Below are positions 1 to 64,000 of a DNA stretch of 64,000 bases, piece by piece. Below the pieces are notes generated by a model, which was not told the origin of the DNA, searched no databases, and saw only the letters and a program-made list of their open reading frames with translations. The stretch lies in contig CAWUHX010000087.1 of the NCBI GenBank assembly GCA_963922205.1, positions 62,001-126,000 of the forward strand, read 5' to 3'. Every line of letters starts with the position of its first letter. The first letter of the stretch is position 1. The position numbers and the translations under genes were made by a program. The stretch is from Romanomermis culicivorax (Eukaryota; Nematoda; Enoplea; Mermithida; Mermithidae).

Positions 1-1
1 T

Positions 2-1060
2 TATTTTTTGAATCATAACTTTTACAATGTGTTTCATTTTTTGCATGTTCACGCGGCTAGCAAAAATCTCATTTATTGGAATGTTTCCGCGTCTATATTC
101 GAGGCTAAGGACCTATGGGTCCCCAGCACTTCTGCAACTTTCAAGTCTGTAACTAAGTGGGACGATTCGGATCTGTTTCCCCAAGTAGAAGTTGTGGTCC
201 CGGCTAGCCAGGGTCCTACAGAAGAAACTTGGAAGGAGCAGACAGAAAATGTACCCTCTAAAATCGAGAATTTGAATGTTTCAGGTATCGAAATGGAACA
301 GGAAAAGCCCCTGGAAGTGATCATCGCGGATTCCCCCATGGCCAATGCGCCCGTTGACGATAGCAAAAATGTCGTAGAAGAAGAGAAATTGATGGAAATA
401 GTCGAGCCCGAACGCGAAATACAACCCGATGTGGAAAAATTGACAGAGCAGATAAAGGAGATGCAAGAAAAAATAGAAACGTTAGAAAAGGAGAAGTATG
501 GGAAAGCCGCGATTGAGCTGGCAAAGCAATTGGAAACTGTCAACGCTGAAGAAGAGGAGACAAGCGAAGAGCCATATGTGGAAGTCGTTTCCGAAATCGG
601 AAGTGAGGACGAAGCTCCCGAAACTAATGTTTTGCCCGCACCGCCGGTTTATGCCAAGGCTGGTGGGCAGAGTGTAGAAAATATAACTAACCCGGGAAAG
701 TTTGCGAGAGTGATGCACAATAAAAGACAGGAAAAAGAAAACCGAATATCAAAAGAAGAAAACAAAGCTGAATTGGACCAAGTAAAAAGTGGAAAATTCC
801 ATCAACCGCCTGGAAACACAAATGACAAAATCAAGTACCAACGGGGCCTCGGGAAACGGGGGCAACTCTTAAAGAAAACTTTGAAAGAGGGAAAGTACGT
901 CATCGATTTCCAATATGGTAGGGTATCTCTGTCAAATCTGTGTGTTCAGAAGTATCTTGCACATATGGATCCCGCTTTGGATGAAGAGGTAGCTCTTATG
1001 ACCACGGACCTGATAAATCGTATAAGTGGGAGTCGAAGTCGAAACAATACGTTACTATGA
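2..1060 (+). CDS. Hypothetical acidic coiled-coil protein, N-terminal part (open at window edge)
   Basis: The frame is open to the first base of the window, so the true start lies upstream or at an unseen exon; the first in-frame triplet usable as a start is a TTG at 8, which is probably not real. Convincing protein-like sequence begins near base 90. Residues about 120-190 are very Glu/Lys-rich with a heptad-like pattern, suggesting a coiled coil. Residues about 250-330 are basic and end in an ordered-looking segment around the NLCVQKYLAHMDP motif. The frame stops at 1060, but homologous-looking sequence continues without a gap in the +1 frame (next entry), so the two probably form one protein broken by a one-base shift or by a sequencing error. 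I do not recognise the family. A distant relationship to the gene at 37986-41598 is suggested by a shared pattern (YEL start, then a PQ(N/T)F(A/C)G motif) just downstream. Confidence 0.5.
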   Translation, partial: YFLNHNFYNVFHFLHVHAASKNLIYWNVSASIFEAKDLWVPSTSATFKSVTKWDDSDLFPQVEVVVPASQGPTEETWKEQTENVPSKIENLNVSGIEMEQEKPLEVIIADSPMANAPVDDSKNVVEEEKLMEIVEPEREIQPDVEKLTEQIKEMQEKIETLEKEKYGKAAIELAKQLETVNAEEEETSEEPYVEVVSEIGSEDEAPETNVLPAPPVYAKAGGQSVENITNPGKFARVMHNKRQEKENRISKEENKAELDQVKSGKFHQPPGNTNDKIKYQRGLGKRGQLLKKTLKEGKYVIDFQYGRVSLSNLCVQKYLAHMDPALDEEVALMTTDLINRISGSRSRNNTLL

Positions 1061-2426
1061 ACTGCAATTTCACGTATTGCAGGCCAATTTACCAGAAAAA
1101 TTGTGGAACATATTCGAGAATCAATTGACAGAATGGGCCACAACTAGGACCCCGGAAAAAGCCTATGAAGCCGCAGTGTGGGCTTGCGCCTGTCTATTTA
1201 TGAAACTGTCACGGTTGGGCAGGATTCCACAGAATTTCGCTGGATTCCATTACCAGGCTCATGCTTACGTTACCATGAAACTGCGCCGTGAATTCAATGC
1301 CAGGCAAGAAGGAGCAGCTAGTAATTTTCATACGTTATACGCCTCTTGCCAGTCCAAGGCGTCAGGGTTAGCGTATACAATTGCTAAAGCCGTTCTGCAG
1401 GATAAAAGAGACCCGGAACCAAATTATACGAATATCCAAGTTTGGAAGAAGGAAACTGATAATACGGACCCGCGAATACGCTTTTGGGAAGTTATCGATA
1501 AAAACAAGGCTCATGATCTAGTGGAAGTCGAGAAAAGACTAAAGAAGAAAATCGGGTACCGAGTCAAGCACCCCTACAGCAGGCCTGTGGCAGGTAAGGT
1601 ATCCAAACATTGGACGAGGAAAGACGATGATAAGCAGAAAAGAGGGAAATCGGCGACGCCAGAAAAGGAAAGGAAAAGGAGATATGAAAGTAGGCATCGG
1701 GACGAAAGTCGACAGGAAAAATCGATGTCGAGAGAGAAAAGACGAAGAGAAAATGAGGAAGAGAGCTGGCGTAAAGAAATCGAAGAATATGAAGAAAGAT
1801 TCGAGCGAAAGGAGAAAGAGAAGAGAGAAATGGAAGAAAGGAAAGGGAGCCGAAAACCTCGAAGCGGAAAAAGGACACCGGGATACTATCAACACGATGA
1901 TCGATTGGACGTGTCCTATTCCAGTCGAGCGGTTTCACTGGATAGGCCTAGGGCCAAGGAAGCAAGTCAACAGGGAGTATCGATGGCTGACCCGAATGCA
2001 ATGATGATAGCGCAACATCAGCAATTACCGTATATGCCGCCGAATTATCCGGGATTGCCCATGATAGGAGTTGACTGTATGAATCGCCCTCTCTTTTCAG
2101 GCCAAGTATTGCCCAACACAATGATACCCCCCCTACAGCAATTTCAAGTATCGCAATTTCCGGTTCTACAATTCCAACCCGGGCAACAGCAATATTATCA
2201 CCAATTCTTGGTTCCGCCCGGACTACAAATGCCGCCGCCGGCAGTAATTCCGCCGATACGTAACGTACAAGGCGAGGAAAGGATGGAAATTCCGGGGACG
2301 TCGACGGGAATGCAACCGCCGCAAGGACCGCCGCCGATAGGGAACCCCGAATATATATCGCCGCTGAAGAGAGATCAAGGTATCGGTCAGCCGGGGCGGG
2401 ACCACAGTGGTCATCTACAAAAGTAA
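1026..2426 (+). CDS. Hypothetical protein, C-terminal part: helical domain, basic RE/KE-rich region, Pro-Gln tail
   Basis: This 466-codon frame overlaps the end of the preceding one by 35 bases, with a TAA directly upstream in frame and only a GTG near the start. It therefore reads best as the continuation of the upstream frame after a one-base shift between 1026 and 1060. Residues 10-140 look like a folded helical domain, including motifs YYELQF and RIPQNFAG. Residues about 180-290 are extremely Lys/Arg/Glu-rich with SR and RE dipeptides, like nuclear or RNA-binding proteins. Residues 320-450 are Pro/Gln/Met-rich and disordered-looking. It ends at TAA 2424-2426. The RIPQNFAG segment resembles ENFPQTFCG in the 37986-39958 exon at a similar distance from a YEL motif, so the two may be paralogues. 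Function unknown. It could be a Gag-like or RNA-binding protein, but no zinc knuckle is visible. Confidence 0.5.
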   Translation: MGVEVETIRYYELQFHVLQANLPEKLWNIFENQLTEWATTRTPEKAYEAAVWACACLFMKLSRLGRIPQNFAGFHYQAHAYVTMKLRREFNARQEGAASNFHTLYASCQSKASGLAYTIAKAVLQDKRDPEPNYTNIQVWKKETDNTDPRIRFWEVIDKNKAHDLVEVEKRLKKKIGYRVKHPYSRPVAGKVSKHWTRKDDDKQKRGKSATPEKERKRRYESRHRDESRQEKSMSREKRRRENEEESWRKEIEEYEERFERKEKEKREMEERKGSRKPRSGKRTPGYYQHDDRLDVSYSSRAVSLDRPRAKEASQQGVSMADPNAMMIAQHQQLPYMPPNYPGLPMIGVDCMNRPLFSGQVLPNTMIPPLQQFQVSQFPVLQFQPGQQQYYHQFLVPPGLQMPPPAVIPPIRNVQGEERMEIPGTSTGMQPPQGPPPIGNPEYISPLKRDQGIGQPGRDHSGHLQK

Positions 2427-2990
2427 ATTATTTGTTAACAATGACCCCACTCTTTGTGAGGTCACTATAAACATAATCATTTCATGTTGTAAATTTTTCG
2501 GATATTGCATAGGTCACTTATTATTTTTTTTCTTTTCCGAGCATTAGCATTACAAAATGAAAAACCGGTTGTGCCACTTTAAAAATTGCCTTAAAATTGC
2601 CTCATACTAATCTCAGTAGTTTGTTTCGTTTATTTTTTCTTTTCGTCTGTGTTTTATTTTATTCGAACCTGCACAAGCATATTTTGTACCTCATTTTCGG
2701 TGAACTTGTAAATGATAATCCAAATCTCGTATTTGCGTAAATTTTGGCCATTCTTTTCCTTCCAAAGCAGTCGCCAACTAGCATCGTGCAGTGTGTAGGC
2801 AGCTTTCACGCACCCATTTTTACATTTTTCTTTACCTTTTTCCCAAAACATATTTTCACTTCAAATTCTTTTTTTTTGTGGCACAGACCGTGTTATTGGT
2901 TTAAGTTTACCTTCTAATAAGGCAAAATCACTTTAACAGCAAATACCATAAATATTTTTGATTCAAAATCTAGACAGCCAAAGGGCCAGA
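2427..2990. other. Non-coding, AT-rich
   Basis: About 560 bases downstream of the hypothetical gene without a convincing reading frame, tRNA or repeat. It may contain the 3' untranslated region of the upstream gene. Confidence 0.4.
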
Positions 2991-3615
2991 GGATTTGGTT
3001 TTCGGGCATCCTTTCTCCCTGGGGGCAGATAATACCAAAGACGTTGGGGGGCCAGTGTCTGGCCAAGGGGCCAGAGGAGCAACGGCGGCGGAAATCGAAA
3101 AAGTCTTGCGGGCTCTCCACATTCAACAACCCCCCCTCCGGAGAGGACGGAGACGAACGCCAAAATTGGTGAAGGAGGAGCCGCCGATAACAAACACATC
3201 GACGGCAGTGGGGAGCGGCCCACAACTTGACCCGGGCACCGCGGGGGTCGCTGCCGGTCAAACGATTTTATTTTTTATGTGGTCGAATTCTGCTCGAACG
3301 CCGCGAACGCTATTCGTTCGAACATTTTTTTCTTTGTTTTATTATTCGGGAACAACCGGCCCACGGGGCATTTTTACTCGTGAACTTTTTAGCGTCGGGG
3401 GTAGCACCCGGCGCCATCGGCCCCATAGTGTAGCGATACCGTTCGATACGGACATTTTATTTTTTATTGTTTACAATTGCGTCAACGGCGCGTAGCGTCG
3501 TTTTTTGGAACGGTTGGAGGCGTCGATCGTCGGCGTCGAGGATCTGGGGCCCTTGGGGGACCTCCTGACTTTTCCCTTCGCTGGCGGGAAAAGTCTTGCC
3601 TTTGGGGGGGAGGGA
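2991..3615 (+). mobile_element. 3' internal remnant of an LTR retroelement, ending in a polypurine tract
   Basis: A GC-rich block sharply unlike its AT-rich surroundings. It carries a short open frame (2995-3495, no ATG) with a basic, Pro-rich first half that may be a decayed C-terminus of a polyprotein, but no catalytic motif remains. The last bases, about 3602-3615, are a purine run (a G7 run, then AGGGA) that abuts the TGTCAG start of the LTR at 3616. That is the position expected for the plus-strand primer of reverse transcription, so the LTR that follows should be the 3' LTR of a truncated element. Confidence 0.55.
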
Positions 3616-4392
3616 TGTCAGAGGGTCAATTCCTCTGACCTTTGGTCCTCTAACTACCTCACTTTCATTTTCTAAAGTTCCTTTGTTGTTAAAGTGGTTT
3701 CATTTATTCTTGGGTAAACAAACCGGTAAAACGGTTTGTGTCATATACATTTTTGGTTCAAAAACACATAAAGGGTGACGTGAATGTTTTGCATGCATCT
3801 GGCAAGTCGATGTCAGACGCGTTGCAGTTTGTTTTATTATTATTATTATTACGTCGTGTTGTGATCTGGACGCGTCTTTTGCGTCTTCGAAGAAGACCTG
3901 TGGCGACTGTGGAAGGATAGCGGACGCGTTTACTGTTCCTATTATTGGGTGTGTCGATTTCGCGTCACGGACTCGTCTAGAGGATTCCCGGCGACCTGAG
4001 AAGATCTCCGAAGTTCCAATTTCAATCGAGGAGAGTAGTGAGTGGTGATTCAGCAGTTAGGTGGATATTTTGTCAGGCTTTCAGCTTAGGTCGTGGATTA
4101 AGACACCGGAAGGTCCCTGGGACTCTGTGTACAGGGACAGAAAGAAGGGTCAGCGACTTAGGGAGGAAATCAGTGTTGTGTTCGCGTTTTGGCACTTAGT
4201 ATTTCGTTTATTACTTGCTCACCATTGTATTCTCACTTTGTCCTTCCCAAAATAAATATTGTTGTTTCTCAAGTCTCTGTGACCTGCAGTAGGACCGTAT
4301 CTAGCACCGGGTTAGCGTCAGGGGCCGTACCAGATTGGATCTCCCAAGAACCGCAGCTAGGTAGCCGAGGGCATACGACCGCTTATACGACA
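3616..4392 (+). repeat. Long terminal repeat (3' LTR), family shared with 21319-22138
   Basis: It begins TGTC and ends GACA, giving the inverted dinucleotide termini of an LTR. It is preceded by a polypurine tract. A second copy lies on the minus strand at 21319-22138; the two are strongly similar at the start (3616-3780), around 4080-4180 and over the last 130 bases, with a less similar middle. An AATAAA near 4250 is a plausible polyadenylation signal. Directly downstream, at 4393, Penelope-like reverse transcriptase sequence begins, so this element lies against or within that older element. No 5' LTR of this copy is in the window. Confidence 0.75.
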
Positions 4393-4394
4393 CA

Positions 4395-4643
4395 CTATCC
4401 CCTGCATTTTGTAACCTGTTCATGGACAAACTTGAAACATCAGCATTGAAAACAGTACCAGACAAGCCAACAATCTGGCTGCAATATGTGAATGGCACAT
4501 TCATCCTGTGGGACCATGGTGAGGAAAAACTAAGATCCTTCCTAGAACATATGAACCAACAGAATCCAGCCATAAAGTTCACCATGGAAACAGAAATCAA
4601 TGGGCAGTTACCATTCCTAGATGTTCTTGTCAAACGGCAATGA
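4395..4643 (+). pseudogene. Penelope-like reverse transcriptase, C-terminal palm/thumb fragment
   Basis: Reads through LSP..CNLFMDKLE, the conserved segment before the catalytic loop, then WLQYVNGTF where active Penelope RTs have a YVDDTF-type motif. Both catalytic aspartates are replaced (DD to NG). The downstream PFLDV motif is typical of the thumb region. The frame ends at a stop at 4641-4643, and homology continues in another frame from about 4640, so there is also a frameshift. It would have copied the element's RNA at a nicked target, but it cannot do so now. Confidence 0.75.
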
Positions 4644-5401
4644 CAATGGCAACAAGTGTCTACCATAAACCAATGCACGCAGACCAATATCTGAACTTCC
4701 AGTCAAACCATCCTGTAAACACCAAAGCAGGAATTGGAAAGGGAATGATATTGCGGTCAGGTACACTATGCTCAACTGAAGAAACCAGGAAAGTGGAAGA
4801 AAATAACATCAGGCAAGCCTTCAAGAAAAATGGTTATCCCACGGCAATCATTAATAAAGCAAATATAACAAGAAATGCAAATGACCAAGAAAAAGTTGAA
4901 TACAAAGGCACGGTTGTAATACCTTACAGTGGCCAACTAACACAGAAACTGAAGCGAATATTCCACAAGTACAAGGTTCGACTAGTTGCCACAAGTAAAC
5001 ACACAATCAGGAAAAGAGTCAGCAAAGTAGCACCACCTAGAATTAAAGAAGATACACTGGGTATAGTATACCAAGTACCTGTGGCTCCATGTGGGAAAGT
5101 ATACATAGGAGAAACGGGCAGAACACTTAAGACCCGTATTGTAGAACACAGAAATGCCCTTAAGAACTTGAGCCTTGAGAAAAGTGGTGTGGCGGAACAT
5201 TGCCTATCATGTGGATGTACACCCAATTTTGACAATACCACCATACTTGCCCAAAAGCCTAATGCCTACAAAAGGAAGATCAGAGAAACCATTGAGATGG
5301 AAAAAGTGGGGTCAAAAAATGTAGGTAGTAAGAGCATTGAAATAGGCCACATATGGAACCAAACATTTTTAGAAGGGCAACAGACAGGAACCCAAGTCTG
5401 A
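4640..5401 (+). pseudogene. Penelope-like element: RT thumb and GIY-YIG endonuclease domain
   Basis: A 253-codon frame continuing the RT. The VYHKP and YLNFQSNHP motifs near the start are the conserved end of Penelope RTs. From about residue 140 it has the GIY-YIG nuclease fold: GIVYQV, then CGKVYIGETGRTLKTRI with the conserved Arg, then EH and a downstream E-rich helix (KIRETIEMEK). The nuclease makes the target nick that primes reverse transcription. This domain looks intact in its key residues even though the RT upstream is broken. It stops at 5399-5401. Confidence 0.8.
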
Positions 5402-5452
5402 GCTAGTACCCCCAAGTCAGGATATATAGGACTTCTAAACAAGTTACTACTG

Positions 5453-5525
5453 GCCCCCAAATGGCCCAGTGGTAGCACTCTAGACTCTCAATCAAACGAC
5501 CAGGGTTCAATTCCCTCAAGTAGCG
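5453..5525 (+). other. tRNA-like block with Pol III A and B boxes
   Basis: A good A box (TGGCCCAGTGGTAGC, 5462-5476) is followed at normal tRNA spacing by a good B box (GGGTTCAATTCCC, 5503-5515). The anticodon arm and acceptor stem do not pair well, so it is not a working tRNA. It lies between the nuclease frame and the hammerhead-like motif, either as part of the Penelope 3' region or as a SINE-type insertion. Confidence 0.55.
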
Positions 5526-5548
5526 AATTTTGTAAAAAAGGAGTCTAT

Positions 5549-5590
5549 TGTCACCTGAGGAAGGTAGTAGCTAAACTACCAAAACGTCGC
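5549..5590 (+). ncRNA. Decayed hammerhead-ribozyme-like motif of the Penelope-like element
   Basis: The segment holds CTGAGGA (fits the CUGANGA core), a stem GGTAGT/ACTACC closed by a six-base loop, then AAAACGT where an active hammerhead has GAAAC. Core, stem and second core are in the right order and spacing, but the conserved G of GAAA is A, so self-cleavage is unlikely. This spacing is typical of the compact hammerheads in Penelope-like element terminal repeats. Confidence 0.5.
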
Positions 5591-5724
5591 ATTACCATAA
5601 CCACTGTATTATTATTCGTTCATTGTGTGCCTACGGGCAAAATAAAAGCGATTTATAATTTTGATGCGATTGTAAGGCCAAGGAATGGAGAATTATAGCT
5701 CTCCTAACATAGCCGCTAAACTTC

Positions 5725-6640
5725 TTGAAGAAACAACACCAAACTTTCTTGCCATATGTGGACAAAATGGGGGTGAAATCAAATCTAAGCATTGCCCATA
5801 AAGGTAAGTTGCATGATTTTTTACTTGCAAATCACACTGCCTTTAGTCTAGCAGGTGATCTGCCCACAGTTACACATTCGGTACAGCACTCTATTGACAC
5901 CAGAGATGCAAAGCAGGTAGCCAAACATTACTATCATGCAGCAATTGAACAACGCCATATAGTTCCTGAGCACATCCATGATATGCTTGACAAACAGGTA
6001 ATAGAGCCAAGCTGGTCCTCATGGTCCACCCTTTTATTCTTGGTATCCAAAAAATGGTTCTTGGCTCCATGTCATAGACTTCAGGGGCATAAACGACATC
6101 ACCAGGGATGATAGATACCCTCTCCCAAGGATGTATGATTATTTATACAGCTTGGGAGGGACTAGATATTTTACAACACTTGACTGTACATGTGGGTACT
6201 AGCAAGTACCAATGGCACCAGATTCCAAGGAAAAAACTGCATTCATCTCTCAAGATAGTTTATATCAATTAATGGTTATGCCTTTTGGCCTAAAAAACCC
6301 TCCTGTGGAATTTCAATGACTCATGGAAGCCTTATGTTTGGAAAATTTGTCTTGTGTAATTGATGATATTATTGTCTTTCCAGAAACATTCAAACAACAC
6401 CTGGAAAATCTACAAATTGTTTTTGATTGTTTACAGGCTGTCAATTTGACCCTCAAACAAGAAATATGTGAATTCCTGCCACAACAAGTAAGCTTTTCAG
6501 GGCATAAACTCAGCACTGATGGAATAATGCCAGACCCCAAAAAGATCAAAGCCCTAACTGAGTTCAATTTTCCAGGAGACCAGAAAGCCCTCCAGCCATT
6601 CCTGAGCATGGTCCAGTAATGTAAATGGTTCATAAAAGGC
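5725..6640 (+). pseudogene. Gypsy reverse transcriptase remnant
   Basis: 5725-6111 holds the N-terminal finger region, with KHYYHAAIE and a cysteine-free connection to EPSWSSW. From 6110 the frame shifts; RYPLPRM, FTTLD and VMPFGLK follow with an in-frame stop, and 6323-6619 holds the palm with VIDDIIVF, so the catalytic DD survives but the preceding Tyr is changed. Connection-domain sequence runs to about 6640. At least three frame breaks make it inactive. Confidence 0.8.
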
Positions 6641-6649
6641 CTTGCTCAA

Positions 6650-7190
6650 ATGGCAGACCATTATACAAACTTTTGAGAAAAGATGTAAAATGGGAAATCA
6701 CTGAAGACCATATTTTCCCTTTTAAGGCTGTTTAAGCAGCACTCACATCAGCCCCATTTTTACACTACCCTATTTACGACAGCTCTGCAACATTCATTAT
6801 CCAAACTGACACAAGCAGCACCCCAATCAGAGCTGTGCTTTACCAAGAAACTGCCTCCGACAAATGGACAATTCCATATTTCAGTCGAAAATTATCCAAA
6901 CCAGAAACTTGCTGTTCCACCACTGAATGTGAATGCTTAGCAGTTGTCTATGGTTTCTGGATGTATCACCACTATCTTTTTGGATCAAAAGTCATGATAT
7001 GAACCAACCATAAGCCTCTTATGGGCATGTTTAAAAATACTTCAGTACAAAAAAATCCATGCCTCAAAAAATGGTCAATTTTTGTGAACCCCTTTAATTT
7101 TTCTGTAGAGAATGTTCCTGGAAAGGAAAACGTGTTTGCAGGTTTTCTTAGCCAAAAATACGAAGTTGATGAAACAGACAAGAACAAACC
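6650..7190 (+). pseudogene. Gypsy RNase H remnant
   Basis: Across several frames one can read FIIQTDTSS (the first catalytic Asp region), YFSRKL, a TECECLAVVY-like segment (catalytic Glu) and TNHKPL (second Asp region changed from TDH), then NVPGKENVFAGFLS, the conserved end of gypsy RNase H. Stops interrupt it near 6615-6780 and 7000. Confidence 0.7.
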
Positions 7191-8027
7191 TACAACTTTG
7201 AATCAGAACAACACTACTGCTATAGTCAATGTTGTTGAAACAAGGGCCAAATCCAGGCAAAAACTGGCTCCACCACCACAAAATGACGTGGAGGTCCCCC
7301 AAATGCTGGATGAAGAGAAAATCTTAGACCCATCCAACTTGGCAAACCAAGACCAATGGCCATTCATGCAGCACCAAATTGCTGATGCCCAGAAAGTTGA
7401 CCCTACGCTTGATCAAACCCCCAGAAAGTGGAAAATCAGGTAAAAGGTTTTTATACTCTTTATAATATCCTACATGAAGAAGGTTCTAAAGGTGAACCAG
7501 ATCAAATTGTTTTTCCTCAGCCTTTAAGAAAAATAGCCTTACACCATTTTCATGAGTCTAATTTGTTTGGCCACCAAGGCATCAATAAGTTTACATTTTT
7601 GGTCAAAAAACACTTCTGGTGGCCAGGCATAGAGCAAGACATCCAGAATTAAGTAATATCATGTGACATCTGCCAAAAACTATGAAAGACTGTCAACCAT
7701 CTCCACCCCTATGCCCAATCTAACTGATTGCCCCGTTTAATATCATTGCATCTGGCATTGTCAACATTTCCAACATTTCTGAGAAAATTCCCTACCTAAT
7801 CATTTTTCAAGATTATTTCACAAAATACATCAAAGCTGCTCTCATTCCCGATACCTCTGCCGCCAGCATTGTATACACTTTTGTAAGATTAGTTGTGTGT
7901 AGATACCTGACACAGAAACAATTGTTAAGTGACCCCGGATCTGGTTATACATCTAAACTCTTGGGAGGGGTGAAGTGCTAAAAGTAAGGAAGATTCAAAC
8001 CACTGCCTATCACCCACAGTGTCTCAG
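7190..8027 (+). pseudogene. Gypsy integrase remnant
   Basis: After a linker (7190-7430), the H-H-C-C zinc domain is visible (HHFHESNLFGHQG and FWWPGIEQDI at about 7535-7650, then CDICQK in another frame). The core is present only as broken pieces, ending in TTAYHPQ at about 8000-8025, the motif just before the catalytic Glu. The copy breaks off here. Confidence 0.7.
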
Positions 8028-8396
8028 AGTTCTTTTCAAACCCTGATGTGTCATTATTACAGCACCATGATGCTGGTCCAGTACAGAGTCCCTGACGTTT
8101 GTGGGTATGACCAATGGGCCTTCACTTTCTGCCTGAGTTTCCCTGTACAATGCACCATTTTCTTCGTAGAACCCACTATTTGCACCTAATCTATCCCAGA
8201 TTGACTTTAAGCTTTCATCTGCTTTTTGCAGTTTGCTCATAAAGTCTTCTGGGATCAGGCCAATAGATATATCTTTATCACTTGATGTTCCTGGTATATC
8301 AAATTCTCCTTCCTTTCCAGGGTACAACCCCTGCCCTTGTTGCTTAGGTACCACAGATTTATCAGTTTCCTGATTTTCTTTCTGCACCTTTTCCAA
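8026..8396 (-). pseudogene. Gypsy linker and integrase zinc-domain start
   Basis: The frame ends with VLDQHHGAVIMTHQGLKRTL, the first half (HH) of the integrase zinc domain. The CC half and the core are missing because the copy ends at about 8026. Confidence 0.7.
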
Positions 8397-8550
8397 AACA
8401 TGAGCTTTGTTTCAGGTAACCACTGCCTCTATTCCTTTAGGATACTCACTTTCCTCCTCAGGACTAATTCGAGTTTTTTTCATCCTTGTGGGATTCATTC
8501 TCCTCGCAGATGTTGTTCCTCCCAGCCACCAAGGAAATTTGTTGTTGTTC

Positions 8551-8910
8551 TTATTCTTTTATTCCTTTGACATCAGAGGAAACAACATCCAACTTGAACA
8601 TACTCTCCCACGTTGGTGGTGATTTCACCACATCCTCTGGCTCATCCTTTCTAGAGAGAAAGTCAGCCACAGCATTCTGTCTACCTGGCAGGTATTCTAA
8701 CTTGTGGTTGTATTGATTAATGATCACATACCACCATTTCAACTTGTCATTTGTTGTTGTGTTGACTTTCATTGACAACAGTGGTCTGTGATCTGTCTTA
8801 ATCAATACTTTCTGCCCCAATAAATAGTGCCGATTGATTTTGAGGCCATAGATAATCGTGAGGCACTTCCTTTTGGTAGCACACCCTTTTTTCTCATCCT
8901 CTTTAAGCAC
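8551..8910 (-). pseudogene. Gypsy RNase H C-terminal part
   Basis: Continues the RNase H after a short break: CLTIIYGLK (catalytic Glu region altered), LIKTDHRPLL (catalytic Asp), WWYVIINQYNHKLEYLPGRQNAVADFLSR, which is the conserved end of the domain including the final Asp. A linker follows. Confidence 0.8.
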
Positions 8911-8952
8911 TCGGCTATTATATGCTATGACCCACTGATCATCTCCAGACTC

Positions 8953-9898
8953 TTAATTTAGAACAGCTCCTAATGTCGTTCCACTGGCATCAGTTTGAAA
9001 TATGAATTGGGCTGAGCCATCCATTACTGAGTACCTAAGAAATGGAACTGATACAAGTGCTATTTTCAAAGCATTAAATGCTTTGTGATGATCCTCTGTG
9101 ATGAGCCATTTATTCCTTTTCTTGGCCATCAGCTTATACAAAGGCTCTGCAGGCTTTGCCAAATTTGGTATAAATTTTTTACACCATTGGAGCATTCCGA
9201 GAAACCTTTGCATACGCTTGACCGAGTCTAGGAATTCAAACTCCTTTAAAGCCTGCACTTTTTTCAGATCGGGCGAAATTCCTTTAGAATCCAAAATATG
9301 ACCAAGAAAATGAACCTTCTTTGGTAGAAATTCACATTTTTTCGATTTAAGTGTAAGCTGGGCTCGCCTCAGAGAATCAAGGACCAATTTTAAATTTTCT
9401 ATGTGTTCCTTGAACATATTCAAGAACACTATGATATCGTCTATGTATACTAGACATATCTTCCATACATGAGGATGTAGGATTCTTTCCATCATCCTCT
9501 GGAACTCAGCTGGTGCCTTTTTCAGTCCAAAGGGCATTACCTTGAACTGAAACAACCCTTCTTGGCACAAGAAAGCAGTCTTTTCTATACTGCCCTCTTC
9601 CATTGACACTTGCCAATAACCAGACTTGATGTCAAGAGTCATATAAAATTTTGCTCTCAGGAGGCAGTTCAGATAATTCCATTCTGGGTATCTGATATGG
9701 ATCATCCTCTGTGACCTTGTTCAAGCCTCTGAAATCCACAACCAGCCTGAGCGATCCATCCTTCTTCCCTACTAGGAATAATGGTGCCACCCAAGGTGAT
9801 CTGGATGGCTCTTTGACTCCCTTATCCAGCATTTCCTGCACATGTTGTCTGATATATGGTCGCCATTCAATGGCAGCTCTGTAGTAATGCTTCGCCAC
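8953..9898 (-). pseudogene. Gypsy reverse transcriptase, one frameshift
   Basis: 9898-9632 encodes the fingers with LFLVGKKDGSLRLVVDFRGLNKVT. After a frameshift near 9660-9700, 9705-8953 encodes MTLDIKSGYW, FKVMPFGLKKAP, the catalytic YIDDIIVF, FLGH, and the connection and start of RNase H with FIFQTDAS. Catalytic residues are intact. Apart from the shift and a stop at 8953-8955 this is a nearly complete RT. Confidence 0.85.
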
Positions 9899-9948
9899 AG
9901 GACTAGCATCACCTGTGTCAATTTTACAAGTTAGATGGGGAGTGGTTG

Positions 9949-10530
9949 TCAGGGGATCATGAGGTAGGCTATAAATACATCCCAGTATTTCAAAAGTTGC
10001 TGTATCGCCATCTCTTTCTGTTCTTCTGACAAATTATCTTTAGAGGTCATTTTATACAATGCTTCCAGAAACACAACTTCATCGAATTTTGATTCCTTGG
10101 CATCTAAAATACCCTCTAGGCTATTTTCTCCACAATTTTTAGCCTGTAAAATTGAAACATTTGACTCTCCCCTGAATACAGAGTTACAGAAGCCAAGAAC
10201 TTGATGAGGTTCTATCAGACAACCGGAACTGGTATTATTGGAGATTATCAATACAAAGTCTTCCTTTGAACCGTCAACTATAGTATCATCTACTCTGAAT
10301 CTCATTTCTGAATCATCTCCTTCTATGATGATTCCATTTATCCTATTTGCTGAGGATTTGTTCCAAAACTTAGCTTTCACTAGTTGGTCTGTTCCATGTG
10401 GGATGTAAATTCTATTACATGATACCACAGGGACTGGATCTTCCAGCTGCTGGATTGCTGAACTTTGATTTTCTTCAATAGGATTTTCTTCTATTGATTC
10501 TGCTATCATCTTATTATGTGCCCCAACCAT
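9949..10530 (-). pseudogene. Gypsy pol region between protease and RT
   Basis: A 193-codon frame with the features of the post-protease segment of gypsy polyproteins: a PHGTDQLVKAKF-like beta domain, then a long acidic stretch ending YWDVFIAY, which matches the start of the RT region (fly elements have a similar YxDVF). The protease itself is not present; the frame begins near the edge of the copy. Confidence 0.55.
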
Positions 10531-10560
10531 CTGAATTGCTTTCCAGAAATTACCCAGAAT

Positions 10561-10827
10561 TTGAAAAAATGTGGAATTTTAATGTTGCATTAACTGAGAT
10601 TGGGAGCCATCTCATATTAAACAAAATTGTGGCCAATCACATTGATGGGAAAACCCATGCCATATTGATGAAAATATGGCCATGTCAAAGTGAGTGACAT
10701 GCTGTGACCCCATTGGGTGGCTCCATTTGGTATTCAGTTCAGGAACCTGACCCAGCCTGTACTTGCTATAGGAGGGCCTATAGGGTATGGTGCTGTCCTT
10801 TGGTTCTGCTGTAGAGTAAAGGCCCTG
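10561..10827. other. Non-coding
   Basis: No gene or repeat recognised. Contains the unexplained flank of the minus-strand gypsy copy. Confidence 0.3.
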
Positions 10828-10945
10828 TCATACTTCACCGCGCAGTACCGCGTGGTACTGCAGGGCGCCAGTTGCTCTATTTATACTAAAAAGTGGCGAC
10901 GGCCAGCTCCATGCCGGGCCACGCGGTACCGCCCTTGAAGTATGA
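10828..10945. repeat. Short inverted-repeat element (MITE-like)
   Basis: About 118 bp whose ends are inverted copies: TCATACTTCA at the left and TGAAGTATGA at the right, with further pairing through the GC-rich CGCGGTACC-type interior. Related GC-rich motifs recur up to 11196. Confidence 0.5.
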
Positions 10946-11136
10946 ATAGGTTTTTTTAATTTTTGTGACACTGCCCGGCACCCCATCAGGTTTCAACTGA
11001 ACCAATACACATTATTTGAGAAGAGCGAAATCCAAAAGTAAAAAAGCAGCGCCGTATGGCACTGTGCAATATGGCATGGCGAAGTATGGCAAGCCACAGC
11101 ACGGTGCCGCGTAGTGCCATGTGTTAGTATGAATGG

Positions 11137-11196
11137 GACAACCGGCACCATTAGGCACTGCAGGGTATCATGTGGTGCCGCATGGCGCCGGTTGTC
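11137..11196. repeat. 60-bp hairpin repeat
   Basis: Perfect 10-bp arms GACAACCGGC (11137-11146) and GCCGGTTGTC (11187-11196), with partly paired interior. Probably related to the element at 10828. Confidence 0.5.
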
Positions 11197-11197
11197 G

Positions 11198-11530
11198 TCG
11201 AAAACCCGTTCCAGCAAAAAATCACGAAAATACGCTCGTTTACACCGGGCATAATTTATTGTGCAAAGGTATCACATTCATTGAATTGCTCGTCGTCGAA
11301 AATCCCCTCCACAAGAAAATTGCGGCAATACGCTTGTTTACACCCAGAATAATTTTTTGTGTAAAGTGACAACATCTATTGAATTTTCCACGGTCGAAAA
11401 CTCCCTCTGCTGGAAATTGCATAAATACGCTTGTTTACACCTCAGATAATTTTTCATGTAAAGTGACCGCGTCCATGAAATTCCCAATGATCGAAAACCC
11501 TTGCAGCCCAAAAATCCCAATAAGGCTACC
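11198..11530 (+). repeat. Tandem repeat, about 97-bp unit, just over three copies
   Basis: Each unit starts near a TCGAAAA motif (about 11198, 11295, 11393, 11491) and contains AATACGCT(C/T)GTTTACACC followed by TAATTTTT and GTGTAAAGTGAC-like blocks. The copies are clearly diverged, so the array is old. Confidence 0.65.
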
Positions 11531-11635
11531 GGTTCAATTGAAACTGCAGAAAAATTAGTAGTGCATATGCCGCAAAAAATTTTTTTTTGAAGCTGTAGGT
11601 ATTATACAACAAAATTGGGGAATTTGGCGTTTCTC

Positions 11636-12466
11636 GGGCACTGTTTTTTTTCCACGACCTTCTTTCTACAAATGTGGAAAGGGGTCAAATTTTTTTTCCA
11701 CATGTGGAAAAAACTTTTTCGTCTTAAAATCCCCGTTTTTTCGCTTAAAATGCTCACAGATGCTTTATCGCACTGTTTTTTAGCTTTTTCAAGCCTTTAA
11801 GTGTTTCTAGAGAAGTTAATTGATCAAAATTGAAATTTATATTGACATTCTGGGATGCTAGAAAATCAATTTTTCGAACATTTATTTCAAGAGTTAGATT
11901 CCATTTTTGTGTTCAAAAGTCGTAATTTCTAGAATTTTACTGTAAAAATTATAAAATCTGTAATTTATTTGTAAACTCTCATGAACTTGGTCGAAAATAT
12001 ATGACTAAGAAGAGTATAAATTTCCGAAAGATATTTCCATGAAGCTTTTGAATTGATATTACATTAGCAACGAAATAATCGCGTCAAAAAGCGTAGAGAC
12101 TTGACGTATTGATCTTTCTTAAAAGGAAAAAATGCGAATCTTCATCAAATATTATGATAAAATATTGAAGATTACCAAATAAAACATGAAATACTACGTT
12201 TAAGATGATGAAAACTATTATAGAATGAAGGTAGACATGATAAAAGCCGCGCCTGAGCTACTTAATAAATAATGATGATTATTAAAGTTGTAACCGGAGC
12301 GGAGCGCCGGAAAATTTTGAGTTTTGGATGCACCAAAATGCATCTTTTCAATATGAAAACCCCAAATTTTTCTTCCACATTTGTGGAAAGACCTCAAAAA
12401 TTTTTTCCACATTCCAGATTTTTTTCCACATTATAGTGCAAATGTGGAGAAAAAAACAGTGTTCCC
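11636..12466. mobile_element. Putative non-autonomous DNA transposon with TIRs
   Basis: The ends match in inverted orientation: GGGCACTGTTTTTTTTCC at the left, and GGAAAAAA-type/ACAGTGTTCCC at the right. Inside both ends are CCACATTTGTGGAAA-like palindromic blocks in opposite orientation (11668-11720 and 12370-12450). No transposase frame is present and no clean target duplication was found, so limits are approximate. Confidence 0.4.
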
Positions 12467-12507
12467 AGGACAAAGACTATAAACAGTGTTCCCGGGACTA
12501 ATATTTA

Positions 12508-12750
12508 TAGTTTATTTTTCATAAAATGCTTATAAATAGAAAAATGACACAAATCAGTACCGTCGTCAAAATCACTTACATAGAGATCTTATTGTAAAAT
12601 TTTTCACTCGGAAAATTGTGTAAGGTTAGGTCAGTATGCTCACAAATTTTCATTCCTCTCTGATAAATTGTCTATCAGAAAATCGTTAAAATCTGAAATA
12701 CTACTTGCTTTCCACTCTCATTATTTAGAAGCATTTTAAAAAAACAGACT
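12508..12750 (+). repeat. MITE-like dispersed repeat, copy 1 of 4
   Basis: A 240-bp repeat with imperfect inverted ends (AAATGCT near the left and AGCATTTT near the right). It shares blocks such as CATAGAG.TCTTAT.GTAAAATTTTTCACTC and TCTGAAATACTACTTGC with copies at 23105-23356 and, inverted, at 30287-30535 and about 20110-20350. Confidence 0.6.
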
Positions 12751-12841
12751 TACTTAGCATGTCAAATTATTCCTACTTTTTTGGTTGTCGCTGCGTTTAT
12801 TATCTGGAAGCTAATGGGTTATAGAGACAGAGAAGTTCTGG

Positions 12842-13085
12842 AATACGATGCAGGTGATTGTGAGGCGTTTCTCCGACCGTTTCGATTCTTCGACCATGTC
12901 GGTTCTTCGACTGTGCCATTTCTCCGACCTATGGAAAAATACTAAAAATAGAATGGCCGTTTTTTGTTGTGTTTCTTTGACTATTTCGATTCTTCGACTG
13001 GTGCCGATACTTCGACTTTATTGATTGCTCCACTGCTTTTAACCACCATTTCCTCGACAAACTCGATTCCTCAACCAGACCCTCA
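12842..13085 (+). repeat. Minisatellite array, left arm of a foldback-like pair
   Basis: Degenerate units of about 12-16 bp built on TTCGATTCTTCGAC / TCTCCGACC. An inverted array of the same unit lies at 13978-14165. Both arms carry a CGATGCAGGT-like block at their outer ends (near 12848 and 14152). Confidence 0.5.
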
Positions 13086-13099
13086 ATCGCTGATTAATT

Positions 13100-13486
13100 A
13101 GAGCAGTAAACATACATATACGTTTTGCCTACCAGGGCAAATAATTTCAACAATTTTTGATGAAAATTCATGATTATTGCATCAAAAAAAGATATAAAAA
13201 TCAGGTTTTTAAAATTATTTTTCTTCAAATTTTTTATTTTAATTTTTTTATCATTCAATTTTTGAAATTTTTTGAATTTTGAAAATTTCCAAAGCTGGAA
13301 ATTTTTCAAATGTGGAAGTTTTTTGAAAATACTAAATTCTTCAAATTTTTTACCAATTTGGAAGTTTTTTCAATTTAGAAATTTTGAAATTTCTAATTTT
13401 TTGGAAATTTGAAATATTTAAATTCATTTAATTTCGAGATTGTTTGAAATTTAAAGATTCTATAAATTTTAAATTTGTTGAGGCAA
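13100..13486. other. AT-rich non-coding sequence
   Basis: A simple, T/A-rich stretch dominated by AATTTT-type words. No gene seen. Confidence 0.4.
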
Positions 13487-13671
13487 CCTCTTACCGCCGC
13501 TCGGGGCTTCAGTAAAAGTTAGGCTCGATCTTGGACTTGAATCCAGAACCTTGCGTCTACCGTCCGCATGCTCTAACCAACTGAATCAACCGAGCAGCAG
13601 GAAAGGCGCTCTCTTTTTGCAACAATTCGTAGTTGAGGTGGCTGCTTTGGCCCCTCTCAACAAATTTTTGA
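13487..13671 (-). repeat. tRNA-derived SINE-like element
   Basis: On the minus strand, 13595-13523 is exactly 73 nt and has a perfect 7-bp acceptor stem (GCTCGGT/ATCGAGC), the D-loop AGTTGGTTA and a TTCAAGT T-loop, but a poor T stem and no U33. It is therefore a tRNA-like sequence and not a functional tRNA. A leader of about 70 bp (13671-13596) precedes it and is shared with 28748-28840, where a CTCAACTACGAATTGTTGC block is conserved. Shared leader plus tRNA-like body indicates a SINE family. Confidence 0.55.
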
Positions 13672-13977
13672 AGTTTTGAGCAAAAAAATCTTTAGCGTTT
13701 TTGATTCGGAAATTTTAATATCTTTTGGTAAAAATTCAACATTTTCGAATATTTTCATTAAGATTCAACATTTTTTCAAATTCTCGATAATTTTAAATTT
13801 TTATTTTCATAAATTAAATTGCATTTTTTAAATTTATCGAAAATTTCAAGATTTCATGATTTCTAACTAATATTTTATTACCTTTGATCAAAATTGCCCA
13901 TTTTTAATCAAAATGATCAATTTTGACAATTTTTGTTTGACAGTCCTAACAAACAAAAAACATCAGGTAAGTGTATT
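13672..13977. other. AT-rich non-coding sequence
   Basis: Spacer between the SINE-like element and the right minisatellite arm. Nothing recognised. Confidence 0.3.
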
Positions 13978-14165
13978 GTGTAGTCGGACATTCGAAGTCG
14001 AACAATCAAAATCCGAAAAAAAGATTCATAGTCGAGTAAACGAAACAGTCGAGCAATCACAACAGTCGAAAAATCGAGATAGTCGGAGAATCGAACTGGT
14101 CGGAGAACAGCAACAGTCGAAGAATCAACACAGTCGGAGAATCGAAGTACACGATGCAGGTTCAC
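13978..14165 (-). repeat. Minisatellite array, right (inverted) arm of a foldback-like pair
   Basis: Units of the GTCGAAGAATCGAAC / GTCGGAGAATC type, the reverse complement of the array at 12842-13085. The array happens to be open in one frame (13913-14260), but that protein is repetitive and unlikely to be real. Confidence 0.5.
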
Positions 14166-15095
14166 TACAGGGTGAGTCAAAAAAGGCGTTGAGTGCCGGG
14201 TTTCATAATTTTCGAATGAATGAAGCTTTTTTAATACGGTTTGCTGTTGTCGATAGATAAAACATCTGGCATGAAAAGTACAAAGCCTCGGCCAGATTCT
14301 CAAATATACTGCCAATTTTTTTGCAGATAAAAACCTGACAAAAGAATCATATAGCAGCTGAAAACCACAAGAGGTCCGCTCCAACGTGTCCTCCTCTCTG
14401 ATTCAGCACTAATTTTAATCATTTTTCGAACTGTTCAATGGATTCTCTTTGCGCCAAACTCTTCATTTAGGCGAAATTTTGCCCACATTGAAACAAAAAG
14501 CTGATGACTTTAAATTACGTGTAAATTACAAATCTGGGTGATTTTTTTGTGTAAACAAGCTTCACAATAGAGCAACTTTTATTTTTATTTCAAAACCATT
14601 ACTTTTTAAAAAATGACCAAGTTTACGAAATTTCTGTTTATGTGAAAACCATTAAGGTTAGGAGAATGAAACTAGGCTCTTACAACAAAGATAAATAGGG
14701 GATTCTAATGCATCAATTCGCGATAAAAAAGCGTTGTCTATTCGAAAGTTTTGAAAGTCAGCCCTGTCGCCTTTTTTGGCTCGCTTACGGATTTGTTCTA
14801 TGCAGAGACCCGTTTGAAAATAAAGGACTAGAAACAAAATTTTCAGCTCAATTTAAATGGTGACAATTTTTATGCATACAATCTTCCCAAATCAGCTTCA
14901 TTCTGAAATTTCAGAAAAGCGATAATTGACTGAATTACAGGCACAAGGCTCGCATTTTTCACCAATATCATTGTACTTATATATCACGATTCCGAAGTTA
15001 AATTTGCGTTATAAATTGGTAAATAGTGAAAACTTTTTAATTTATTTAGTAATTTCCTCCTACAATTTTTTCAATTCTTCGCTCAATTGAGCTCA
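14166..15095. other. Non-coding, downstream of the NDC80-like gene
   Basis: No gene, tRNA or clear repeat recognised. The part near 15000-15095 may contain the 3' untranslated region of the minus-strand NDC80-like gene. Confidence 0.3.
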
Positions 15096-18000
15096 TATCA
15101 AGGCTAGTTCTTTACTGATTTCCTTCACACGTTTCCCAAACGTGGCTTTCGCATCATAAATATTGAACGAGGATAAAATTCGTACGAGAGAGAAGGTTCA
15201 ACGGTTGATTTCACTTGAAATTTATTTCTTTCATCTGCAAGTTTTTCGCCCATCAATTCCAGACGTTTAGCCATATCGTCGCTCTCTTTTTCATAAATTT
15301 CAACGAGATTGGCCCGTCTATAAATATTAAATGATTATTGCGGCATTAAATTTTAATTAATTAAATTTTTACTTCCTTTTGAGTCGCTCTAGCTCTTCTT
15401 TCTTCTCAGATAAACCCATAGGCGAGAATTTTTATAATTGATTAATCGATGATGTCAATTGTTCTAGTTCTCGATTTTTTGCGTTCAATTCAGGGTGATT
15501 ATTCTACCTAAGATGAAGTGATTTAAGTCCAACATAAAAGATTTTCAATAAGTATGCGCATTAATAAAACACTTATGTCCTCTATTACTGATGTTTCATA
15601 TTCAATATTTTCGATCACAGAATCAAGTTCGACCAATTCTTTGTCGGTCTCGACTATTGCATCTTCCAACTCAAAAGTAGGAAAAAACAATCATAGGGAC
15701 AAAGATTGCCAACAGTCAAAAATCAATCCCAAAAATGACAAAACAGTTCAGTTTTAGATCAACTCAATTTTCTCTTGATCATTTTTCATTACATCGTCAT
15801 CTGCATCATGCAGTTTTTCGATTTCACTTTTCTTTATCGAAATTTCTTCTCCCAATTTTTCTTTTGTAGCGTCTAAAGTGGGCTAAAAGCGAATGAAAGG
15901 TCAAATTTAGTCAAAAAGCATCTTGAGATTTGATAACATGACATATTTGCACACTTCTGAAACGCACAATAAAAACAAAAACTTTCGAATAATGCAACTT
16001 TCATGTACCAAAAGCACTTCTTCGCACTTCCGCTCGAATTCTTGATCTGTGGGTACGCAATCGGTGGACAAAAAATCGTTGCAACTGTCGCCTAATTCCA
16101 CCTTACGAATAACTTGCTCGGCTTTCATTTTAATATCTTCGAATTTAGTTACGATCTGTAGATAAAAAGTCAATTTTCGGGAATTTACAATTATTTTATA
16201 ACAAACCTACAGCTGCACTTTTATTGCAAAGTTGGAGGGTAGAATTATCGAGATTTTTCTGTTGCGTCTGAATTTTATGCTCCAAAACCGTGCGTTCGGA
16301 TCGAATCTGGCGTAAAATTTACAAATTAGGAAACGAAAAACTTTCCAACGAACTCATGAGATAAATTTTTCGAACAAGTTCCGGGTACTGTTTCTCACTT
16401 TCTTTAAGGCCTCTATCAATTCCGAAGCTTCATCTGAACTGATCGATTGTTTCGAAACAATATCTTCCTCTTTAACGATTTCATTGTCAATTTTTTCGAC
16501 TTCAACGCCTTAAAATAGCGAAAACATTTGGTTGATTACGAAATTCAAAAATACTGAAGGAGGCAGGGTTCTTTCTTCAGCAAGAGTACCATTAGCACAG
16601 GCGCCAACTTTCCATAATTTGTATTACTTTTTCTTAGCACAGGTCCAACTTCATTAACAATGAGCTAAAAAAGAAAACCCTGGAAGGAGGAGGTGTGTGA
16701 TTTTACTCACGAACATGCGAAATTTTTTCTTGCGTTGCCGTTATATGATAGGCAAAAGTTCTTCTTCGTGATGTTTCCTCAAATCGCGACAATAATCTTC
16801 TAGTTTTTTCTTTTCCAATTCTAAACGATTAATTTCGTCCGGTAACGAATTATCTTCCCTCTTTAAAGAAAAATACAGAATTAGATCAAAACTCTTTTGT
16901 TTTCATAAACTGCTTCGGATAAGACAAGAACATACATGCACATAGGGGGCGTAGGGTGGGGGTAAACCTCATACCTGAGACCCTGGCCACCCGCACCTGG
17001 CCAAAACCAAATCGTCAAAAATCACCCTGAACTTTTTCCAAAACAGGTTTTTTGCTGATTTTTATGCATATTTTGTATGAAAAACTTGCTTTCAAAACTT
17101 TTTGTTTTTTTGCTCACCCACAACCATACCCCTGTGAAAAAAATTCCACGGACCCTCCCCCTGGAAATTTCTTGCCGTGAATGTCTGGACCAGAACGACC
17201 AAGTGAATTCGATATTGGAAGATATTTACTGATCATTGTCAACAAAGAAAGGATTGAAAGCGTTTCAGTTAATTGGCACACGCAGATTCCAGAAAAAACA
17301 AGCAAGTTTCTTCACTAAGGTTTCCTTCAATTCTTGCAGTTCGATAGATCGTAGATTATCAACTTCTTTTAATTTTCCGAGATCAGCCGATGGAGCATTG
17401 AACGATTCTGCAAGAAATGTTAATGTAAGTTCGTAGAAATGTTCGGTGAGGATATGCAGCTTTACAATAAAAAATTTAGCTTATGACCTCAAACACCTAA
17501 CTAAATATCTATTTCTCAGCATTCGCATAAATGTAAATCTTTAAAATCAGGAATGAAGAAAAATCTTATTATACAGTATACTATACAGTGTTTTGTATGC
17601 GGCACTTTCTGATTCCGTACAATGCGTTTTGGTTATTCAGTACAACAATAAAAGAGTTTTCTCAGCATTTTAAGTTGAAAAACGGATTTTCGGGCTCCAA
17701 AAACACAAAAAAAATTTTCACGTATATTCCATCCGATTATTTCATTCATGCAAGTGTTGCAAATGTACATATCCAGACAACGTTTTTAGTAAATATATCA
17801 GATTGGCTATTTCTACTGTCGTAAATTTTCACGAACAAGTTTGACCTTGATTGTGGACAGAATCTTGAATGTTTTGTAGCATTCCGCATGAGACAACAAA
17901 AAAAAATTTTCAAAAACTACACGGTTCCTTTTTCAGCATGAGTCCAGTTAGCACAGCTGCTAACTTTCCTTAATTTGTAGTACTTTTTCCTAGCAAGACT

Positions 18001-19104
18001 AAAATTTTCATTGGCACAAGCCCAACTTCATTAGCACTGTGCTAAAAAAGTAAACCCTGCAAAACCCTAGTGCGAAAAAATTTCATTTGACATAAACAAA
18101 CAGGCTCAAACAAAAACATGTGGTCATACACTCCACTGTTTGCAGAACCTCAAAAAATGTCACATCGATTCGAAAAAATGTCACCAAATTTTTTGTCATT
18201 GTGGCAATTCAAAAATGCTGCCATCAATTTTCAGAATTAAACAGCTCGATCTTAATGTTATTCCTTACTTAGTTGATTCCTGAATTGTTTCTCAATATTG
18301 CAAATATTTGCTTCGCAGCCGTTCTGGCTCAATAAAAAACAATCGGCGCTGGTTTTGAAAATGTTCTTCAAAAAGAAAACAAGTCGCTGTGTAGTACAGG
18401 AGCGGGAATTACAAAAATCTAGCACATACTTTCGCGAGTTCAGCCGTGGGAAAAAACTGACTATAATTGTTTGCCGGATTTTGAAAAAGCGATTCATAAT
18501 CGAACGCTAACGCAGCCTATACGCATAAAATTTTTTTTAGAATAGAATCAGCACAAATTCAAAATTATCGGGGTAATTTGGACTCACTTTGATATAATCA
18601 CTCAGCCAATGCAAAACACCCAACATGGTCTTCCAAGAGTGAGGGGCCGTTATTGTTTTCAAAGTCGAATCTTTCAAAACAAATGGATAGCTCAAAGAAG
18701 TCAACATTTGTTTGATTTGTTCGTTCCTTTTCGACTCTTCCGCATTGTCGAGTTTGAATTCCCGGTCTAATATTTTACTCGACAAAACCTGGAATGCATG
18801 TCGTTAAAAAACACAAAAATTATTTTCAAAAGCATTACCTCAAAGACGGCCTCGAAATCTTTCCGACTTTTCGGACTTGACAAAGTCTCTTCGTTCGCGA
18901 TATAGTTTAACTCCAGACGAGAAAGAAGCTGAAAATTGATACATATACTGATCTTTACAGACGGTCAATCAAGAAAAATACGTTCAACATACTTGTACGA
19001 TATCTTTAATCATTGAAGCAACGTATTGCTTATTTCCGAAATCGCGTTCATCTTTCAGGATCACAGTCTTCGGAGCCATTTTTGACGACCTAGTCGACGT
19101 GGTG
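15096..19104 (-). CDS. ndc80: NDC80/HEC1 kinetochore protein homologue, multi-exon
   Basis: NDC80 binds microtubules in the outer kinetochore through an N-terminal calponin-homology domain and pairs with NUF2 by a long coiled coil. Exon 1 (to 18993) has the first ATG at 19079 (M-A-P-K-T); exons 2 (18927-18839) and 3 (18788-18588) carry the CH domain, with YPFVLKDST and TAPHSWKTML..LHWL matching HEC1. My manual exons continue at 18516-18430, 18323-18269, 17407-17316, 16860-16711, 16508-16399, 16306-16211, 16155-16009, 15882-15793, 15669-15573 and 15317-15215, all GT-AG. Phases agree at every junction down to 15573, using the shifted frame in exon 7; junctions beyond that are unresolved. From 17407 on, the protein is charged coiled coil. 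The frame appears shifted by one base inside exon 7, and the region 15520-15320 has an in-frame TAA. The 3' end near 15100 is uncertain. It is either a host gene with sequence errors and a missed intron, or a decaying copy. An upstream exon may exist before 19104. Confidence 0.75.
16564..16682. mobile_element. hAT-like MITE in an NDC80-like intron, perfect 8-bp target duplication
   Basis: A 119-bp element with ends CAGGGTT / AACCCTG, flanked by GAAGGAGG on both sides (16556-16563 and 16683-16690). An 8-bp duplication with CAGGG termini is the signature of hAT transposition. It lies in the intron between exons 7 and 8 of the NDC80-like gene. Confidence 0.8.
17918..18059. mobile_element. hAT-like MITE, second copy, in an NDC80-like intron
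   Basis: Same family as 16564-16682: it shares TTAGCACAG..GC.AACTTTCC and CCAACTTCATTA blocks and ends AACCCTG at 18059. The left end is mutated (CACGGTTC) and the flanking CAAAAACT / CAAAACCC is only a partial duplication. It is older than the other copy and lies in the intron between exons 5 and 6. Confidence 0.65.
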
Positions 19105-21318
19105 CTAGAGCAGAATAAGAAAATTAAATGAAGATGAAATCAAAAACCGAGTTTCCTGCCTATTAGATTTTCTGTTCGTATTACCCAATTCCTGGCAAAA
19201 GTGTTGACTCCGCACACCTGCGTTAAACGTCTTGGGTGTTCATCATCGAGATGGGAGTTGGACCCCACCCAAATAGTGTGTTATCAGGACCGAGCAAGAT
19301 TTTTTTTTTCTAAAGCGCAACCATGGCTCATGTGAGCTTTTGGAAATTAAATTCGAGGATTTCAAGGACAAAGTTTGCATTTTTCAAGGACAATTTCCAA
19401 CTCTATCATAGAAAATTTCTATTTATCCTAACTTTCTAACTATGCTCTTTTCATTTTGAAACCCTTCATTAGCGATCCCGTGAAAGTAAGTTTAATACGG
19501 GAAAAACTAATAAGCTTATTACTGTAATCAAGAAAAAATTCTTTCGTCAATGAGCGGCAAATAGGGCATTTAAAAGTTACTTTCAATGGGGTCTAAATAT
19601 CTCTAGCAGCATTAGTTCATTGTCACGAAGAAATATATCGAAAAGTGAACATTTCATATCAAATTGAACGTTTTTTTAAGGCTATCGACCGATGCCGATA
19701 AATCTGCAGATTTCGGTCGATACCATCCGTACACAAGGCAACACTTTTTGGTGCCAAACCTTGAGTCTTTGTCAGCAGACTTTCGTTTTAAAACAGCAGA
19801 TTGTTTTTATTTATTGAAGAAATTCCACCTCCGTGGCAGTTGATTTCACTTCAATCAATCTATCTTTCTCGTACAAGCTCTTGCTCAATCATTCCCAGGG
19901 TCTATACGCTTAGCAAATTTTGAATCATCAGGAAAGTAACAGTAATGTCTACTGTTTTGGACACCTGAATACATCCATCTAAAAATCATCCTATTCAAAA
20001 TATTCAAACGTACTGTTTCGTTCTTTTTTTTACCCAACTGATCAATGGTTCTAGAATATAATGGAGACTGCTAGAATAATAAAGTATGCGCCATGATTCA
20101 ATTATGTAATAATACTACAGACCGTTTTCCTTGAAATCATTCCAAATAATAAAACTGGAAAGCAAGTAGTACGCTAGTATAGTTATGCGATTTTCTACAA
20201 ACCATAAGTCATATCGGATCTGAGGTCTGAGAGCATATAGTCCACTACCAATTTATGACCAAAAATTCTATAATGTATAAATGATTTCAACCTGAGTGCC
20301 AATTTTTGAGTTTTTTCTTGTGAATAGAAAAAGGACATAAACTGGCGTCGTATCAATTATGCAACGATTCCAATATAGAACTTGGTGGTTCAGAAGTTTT
20401 TACCTTAGTCTAACACGCTCACAAATAACAACCTAGAAGAATATCGTAAAAATGAACATAACTTGATTCCAAGTTTGTTATTCAGGATCATTTCAATACA
20501 TACCATTTTTAATTTGTTGTTTATCTTTCAGTAAATCAAATTTCAATTCTTTTCAGGACATTTTCCGCAAGAAATATTGTATCTCAAAAGTCAAAAGTCA
20601 TACATCATTGTTTTTAGTATCAAATCATTATCAAATGCCACATAAATTACAGAACGTATAATTATTAAATTTATTGAAAAAAATTCAAATTATTGGTCAT
20701 CCATGAATTTTGTAGAAAGTTTCACGGCTCAAGAGATAAAATTTCAGTTAAATTTTCAGGCTCATAAGAGTCAATATTTTACTACTAAAAGTCAGATAAG
20801 ATTTTCATTTGCCTAGTCGAAAGAATTGCCATTAAAAATCTGATAAAATTGACCATCGCACGTCCGAAAAACCATTTTTTCGGATTTGTACTTTCGGGAA
20901 ATTCATTTCAAAATGACCATCCAACCGCGACATCGGAAACATTCAAGATTTCGCATTGTTTTTATAATTCAAGGACAATTCAATGATTTCAAGAGCGGCA
21001 TTCAAAAATGAGGACAATTGGAAGATTTCAATGGCGGAAATGTACCCTAAGCTACAAACAATACGTCAATCGGTAGACGTCTTTGAGATTCGTTAGAATG
21101 CATGATTTGAAATAGAGAATATTCAGTTTTGATGGATTTGTTGCAGTAGGTTTGGATAAAGTTGCATTGACCGCCCGAGATTTGCCTTGATGTGTGGTTG
21201 TCTAGCCTCTATTCTTATATTCAGGAAAATTATCGTGGAAATTGAGAAACAAACCCTGATGATCGGGGAAACACCGTCAAGCGATTAGAATTCGTGGTGA
21301 ACGAGCGTCCGGTGGAAC
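19105..21318. other. Non-coding, with a diverged MITE copy
   Basis: No convincing gene over 2.2 kb. Part (about 20110-20350) resembles the inverted form of the 12508 MITE family (GGAAAGCAAGTAGTA block). The first 100 bases could hold an upstream exon of the NDC80-like gene. The rest is AT-rich without recognisable structure. Confidence 0.4.
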
Positions 21319-22138
21319 TGTCATATTAACGTGCTCGTATGCCCTCGGCTGCCTACCTGCGGTTCTTGGGAGATCCAATCTGGTACGGCCCCTGACGCTA
21401 ACCCGGTACTAATCACCCTCCTACTGCAGTACGTTGAGACTTGATGTACGAGAACGTTTATTGGTGAGCAAAAACACAACCGGTAGTAGAATACAACGAT
21501 GGATGTAAGTACGAAACAAAAGTGCAGAGTGCCAAAAATACAAACACTAACGCCTACAACCTCCCTGGTCGGCTGATCCTTCTTTTGTCCCTGAGCAACG
21601 AGCCGCAGGGCCAATAGGATATCTTGGGCCACGGCCTAAGCTGAAACTCTACCAAAAATAAGTGAACTACCTCAGACAACCACTCACTGGTTCCTCTCCT
21701 CAAGATGGAACGTCGCAAACGTCTCAGGCCGCGCCACTACTCAAATTCGTCCGCGACGCGAGGCTCAACACACAAATAAACGAAATGACGATCCTTTCCT
21801 TTGTCACCACCGTCGAAATACTAAGGCGCCCGAACGCTACGGTGCAGACGCTAATATCAAAACGAAGGAGAGGCGATTCTCCCGACGAAAATATTACTCA
21901 CAATAATAATAATAAGAATGAATAAAAAATACTGCAACGCGTCTAACATCGACTTGCAAGTGATATGCAAAACATTTGCGCCGACCATTTATTTTTGACC
22001 AAAAATATGAGTAACACAAACCGTTTTATCGGTTTGTTTACCTGAGAATAAATGAAAACACTTTAGCAATAAAGAAACTTTAGAAAATGAAATGATGTAA
22101 TTAGAGGACCAAAGGTCAGAGGAATTGACCCTCTGACA
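21319..22138 (-). repeat. Solo LTR with 4-bp target duplication
   Basis: The minus-strand copy of the LTR at 3616-4392, starting TGTC at 22138 and ending GACA at 21319. It is flanked by GAAC on both sides (21315-21318 and 22139-22142), the 4-bp duplication expected for LTR integrases, with no internal region. This fits excision by LTR-LTR recombination. Confidence 0.8.
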
Positions 22139-22274
22139 GAACGACGAGGAATGGGTACACTGCAATGGCTGCATTCGTCGGGTGTGACTTTAACAGTGTT
22201 CATTTTACGACGCATAATTGATGCACTTTAATTTTAGCTGAAAACCAGAGAACATAGTGGTCAAAAGCATACAT

Positions 22275-22625
22275 GTAACAGGTGCTTTGCGTCAAAAGCA
22301 TATTCTTGACGGTTTTCTAGATAAAAATGACCTTTTTTGAATCGTTTTTTGGACTTTCTGGTGGAAAAAATTGAATTTTTTTTTCTTTAGAGACCCGTCC
22401 CATCCGCTGCCATTGGAGAAAATCCCGACGAAGATTGTCTCGCCGTCCAGTCTAAATTCGGCCATGAACGTCGTCACCCTTCTACTACCTACGCCGTTTG
22501 GCAAACGTCGTCGTCACAGGTGCATGACGTCGGAGAAGAAAATTTCCGCCTCTTTGACGACGATGACAACGGAAAAAAGAAACTTTCGAACAAAGTTTAA
22601 AACGTCGAAGGTTAAATGAAGTTAT
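22275..22625 (-). repeat. Dispersed repeat R1, inverted copy
   Basis: The reverse complement of this block aligns well with 42700-43140 (shared GTAGAAGGGTGACGAC, GACTGGACGGCGA, GTCGGGATTTTCT words). It is GC-richer than its surroundings and lies next to the solo LTR. No coding function is evident, although short frames are open in it. Confidence 0.65.
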
Positions 22626-24445
22626 CGAAAATAATTTTCAAGTAAGGGTAAAAACCATGCTTTTTCGAGGAAAATTTCAATATTTTGTAATTTAAAAAAG
22701 TTGAAATTTTGATTTTAATTTACAAAATTTTTGGACTAATTCAAGTTAACGATTTTTTCTCATTTTTCACGAAAAACCCGTTTTTGAGGTTTTTCATGAT
22801 GCTGGACACGATTTTCAACTCGAAATAAGTGGCGCTCATAGTTATCAAAAAGTCGAAAAAATCACTAGGCTTAGGCACAATTTCAGGCTTAGGCAGACCA
22901 TTCCTTGGGTTTTAGCGGCCCTGGGCGAGCTCAGGTTAAGCAGCTCTCATTTTCTCCAATAATTATTGTACACCACTCCATTTTTAGGTAGTGAACGATT
23001 CACAATTTTACATATTTTAGAATATCTATGAACGACGCATAATTCCATTATTGCATGCAAGATTTTATTCACTAAAAATAACACGTTTATGAACCGGTTC
23101 AATGACTATGGTCTATTTTTTACAAAATGCTTCAAAATAAAAAAGTGATGCAATTCAGTACTGTTAATAAAATCAATTACATAGAGTTCTTATCGTAAAA
23201 TTTTTCACTCAAAAAATTCTTTAAGATGAGATGAGTATGTTCACAAATTTCCGGGTTTATATGCTATACTGCTTATCAGAAAAACACGAAAATCTGAAAT
23301 ACTACTTGCCTTCCACTTTCATTATTCGAAAGCATTTCTAGAAAAACGGACTGTAGTATGCTCATGCGTCATAATCGAAATTACACTGCATATAGCTTGT
23401 ATGTAATGCAACGCCTGCTCACACCCTAATAAAATGCCAGGAACAGAGTGTACAGCAGTTTTTCCAAATGAAATTTCCAGTTTTTGCAGGTCATTTTTCC
23501 ATAATACGCCAGTGTTTTTCGGAGCAAATTTCAATTATTGCTACATAGAATGGTAGAAATGCATACCACGCAGAGACCTGAGCAATGTTTCGATATTTTC
23601 AATCACCAACAAACGAGAAAACAACAAACATATACTAGAAATAAAGCATTTTGATGAATTTTGTTGGAACAACAGGAATCAAATCGGTTTTGGACTGAAA
23701 AATTCGAGTAAAATTCAGAAATCAGGCAACTACCAGTAAACATGTAAGTGCCTGTATCATGAAGGAAAAATTTATTGAATAGATTTTTGATTAAAAGTTT
23801 GACTGCGACCAAATTTACAAAACCGAGAAAAATAGAATTTCTTGAAATTCATTCCAATTTCAACATGCACATAATGATTAATGTCATATAAAGCATCTCT
23901 CATAGGAGTATTGCGCAATAACTGTTCTCTGATCAGGACAGTAAACCTCACTACCTTACTAGCTCTGAGTATCTAGACATTGTAACAAAAAGTAAGCTTC
24001 GAAAATGTTTCTCAATATTCAATAATGATGACGTCATACTAATTATCGAGTTGGCAAACAGCAGAAAGGTCTAAATCGTAATGACTCGTCCAAATGCGTT
24101 AAATATTAACAAGAGACAAAATGGGTCTACAGATTCATGTGCAATTCAGCTGAAGCCAGATAAATAATAATACTAAATGATTAAAAACAGGTGAAGCTCA
24201 AGGGAAATTGAGAAATGCGATTTAAATGAAAAATACTCCAAAGCGTAAATGCGACTCATAATGCAATAATTTTGGCTTATCTCGCAATGAAAACAATCCA
24301 AATTGTTTTAACAATTCCAGGTTTTCCAGGAACGGAACAACTTTTTTGGGGATCGCGCATAGGTAGGCTTTGGGTAAGCTTCAGGCTCAGGCGTATGTTC
24401 AGCCTTATGTTTAGGTTCGCGCATAGGTAGGCTTTTCATAGGCTT
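22626..24445. other. Non-coding, AT-rich, with a MITE copy and TTAGGC-like words
   Basis: No gene recognised. 23105-23356 is a MITE copy. Degenerate AGGCTTAGGC-like words cluster at 22860-22900 and 24360-24450; they recall the nematode telomere hexamer TTAGGC but are too imperfect to call telomeric. Confidence 0.35.
23105..23356 (+). repeat. MITE-like dispersed repeat, copy 3 of 4
   Basis: Aligns end to end with 12508-12750 (shared ACATAGAG, GTAAAATTTTTCACTC, TCTGAAATACTACTTGC) and, inverted, with 30287-30535. Confidence 0.6.
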
Positions 24446-24449
24446 CGCA

Positions 24450-24625
24450 CAATTCACCAATTTTGCATAGATGTGCAATGGTGGACACTTGATTATGAAT
24501 TTTTGTTAGGCCAGCATGTCGACTAGAATTTGCACTAAACAAACTCTGTATTCCACATTTTTATCTCTGCCCCGGCAGGAACATCAGTAAAAAGTAAATA
24601 TTAGACAGGAATTACATTATTCAAT
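24450..24625 (+). repeat. Dispersed repeat R2, direct copy of 43285-43460
   Basis: About 175 bp with only scattered differences from 43285-43460 (shared TTGCATAGATGTGC, CCAGCATGTCGACTAG, GGAACATCAGTAAAAAG). Each copy is followed by a long T-rich tract, so R2 marks the left edge of a larger duplicated module. Confidence 0.75.
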
Positions 24626-24769
24626 CGAGAAATTGAATTTTTTTCCTTATTAAAATTTATTAAAAGTATCGAAATTTGAATTTAATAGTTTAAAATTTAG
24701 AAAATATAGAAACTAAATCGTCCTTATATTTCAATTAAATATATTTGAAATGACCAAGATTACATTTTT

Positions 24770-27700
24770 TTGATATTAAAATCTAATAAAATTATTTTTT
24801 TTATTTTTATTTTTTTTGCTTTTATGTATTATTTTTATTCAATTTTCTTTGGTTTTTTATATTTGATATTTTTTATTGTCTTTTTGGTTTTTACGATATT
24901 TTTTATATTCGATTTTTTTGGATTTAATCTTTTATTCCTGTTTCTTTATATATATTTCATATCTTTCTGTTTTTTACTCTTTATGTTTCATTTCTGTTTT
25001 TTATATTGATATTCTTAATATTTTTCACTTCTATCTTTTATTTCTGTTCGTTATATTTTTTATTTATTCAGTTTTTTTACTTTTTTTATTTCTCTTCTTT
25101 AAATATTTTTCATCTTTATTTTTCATTTCTCTTTTTTATATTTAAATTTTTTTACTTTTATCGTTTATCTCTGGTGTTCTTATGTTTAACTTTTTTCTGT
25201 TTTTCTTTCCCATTTCTTCAATTTTTCCCTCAAAATTTGCGTTTCTTAAAATTTTCCTTTTATTTTCATGCTTTTTTCTGCAAAATTTGCCTTTTTTGAG
25301 ATTTTTCCTTTTTTCCCTGAACTTTTCTCCCCCGAAATTTGCATATTTTCCAGAATTTTTTTATTCTCATCCATTTTTTGCAAATTTTGATTTTAAAAAA
25401 AAATTTTCCCCTATATTATACTCAATTTCCTCATTTGTCTACGAAATTTGCATATTTAAATTTTATTTTTATTTTAATCCGTTTTCTGCCAATTTTGCAT
25501 TTTTTCGAGATTTATTCATTTTTTATCCAATTTTCTAATTCTGTTCCACCGAACTTTGCATATTCTTGAGAATTCTTTTTGTTTTCATCAATTTTTCTGC
25601 AAATTTTGAATTTTTTTCAACATTTTCACCTTTTTTCTTCATTTTTCTGCATTTCCTCACAAAATTAGCATATTTTCGACTTTTTTCTCTTTATTTTCAT
25701 CGTTTTTCCTCAAAATTAGCATATTTTTGACATTTTTTTCTTTTCCGTTCATTTTTCCTTTGAAATTTGAATACTTTTCAGAATTTTTTTTATTTACACG
25801 CGTTTTTCTTTTAAATTCGCATATTTTTGACATTTTCCTTCTTTTTTGTCCATTTTCGTGCTTTTTTTATCCAAAATTTGACTATTTTTCGGCTTTTTTA
25901 CTTTTCCTTTCAATTTTTTTTTACCATTTTGATTCATTTTTTGGCAACATTTGCATATTTTTTTGACTTCTTCTCAATTTTTGAAATTTTTGCTCCCGAA
26001 TTCACATATTTTTGAGAATTTGTTTGTCTCATTTTCATTTATTTTTCTGCAAAGTTTACATTTTTTGAAATTTTTTTTGAAGGAATAACGCGATATTGTT
26101 TTGTTCTAATTGCATTTTTCAAAAATTTTCCAGATTTTTCGTCAAATTTTTCATGTAAAATTCTATAAATTTTACGCATTTCTCTCATTTTTTCAAAATG
26201 TTTTTTTCTCGAATTTCTGCAAAATAAAATTCGTTTTCGCAGGGAAACTTTGAATTTTTTTCTCTAAATATCTGTGTGGAAATTAAAATTTTAAATTTTA
26301 AATTTTCTATTAGAATCTTTTATAATTTTTTAGAATTTATCCATTTTTTTCTGAAATTGGCATAAAAATTGTAAACTTCAGTAAAAATTCTTAAAATTTT
26401 CTAGTCAGAAAATGAAAATTTTTTTTGAAAAATCTGGATAATTTTTAATTCTTTCTTGAAAAATTTTAATTTTTTCTTGAAATTTTTCACTTTTCTTGGA
26501 GAAAATGACAGTTTTTTTCCGAAAAATTTGAATGTTCTAAAAAAATGTGATTTTTTTAACTTGAATTTTGTTTTAAAAAATTGAATTTCGGTCTCAAAAA
26601 GTGTAAATTTCGCCCGGAAAAATGTGAATTTCAATTCATTGAACATTGCTCAAAAAAATTTAAATTCTTCTGAGAAAATATTTGTAAATTTCACTTTGTG
26701 AAATTCGTATTTCACTCAAAAATTTGAAATTTCACGGTGAAAAAGTGCCAATTTTGCATGAAAAATGTGAATTTTGCTTCTAAAAATATGAATTTTCTCC
26801 AGAAAAAGTTTGGATTTTACTCAAAAATACATGAATTTTGCTAAAAAAAATGTGAATTTCACTTTTGAAAGTATAAATTTTGTTTTAAAAAAATGTGAAT
26901 TTCACAAAAGAAATGTAAATTTCACTTTCAGAAATTCTGAATTTTACTCAAAAAAGTTTGAATTTTACAACTAAAATGTGAAATTCACTCCTGAAATTAT
27001 GAATTATGTTGAGAAAAGTTTGAACTTTACCCTCAAAAAATGCGAATTTCGTCGAAAAAATTTCTAAATTTTTCTCGCCAGGATATTCAAATTTTGTTCA
27101 GAAAAATGTAAATTTCGTACAAAAATTTGAATTTTACTGTATTTTCCATTTTATTTTTTTATAAAGCCCAAAAATATAATGTTACAATGTAAATATTCGA
27201 CGCGTATAAAAATCATCGATTTCGCTTTATAGCGAACAATTTGGCCCTGCGCTTTCTTACAAGAAATGATCGTAACGCCGGGATTTCTAGGTAAACTTTT
27301 AGAATTCTCGTTATTTTCTTCTCAAAATTCCGTTTTTCGGACGATTTTTTGGTTTTTTCTTCATTTTTTCCGGAAAAATCTGCACATTTTCAACGATTAT
27401 TTACTTTTTTTACATTTTTTTCTCTCATAATTTGTTTTTTTTCGCGATTTTCTACTCTTTTCCACTTTACCTTTTTTTTAAAATCTTCATATTTTAAACG
27501 ATTTTTGATTTTTTTCTGTATTTTTGCCAATTTTCTCCCTAAAATGTGCATAATTTGTAGGACTATGTGAATTTCTTCATTTTTCTTAAATTTCCTCACT
27601 TTTTCAACAGGAGATTTGCATAGTTACGACAATTTTTCACTTTTTTCCGTATTTTTGTCCATTTTGCTTCAAAAACTGCATAATTTCTGAGATTTCATGC

Positions 27701-28370
27701 AATTATCTTCATTTTTCTTGAATTTTCTTCATTTTGTCACAAAATTTGCATATTTTCGACGATTTTTAGTAGTTTTTCTTTATGAACTCACTTTTTATCC
27801 CGAACTTTGACATTCCTTGTTGCATTTTGGTTCATTTTTTTCGGAAAAATTTGCATGCTTTCGATGGTTTTTTACTCATTTTCTTTTTTTTTAAATTACC
27901 GCAATTTTCGCATATTTTCTGCCGTTTTTTTTTTTGTTGTTTTGATTTTCCCACAATTTCTTCAAAATTTGCACATTTTTGACGATATTTCTGTTTTTTC
28001 TTCATTTTTATCTGTTTTTTCCGAAAAAATTCCGTATTTTTCAATTTTTCTGTCATTTTTCTCTATTTTTCCACAAAATTAGCATATTTCTCAATTTAAC
28101 TGTCATTTTCCTCCATTTTTCATCAGAATTCGCGTATTTTCGAAGTTGCATATTTTTGACGATTCTTTTTTTCTGGTCAATTGTATCAATTTTTTCGCAA
28201 AATTTGCATATTTTCAATCATTTTTGAATCTTTTCTTCTTTATTTTCCTTCATTTTTCAGCAAAATTTGCATATTTTTGACACTTTTCGTTTTTTCCCCT
28301 TTATTTTCTCAATTTTTCCCCAAAATTCGCATATTTTTGCGAATTTTTCTTCTTTTTTCTAGCTCCTTTG
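24770..28370 (+). repeat. PATC-like T-rich tract, about 10-bp spacing of T clusters
   Basis: Over 3.6 kb the plus strand is dominated by runs of T separated so that successive clusters start about 10 bases apart, for example around 25600-25720 and 28020-28110. From about 27330 a longer degenerate unit (TTTGCATATTTT.GAC) recurs. Strand-consistent T clusters in helical phase are the definition of nematode periodic An/Tn clusters, which are linked to germline expression inside silent chromatin. The Phe/Leu/Ile-rich open frames here are by-products of the T-rich composition and not genes. Confidence 0.6.
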
Positions 28371-28553
28371 CTTTTTCGGGAAAAACAAGAACAAAAAAAG
28401 AAAAAAATGAAGAAATGAGAAAAAAGAAAAAAAGAAAAAAGTTATCCCAAAAAAAGGAGAACGAAAATAAAAATCAAAAAGAAAAAAGAGAAAGAAAATT
28501 AATATATAAAGCAGAAAATAAAAAATGAAAAAGTAGAATAAAAAACGTAGTAA
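26850..28553 (+). repeat. Left arm of a large inverted repeat
   Basis: The reverse complement of this segment aligns in order with 36640-42675: the TGTGAATTTCACTTTTGAAAG block at 26860 with 42600-42675, R3 (27080-27335) with 42255-42480, and the AAAGCAGAAAATAAA block at 28510 with 36640-36720. Arm lengths agree only if the segment of about 4 kb with the exonuclease-like gene is removed from the right arm. Confidence 0.6.
27080..27335 (+). repeat. Dispersed repeat R3, copy 1
   Basis: Contains ATTTTTTTATAAAGCCC, ATGTTACAATGTAAA, AAAATCATCGATTTCG and ACAAGAAATGATCG words shared with 45830-46070 (direct) and 42255-42480 (inverted). It is more complex in sequence than the flanking T-rich tracts. 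Confidence 0.7.
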
Positions 28554-28690
28554 ATTTATAAGAATAGAAAAAAGCCAGGTGATAACGAAACCAAGAAAAA
28601 AAGCAAAAAGTAGAAGAATATGGGAAATGAAGGAAATAAAATGCAAAAATGAAATAGTTATAATTAAATTAGAATTATAATTTGCGAATG
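28371..28690. repeat. A-rich end of the left inverted-repeat arm
   Basis: A switch from T-rich to A-rich composition at about 28375. The segment pairs with the T-rich stretch at 36640-36870, so the 28371-28553 part can fold with it. Confidence 0.5.
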
Positions 28691-28747
28691 CACGACTGCC
28701 CTTAATTGCTTCAAATTTTTAAGCTAATACAATGGATTTGTGTTGAG

Positions 28748-28840
28748 AGTGACACCTCAACTACGAATTGTTGCAAAAAGAGAGGGTCTTCCCGGCTGCT
28801 CGGTTGCCTCAGTTGGTTAGAGCGTAGCATGCAGTAGTCT
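28748..28840 (+). repeat. tRNA-derived SINE-like element, truncated
   Basis: Shares its leader (CTCAACTACGAATTGTTGC, AAAAAGAGAG) and the tRNA-like start (GCTCGGTTG..TCAGTTGGTTAGAGC) with 13487-13671, then breaks off before the T arm. Confidence 0.55.
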
Positions 28841-29666
28841 TTTCGATGCGCATTTTAATAGAATCGACAATTGATCCAATGTTTCGATAAAATTATTTTT
28901 GACCATTTCTTTTTAAACTTTAATCAAGGGTTTACAGCTTATTTTCCAGGAATCTTTCACGTCCATGGAAAACCGTCAAGAAATGAATCGGGAGTAAATT
29001 ATTTTTCTGAGATTGGGTCAAAGAAGCAAGTTTTATGTCATATGTCAGTTTATAAATAAGCAAAAATATTTCCATAGTAAACAGCTTTGGACGGACCTGC
29101 AAGAAAATTTTTAGGTTAATGGTTAGCTATCTGTGGTCTGTGACAACATTTACAAGCAGATGAGTGACCCTGCCTGGACGGCAAGTAAACATTTTTTTTG
29201 AAGCAAAAATTAGAATTAGAATGACTAATTTTGATTTTCCAAAAGGGATTCGAAAATACGCGTTCTTTTGCGATTTCTGGGTCGCAAAGGTGCCAGCCAC
29301 TAAGGACCTCTGAATTGAAAGTAAAGGTCAACTCATCGAAAAATCCTAATTCCTAAAATAAGTCCTTTCCAGTAGGAGAATCCTCGAAAAACAATGAAGA
29401 GTAAAAGTCCCTCCGAAATCAAAAAACATATCAAACAGGATGCCCGAACATTTATTTCTCCATCACATCATTAAAATAGAAAATTTGGTTTTCCGATGGA
29501 AATGCCGGTATATTCATAACTCACTGCATAATTCCTTTTTCCAATGCATAATGCTCATTCCGTGGTTTAATCGGAGAGTAATGATGAAACACAGTTGCAG
29601 AGAATATTATATTTATGTGCACTCATAAGATTCATGGGGAGAACATGATTATAATCAGTTGTATGT

Positions 29667-29775
29667 AGGAATTGCCGACCGTCCCTTTACCCCGAGTGCC
29701 CCGCTACTCCGACCCTCTTTACCTCGATTGTGCCGTTACCCAGGCCAACGCTAAAAAAGTGAGGTCGCAATTCCT
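29667..29775. repeat. Short inverted-repeat element
   Basis: Ends AGGAATTGC.GACC and GGTC.GCAATTCCT are inverted copies. The interior has CTACTCCGACC/TTACCTCGATT units resembling the minisatellite at 12842. Confidence 0.45.
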
Positions 29776-30286
29776 GTCATACCCTCTGTCTCTTTCCAGT
29801 ATGTGTTGGTTTTAAAAAAATTTTCAATAAGCTGCAATGATGTTATTATTTTCCCACCGTATTAAACTGTTGAAATTGTTAAAAAATCTTGTTTGGTAAT
29901 TATCATGAATGATTACAGTGCAGTCACATCTATTCTTACAAAATGGTGCCAAGTTTATTGAAAGATTCCATTCATTCTGACATATAAGCCTGTTCGATTC
30001 ACCTCGATATGGTAGATGCAGTGACGAAATAAAGTGTAGGTTCACTATGATACACAACTTTCACTGAGTAAATGACACTGTTAGAAAACCATATGAATTC
30101 TGTCACGACAAAAAAGAGGTGAAATTCAATCCAAATGTACAAATTGTTACCAAAAACTATTACCAACATTAAAGTGCATTCAGCCAGGTTATTGGAGAAA
30201 ATTGTCAGTCTATCTGTTTATCGCCGACGGACCGAATCGAACTTATACTTTCATTGCTTCGTCGCATCTGCCATTTTAAAATAAAT

Positions 30287-30535
30287 ATAGACTATATTTT
30301 CTTGAAATGCTTCTAAATAACGAAAGTGGAAAGCAAGTAGTATTTCAGATTTTCACGATTTTCTAATCAACAGTGAGGACTAGAAATTTGTGACTTGACT
30401 TTTAACAATTTTTCTTACCTAGCCTTTAAGGATTTTTCGATTTTACAGTAAGAGCTCTATGTAAATGATTTTAAGGACAGTACTGATTTGTGTCACTTTT
30501 CTATTTGGAAGCATTTTACAAAAAAAAGACTATAG
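30287..30535 (-). repeat. MITE-like dispersed repeat, copy 4 of 4 (inverted)
   Basis: Reverse complement of the 12508 family, ending AGCATTTTACAAAAAAAAGACTATAG. Its GACTATA/TATAGTC ends are the best-preserved termini in the window. Confidence 0.6.
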
Positions 30536-32555
30536 GTCGTTGAAGATATACCTTAAAGACATGGATAATGAACGGAAAATCTGAAATTGAGTGACTTGGG
30601 TTGGGACATGATTTTCCAAAGAAATTGGAGGCTTCAATTGAACACTGTGATTTGTTGTTATTTCGAATTGAGAATTTTGTTGAATAGGCAAATTAAATTT
30701 GAACAGAATACAAGAAAACTGATTTGCTCAAACGAAATCAATATAGATCTTTGATTGGCGAAAATATTTATGAAATATTGTGTTCTATTGGATTTCTCAG
30801 TACTTTCCTAATCAAAAAATATTTAAATTCCATTCTTTTTTCATGAAGGGGACGAAGCGAGTGAAAAAAAGTCGGAAGATCCCTTCCTCATCCGTTTACT
30901 GATTAACACGAGAGAGAAAATCTGCTCCCTTTTTCCTTTGTCGGTGGCGACTGTTCTCCATAACTGTGCGACTGCCAAGAGGACTTCCCGAAGCATTTGT
31001 GGATCCGTTGGAACACAGGATCCTTCGCGAACCCAACAAAGAATATGCATGTTGCCCGACACACAACACCTAAGGTCTCATCATTCAGGTAGTTTTTATG
31101 TTACATCTTAGAAAACAATCGGCATTATGAAAATCGATCCATTAATTCTGAAAGGGTATGGACGCTAGTTCAACGCTTAAAAGTCGGTGACCTTATCACT
31201 TATCACATAATTTACTCTTCCCTTGTGACGGTGCACCACGAGCGGCAAGCACACCAATTAAAACACCCTCGAAGATGTATCGACAGTATTCAAGCCAAAT
31301 GTAGATGAACAAGCATGTTTCTTTTATGATTTTTAACATTGTGGTATCAAAAAGGGCGCTTTTCTACAGTAGATTCTTCTCACTGCGTAAGGACTCTGTG
31401 TCGAATTGAACAATTATGATAATAGTCGTCAATAAATTTTTTAAACTTGGAGGCTCCGTATTCAATGAAAGAACCTCGAAAGCTTGCTGATAGATCAGAT
31501 GAACTCAAAAATCTTTGCCAGAGTTCGTCCTTATTTTTACCGCCAGTTTTGAAAAACCTATTTATATGGTGCACGGAAGTTGTGCTTCGAGGCTAAAGAC
31601 TAACGACGTAATCGCCATTTATTTTTTTGCATAAATTTTATGACGGTAACTTCAACAATAATAGCTACAAAAATGAGAAATAAAAATTATATTCCTAGAT
31701 ACAATATAAAGATGTTTCATACGCAAAGATATTTCGGGTGCCAATTCAGCAAGTAGATCCTGTATCAGTTTTGATGCTGCAGAAACCAAAATGAAATTTT
31801 AAAATATCTGTAAAATTATCATTAATGAATACGGCGGCGTCTTGGTAGAGTATGGTCTTCATTCCAAAGAGACAAATGAGCGGAAATAACCATCAAAAAT
31901 TCGACTATTGCTTTATTAAGTGAGGTCTTTCTTCCATGAATACGTGCAAGTATTCATAAACTTTTGGCCATATTTCGTAATGTATTCGTTTCGTAATGTA
32001 TCGTAATTCGTATTTCGTGATAGCACATGACCGCAGATAGAAAATTCATGATAAACAATAATCTGATTGATTACGGTTCTTCCTGCCAACGGTTCTTCCC
32101 AGTGTTTATAATTTGACAACATTTTCTAACAGTTTCCGGTTTATCATCGTCTCTTTGAACTAGAGGTTCGCCCAGAGGAGAAAAATGTCAACTCGTTGTG
32201 CAAAAACCGGACTAAAATAAAGCTTGAAAAATATAATTTTTGTAGAAATTGGGTCTTTTTGTTACAATCACATGGTCTTGACCGGGCTTCTTTCTGTTTT
32301 TATTTCTCACGTGTCATTTTTCCTTCTGGCACTCGCTGCAATCCTGTTCGTATTTCCTCTTTTTTCTACACCATCCTATGTGTTGAACATCTGTTAACTT
32401 TGTGCCTATTCTCTCTGTTGATCCCCCTCTATGATTCTCGTCTACTCTTAGCCCTCTTTACCAGTGGGTTTAAGTTTTCGTGTTTCACTATTTCATATAC
32501 AGTAACCTTAGCTCTTTAAACGGAATTTAAACGAGCAAAGCCCATGATCACACAC

Positions 32556-33966
32556 CAGGGTTTTTTTAGGCCGATTTGGAGCCGTGGTTGCTAAAAATTT
32601 AGGGCTAAAAGCCAAATTGGCTTATAAGTATGATAGTCCAACCACCCTTTTTGATTAGGCTATAGGGCTTCGTGTGCGGAGATGCATTTTTTTGCATTTT
32701 GAAATTAAATATACAGAAAATTTGCCTCGGATTTCAATTCATTTATGATTCTTGGTATCATTTCTGTTGTGCGGTTAGAAGATATCATTCTAGCTCACGC
32801 TTATAGCTTTCAGAAATCAGCATGCTATAGATGAATCTTTGATCTTGTATTGTTTTTTCGACATGTTGGACAAAAATCAAGATTTCTCTAGATTATTTTC
32901 ACAAAATCGTTTTGCGGCGCTTTAGAATTTTTGGCTTTGGTGAAAATAACTTTATGCATTTGGAAAATGATTAAAACATCATCAGCGTGGAAAAATGGCA
33001 GAGTTTCTTGCTATCTGACGAAGCCATTCATATTCATTGTTGCTTGCCTAATTTTTGAATTGTAGTTTGCCCCCACTGACACGGAATTGAATTCACTGAA
33101 AAAATAAACCCTTCATGTAGGAAAAAGATATGAAAAGTATTCATTTTCCAACACTATAGAATATCATAATCTAAAATTTTCTTCCAGTGCTAAGCCCCGA
33201 AGATAGGTCTGAAGTGAAATACCTATCACACATTTTCGTTGTATAGATCATATGAAAACAATCACTTTTGATAAATAATCGTGATTGGCAAATTACTGGC
33301 TCCAGATATATATGATCTTAAATGGAGATAAAATGTTTGACCACTTCCGCCAATCAAGTCATGAAAAGATCGGTCATCGGCATCGGCAGTTGCATTAGAA
33401 TGTGCTGAAAAATGACATTTTAGACCGACATTTTAGAGGCCTCGAAATCAAAATTTTTCGACGCTAGGCACTGAACACTTTAGCCAGGCTTTTGATTTCT
33501 CACCCAAAACTCAAGATATTCCATTTTAAAAGTCAGGAACTGACGTGAAGTGAATAAAATATAAGGGAAGTAACTTTTAATTATTTCTCTGATGAAATTA
33601 AACGAATTTATCAATTTTAGAATGAGCAACTAAAAATCAATCTGTGCAACCAAATTTTTCCCCACAGACGAACCTGGCTTGTGTGAAGAAACCCTGATGA
33701 TTGGTTTGAATAATTACTGATCTAATTTGTGAGCCCTATTATTCTGTGTGTGATTAAGAATGCATTCAAAATGATCGATCAGTTATGTGGCCTTCCATTA
33801 TGATTTTGAAGAGTGTTTTTGACTAAATTTGTTGAAAAAGACTATTTTTACTACCACATTTATTTACAGACTTTTCACTTTTGGCTTGTTGAAATTCCTA
33901 TTGGCCTGTAAAATTTTGACCATAGGAGCCAAATGGCCTGTCGAGAAAAAACCCAAAAAAACCCTG
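32556..33966. mobile_element. hAT-like non-autonomous element, 1.4 kb
   Basis: Ends CAGGGTTTTTTT (32556) and AAAAAAACCCTG (33966) are perfect inverted repeats. A GGAGCC..GGC block just inside each end is also inverted. No transposase frame. The flanking octamers TCACACAC and GTCCAGAC match at only four positions, so the target duplication is not convincing. Parts near 33084-33300 recur at 35300-35490. Confidence 0.6.
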
Positions 33967-34136
33967 GTCCAGACATTGTCCATTTCGAACTAAAATAATT
34001 CATATTTCCTACCATCCATATGCAACACACTACAAAATTCATGATTTTGAATTGTAAATTTTCGAGAAATCACCGCAATCAGAACCAGAGTTGGGTACAA
34101 ATTAACATTCCACTTTTAAAAGCAATGAGTCGAAAA
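33967..34136. other. Non-coding spacer between two hAT-like elements
   Basis: No feature recognised; its last 8 bases (34129-34136) are the left copy of the target duplication of the next element. Confidence 0.4.
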
Positions 34137-35221
34137 CAGGCTTTTTTTTTTAGTCATTTTAGGGGCCTGGGCCCCTAAAAGTTTGGAAATGGCTCCTAAA
34201 ATTTTAGGTCTAGAAGCCATTCTGGCTCCTAAAATTTTGACATATTCATTTATATTATATTGAATTGTAGCTGTTTTCATTCAATTTTAGATTTGAAGTA
34301 AGTGTTTTACAGACTCTAAAATCATAAAACATCGAAAATTTTCCGGCGCATCGCGCCGGATCTTATTATATAATTTTTTTAATTAGTCTATTCACTGTTT
34401 CTCTACAAATCAAACTTTCTGGAAAAAAAATTCTCGACGAAGGGAAAAAACATGGGTATTCGACATGGAAAAGATGAATTTTGGTGCATTTGGTGCAAAA
34501 GAATTCTGGTGATCAAAATCTCAATTTTTCCATTTTTGTTACTATTATTCTAAATATGGAGCCGAGTTTGAATTCATGATTATAATGGAGGTGATTTTCA
34601 TAAATTTCAAGTTTAATTTGAGCTTGTCAAACTTATGAAAGTATGGACATATTTTTTAGTTTGTAAAATGATATAATACATGTTTTCGAACCTTGTATGT
34701 TTATCGAAAAAGTTATCCTTAAATTGATTTTCCAGCATTTAGAGTGTCAAAATCTGAAAAAAGTCGTTGCATAGCGCCGGAAAGATATAGGAAACAACAG
34801 AACAATGAGAACAGAAGCTGCAATTTCAAAACCCTATACTTTTGAGTCGGAAGGAAATGAACTCAAGTGCAATCTTGGATGAAGATTTGTGCAAAATTAA
34901 ACGGAATATCGCGTTTTTTGCATGAAAAATTTTCTTTGCACAAAGATTTCTCGGCCGATGTTTGTACGCGTGGAAAGATGCCTGTAACTGAAAACGCTGG
35001 GTGGAAATCAAATTTTGAACAGTGATTTTTTAAAATTCGTATCAACTGATTGAATATCTACATAATTTAATTATATAGTACGTTCTACAGTGTGTTACAA
35101 GCACGTTTTTCAATAATCTTCAATTAAAAATTTTTGGCTCCCAAAATTTTAATTTGGCCCCTAAAAATTTAGGCCTAGGAGCCATTTGGCTCCTGGTTTT
35201 CAAACCAAAAAAAAAAGCCTG
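34137..35221. mobile_element. hAT-like non-autonomous element, 1.1 kb, perfect 8-bp target duplication
   Basis: Ends CAGGCTTTTTTTTTT and AAAAAAAAAAGCCTG are inverted copies. The element is flanked by GTCGAAAA on both sides (34129-34136 and 35222-35229). Inside each end are GGCTCCTAAAATTTTAGG-type palindromic blocks. No transposase frame. A CCGGCGCATCGCGCCGG palindrome lies at about 34342-34358. Confidence 0.8.
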
Positions 35222-35229
35222 GTCGAAAA

Positions 35230-36625
35230 AATATTTTCTATTGTTTCTAGACACCACAACCCTATTGGAAACAGAATTACAACACACTGAAAACGCATTG
35301 AATTCACTGAAAAAAATGAACCCTTCATGTAGGAAAAAGATATGAAAAGTATTCATTTTCCAACACTATAGAATATCATAATCTAAAATTTTCTTCCACT
35401 GCTAAGAATACCTATCTTTTTCCTGTCATAGATCATATGAAAACAATTGCTTTTAATAAATAATCGTGATTAGTTAAATGGTTTGATGCCCAGGGCTTGA
35501 CAGGACATAAAAAATGCAACTTGCTCGCTATATGATACACGTTTTCCGGCTAACACGAAAGAGAAATAGAACCATCCATCCAAATTTCAGAAACTCCAAG
35601 AAAATTTCCCATGATATTTTGGATGGTTGGATTTCGTGACCTTGATGAGCATTTATGCAGTAGCAAAAATTCACCTGACACTTCTTTTTCTAAGTAACTC
35701 GGAACAACCAACGAGCAGAAAATATATGGATATCATACTTCATGTATCATTCATACAAAAATTTCCAGATTAGTCTTTTTCATATGATTTCAGGTCAGCT
35801 ACAATACTGCATTGATTAATAAATTGAAAAGAGTTTGATTATTATAGTTGACAAAAAAGTAAATTTGTAAGAAAAATGGTAAAACATTCTTTTCCAGGAG
35901 ATATTGCACATGCCTTCTTCTTTCACACTCTCTGAAAGCAAAATACAATAATGATCAAGGATCTGAAATCTGTAGTCTCGCTTCAAAAGGTGTGACCTTG
36001 TAAAATTTGCAACTTCCTGAATTCTATAATATTGAACTTCGAACAAAATAGAGAGCTCTAATCAAATACCCAAAATTCAATTTCCATCAAGAGTCCTAAA
36101 AACGGATCGAAAAATTGTAATTTTTGTTTAAAAAGTGAAGATATTTGGGGTTCATATACACTTGGCCAAAAATATCTCTTGACTTACTCAGGTAATATTT
36201 CATGAAAATTTCAAGTGCATTTCATACGTCTTTTTTGTGCGCCCACAAGAAATACTATTTTTTTGACTTGAGCATGCTTTACTTCAATTTTGGTCCAACT
36301 TTTGACTGTTTTCATTATGTAAAATTTGACTTTGTCAATCTTTCACATTTTGCGTGTATCTAATGAAAATGAAAGAGCTTTCCGGTAAATTGCAAAAAAT
36401 TTTCTGCTTCCACTTGAACTATTATGAGCACAATTAAGATTCATTAAAGTCTGAGAATTTTTCTGGCGCTTAGTGCCAGAAAGAGAGATATGCCATCGGC
36501 AAAAATTTCCATTGTCCAGCGCGTAGGAAATTTTTTGCTGTCCAGCATACGTGCACTTGAGTGATTTGGGAGGTTTTGACATCCAGCATATTCTTGCTAA
36601 GTCCGAGCAGATTTTACTCAACCAA
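35230..36625. other. Non-coding; remnant related to the 32556 element
   Basis: 35280-35490 repeats sequence of the 32556 element (TTCACTGAAAAAA, CCCTTCATGTAGGAAAAAG, CATATGAAAACAAT). The rest shows no gene. A CTGGCGCTTAGTGCCAG palindrome lies at 36462-36478. Confidence 0.45.
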
Positions 36626-36639
36626 CAATGATTAAAAAC

Positions 36640-37785
36640 ACGACGATTTTTTGTTTTTTATTGCACTTTTTCTATCTTTATTTTTTGCTTTGTATATTTA
36701 TTTACTTTTCCCTTTTTGACTGTTATTCATTCACTTTTCCTTTTTTTGTTATTTATTTTCTTTTCTCTTTTTTCTTTTTGATTTTTTTTCGCTCTACTTT
36801 TTTCGGCATAAAATTTCTTCCTTTTTTATTTTTTTCTCATTTCTACATTTTTGTCATTCTTCGTTCTTGTTTTTTCTGAAAAAGCAAAAGCAAAAACAAA
36901 AAACAAAAAAATGAAAAAAACAAAAAAAAACAAAAAAGAAAGAAAAAAAGAAAAAAGCTTATAGAATATAAGTTGCAACGCTTATAGCCCGACGATAAAA
37001 TTGCCGACGATAAATTTTCGTATTCGACGACTTCAGGAGCTGAAAAAAAGAGGAAAAATTGGCAAGAATATCGGAATTTTGGGAAAAAATGGAAAAATGA
37101 AGGGAGAAAACAAAAAGTGTTAAAAATATGCGAATTTTGGAAAAAATGGACGAAAAAAAAGAAGGGATATCGTTAAAAATATGCAAATGTTACGAAAAAT
37201 TTATAAAATTGGCGAAACAAAGAATCGACAATAATATCCAAATTCAGATGAAAAATGGAGGAAAAGGACAGATTAAACTGAGAAATATGGAAATTTTGCG
37301 AAAAAACGGCTAAAAATTAAGAAAAAAACCTGAAAAATCGTCAAAAATATGCAAATTTTGATGAAAAATGGATGAAAATGACAGGGAAAAAACAAAACAG
37401 GAAAAGGTCGCAAAAATGCAAATTGTGAAAAAAATGGGGGAATATGAAGAGAAAAACAACAACATATTAGTCGAAAATAAACAAATACCGAGGAAGAATT
37501 TAAGAAAACAAAGAAAATGAGTAAAAATTCGTTGAAAATATTTGTTGGATATATTGACTATAATATGCAAATTTTTTGGAAAAAAATAAACCAAAATGCA
37601 GAAAGAAATGTCATGCAAGTTTCGGGGGAGGGAAAGGAAGGACAAAAAGAAAGACTAGAAAATCGTCGAAAATATGCTAATTTCGTGGAAAAATTGAGAA
37701 AATTCAAGAAAAAAGAAGGAATTAGCGTAAAATCTCAGAAATTATTCAAATTTTGAGGAAAAATGAACAAAAATACGGAAAAAGG
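36640..37785 (-). repeat. PATC-like tract, outer part of the right inverted-repeat arm
   Basis: T-rich to about 36870, then A-rich on the plus strand with A clusters spaced about 10 bases (for example 37320-37400). It is the reverse complement of the 27340-28553 tract. Its last 60 bases (37726-37785) nearly repeat 41834-41892 on the other side of the exonuclease-like gene. Confidence 0.6.
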
Positions 37786-37985
37786 AAATCTTTTGTCGAA
37801 AAGAAAATCGTCGAAAATCGTCTACCAGGTCCTTCAGGTGACGGCGACCTTGACCAATCCATTCGGCAGGGCACTCCTTTTCAGGCTACCGGAAACGATC
37901 ACGAACGTAGTTCGGCCTGGACTTTGATGTCGATCTGTGCCTAGATCCGGGGCGTCGCCATTCCTCTTCTCCCGTGTACTGGTTT
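37786..37985. other. Downstream flank of the exonuclease-like gene
   Basis: GC-richer than the A-rich tract to its left; probably the 3' untranslated region of the minus-strand gene plus the insertion boundary at about 37786-37825. Confidence 0.4.
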
Positions 37986-39958
37986 TTACAACTTCAGTGA
38001 TGAGGTAACCTTGCTGACCGCAGGTTGGATGACCTGCGTACTAGCAGGTTGCACCGGCAATTTCCGGATATGATAAGCAGTAGGCGGCTTGGCCGGAGCT
38101 TGCACGACTGTAGGCGCTGCCAGAGGCGTCGGCTGCGCCGTAAAACCAGCCAGTACTTGCTCCAGCTGCTTCTGCTGCTGATCTAATCGCGCTTTTTGCT
38201 CCGCAAGCTGTTTAGCGAAAATCTCTTTCTGCCTTTCCATTTCCTTTACAGCTCGCTCCCTGAGCCTTGCTTCAATTTCCTCTATTGTTGGACTTGCAGC
38301 AATCGTTATCAGATTGCTTTCATCCAACATTTGCTCTCCCCTGACATCCATTCCAGAAAGTAGACTCTCTGTCTGATCTAGTAAAGAGGTTACCTGTGCT
38401 TCTTGATCAGGCTGTATCAACGATTCAACAGTGACCTCCTTGTCCACTTCTAAATCGTCTCCTACCTGATTCAAGTCTATGGGGGTGTTGAGGTCTGCAG
38501 GTATCGCTTGTTGCTGTGCTTTCACCGCAACAGGCTCAGCCTGCATCCCCTGCACCTGATCCACACTACTCATATTAACTCCAGATTGTTGACTCACCGT
38601 TGTGCTTACCTCAGTGCCTGTAACCGGCACTGCTGGCTGCTTACCTGTCGGCGTCACTACAACCTTATCGCCAATATGCGTAATTGTGAAACCTGGAGCA
38701 TCGGACGGCAATATCGGCTCGAAAAATGGCGGCTTGTAACCTGGAACGTATTCCTGTTGATACGCTAACACGCTCTTCTTCTGATTCTCCTTCTTTGCGT
38801 CCTCACTCATATCTATTGGGTATCGCAAACCTGGAACTCTGACAGCTATCTGGCGGAAGTAAAACCTCTGATAGCAGTATGGATTATCTTTGTACTGCGG
38901 ACACTCCGCCAAATGCTTCCTCTTATCTTCCGGTCTTTGCTCCCATGACTTTGTCTTGGGCCAAAATCGGATCGGCAAAAATCCGAAACAATTTCCCCAA
39001 CATGTAATCGCATCACCCTTTGTTGGCGTATGCACCTCCGTTACTGGAAGACTATTCAAAAATGATAAGTACTGACTGTACCTTTCTCCCCTCCACAACA
39101 TCTTCAAGAGTTGTTCCTTTCCCTCAGGGCTAAAGAATCTCAAATAGTTATGGTCAAGGAGAGAGGTAAGGTACTCCTCCGCTTCCTCTCTACAAGCTGG
39201 CCAAAATAAATGAAATGTGAGCGGAACTTTGTTACACACTGACTCCAAATTCTTAAAATTGTCCTCAATCAATATTTCAGAATAAGGAGCGATATCCATA
39301 CTCCAGTGTTGTCTTACGTACGAGTCTTTACCATTCGAAACTCTGACTGGTTCATACTCGTGGTAATCAACTTCCAGAGATGTTATCTCCAACAACTGTT
39401 TCCTTTCTTTCCTATACCTTAGGAAATTTTTGTACAAAACCATAGATACGGGTTCATCAAGTCTACTGAAACTCTTCCCTTGATTCACCATATCTACCAC
39501 CTTCTTCCTAATTCGAGTTCTAATCTGCTTTTCCGACAAAGCTTCTTCAAACTCTTCATCCTCACTTACCGTATCGTTACCGTCCACATTCTTACTTTTC
39601 TCCTTGACGGTATAATCAGGATGAATACCTTTAGGTATACTTACTTCTCTCCCTCTCTTCGGATTTGACTCGTAATGAGGGAAGCTGTACTCCGTGTAGC
39701 CTCCAAATGAGGTATCCATTTGGGCAGCCATACGGGCATACACCTCCTGTCTCATCACGTGATAAATAGCCGATGACTGCGGCTCCTCTACTCCTGGACT
39801 TCCACAAAAAGTCTGCGGAAAGTTCTCACCATGTATCATATTAAAAAACCTATACAACCTGAAAGCCATTATCTGAATTTGATCCGCTTTCATCAAATCA
39901 TGCGGAAAATACTGGAATCCGACCTTGACTTCCATAGCTAACTCATAGTGGAAAAACG
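37986..39958 (-). CDS. Exonuclease-like gene, exon C: large C-terminal part with coiled coil and Pro-rich tail
   Basis: 657 codons plus two bases, ending in a TAA at 37986-37988. The acceptor TTTTCCTAG (39968-39959) joins in phase with exon B across a 98-nt intron. An alternative reading is a separate protein starting at an upstream in-frame start, but the phase match favours one gene. The first 90 residues (YELAMEVKVGF, ENFPQTFCG) resemble the helical domain of the frame at 1026-2426. A central region holds cysteines and histidines (CWGNCFGF, CPQYKDNPYC) that could bind zinc, but no standard finger pattern is seen. Then comes a Gln/Val-rich segment, an E/R/K-rich coiled coil (about 38190-38310, ERAVKEMERQKEIF) and a Pro/Ala/Thr-rich tail. 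I do not recognise the family. Confidence 0.7.
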
Positions 39959-40056
39959 CTAGGAAAACCAACAATGAGTAGTAGGCGTTGCTGAATACCT
40001 GATTTCAAACTGCGTTAACGTGTGCCTATAGAATCGCTCACGTTGCGCTCACTGAC

Positions 40057-40704
40057 CGAAATCGATTTGGAAATAACCGATATCCGCCAGATACAGCTCT
40101 GTGAACAATCCTTTCAGCTTAAAAGTCTCCGGGCAAAGTCCCAACTTCCTGGACATTGCCAAAAATCTCCCGTTCAACTGATCTCCTACCTTGGCTACGT
40201 CATAATAACGGCCATACGAAGTCGTTACTCTATGCTTGATCTCCGGTGTTAGATCAACATCCTGGTGCTTTCTACCTGCGCCATTAACATTCCAGATGGC
40301 GACCAGATCTGTAACCAAGTTGTATCCAACGAGAATCATGTCCGAATCTAAGAGCTCATGAATGAGCGTCCATTCCTTCGGCATGATTGTCGTAGTATCT
40401 ACAACAAAGGTGTCTCCAGTTACCGTCGAGAAGCTAATGACTCTCGCGAACTCCTTCCCTTTTGGGTCATCAACCCCAGAAGTCGCGAAAACCTTACTCA
40501 CATACTCTTGAGTAACTTTCTCTGTATCAAGCCCGATAATTGGCTGTCCTCGAAACCTACTCACCTTCAAGGTTTCGATCATTTCAGCCACCTTACCTAT
40601 TTCGACCAATTTTGGTTCCATTAATTCCAACGGAAATCTCCCGAATATCGTGGCAAACCACCGTTCCAATTCGCCGACTCTGACAATGTGCTTGACATTG
40701 TAGT
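40057..40704 (-). CDS. Exonuclease-like gene, exon B: DEDD-type 3'-5' exonuclease-like domain
   Basis: The exon runs from acceptor AATTTTTTAG (ending 40705) to donor G|GTCAGT at 40056. It reads PIIGLDTEKV (Exo I, D-x-E), a hydrophobic strand after FVVDTTT, then LVGYNLVTDLVAIW (Exo II, N-x(3)-D) and YYDVAKVGDQLN...FKLKGLF. The last part aligns by pattern with the region before Exo III of WRN/EXD2/RNase D-type nucleases. The fourth metal-binding residue and the Exo III YxxxD are not evident, so activity is doubtful. Such domains trim RNA or DNA 3' ends; the substrate here is unknown. The frame also stays open to an ATG at 40717, but the strong acceptor and phase match at 40705 argue that this Met is intronic. 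Confidence 0.7.
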
Positions 40705-41409
40705 CTAAAAAATTCATACGGAATGTTTACAACTTTTTAATGGAAATCTTTCTAAGCGGACAAACATCGGTTAAATTCTACCTTCACCACAGATAGTAAG
40801 CACAAATAGGAAAAAAGAAAAAGGAAAATTGCAAGCAGGGGACAATAAGGTACCAAACATATATTGGGTTAGTGTTGGCAGATAGTTAAACACAAGTGCG
40901 GCCCCGACTTCTACCTTATACGGGAGTACACGCACAGACCACCTGCATCTTCCATCATTCGACTGCTAGCCGTCTCAATCCAACGCCCAAAACGGCCTAT
41001 CCAACTAATAAATTAAGAATTTCCAAGAAGAAATTTAAAATATATTTACTAATTTACCCAAAATGTGGAAATTCGTATAAAATTAAGTAAAGATGGAATT
41101 TAGAAATTTAAATAAATTTGAAATTATCTACCCCTAGTCGACTAGTTGCTACGCTCCACTTCTTCCCCATCACATAGACGAATTTATTCAACTCGCTATG
41201 TGTGTAGAGGAATGATTTAGTTTCGCAAAAAGTCCAAATTTTGCGCTACGGGCAGCTTTGCCACACTTTTTCAAGTTGACAGAACAATTTTGTTCCCACT
41301 AAAATTTTACAATTGTCTAGGCCTTCATCTAGACACCCGTGGGCTATAACATCCTGCTTTGCCCAAATAATTCTTAGATTAACTAAGTTTAAAAACTTAG
41401 GTCGCTTAC

Positions 41410-41598
41410 CATCGACTAAAAAATACCGATTGTTTTGCCGCACCTGCAGCTGACCGTAGGTCACTTGGGGGTCCATGGCCAGGTATTGTTTTGTCCGGTA
41501 TCCATTGGGGGGCCGGGACATCTCTTCCGCTTCTTTCTCGAATTCTTTCAATTCAGCGTTATCAATTTTCGAAAATTTTTTAATTTTTTTGATATGAG
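41410..41598 (-). CDS. Exonuclease-like gene, exon A (first identified exon)
   Basis: Bounded by acceptor CGATTTTTCAG (ending 41599) and donor G|GTAAGC (41409). It encodes 62 codons: a Lys/Glu-rich start (KKIKKFSKIDNAELKEFEKEAEE), then a compact part with GYRTKQYLAMDPQVTYGQLQVRQNNRYFLVDG. It ends one base into a codon, which exon B (40704, beginning AC) completes as GAC, so the 705-nt intron is in phase. The only ATGs are internal, so translation starts either at the Met near 41521 or in an upstream exon. The open frame continuing to 41246 reads into the intron. Confidence 0.55.
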
Positions 41599-41833
41599 CT
41601 GAAAAATCGACAAAGTTTCCGCTTTCGCTACTTTTTGTCTATTTTCACTCTAAAACTCAGCGGTTTCCCACTTCTCCCAATATTCACAGAATTGGGGGGC
41701 AGCAACTAACTATTTCCTCCGAAAAAATTACTCGGACTCGGGTAAATTTAAAATTTAGGCCGCGAAAAAAGTTTTAAAATTTAAATTAAATTTAAAAATT
41801 AAAAAAATTCATAAACAAAAATGAAGCAATTCA
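41599..41833. other. Upstream flank of the exonuclease-like gene
   Basis: Possible promoter or 5' untranslated region. No earlier exon could be supported. The boundary with the A-rich tract lies near 41760-41834. Confidence 0.35.
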
Positions 41834-42675
41834 CATAAAATCCCAGAAATTATACAAATTTTGAGGAAAAATTGACAAAAATACAAAAAAAAGGTCAAAA
41901 ATCGTGCAGATTTTGCAGGAAAAAAATCAAAAAATCGAAAAAGGTAAAAATTGTCGAAAATATGAACTTATGAGAGAAAAAAATCAAAAGAGTGAAAAAA
42001 ATTGTCGAAAATATGCAGATTTCGCAAGAAAAAAATCAGAAAATGTAAAAAAGCGAAAATTCGAAAAATATAAAAAAATTCTGGGAGAAAAAATGGAAAA
42101 ATGAAGAAAAAAGAAAACAATCGCCAAAAATATGCAAATTTTGCAGGAAAAAAATCAAAAAAATTGAGAAAAAGAAGAAAAAAATCGTTTAAAATATGCG
42201 AATTTTGCAGGAAAACATGAAAAAAAAACTAAAAAAATTGTCCAAAAAATACAATTTAACGAGAATTCTAAGAATTTACTCACAAATTCCAGCGTTGTTC
42301 GCGACAGACCGAAATCGATATTTTTATACACGTCGAATATTTACATTGTAACATTATATTTTTGGGCTTTATAAAAAATGGAAAATACACTAAAATTCAA
42401 ATTTTTGTACGAAATTTACATTTTTCTGAACAAAATTTGAGTATCCTGGCGAGAAAAATTTAGAAATTTTTTCGACGAAATTCGCATTTTTTGAGAGTAA
42501 AGTTCAAACTTTTCTCAACAAAATTGACAATTTCAGGAGTGAAATTCACATTTTTGTTGTAAAATTTTTGAGTAAAATTCAGAATTTCTGAAAGTGAAAT
42601 TTACATTTCTTTTGTGAAATTCACATTTTTTCAAACAAAATTCATACTTTCAAAAGTGAAATTCACATTCATAAT
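41834..42675 (-). repeat. PATC-like A-rich tract and R3 (inverted), inner part of the right inverted-repeat arm
   Basis: A clusters at about 10-base spacing to 42250, then repeat R3 in inverted orientation (42255-42480; shared TTTACATTGTAACATTATA and GGGCTTTATAAAAAATGG), then AAATTCACATTTTT-type words matching 26850-27060 in reverse. 41834-41892 is a near copy of 37726-37785. Confidence 0.6.
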
Positions 42676-42699
42676 TTCGCTTGTTCTTCCTTCCCTTCA

Positions 42700-43140
42700 T
42701 CATGAAAACCCCCAAAAACCGGCGTCAGAGAAATTTCGGCGAGGCCAACGCCATCCGTAATTTACCTAAAGTTTCTTTTTTTCGTCGTCGCCGTCGTCGA
42801 AGATGCGGAAAATTTCCAATTTCCGTTTTCCTGTCGAACTTAACGGCAGCGGCAGAATGTGTTCTCCGACGTCAAGCGCCGGCGACAACGTCGTTTGCCA
42901 AACAGCGTTCGTAGTAGAAGGGTGACGACTTTCACGGCGGATTTTAGGCTGGACGGCGACGCAATTTCGGTCGGGATTTTCTTCAAAGATTTTCTTCGGA
43001 CGGGACAGGTTTCTAAAGAAAAAAAATCCTACTTTTTCACCAGAAAATCCGAAAAACAATTCATAAAAGGCAATTTTTGTCTATAAAACCGTGAAGAATG
43101 TGTTGATGACGCGAAGCGCCAGTTTTCGACCATTTTTTGT
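42700..43140 (+). repeat. Dispersed repeat R1, direct copy
   Basis: Matches the reverse complement of 22275-22625. GC-rich, with short open frames on both strands that have no recognisable domain. Confidence 0.65.
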
Positions 43141-43284
43141 CCAAAACTGACATTAAAAATTTTGCGTCATCTTCAGCCAGCCAAAAAATTTGTGCCAATT
43201 GGCACAAACGCCCGAAATTTTTTGTGCCCACACACCATCCAGAAAAAAGGAACAAATGAGAAATCGTCCTTTTCTAATTGTGGC

Positions 43285-43460
43285 TTTGCCCAATTCACCA
43301 ATTTTGCATAGATGTGCGATGGTGGGCACTTGATTATGAATTTTTGTTGGGCCAGCATGTCGACTAGAATTTGCACTAAACGAACTCTGTATTTCACATT
43401 TTTATCTCTGCGCCGGTAGGAACATCAGTAAAAAGTAAATATTAAACAGGAATTACATAT
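43285..43460 (+). repeat. Dispersed repeat R2, second copy
   Basis: Direct copy of 24450-24625, again followed by a T-rich tract. Confidence 0.75.
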
Positions 43461-43479
43461 TCAATAACAGAAATTAAAT

Positions 43480-45185
43480 TTTTTCCTTATTAAAATTTAA
43501 TAAAAGTATTTAAATTTGAGTTTAATACACTAAAATTAAGAAATTATGAAAAAAAATAATTTTATTAATTATGTTTGAATCTGAGGTTTATCAATTTAAA
43601 AAAGTTGGAAGTATGAAATGACAAAAATTAGATTTTTCATTTATCTAAATTTCGTTATGGTTTTAACAAAAATTTTAAAATTTTTTAAACTTATTACATG
43701 TTTAAATTCAGGCTTAAAATATTAAATTTTAAAAATGTTAAAGACATATTTTTTGTTTATATATAATTTTTTAATTTTGTTTGCTTTTATGTTTTATTTC
43801 TATTTTATTTTTCTTGGTTTTTTATTTGTGATTTTCTTTTTGATTTTTTCGAATTTTTTCTTTTATTTCTGTTTCTTCAAATATATTTTATATCTTTCTG
43901 TTTTTTACCCTTTATGTTTCATCTCTGTTTTTTATATTGATATTCTTAATATTTTTCACTTCTATCTTTTATTTCTGTTTTTTTTATTTTTAATTTATTC
44001 AGTTTTTTTGACTTTTTTATTTCTTTTTTTTAAATATTTTTTTACCTTTATTTTTTATTTCTCTTTTTTATATTTAATTTTTTTATTTTTATCGTTTATT
44101 TCTGATATTCTTATATTTAATTTTTTTCTTTAATTTTATACTCCATTTTGTCTTTTTTGTCTCCAACCTTTCTTCTTGTTTTTTACTTTTATTTTTTATA
44201 TCTGTTTCATTATAGTCATTTTTATATTTTCGCTTTTTTTCTTTTTGGTTTTTATGTTGAATTTTTTTCCAACTTTTTCCTTCTTTCATCTTTTGCCTCT
44301 GTTTTTGTATGTTTAATTCGGCTTTTTTCATTCATTTCTGTTTTTAAAAATATTTTCAAATTTTTTAATTTTTTCACTTTTATCTTGTATTCCTCTTTTT
44401 TTACAATACATTTTTTAAAATTTTTTTGCTTTTATCTATTATTTCAATTTTTTATATTTAATTTTTTTCTATTTTTACTTTTTCCTTTTATTTTTGATTT
44501 TAATATTTAATTTTTCAATTTTTTCCTACTTTTGTCTTTTTTTTTGTTTCTTCATACTCAATATATTTCTGTTCTTTACTTTCTTCATTTTTGATTTTTA
44601 TATTGAATTTTTTAAAAATTTATCCTACTTTTTATTTTATTTCTGTTCCTTTATATTTAATTTTTTTCAATTTTTTACTTTTATCGTTCATTTCTGTTTT
44701 TTATATTTAATTTTTTTACTTTTTTCTTTTATTTCTGTTTTTTGTCACTCATTTTCTCCAAATTTGCAAATTTTTAATGTTTTTCTTTTATTTTTATGCT
44801 TTTTTCTGCAATTTCGGCCTTTTATGAGATTATTTCATTTTTTCGCCCTTTCCCCCCCCCCCCAAATTCGCATATTTTTGATACTTTTTTTTATTTTCAT
44901 CTATTTTCTTGCAAATTTTGATTGAAAAAAAATTTTCCGCTTTATTTTACTCAATTTCAGTTAGTTCCACGAAATCTGCATATTTTTTAAAATTTTCTTT
45001 TATTTTCATACTTTTTTCCGCAATTTTAGCCTTTTTTCGAAATTCTTTCTATTCCTCCCCCCCCCCCCCATTTCCCCCAATTTGCATATTTGTTAGAAGT
45101 TGTCTTTATTCACATCCATTTTCGCCAATGTTGCATCTTTTCAAGATTTTTTCTTTTTTTACCCATTTTTTACCTAATTCGATTT
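43480..45185 (+). repeat. PATC-like T-rich tract, second module
   Basis: Direct counterpart of the 24770-27000 tract, with the same TTTGCATATTTTT words, T clusters at about 10-base spacing, and two C runs (about 44853 and 45058). Phe-rich open frames are compositional. Confidence 0.55.
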
Positions 45186-45189
45186 TGCC

Positions 45190-45580
45190 ATAGCCGTTTT
45201 CCCCCTGCCGAACTATGTTTAGGTCAGATGAAGGTATTTCACCCTGAGTGGGTTCTCCTCCCCAGCTCCTGCTCTTTTATCAGCAACACCCCCTCCCTGA
45301 GGTCGGGTCAAGAGGGATCTTTCGGTTCACAACCGTGACCTCAAGGCCTAGGTCATCCCATGGTTGGCCTTGTCCATCGTCCACACTGACTAAACCAATG
45401 TTCACCCCTAACCTGGTGGCGTTGTCCTTACATAAGACCCCCCAGAGCAGCACCAGAGTACCTATAGTTCCTTCTATAGCCAGTACTCACCGGGTTAGGT
45501 TAACAATGGAAGCCAACACCTTAGATGGCATCTATTTAAGGTCACGTGGCTTTCCATCTATATGTGACACTCCCAAAAAA
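45190..45580 (+). mobile_element. Leader fragment of a relative of the 48433 retroelement
   Basis: GC-rich island inside the T-rich module. It aligns in order with 49420-49800 of the intact element: a CTC(C/T)..GAGGT(C/T)GGGT block, CTTAGGTCAT/CCTAGGTCAT, CCTGGCAGCGTTGTCC/CCTGGTGGCGTTGTCC, and CTATAGCCA.TA.TC.CC.GGTTAGG. It interrupts the R2-to-R3 module relative to the 24450 copy, so it is an insertion remnant from a diverged family member. Confidence 0.6.
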
Positions 45581-45829
45581 GCTTAACTTCCCAGGAAAAA
45601 TGTAAATTTTACTTTTGAAAGTATGAATTTCGTTCAGAAAAAATGTAAATTTTAGAGAAGTAAATTTCACCATGAACAATCCTGAATTTTGCTCGAAAAA
45701 GTTTGAATTTTGCAACAAGAATGTGAATTTTACTCTTGAAATTATGAATTTTGTTGAGAAAAATTTGAATTTTACCCTCAAAAAATGCGAACTTCGTCCA
45801 AAAATTTTTAAATTTTTCTCGCCAGAATA

Positions 45830-46070
45830 TTCAAATTTTGTTCAGAAAAATGTGAATCTTGAACAAAAATTTGAATTTTACTGTTTTTTGCGTTTTATTT
45901 TTTTATAACGCCCGAAAATATCGTGTTACATTGTAAAAGTTTGAGGCGTACAAAAATCATCGATTTCGGTGTGTCGCGAACAATTTTGCCAGGCGATTCC
46001 ATACAAGAAATGATCGGAACGCCGGAATTTGAGGGTAAACTTTAAGAACTTTCATTATTTTTTCTCAGAA
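45830..46070 (+). repeat. Dispersed repeat R3, copy 3
   Basis: Direct copy of 27080-27335, closing the second R2/T-rich/R3 module. Confidence 0.7.
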
Positions 46071-46079
46071 TTGCATTTT

Positions 46080-48430
46080 TCTTGTACTTAAATACAAGAA
46101 TGAAAGCTAATAATGGAATGAAAAATATGCAGAAAATAAAAATATACCCCAGACAGTTGAGTAGAAAACCTGCAAAAACGAAGAATGAGCAAAAAGGGAA
46201 AATTAAGCAAAAAACTCACCGAAAATTGCAGGAAAACAAGTAAAGAAGACACAGAAAAAAAACAGAAAAAATTAGCAAAAAATTGACCAGGAAGACTGAG
46301 AAAAGAATAGGCAAAAAAGTGAGTTAATTAGACACACAGTAACACGGACAACAAAAAAAGTAAATAATTTAGTAGATCGTCAGAAAAAAGGAATAAGCAA
46401 AGCTAGTAAAAAACATAAAAATGAACAAAAACATTAAAAGAAGCAGAAGAATTGAGTAAAAGTCACAAATAATTAAATAAGTAGAAAACAGTAAAAAAAG
46501 AACAAAAAACAAAAACAAAAAAAGAAACAGAAAATGAGTAGAAGTCTCGACAAACATACAAGTAAAATTTTATTTGAAAGAAGGCAAAAAAACAAAGGAC
46601 GAACAAAAAAGCAGAAAACGTAGAACGAAGAAGAAAAAATCCGAATAGAGAAAACATTCTAGTAAAAAAGTCAGTAATCCAAAATCTAGCCATTCTTGCA
46701 AGCCAGAAGTTTTAGGCAATTTTAGCAAGGACTTTTAACACCACGAAAATAAACAACAATTAGAATAATAAATTAAACAAAATGGCAAAAGCAGAAAAAG
46801 TGTATTTATTTTTTCTGCCTGAATCCAAAAAGTAAAATTCTTTGACCATACTTTTTGCTGCAAGAGAGATTTTCTATTGAAAGTTTCCATTCTTTTTTCG
46901 CAAAAAAACATTTCTATTGTACAAAAATCGAAAAATTATTGTATTTTGTTTTTATCCTAGTATTTGTTTCTCTGCTTTCTGTTTCTTGTTTTTCTTTTTC
47001 CTGGTTATCAATTTTTTTGGATATTTTCTAATGTTTTTCTGTTGCTTTTTCTTCTTTATTTTTTTGCCTTTTTAGTTCTGGTTTTTAATGCTTCTTTACG
47101 TCTTTTCCCATTCCTTCTTTCTATCAGTGTTTTTCTACTTCTGTTCTTTTTCCAATTTTTTCTTTTTTTTGTTGTTTTCCCTTCTTTTTCACTTTTATCG
47201 TTAATTTCTTTTCTAGTTTCTTCATTTTTTGTTGTTTTTCTTTCTTTTTTCCTCTCATTGCTAATTTCTCTTCTATTTTCTTCTTTTTCTGTTGTTTTTC
47301 TTCCTTTTTCTCTTTCATTGTTAATTTTTTTTCTAGTTTCTTTTTTTATTTTTTTTAATTTTCATAAATTTACGAAAAAAATCTATATTTTTCTCACATT
47401 TTTTTAAAATTCATATTTTGCTGTAGTTTTTAAATCTGATTTTTTTTTTATTTGTGAAGAATTATCATTTCTTCTGCTATTTATTGGAAAATTGGCACCT
47501 TTGGAAAATTTTTCAAAAACTAAAATCTTTTGAAAAAATGAAGTTTTTTATCAATTCAAGAGAAGAATTGGAATTTGTCGAAAATCAATTGCGAATTTTC
47601 GAAGAAATTGAAATTTATTTTGAACAACTAATTATTTTACGAATTTGTGGAAACCATTGATATTTTTGTGAATTTTTTTGAAGAATTGAAATTATTCTCA
47701 ACATTTCTCAAGATTGATTGCAAATTTTCGAGAAAACTAATTTTTTTTAAATTTAGAGAGAAAAATTGATATTTTTTCAAATTTCTTAAAAATGCTTGAG
47801 TCTTTTCGTTTGATTCTTTAGTTTTTCTGTCAGTTTTTCTCAAATTTGTTTTTTTTTGTTTTGTGCATTTTTTGTCTCTTTTCTACTAATTGCTCGTTTT
47901 TTGCCTTGTTCGTTTTATTCATTTCGTGTGTGCCTTTTTTGCTATATTATTTGGTTTATCATTTATTTTTCGTGTTCTTACTCTTCCTTTTCTGCTTATT
48001 TTTTCTTTTTTTTTGTCACCGTTTTGCCCTTTTTTTGCATTCTTAATTTTTTGTTATTTCTTTGCATTGTTTTCCATCTGTAGTCCAATTTGCACTGAAC
48101 TTTTCGCTTCTGCATCTTTTTATTTATTTTTCTGTGTTTCTTCCAGTGAATTATTTTTGTCCTTTTTTTCCGTCTACTCATTTGATTGTTTTTCACTTTT
48201 TCGTCTCTGTTTTAATTTTTTGTCGTTTCTGTTCATTTTTTATTCAATTTTTTTATCTTTTTCACAATATTTTTGCTCATTCCTGCCTTTTAGTATGGTT
48301 TTTACTCAATTTTTTTACTATTTTTGCTTTGTATTTTTGCTACTTTGACACATTTTTTCTGCTAAATTCTAGATTTATTTTTTTTAGTTTTGGATTGAGC
48401 TTTTTTCACTTACTCTCTTTTTCTTTGCAA
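46080..48430. repeat. A-rich then T-rich low-complexity tract
   Basis: Plus strand A-rich (AAAAA..AGAAAA words) to about 46930, then T-rich (TTTTTCTTT words) up to the LTR at 48433. Clusters again tend to about 10-12 base spacing. Long Phe/Ser or Lys-rich open frames on both strands are compositional and not called as genes. Confidence 0.5.
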
Positions 48431-48432
48431 TC

Positions 48433-49218
48433 TGTCACGTGCCGCTCAATTCTCCAACGTCACGTGATCCCGATCATGCCGACATTTCGTTATTTTTCAT
48501 GTTTTGTTTATTACCCGATCATGCTTTTGTTTATTTCATTTTTACACATGCATTTTACGTTCGTTTTTTATATTTTTCATGCATTTCTATGTTTCGTTTT
48601 GTTGTATTTTTATTTCTTTACAAACGCGGGCTACAGTAGGCCCTTTAGCTAAAAACTTCCGCCAGTCGTGCTCCACGAGCACATGGCTATTTTTGGTGCG
48701 CTCACGCACCTCTTATCATCAAAAATTAGCGTCGTTTTTGTTACGCAAAACGACTAGCTAAGAAGTTTTAGCTAAAGACGTTCATATGCTTAGCATAGGC
48801 ACTGCAGCCGGCCTCAGTGCTAAACGCATGTGAATGAAAAAATGTCTATGTGCTCATAGGCATCTTCTGCATCGCGTCTAGCTGCAGAAGTTAGCTCGAG
48901 CGCCGAGAAACTCCGCCCAAGCTGCAGCTGTAGCCAAACATGTCCTTAAAAGGACATGTTTCTTTAGTTTTTCGCTCATTCTTGGGTTCACCAAGCTTTC
49001 GTCCAGTTGTCACTCCGCGTCCGCCGCCTCCTCGTCAAATTTGCATAATTTTATTATATACCTGTGCGTCCGCCGCCTTACTATCAATAAATTTGCATAA
49101 ACTTACTTGTGTTCACTGCGCCCGCCGCCTAACGTCTACAGTACCCCGCTGCCCATCAGTGCCAGGTGTCCGACCGCCCCGGTTCGTGAATTAAACGTTG
49201 GAGTTTCGCCTCCCGCTC
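48433..49218 (+). repeat. 5' LTR (minimum extent)
   Basis: Starts TGTCACGTG and matches 63215-64000 base for base except at least one T/C difference (49109 against 63891). It probably extends past 49218, but its end cannot be fixed because the 3' copy is cut off. It contains three tandem (C/T)GCG(T/C)CCGCCGCCT units (about 49018, 49067 and 49119) and an AATAAA at 49086. The primer-binding site could not be identified. Confidence 0.9.
49086..49091 (+). promoter_or_regulatory. Possible polyadenylation signal in the LTR
   Basis: AATAAA within the 5' LTR, repeated at 63868-63873 in the 3' LTR, where it would act. No downstream evidence is available. Confidence 0.35.
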
Positions 49219-49899
49219 GCTCCCGCTCCCTCCCGCTCGCCGCCGCTCGCCGCCGCTCGCCGCCTAGGACGTTTGAGGATCGCATCCCCCGCTCCCAGTG
49301 CCAGAAGACCGAAAGCATCCAGGGACTTGCCGCCCGTTGCGTCGTAATCGCTTGAGAAACAGGACTAGGTGAGTCTTCTCAGGGGATTATTGTTATTTGT
49401 GGGTTATTTGTTGGGAGATCCTTCTTAAGTCGGTTTCCCAAGGTTTCCACAGATAAGTAGGGCCTCCACCTCTCAGGTTCGGGCTAAAAGGGGCTGTCTG
49501 GTTCATAATCGGGTCCCATAACTTAGGTCATTTTACGGGTGACCCCGTCCCCACTCTCACTGAGTAGGACTCGGGGATTGTCGCACCTAGCCTGGCAGCG
49601 TTGTCCATTACCCTACAGCAAGACCCCAAGGACAACCCAAGAGAACCAGCTATAGACCTCTCTATAGCCACTAATCGCCAGGTTAGGCCCCCAACGCCAT
49701 TTAGGGAATCCTGGGGAAAATGCCAGTATCCATCAGGAGTCACAGCCTATTACTCACTGTAATAGGATCAATCTGATATGGTTCACCATCAATGTGACGT
49801 CTAAAACACGGTATCACCTGATGAGATACCCAAACCTCCCCAGCTCTCCCAAATCCACATGTCATACACGTGACATGGATGGCGCAATATGTGACATGG

Positions 49900-50270
49900 C
49901 GAGGCTGGAAAATCGACCTTAAGTCTAGCACTCGCCCTTAAGTGTAAAACTTTACCCTTGGGTCGGATCTACCCCCAGGTCGGGTCAACTCCCATTTTAA
50001 GTCGGACAAGCCCCCTTAAAATTGGGCACTAGCCATCCAATAAGTCGGAGACCCCCCAAATTCGGGTTTACTGCCTAATGGGTCGGGAATGCCCCTTATT
50101 TCGGATTACCGCTACTGTAGGTCGGATACCCCCACCTCACGTCGCGTGTTATTACTGTAGTCGGAAATTTTTTCCCGTGCCACCGAGAGTTATTACTGTA
50201 GGTCGGGAATTTATCCCTGAACATCAAATTTAATTACTGTAAGACGGGATTTGCCCTTACGAGTGATCTA
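49900..50270 (+). repeat. Degenerate GTCGG repeat array in the leader
   Basis: About ten copies of a unit near 35-45 bp containing (G/A)GTCGG(A/G) followed by CCCC; the later units carry TTACTGTAGGTCGGGA. Confidence 0.55.
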
Positions 50271-50902
50271 AATGTGATCTATATGTGTAAATAACTATCT
50301 CATGCGTGTGTATTATCCCCTATGAGCAATAAATTCCCCTCTGAGTCGAGTTATTTATCCCCAGAGTCGCGTTATTTGTCCCAGAGTTGAGTTATATATC
50401 GAGTATCTGTATTTCTCCTCTGATTAATTCTGTACATTCTGCATACTTAATCTGTGTTGTAAAGTACCTTATCTGTTTTCGTTTCCCTTATTCCCCCCCT
50501 CTTCCCCTAATCCTGGGTGGTATACTGTAGCCCTCCGGGTGGGTGCCATTACAGTACGCCTGTGCCCATTCCCGTACTGTAACTACAGTATACCCATACG
50601 CGGGTACTGGTATCACAGCTGTAGGGGTTTACGGCCTCTCCTGACTGTTGGTGGTCCTTGACCCCATGATACAGTACACCCTCCCCGTATGATTCTGGAC
50701 GTCATACGTGGCTGCGATTTGTTAATTGTGTACAGTCTTTTTGTATGTCGGCGGAAACTGTCGGAATTGCTCACTTTTCCGGCCCCAAAAACAATTTTAC
50801 ACCGACTGTTTACACCTTTAACACGCGTATGCCCAAATCCCGTATTCCCCGTCTTCGGTTATTTTCCTTTCCCTTTTCCTTTCTCGGTCAGCTGAGCGGT
50901 GT

Positions 50903-50903
<1 letters not shown>

Positions 50904-50959
<56 letters not shown>
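50904..50959 (+). repeat. Homopolymer of 56 A residues
   Basis: An uninterrupted A run followed by six T, inside the leader. It could be a captured poly(A) tail or an assembly artefact. Confidence 0.9.
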
Positions 50960-50963
<4 letters not shown>

Positions 50964-51099
50964 TTCTGTTTTTCGGATGCCACCGCTACAGTATGACACC
51001 CTTACATAAGTTTCTCTCTTCTTCATTTCTACTTACTGTAAGGTCTGTTTCTTCTACCTTCCGGTTGTTGCATCTAGACCATAGACTTTACGGGTCATG

Positions 51100-51810
51100 T
51101 TCTTTGACGTCAGCAACAACAACGTTACGGGTTGTTGTTGTTGTGTGGTTCAGCCTCACGGATGCAACCACTAACGTCTGCAACAGCCGCTTCACTTGCT
51201 GTTGCTTTAAGGGGTGGGTAGCCCTCCGGGTTCTACTCCTGACGTCAGCAACCGACACTACGTGTTGTTGTTCAAGTTAACACTCCAGCAGTAATGACTT
51301 CTGACGTCTGCAACAGGTGAAGCCAACGTTGTTGCAACAGGTTCGGCTGGTTCTCTGCACCCCATCTGTGACGTCAGCAATGGTGACGCACCGTGTCACT
51401 ATTCGAAGATGTGCAGGTCTTACGGGTGCCACATCTGACGTCTGCAACAACTGCATCTCATGTCATTGACCAAAGGTATCAGACCCTCAGTTCCACCTTT
51501 TGGCGTCAGCAACGGCACCATCACGTGTTGCTGTACACCGATAGCTGGCTTCAGGGCCCTATTGCTGACATCAGCAATGACAACGTATCATGCTCTCGCA
51601 GCAGGAATTGAGGTTACATGATCCTATTTCTGACGTCTGCAACGGTAACATTACGTGCTACTGCAGGGGTTTGCTGGCCTTAGGCACTCACCCCTGGCGT
51701 CTGCAACTGCGACGTGATACTTGAATACTCTTATCCCAGGCACCTGCAGTCAGCACCAAGGTTATGTGTTGGTCCATACCCCCTACCTTCTGACGTCCGC
51801 ACCAGGTTAC
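51100..51810 (+). repeat. Tandem array of about 65-bp units with TGACGTC(A/T)GCAAC cores
   Basis: Cores occur near 51105, 51170, 51240, 51302, 51367, 51435, 51500, 51567, 51632 and 51694, with weaker ones near 51749 and 51790 and an outlier near 52130. GTCAGCAA and GTCTGCAA versions largely alternate. TGACGTCA is the CREB/ATF consensus, so an enhancer role is possible. Confidence 0.7.
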
Positions 51811-53579
51811 TGTCGGCCCTATGAGTGTTCCACTTGAGTTGTAGGTGGTCGCTGGCGCATGGTCCTATCACCTACCTCTCTTGTTCAAGGGTTGTGTGTG
51901 TCTGGGGGCTGATGCCTGGGAAACATCAGTCCACATACATACACCACCTGAGATGCTCACTAGCCTACGTACTGATCAGGTTGTCCGCCCGGGTAGCGGC
52001 ACTGTTGATCAGTATGTGGCTGTTTTCAAGCTTTAACTGCAGGTTTGAACGAGTTACACTCGGCCTCAGCTGGGTTGGTTGCTTGACTCGTGCAGACGAT
52101 AGGCAATTGCAGTCGGCACTGCCTGTGTCTGACGTCTGCAAGGGTTCGGCAATCTTCTTGTAAATTTCTTATCTAAATTCACTCATTCTCTTTCATCTCA
52201 TCGAGCTGTCATACATAGATCTTCTTTAGTGTCCCCACCGTAGTGGTTCCCAAGGGACCGCGGCACAGCCTCCGGTTGGGCCTAGAGTGTATAGGACCCC
52301 CTGTCATATTTCTCTCACTCGAACGCCTTCGTTAACTGGCTTAACGATGCCCGCGCTAGAGTCGCCACTGACCCAGAGTCCGCCTCCGCGGTCTACCCTT
52401 TATTAGTCATGTAAATAATAGGCACCGTTGAGTCCGCCTCAGCGAAGGTATTGAGTACGCCTCGATACATACTTTACACTCATATTCAATCAGGGACACC
52501 TTGTACCCGTGATCCCTTAGATGTTTTCGGGTGCGCCCTCAAAACATCCAGAGATTTCATTTTAACTGACTGAGTGTGTCAGAATAGCACCCTTGGTACC
52601 CGTGCTCCTTCCCTCTTCTACTGTGTGACCTGCGAACCTCACTTCATCTCAGTGATCGGCAAACCCGGCCACCAGCTGTGTATAATACTCCTGGAGAGTG
52701 TCCGTTCTGTTCGGAACGCGGGCTCCCGTTCCGGACACGGCTGTAAGTTATTTGCGAATGTCGTCCAGCACGGAACCTCCTGTATAGTCCGTCTCACTAT
52801 GCAGAGATCGCAATCGCTCCTGGCGAGTGAGGCCCGTTGCGTAACTGCGCGACCCCTTTGCGTAACTGGGTTTGTAAATTAGTTTTGTCCCTATTTATTG
52901 CTCCCTCTTAAGTTCATTTTTCAGTTGACCCCGTCCTTTTTACCTTATGCCACTTTATGCGCTACTCCTGGTGAGTAGGACCTTGCCGGCTACGAGTCCG
53001 CCTCGCCCCAAGGTTTGTAAACTAGTACAGCGGTCGAACCTCCAGGAAAAATCCCTCCTGAGCGGGTTCATCCGTCACCTTATTTCTCGGCAGGAAAAAC
53101 CGCCTCTTCTCTCCTTTCTACATGATCTTCTGTCCTCTTCACCTATTCTAATTGCCGGGTCCAGGCCCCAAATTCTACATTTTGGTCGGGATCGATTCCC
53201 TATATCTCAAGCCATGCCTCTGTCCATCACGGGCGACCAGATAAATTCCCTTCTGCGTCACCCTGATGTACTCTGATCTTACATCTTATAATCCTATTCC
53301 ATTCTAGCTCCCTTTCCGTGATCGCTAGTCTTAAGCTAAGTCAATTTACGTCTTAAACGCCGTCGCACACGCGTTTTCCCGAATTCACGCGCTCTTTCGC
53401 CGCGAATTCAAAAGTAGTACTCACTTTCATTTTTCACGATAGAGACACCCCGTCGTTCCTGTCGTCTCAGTACCCAGCCTGTACAGACCAGTGAGCCGCT
53501 CTCTATTCAATTTGACTTAATTGCTTCACGGGCAAGGACGTCTGTTCTAACCACCTTACGGGAAAACGAACCCTCGGAC

Positions 53580-55330
53580 ATGAAGTCGGAAACTGATCTC
53601 CCTTCACAGATCGAGAACAAGGTCCAGGCAGCATTTGAGAATGCTCTTGGACCCCTCAACCAAAAGTTAGAGGCCATGAATGGTCGGAGGCACCCTCCCG
53701 TGTCCAGCTTTATGGCCCCTCCCACCTTCTCCGGTGCTTTTGGTGAGTCTATCACCGATTTTATGTCGCATCTTACTCGTTTCTTTACACTCCAGGGTGT
53801 AAGCGAAACGGATCATGCGTATAAAATCGCCTTTCTGGAGTCATGCCTCACAGGTCCTGCTCTCGCCTCCTACCGGGACTTTAGCAGCAGCACTCCAATA
53901 CCTACCCGCTACGAAGAGTTTACGGCTTTTCTACGGAGAGATTTTCCGGTAGGGCGCGACTCTGATCTGCATCAGCAGCTGATCCAAGATCGACTGCAGA
54001 AGCCGACAGAGTCCGCGATAGTCTACCTTGAGCACCTCAAGAGACTATCCAGGGTAGCGTATCCAGATCTCGCGACGGATGTCCGAGATTCTATCATCAA
54101 ACCTATCTTTCTGCGGGGACTGAAGCCGGTCCTCCGAGATAGTATCAAGTTTAGGGAGTTCACGACTCTTGAAGAGACACTCAAGGCAGCCTGTTACGCA
54201 GAATCCCAAATCTTTCGGGACGAGATCCGGTACACTGCTCCATCTAACGCCGTTTTCTCTTCAGAACCTAAACACGCCGGATATAATCCCGATATGCCTA
54301 ACAGAAGCGCAAACGGTCGTCAGAGCAACGCTCCAACGTCGTCATCCTCCGCCGATGAGGTTCGCCGCTTGAAACAGGAAATGGCCAGGCTCACGGCCCA
54401 CGTAGTGAAGCTCACGGCCCAGCAACGTGCACCCGCGCCAATCCAACAGATGCCGCCTCCACAGCCGTCGACACCAAATCAGTCCGTCGGGCGACGCTCG
54501 TCGGGAGCACACCTTCAAACGTGCTCCTTCCACGGACTGTGTACACATAGCGACGCCGACTGCCGGGCCCAGCGTCCCACCGGTGCCGCCCCCGGTAACA
54601 ACGCCGCTAACGGTGGTCGCTGTTATTTTTGCCGTACACGTGCCCACCCCACGGACGGATGTGATAGGCCATGCCCTCATTGTCGTCAAGTGCGAGTGCA
54701 CCGATCAACTGCCTGTCCGCAGCGCAATCCGGCAAACACGGGTGAGAATGTCTACCAAAATACTGGTTATTCTTCCCAGGGGACAAATGTGTATCATCAA
54801 AGAAATGGTTATCACCCTCCCAACGGGACAGGAAACCATTATCGGCAGCCCATACGCCGCAACAACGCCGTTGGGGCTACCGATGGCCCTCCTCATCCAG
54901 ATCCTCTTGACCTGGATGATGAGGCACTTGCTGAACACCTGACAGATTCTTCACAACAGTGTTATCCTGTCTGCGTAATCAGTATTGGATTTTCAGTGGT
55001 CCAAGCAGCCCAGGTACCCGTACCGATGAACGTATCGGACATACCGCTGCCACCACCACCACCAAAGTATGCGATGCCGGTCACTCTGGACCCCTCGACG
55101 ACACCGCAGTTTGTTGGCCACGCTAACATCCTCGCATCGTATCGCATACCTAAACTCAAGACTGCCGAGTCAACTCCAGCCGCGAATACGACGCCTTCGG
55201 CGCCACCGGCCCGCACCGTCCCTCCAGGACCACCGCCTTCGATCCCCACGGATTCGGCTACGGAAGTCCTCGACCAGGTCGAGCCCATGAATTTGTCAGG
55301 TATACTACCTTCTTCTTCAGGTGATCCTAG
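53580..55330 (+). other. Gag domain: capsid-like region, zinc knuckles, Pro-rich late region
   Basis: Residues about 45-220 match the retrotransposon Gag capsid pattern ([20 protein letters not shown], then LLTGPA-like and an LRRDFP..DLHQQL helix series). Zinc knuckles of C-x2-C-x4-H-x4-C (348-361) and C-x2-C-x5-H-x4-C (365-379) follow, preceded by an additional Cys/His cluster at about 314-327. A Pro-rich stretch with PPPPPPKY (a PPxY late-domain motif, which recruits NEDD4-type ligases for budding) lies at about 55045-55070. The role is particle assembly and RNA packaging. Confidence 0.85.
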
Positions 55331-58300
55331 AGTAGGAACCAGGAATCTCTCCCAGTCCACGACTCTATTGATTTCTTGTTCACAGCGCCATCGCCCGTCC
55401 AAGACGCGATGTTGGCCATCTGGTCAGTCGACCTGGCCAAGAAATACCCGCATTTGCCGTGGACTCTCCTCAACGAGCCATCAAATGTCGAAGCGCTCAC
55501 GGCCGCCGACGTCGTGCTTGCAGCACCCGTCTCGATGCGCCTATTACGACCCGACGTCGCCCGCCGGGCACTCGAGTTCATTGCCAATGGGACTATCACC
55601 ATCTCGCCCGTCGAGAAGTTCTTATTGGACGGGGAGCCATCCTCGCCTTCAGTCGATGCCGTCCGCCGAGCAGTCGAACAGGCTAGTCGGATCCTCCTGC
55701 CTGCTGCCGCCGCTACATCACCGGCAGCAGCACCACCTGTTGCCGCGACATCGCCAACTAAAATGGACATTACTGCTTCCTCGCCCCCGGCCAAGGAACC
55801 CGCAAATGATCCTACACCGCCGGCAACAGCCCAGATCAAATCGCCGGCACCAGCCCAAACGACATCTCCGACCGCCGCGACCAAGTCGCCCGTCGTCGAA
55901 CCCATGGCCGTCGACGAGACCTTACGTCCAGTTAATGAGGATGTCAGCATTGTTGAAACATCACCGTTCCCAACGGCAGTCAACCCACGGTCGCCGAAAG
56001 TCGGTACCCTTCGGGAAATCCTCCCCAGCGGTGAATTGGTCCTCGATTTCCCCGACCAGGAACCAATCTCGTCCGACAGCGACGAAGAAGAAATCTGACA
56101 CTGCCCCTCAGGCCAGATTTGTGAAATTGAGTGAACACTTACAAATTACGTTTGTACAGTTGTTTTTGACAATAAAATTGACCTTGGTAGCATCACTGTT
56201 TCTAGGGGTGAGTTTGTCAGCACCGGCGGCTCAGTATCAATTTTGCGGTCTCTCAAGAAGCGGACATCCACTTGAGTTACCCCAGCGTGTAGAGTGTAAA
56301 CCACCGCAACCTTCATGGAGCCCGCGGCGCATGAATGTTACGGTGTATGTCCCTAGCTCAGACCCGATTACAACCACAGCGTGGAAATGCACATTGCGCT
56401 CCCGCAAAGTCTGCACCAACACTGGTTTCTTCGGCTCTAGGGGCATCACTGCAGACGTCATCACCACTCAGCACTTAGCGCCTGCGGCATGCACGCTAGC
56501 ACATCGCACTAAGATGTTTGGTTCACAAAAACTTGTCGGCATTCGCCCTGGCTTTTATAGCACCAACCAAACATTGGAAGTGATGTACGAATGGTGCTGC
56601 AGCGACGTCTGCAAGACAGTGACTAACCTTTTCATCGAAGAGGGACAAGTCGCTTCGTGGGACGGCACTACGGCCCTAAGCACCTTAGGCGATGTAGGTG
56701 GATGCAGTCCCACTGCAGGTCAGTGCACTACCCTAGACAGGGTCATTGTCTGGCCTGCACAAAACTTCACGGCGCGGTGTCATTATCACCCCAAGGGAAA
56801 TTACACTGCGTCCATGTCAGGGAACCACGTCATCATCGATGATCTGCAGGTTGCCCTCAAGATCCCGGGAAACTCCCGTGTCTTCCAACTGTGCCCAGAA
56901 CTACGTTCCACCACAGTCCGGACGGATCAGGGTCTTCTCCTTCGCATCCACGGGAGATACAATTTGACCCAAACCATGTTCAGAGTGGCAACGGACAGCC
57001 GTCCCGATCCTGTCAATGCCAAACTGAACTATCTGGCTCAGCAGATCAAGGAGTCGGAAATTAACGGTTTCCGGTTCACGTGGCTTGAGCTTTGCTCTCA
57101 CGCTCAACGCTATCTTGATCTGACTTGGCAGTTGCTTCGCTTCGACCCTACCCTGGGTGCCCGGGCATTCCTCCAGAGGAATGACCTGACGGCGGAATTC
57201 ACAGGCGATGCGCTGACAATATGGCCGTGTCAGAAGGTCAACGCCACCTACGTTTACCATTCGTACCGGGTGGGGAACGTTTGCTACAAGTACTTACCTG
57301 TACAGGTTGGCGGCACCATCTACTTCGCCACCCCCGGTGGCCCGGATCTCATTAAATCTAGCCCAATTGTGCCGTGTCATCACCACTTTACGGGGATTTT
57401 CCGAAATCGCTCGGGCTGGTTTACTGAGTCTGGCGCGGTCCATGTGAGCCACATCCCACTGGAACTCTTCTGGAAGCAGCGCTTCAACATCACTCACTTT
57501 GAGGCACCGGCGCTCTTCCATGACCAGTTGGCGATGACCCCTTCAAACTTTGCCTTCTTTAAACAGTACGTTTACAAGACTGAGCAAACTGAAGCGGTAC
57601 TCAACCGGCTGGTGAACTTTACCGCTGGTCTATCCCTGCAACCAGACGCCATCTACCAGGCCTTTGCAGGGGTAGGAACCGACATCAAGGCCTCTCTGGA
57701 AGGTGTCGGTTTGGCAGCAAACCATGTTATTACGGGTCAAGAGCACACCCTCGCCCAGGGCTTGCATGCTGTCCTGAGCGGGCCGGTCCAGTTGATCTTT
57801 AACATCCTAATTACCCTGACAGTGCTGATCGGTGCCGGATACCTTGCCTATCTTGGTGTATCTTATTATCTCAGCTACCGTCTGCGGAGCAAACAGGTCA
57901 GGTTTGTTAGCCGTTTCTCCCCGTTGGGTCTTTACCGCAAAGTCCAACGCTGGGTCGGTTTTCACTACGTGCAAAACGATGTGCCCTCCCAGCTTGACCG
58001 GATCACACCGTGCTTCGTCGTGCTGCTGGACACCAAGGAAACTCCTGCTTTCCTTGACACGGGGTGCCCACGCACTATCATTAGCCAACGCCTTCATAAG
58101 GCCTTGGCTAAAGAAAGTCCGAAGGCGGTCATGGCGTTCCAGCAACATCACGACTTTAACCCATTGATGAGCATCAATGGTAAAGCCGTTCATACCATCC
58201 TTTCGGGACCATATGAAATCATGTTGCCCGGAAACCGCCAGCCGAACACACGGATCGATGTACATCTCCATGTGTGCAAGACTACGTCTCCCTTCTGGGC

Positions 58301-61300
58301 ACCTGTTGACCTCATACTCGGACTGGACTTCTTAGAACAGTTCAAGAACATTATGTTTGACTACCAACGTAATGTTTGTCGGCTGGACGCGGTAGAATTA
58401 CCCCTCCTGCTGACCACGCCGGAGATTGACCAGATCGACCCCTGGTGGGAGAACACCCGTGCTCTCTCGCGAAACTCACACAGGTCGGGATCACGATCGC
58501 GGTCCAGGGCTTCGTCCATCTCTCGGCCACACTCACGGGCCTCCTCAGTTGCCTCATCACGTGGGTCAACTAGGGGATCCCGGGCCTCTTCTAGACGGGC
58601 AAGTCGTCATCTGTCGACCTTGCACGGGTCAGGTTGCCCTCGACCTCCGCCTGGAACCTCTCCAGTAACGCTAGAGAAGGGCCGATACCGTGAGCCAAGT
58701 GATTCAGATGCTCCGACATCACCCGTGCCAAACGCGCCTCCGCTATCGGACACCGAGGTTGAATCACTAGGAGCTACTCAGAGTCCGAAGGATCACTCAG
58801 ACCACATACTAACAGTACAGGATGAGTCCACCCTTCTGAATGACCCGGAACCCTCCGTCGGATACGCTCTAGTAGGCCTCCTACGTCGTACGGGACTGCC
58901 GATTCCAAAGCGGTCCGGTAAGACCAAACATGTTAGTGGTGCCACCACACCTGATTCCGGTCATGTGGTCACGGCTTTTTACCCAAATGATATTCGGACA
59001 CCCCATATCAAAGTTCTCCTCAACAACTGGGTAGAAGCCAAGGCACTGGTCGACACAGGAGCTGTTTGCTCACTCTTGGACCACGAGTTAGCGGCCCAGC
59101 TGCCCAACTTGTCACTATCACCAACCAGGGCACGCCCTATCGCAGCCAACGGGTCCCCGATCCCACTGCTAGGAGCAGCCTACATCACAGTTACAGTGGC
59201 TGATGTCTCTGAACGGATTCAGGTCCAGATACAGGAGAACTGTTCAGCTGAACTGGTCCTCGGAACCAATTTCCTCGGCCGGTTCAATTGTGTCAGTTTG
59301 AACTGGGAGAAATCTTTCCTCCAGTTCAAAGAGAGTAGAATCCCCTGTGACGGTCTCATCCACAGCCCACCTTCTGCCCGCGGCGCTTTGCCCCTGAAGG
59401 ACTTGGTGATTCTAGAGCCTCGCTCCATGACACGATTCACTGTACCTGTCCCACCAATCTATACGAACGTGCCTGAGGTGGCCTTCTTTCCGAAGAACCT
59501 CACCGGGTCTCAACGACACGTATATTTTGCAGGAAGCGTCAGTACCGTGACCAACGGTCACATACCGCTTCAGGTGGTCAACCCGAGTACTCACTCCGTG
59601 GTTCTCTACCCGCACACGACCATCGGTCATGTGCAAATGCATAGTGAGCCCTCACGGGAATCACCGGTCGACTCAGACACCGTCCTCGATCGTCAGTGGG
59701 TCGAGGCCAATGCTGTGATCTCACCGGACATCTCCCCCCGGGACCGGGCAGCCTTACTCGATCTACTGGTTGCATACACCGACCTTTATGCTCTTGATGA
59801 AAAGGACACAGGTTCCACTGATCTCGTCCAGCACGAAATCAGCACGGGTGATGCCCGCCCAGTCCGCCGTTTTCCTTACCGGTCCTCACCTAAGGAAAAG
59901 GATCTCATCATGCAGGAGGTCAAGGCGCTCCAGGAGAAAGGTATTATTCGGCCCAGCACGTCTCCGTGGGCTACTAATACTGTCCTGGTGCGCAAGAAAA
60001 ACGGTTCTCACCGTATGTGTGTTGACTTTCGTGGTCTTAACGAGGTCACGAAAAAGGATGTCTACCCCCTCCCACGGATAGATGACATCCTCGACACACT
60101 CAAGGGTATGAAGTATTTCACTACCCTTGACCAGGCTAACGCTTATTGGTCAATCCCGATTGCCGAGGCCGATAAGGAGAAGACGGCTTTTAATACGCCT
60201 ATTGGACTATACGAATTCAATTATTTGCCTTTCGGTTTATGCAACGCGCCAGGGACATTTCAACGCCTTATGGACCTCCTCCTTACTGGAATCCAATGGC
60301 GCACGGTTCTGACTTATCTCGACGACATTTTGGTGTTCGGGAACTCTCACACCCAAATGCTTGAGCGCCTGGCAGGTGTGTTCGCCCGTCTTCGCCAGGG
60401 TGGAATGAAGCTCAGACTGAGCAAGTGCAAATTTTCGCACTCAGAGGTAGAGTACCTAGGCTATCGCATCTCACAGAGCGGCCTAGAACCTGACCAAGCC
60501 AAGCTGGCCGCCGTCCAAAACCTACCCATTCCACACAACGCCAAAGACATCAAGTCCTTCCTAGGCCTCGTGTCTTACTACCGGCGTTTCATCCCTGGTT
60601 GTGCCCGGCTCAGCGAGCCACTCACCAAGCTCTTACGGAAGGAAACTACTTTCCAGTGGTCAAAACCTCAGCAGGAGGCGTTCGATGAACTCCGCCGCCT
60701 GCTGACCAACCCTCCTATCCTGCGCCATCCGGACTTTTCGAAATCCTTTATCCTTCAAACTGATGCGAGTATTTCGGGGATAGGAGCGGTTCTTAGCCAG
60801 TTAGACGAAAATGGATACGACCATCCTGTCGCGTACGCCAGCCGAGGGTTAACAGCGGCCGAGAAAAACTACTCCATTACAGAACTGGAGACTCTCGCTG
60901 TTGTCCATTTCGTCAAGCACTTTCGACCATACCTCTTCCAGCACGAGGTGGTCGTCCAGACTGACCATACCGCGGTCAAAGCAGTGTTGGAGAAGCCTAA
61001 CCCCTCTGCTCGGATCGCTCGGTGGGGACTCGCGCTCGCCGAATTCAAACTGACAATTCGGCCGCGAAAAGGTCAGTCTAATGGTAATGCTGACGCATTA
61101 TCACGCCTGCCGGATCCTAACTCCCTCACCGGTCAGAGTATTGATGATACTCCCCTTTACAGACCTGAGGGGCACGTTATGATGATCACCGATGGTGCGC
61201 AGCACCCGGCGCGATCCAGGACCTTGACCGATGGTGTGCAGCACCTGGCGCGTTCAAGTAATTCAGCACCGATCACTGTTGGCGCGGAGCGCCCGGTACG

Positions 61301-62696
61301 ATCAGAGTCTTATGCCGAGATATCCGTCGGTGCGCAGCACCCCGACCTTTTCGCTGCTCAGCTGGAGGATCCGGAGTTAGCCGACATCATTCGATCTCTT
61401 AAGCCTCTGGGCGACCAGAATGATGTGCGAGGCTACCATCTGTTGGATAACGTCCTTCAGAAATGGACAGGCGAGTCCAATAAGATCGTCATACCCAGAT
61501 CCATGGTTCCTACCATTATCCGGGCTCATCACGATGACATCTTAGCTGGACATTTCGGTGCTAAACGTACTGCGCGGCTCATTGCTCGTAGATACCACTG
61601 GCCCTCCCTCAGTCGGGATGTCAAGTCCTTCTGTCAGCGGTGTGATCTTTGCCAACGGAATAAGCCCGCTCGACAGAAAACCACTGCGACCCTGAAACCT
61701 ATCACCATCACGGGACCGTTTCACCGGGTAGGTGTCGACTGCATGGGACCAATGACCACTAGCGAAGCTGGCAACCGTTTCATCGTAGTCTTTATCGACT
61801 ACTTTACGAAATGGGTCGAGGCTTTTGCTACTCCGGACATCACTGCGCACACCATAGCCCGGCTGTTTGTAACGCAAATTGTCTGCCGGCACGGGGCACC
61901 GCAGATTCTTCAGTCCGATCGTGGCACTGATTTCACATCAAAACTGATGACTGAAATCACTGCGATCTGCGCAACGAAGAAACTCCACTCTACCGCCTAT
62001 CACCCGATGACCAACGGCGAAGTGGAAAGAGCTAATCAGACGCTAGCCACACCGCTACGTATGTATGTTCATCAAGGACATACTGATTGGGATGAACACC
62101 TACCATACGCTGTGTTTGCCGTCAATATCAGCATGAATGAGTCAACAGGGTACTCGCCCTTTGAACTCATGTACGGTCGCACACCCATGCTCCCTGTTGA
62201 CGCCGCGCTCTCATTCAACCCTCCGGCCCATATCATTAATGTTTCCTCATATGATATGGAGGTCAAACGTCATTTCACGAATGCGTTAACCTTAATCCAG
62301 AGTCGGATTGAGAAAGCACAGGAAGCCTATGCACGGTCGTACGACCGGAGGGCACATGATGTCTCGTACAAAGTGGGGGATCAGGTGCTCAAACTGCGCA
62401 CCTCCAGCAAACGTGGACTCACTCCTAAATTGCTGCCCATCTACGATGGACCCTACCTTGTAACAAGTGTGGCATATCCCAATGTCACACTTCGTCTCGA
62501 GATGGATCAGGAAGACACTGTACATGTCAACCAGCTTCGACTTTACGTGTCCCCTGAACAACCGAGTGAAGCAGAGGATACACCTCCCACTTCACAGGCA
62601 ACGGATTCGGCACCCTTATTGTATCCATCAATAAGCCGGGACTTTACACCGAATCCGATTGACCCACATCTTGATGCAGAGGTCCCCGACCCGTAA
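53580..62696 (+). CDS. Gag-Env-Pol polyprotein (3038 codons)
   Basis: One uninterrupted frame from ATG 53580 to TAA 62694-62696. Domain order by residue: Gag 1-about 580 with two CCHC-type zinc knuckles (348-361 and 365-379) and a PPxY-type motif near 494-497; a poorly protein-like stretch 585-850 where another frame is coding; signal-like hydrophobic segment 858-880; ectodomain to about 1400; transmembrane segment about 1403-1432; retropepsin-like domain 1 (D1493); RS-rich linker 1630-1680; retropepsin-like domain 2 (D1825); RT with YLDD at 2246-2249; RNase H (D2395); integrase HHCC about 2651-2693 and D2720/D2780/E2816. All catalytic residues seen are intact. An Env-like module normally lies after pol, so its place between Gag and Pol is exceptional. 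Whether the whole frame is translated as one chain, or parts come from spliced RNAs, is not shown by the sequence. Confidence 0.85.
55331..56098 (+). CDS. Overlapping frame: helical domain, Pro/Ala-rich linker, acidic tail
   Basis: In the frame one base back from gag, open from just after a TAG at 55328-55330 to a TGA at 56096-56098. It encodes about 255 residues with ordinary protein composition: a well-formed 85-residue helical region ([28 protein letters not shown]), a Pro/Ala/Thr linker and an acidic end (DSDEEEI). The gag/pol frame over the same bases gives a Ser/Arg/Pro/His-rich string without structure, so this frame looks like the selected one. There is no ATG at its start. A -1 shift or splicing from gag is needed (AG acceptors lie at 55319-55320 and 55329-55330), or it starts at an internal Met. 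It is either the true Gag C-terminus or an accessory protein. Confidence 0.65.
56151..57965 (+). other. Env-like membrane glycoprotein module
   Basis: Starts with a hydrophobic signal-like segment with a plausible cleavage after SLSA (about 56220). An ectodomain of about 520 residues follows, with at least 15 cysteines (including a WCC pair) and nine N-x-S/T sequons. Then comes a hydrophobic transmembrane segment (about 57786-57875) and a short basic tail (YRLRSKQ). This is the build of a class I or class III viral glycoprotein. I cannot identify which virus group it derives from; no furin-type site or fusion peptide was certain. The signal segment has no Met before it in frame, so it is made as an internal signal of the polyprotein or from a spliced RNA. 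Confidence 0.75.
57990..58390 (+). other. Retropepsin-like domain 1
   Basis: [12 protein letters not shown] (catalytic Asp 1493) and the partner LILGLDFL motif at about residue 1578 are both present, so the fold looks complete. It directly follows the membrane segment and tail of the Env-like module, which would place it on the cytosolic side. Confidence 0.7.
58465..58615 (+). other. RS-repeat linker between the two proteases
   Basis: Residues about 1630-1680 are a run of SR/RS/RAS dipeptides like those of splicing-factor RS domains. Its function here is unknown. Confidence 0.7.
59010..59290 (+). other. Retropepsin-like domain 2
   Basis: [12 protein letters not shown] (catalytic Asp 1825) and LVLGTNFL at about 1892 mark a second complete aspartic protease domain, directly upstream of RT in the usual gypsy position. 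Confidence 0.8.
59820..60650 (+). other. Reverse transcriptase domain
   Basis: Motifs in order: [67 protein letters not shown] (2246-2249), [14 protein letters not shown] and [14 protein letters not shown]. All catalytic residues are intact, which supports recent activity. Confidence 0.92.
60690..61115 (+). other. RNase H domain
   Basis: [16 protein letters not shown] (D2395), [10 protein letters not shown] (catalytic Glu), VQTDHTAVK (Asp) and [10 protein letters not shown] at the end. Complete. Confidence 0.9.
61185..61345 (+). other. Imperfect GAQHPARS repeats in the RNase H-integrase linker
   Basis: Four copies of a (D/V)G(A/V)(Q/E)(H/R)(P/L)(A/V)RS-like unit, spaced about 13-17 residues apart; the last is truncated to VGAQHPD. 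Confidence 0.65.
61350..62500 (+). other. Integrase: HHCC zinc domain, DD35E core, C-terminal GPY-like domain
   Basis: Zinc domain around 61530-61660 (HH, then C-x2-C in CQRCDLC). Core: D2720 (GVDCMGP), D2780 (QSDRGTDF) and E2816 (NGEVERANQ), with 35 residues between the second D and E. The YDGPYLV motif near 62440 is the GPY/F-type module of gypsy integrases. No chromodomain seen. Confidence 0.9.
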
Positions 62697-63214
62697 CTCA
62701 GGATGCACTCTCTTCATTGTCCCCGCTTACGGACGAGGACGTCCTTTTTCGAAGGACCGCCGTGCCCCTCACGAAGTATCCACTCTTGTCCATGCTGGAT
62801 CTTAGTGGATAGAAGAGAGCGTTCAGCAACCTAAGCGTCACGCCTTAGGCGCATCCTCACGCGATAGCCTACACCTCTCAGGGTGCATCCTCTGCGATAG
62901 CCCGACAATCTGTACCTCACTGGGTGCATCCTCTGCGATAGCCTACATCTTGCCCTGAAAATTTTTCTTTTCTGTGTTCTAGACCTTCGCACAGGATATT
63001 CAATGTCGGCTACTCCACGCATAAACAACCTCCGGTCACCATACCACCGAACGAATTACGATCAAAGAAGGCCTCATCCACCGACAACCCAACGGACCTA
63101 TTCGACCACTCTCGCCGTCACACCCTGGAATGACCTACGACCACGGACACGCCGCATAAAACCTCACTACTGACCACTGCAAGGACGAGGACGCCCTTTT
63201 TCGAAGGACCGCCG
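62697..63214 (+). other. 3' untranslated region with short repeats
   Basis: Contains three GCATCCTC.(C/G)CGATAGCC units of about 40 bp (62850-62950). A direct repeat of about 33 bp (62731-62764 and 63183-63216) is also present; its second copy runs into the first two bases of the 3' LTR. No clean polypurine tract is seen next to the LTR, only AAGGACGAGGACG. Confidence 0.6.
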
Positions 63215-64000
63215 TGTCACGTGCCGCTCAATTCTCCAACGTCACGTGATCCCGATCATGCCGACATTTCGTTATTTTTCATGTTTTGTTTATTACCCGA
63301 TCATGCTTTTGTTTATTTCATTTTTACACATGCATTTTACGTTCGTTTTTTATATTTTTCATGCATTTCTATGTTTCGTTTTGTTGTATTTTTATTTCTT
63401 TACAAACGCGGGCTACAGTAGGCCCTTTAGCTAAAAACTTCCGCCAGTCGTGCTCCACGAGCACATGGCTATTTTTGGTGCGCTCACGCACCTCTTATCA
63501 TCAAAAATTAGCGTCGTTTTTGTTACGCAAAACGACTAGCTAAGAAGTTTTAGCTAAAGACGTTCATATGCTTAGCATAGGCACTGCAGCCGGCCTCAGT
63601 GCTAAACGCATGTGAATGAAAAAATGTCTATGTGCTCATAGGCATCTTCTGCATCGCGTCTAGCTGCAGAAGTTAGCTCGAGCGCCGAGAAACTCCGCCC
63701 AAGCTGCAGCTGTAGCCAAACATGTCCTTAAAAGGACATGTTTCTTTAGTTTTTCGCTCATTCTTGGGTTCACCAAGCTTTCGTCCAGTTGTCACTCCGC
63801 GTCCGCCGCCTCCTCGTCAAATTTGCATAATTTTATTATATACCTGTGCGTCCGCCGCCTTACTATCAATAAATTTGCATAAACTTACTCGTGTTCACTG
63901 CGCCCGCCGCCTAACGTCTACAGTACCCCGCTGCCCATCAGTGCCAGGTGTCCGACCGCCCCGGTTCGTGAATTAAACGTTGGAGTTTCGCCTCCCGCTC
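63215..64000 (+). repeat. 3' LTR, cut by the window end
   Basis: Starts TGTCACGTG and repeats 48433-49218. The window ends inside it. Confidence 0.9.

Follow-up and report, generated by a model that had tools for sequence, protein, structure and literature searches.

Several described retroelements invite comparison with the one reported here, and what follows about them is drawn from excerpts of the cited reports. Dingle, from the annelid Dimorphilus, also combines a Ty3/gypsy Pol with a herpesvirus gB-like Env, but differs in that its own Env-like protein lies downstream of integrase (PMC7854359). Atlas virus, a hookworm member of the Belpaoviridae, likewise encodes a single unbroken polyprotein, whose Env is related to the Env of a different kind of virus; it differs in its Gag-Pol-Env order, its class II Gc-like Env and its belpaovirus Pol (PMC9094657). 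The mosquito element Anakin carries an Env related to chuvirus glycoproteins, but with a BEL/Pao Pol (PMC7642597), and PMC9094657 describes the env of Tas of Ascaris, again accompanied by a BEL/Pao Pol, as having weak similarity to gB. According to PMC7642597, Roo, Tas and Cer-7 have their envelope-like proteins downstream of the polyprotein; that paper lists the sources of these proteins otherwise than PMC9094657. Cer1 of C. elegans is a Ty3/gypsy element with no gag-pol stop and an extra protein made from spliced RNA, but its extra ORF (the C-terminal half of CERV) follows pol, is not Env-like and acts in RNA export (PMC10309623). In bdelloid elements an ORF3 follows pol and encodes a paramyxovirus-type fusion protein in one lineage (PMC5408684), and Troyka, according to the excerpt of PMC12440569, encodes no envelope. 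Errantiviruses and other Env-carrying Ty3/gypsy elements are said to be widespread in animals (Chary and Hayashi 2025, as cited in PMC12859917 and PMC13172572).

We analysed a 64,000-nucleotide stretch of a contig from the mermithid nematode Romanomermis culicivorax (CAWUHX010000087.1; hereafter the window), which contains an LTR element whose features are collected in Table 1. The ORF list shows that its main frame begins with ATG and has no internal stops, and a Pfam search by pieces gave the domain order Gag, Env, protease (PR), reverse transcriptase (RT), RNase H (RH) and integrase (IN). An earlier note on this DNA had claimed an Env-like module between Gag and protease in a single frame, and the Pfam order bears this out. 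The author of the note knew of no described element with this layout; full-text searching by titles and abstract starts led us to recognise no Gag-Env-Pol element among the matches listed, and a prior description may exist.

Table 1. Coordinates of the element's features within the window.
Feature	Position	Strand	Basis or remark
5' LTR, TGTCACGTG...CACGTGACA	48433..49875	+	match to 3' LTR; 3' end inferred
Candidate primer-binding site, begins TGG	49876..49893	+	directly after inferred LTR end
Long leader upstream of ATG	49876..53579	+	
Gag-Env-PR-RT-RH-IN single open frame	53580..62696	+	3038 codons
Gag capsid domain	53748..54194	+	Ty3_capsid PF19259, E 2.7e-7
Nucleocapsid-type Cys/His motifs, the second CCHC	54522..54662	+	motif scan
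Overlapping -1 frame, 255 codons, acidic tail then TGA; frame 0 an Arg/Ser/Pro-rich linker	55331..56098	+	ORF list, composition, codon scores
Signal-like internal hydrophobic segment ahead of Env	56145..56228	+	hydropathy
Env ectodomain, class III (gB-like)	56229..57767	+	Pfam core match 57012-57449, profile, predicted fold
Env membrane anchor, then basic segment	57768..57860	+	hydropathy, sequence
Extra retropepsin-like domain (DTG)	57966..58430	+	weak Pfam match, E 0.0038, under cut-off
Conserved aspartyl protease PF13975	59013..59282	+	Pfam E 4.7e-11, blastp to relatives
Reverse transcriptase, YLDD motif	59985..60470	+	Pfam, motif scan; first residues inferred from profile position
RNase H	60657..61046	+	Pfam
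Integrase zinc-binding domain and core	61491..62006	+	Pfam, motif scan
GPY/F motif, integrase C-terminus	62448..62456	+	motif scan
3' LTR, interrupted by window end	63215..64000	+	match to 5' LTR

Its domains and LTRs mark the element as a Ty3/gypsy-type (Metaviridae-like) LTR element, and its Pol is of that type. The capsid domain scored 30.7 bits against a cut-off of 29.1; the Pol pieces matched RVT_1, two RNase H models, H2C2 and rve; and the PR-RT-RNase H-IN order, the Ty3-type domains and the GPY/F motif are those of Ty3/gypsy elements. It departs from the errantivirus arrangement, in which env is a third ORF after pol, in that Env precedes PR, and from Atlas-like Belpaoviridae in that its Pol pieces match Ty3-type models and its Env is internal. 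The protease region contains two domains; in blastp with this piece, relatives P0008-P0011 aligned only from residue 344 onward, corresponding to the second domain, and no counterpart of the first, retropepsin-like domain was found in them.

The segment at 56151-57965 matched the Pfam family Monjiviricetes_fusion (PF24664) with an E-value of 1.9e-14, above that family's cut-off, and more weakly a bornavirus G model (E 6.9e-4, under its cut-off). A profile of seven Env members matched HCMV gB (E 2.1e-7). In Foldseek searches with a structure model of Env, the best 50 listed matches were herpesvirus glycoproteins, 48 of them titled gB (best E 2.5e-19), with TM-scores to gB of about 0.4 and an rmsd of 19 in the top row. 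The model itself has a mean pLDDT of 63.6 and a pTM of 0.34 (an earlier model from three sequences, with a mean pLDDT of 35.1, was set aside), and its C-terminal part is barely tested by these comparisons, since the VIA-align rows mostly cover model residues 24-444. Profile and predicted fold thus support the assignment of Env as a class III fusion glycoprotein of gB/Monjiviricetes type, in keeping with the Env-like identity first proposed for the segment.

The Env region also displays the predicted architecture of a membrane glycoprotein. Hydropathy analysis (15-residue mean, cut 1.8) of the Gag and Env pieces put a signal-like peak at residues 856-883, an anchor peak at 1397-1427 and a weaker one at 463-477; at the same cut, the PR and RT-IN pieces gave none. 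By hydropathy, the window's Env thus combines a signal-like segment and a single C-terminal anchor with a cysteine-rich ectodomain, and we counted 16 cysteines and nine N-glycosylation motifs. An alignment of the seven Env members contains 25 invariant columns, 12 of them cysteine, all within the part covered by the shortest member.

Protein searches, which scored the 7996 candidates with most shared words, identified nine database relatives (P0006-P0014). All three that span Gag to integrase (P0009, P0010 and P0011) show the order Gag, Env, RT-RNase H, IN in blastp with the window pieces, with PR located between Env and RT by blastp in P0009 and P0011 and by Pfam in P0010. Partial relatives have Gag then Env (P0006) or Env, PR and RT-RNase H (P0008), and Env alone was seen in P0007, P0012, P0013 and P0014. 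Between pairs of group members, identity is 43-61% for RT, 28-43% for Env and 20-37% for Gag. Env identities of 30-40% mark the Gag-Env-Pol order as old and shared, not a recent rearrangement; the element belongs to an old lineage whose main frame has a class III fusion glycoprotein flanked by Gag and protease. The relatives are protein entries, so introns in their genes are possible. Trees of Env and RT were weakly supported and are too small to show a single capture; the RT tree comprised five lineage members and one further RT from the window, a gypsy RT that even falls beside P0010 (support 76). Five of five scans of viral_contigs, made with Env (twice), RT, P0011 and P0008, returned no relative. 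The window also holds two fragmentary gypsy-type pol copies, at 5734-8019 (+) and 8575-9976 (-), with no Env match in either by tblastn (E 1e-4).

A hydrophobic stretch at most 60 residues before the first Env cysteine is present in six of seven proteins (the window's and P0006-P0011), the segment being weak in P0011 (1.79) and about 58 residues before that cysteine in P0009. P0008 as listed begins at Env, has no signal-like segment and therefore does not demonstrate a link of its Env to Gag. The nearest methionine before the signal stretch lies 73 residues away in the window, and 64, 25, 47, 60 and 4 residues away in P0006, P0007, P0009, P0010 and P0011, respectively (P0009 has further methionine residues nearer Env). 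A separate Env start is therefore unlikely in some of these proteins and possible in others.

The two LTRs, compared over 786 bp (48433-49218 against 63215-64000), differ at one position, with 785 bases identical. For the 5' LTR, 49875 is very probably the last base: its first nine bases recur there as an inverted repeat, a sequence present once in the window. This end would give an LTR of 1443 bp and a leader of about 3.7 kb. The open main frame and near-identical LTRs, both remarked on in the earlier note and both confirmed here, indicate that the element was probably inserted recently. A large leader intron is possible, with a donor at 49369 (inside the LTR) and an acceptor at 52924; these are the top scorers of 48800-53600 under an untrained nematode consensus matrix. 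As a separate observation, 49219-53579 is rich in CTACAGTA words (6, with 0.13 expected), but there is hardly any enrichment beyond the element, in 1-48432 (1, with 0.34 expected).

The earlier note described the frame as uninterrupted. That holds for the DNA; translation may differ, as the -1 frame between Gag and Env is also open and is more coding-like. This frame ends about 50 bases upstream of the Env signal. At 0.008, its residue-composition score falls within the true-frame range (mean 0.002 over 30 overlapping windows) and exceeds every one of 60 off-frame values (maximum -0.037), in a test whose windows overlap and in some cases reach into the tested stretch, and in which this ORF itself served to train the off-frame frequencies. 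Frame 0 of 55331-56098 scored -0.175, under the lowest true-frame window (-0.147). The -1 composition looks coding in both halves; a further value of 0.011, the second of a line starting out of register, is read as belonging to the -1 frame. Codon log-odds are not decisive by themselves: a Ser/Arg-rich stretch of frame 0 near 58400 is also low in them, and in the composition test shorter windows of that stretch score as low as frame 0 of the overlap. The chance of frame 0 being open across the overlap is 0.0003 with element codon usage, 0.001 by codon shuffle and 0.036 with local codon usage, and that of the -1 frame being open given the frame 0 protein is 0.00015. Both openness figures and the composition hint at two uses of this stretch, and with the -1 frame coding-like and frame 0 not, straight frame 0 translation may not be the main path.

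We found no canonical -1 slippery heptamers in 55200-56095, and no intron that would link frame 0 with the -1 frame when each splice site had to score above 2. Without that cut, weak introns that keep the register appear, 65 and 86 nt long, from a donor at 55321 (16th of 483) or 55300 (31st) to an acceptor at 55385 (77th of 477, score -2.1). The -1 product had no Pfam matches, and in blastp against the relatives neither it nor the frame 0 linker gave a convincing match (best E 0.12 and 1.1, respectively).

We believe the best explanation, to which we assign a probability of roughly 0.68, is that this is a recently inserted Ty3/gypsy-type element of an old Gag-Env-Pol lineage that is translated as a polyprotein. 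A full-length RNA would be translated into Gag-Env-Pol, and the internal hydrophobic segment would direct Env into the ER, where signal peptidase could cut it from Gag. The anchor would then halt transfer, leaving PR-RT-RH-IN cytosolic on the Env tail and Env alone luminal, and the element's protease would later free the PR-RT-RH-IN parts. Alphavirus and flavivirus polyproteins offer an analogy for such membrane-threaded processing. Pol might enter the particle on the Env tail, or through later protease release near Gag. As a second outcome, splicing or frameshifting near 55331 would move translation into the -1 frame, which ends at 56098, and would yield a tailed Gag without Env-Pol. Env is predicted to let the particle fuse with cells. 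We hold the full scheme (cytosolic Gag, luminal Env, Pol packaged through Env and not as Gag-Pol, and Gag alone produced by exit into a -1 frame ending just before Env) only tentatively.

A possible alternative, which we take seriously while not preferring it, accepts the layout but assigns Gag, Env and Pol to different spliced messages, a strategy found in retroviruses and Cer1. In this view Gag would end in the -1 frame at 56098 after a small intron, an Env RNA would splice a Gag exon or a leader start into Env, and the frame 0 linker would be a by-product. The in-register introns from 55321 or 55300 to 55385 lie at the right place for this, the best-scoring donor and acceptor of the leader would fit a spliced leader, the -1 frame has a coding-like composition, and Cer1 produces CERV from a spliced mRNA, one exon of which is read in a different frame (excerpts of PMC10309623). 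On the other hand, the acceptor is weak and the splice matrix an untrained consensus, frame 0 openness across the overlap is left to chance (0.0003-0.036), and Gag and Env stand in one listed protein in four relatives (P0006 and P0009-P0011).

It is unlikely, in our view, that the overlap instead reflects two indels that offset each other, either in this copy or in the assembly, such that the linker was once coded in the present -1 frame and frame 0 is open by luck. The coding-like -1 composition in both halves and the failure of blastp to find linker homology between relatives would agree with such a history, but it requires two indels as well as the same chance opening of frame 0, and the -1 frame has a natural-looking acidic tail and stop. 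Less probable still is that Env is a defunct passenger or has a role other than entry, such as intracellular membrane targeting: the cysteines, glycosylation motifs, signal-like segment and anchor are all retained, and the invariant columns persist across the seven-member alignment. Finally, although described elements such as Dingle have env after pol (excerpts of PMC7854359), we reject as very improbable that a normal Gag-Pol-Env element was rearranged in this one case or that the assembly is chimeric, given that all three relatives spanning Gag to integrase, from three sources (lgn, ncbi and jgi) and with 30-40% Env identity, share the order; env in its usual place elsewhere, with this copy alone rearranged, was not encountered among the database relatives.

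The Env-bearing elements compared here by layout place env after pol, and a Gag-Env-Pol lineage with an internal Env would represent another route from retrotransposon to enveloped particle. If Env is indeed made inside the polyprotein, the ratio of Gag, Env and Pol and their packaging would become directly testable in a single element with an intact frame.

The region running from the end of the 786-bp matched LTR part to the base before the main-frame ATG (49219–53579) is enriched in CTACAGTA words (6 observed versus 0.13 expected) and holds a run of 56 A residues at 50904–50959. Within the main frame, scoring with a nematode consensus gave a donor-like site at 54742; of the five acceptor-like sites that scored highest, four are in register with it. 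This pairing was noticed post hoc, and the agreement may be due to chance.

Elsewhere in the window, ORFs at 8–2426, upstream of the forward-strand pol fragment, gave no match in a Pfam search; the two adjoining reverse-strand ORFs were likewise without a Pfam match, and lie in a stretch of higher G+C than its neighbours.

Coordinates of additional features in and around the element
Feature	Position	Strand	Remark
Acceptor-like sites in frame with donor-like site	54996, 55320, 57669, 59532	+	site scores
Other gypsy-type pol fragment	5734–8019	+	no Env match
Other gypsy-type pol fragment	8575–9976	-	no Env match
Two adjoining ORFs (662 and 222 aa)	37986–40717	-	predicted ORFs
Two side-by-side 41-bp direct repeats	62862–62943		between main-frame end and 3' LTR
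Second retropepsin-like domain	57966–58430	+	DTG motif; between Env and conserved protease

One database relative, P0009, carries an RNA recognition motif (PF00076, residues 500–555, E 6.2e-7 in Pfam), positioned after the Gag zinc knuckles and before Env.

The extra retropepsin-like domain matched no counterpart by blastp in P0008–P0011, the relatives that include Env and Pol parts. Arranged in tandem, this domain and the conserved protease could form a pair within one chain.
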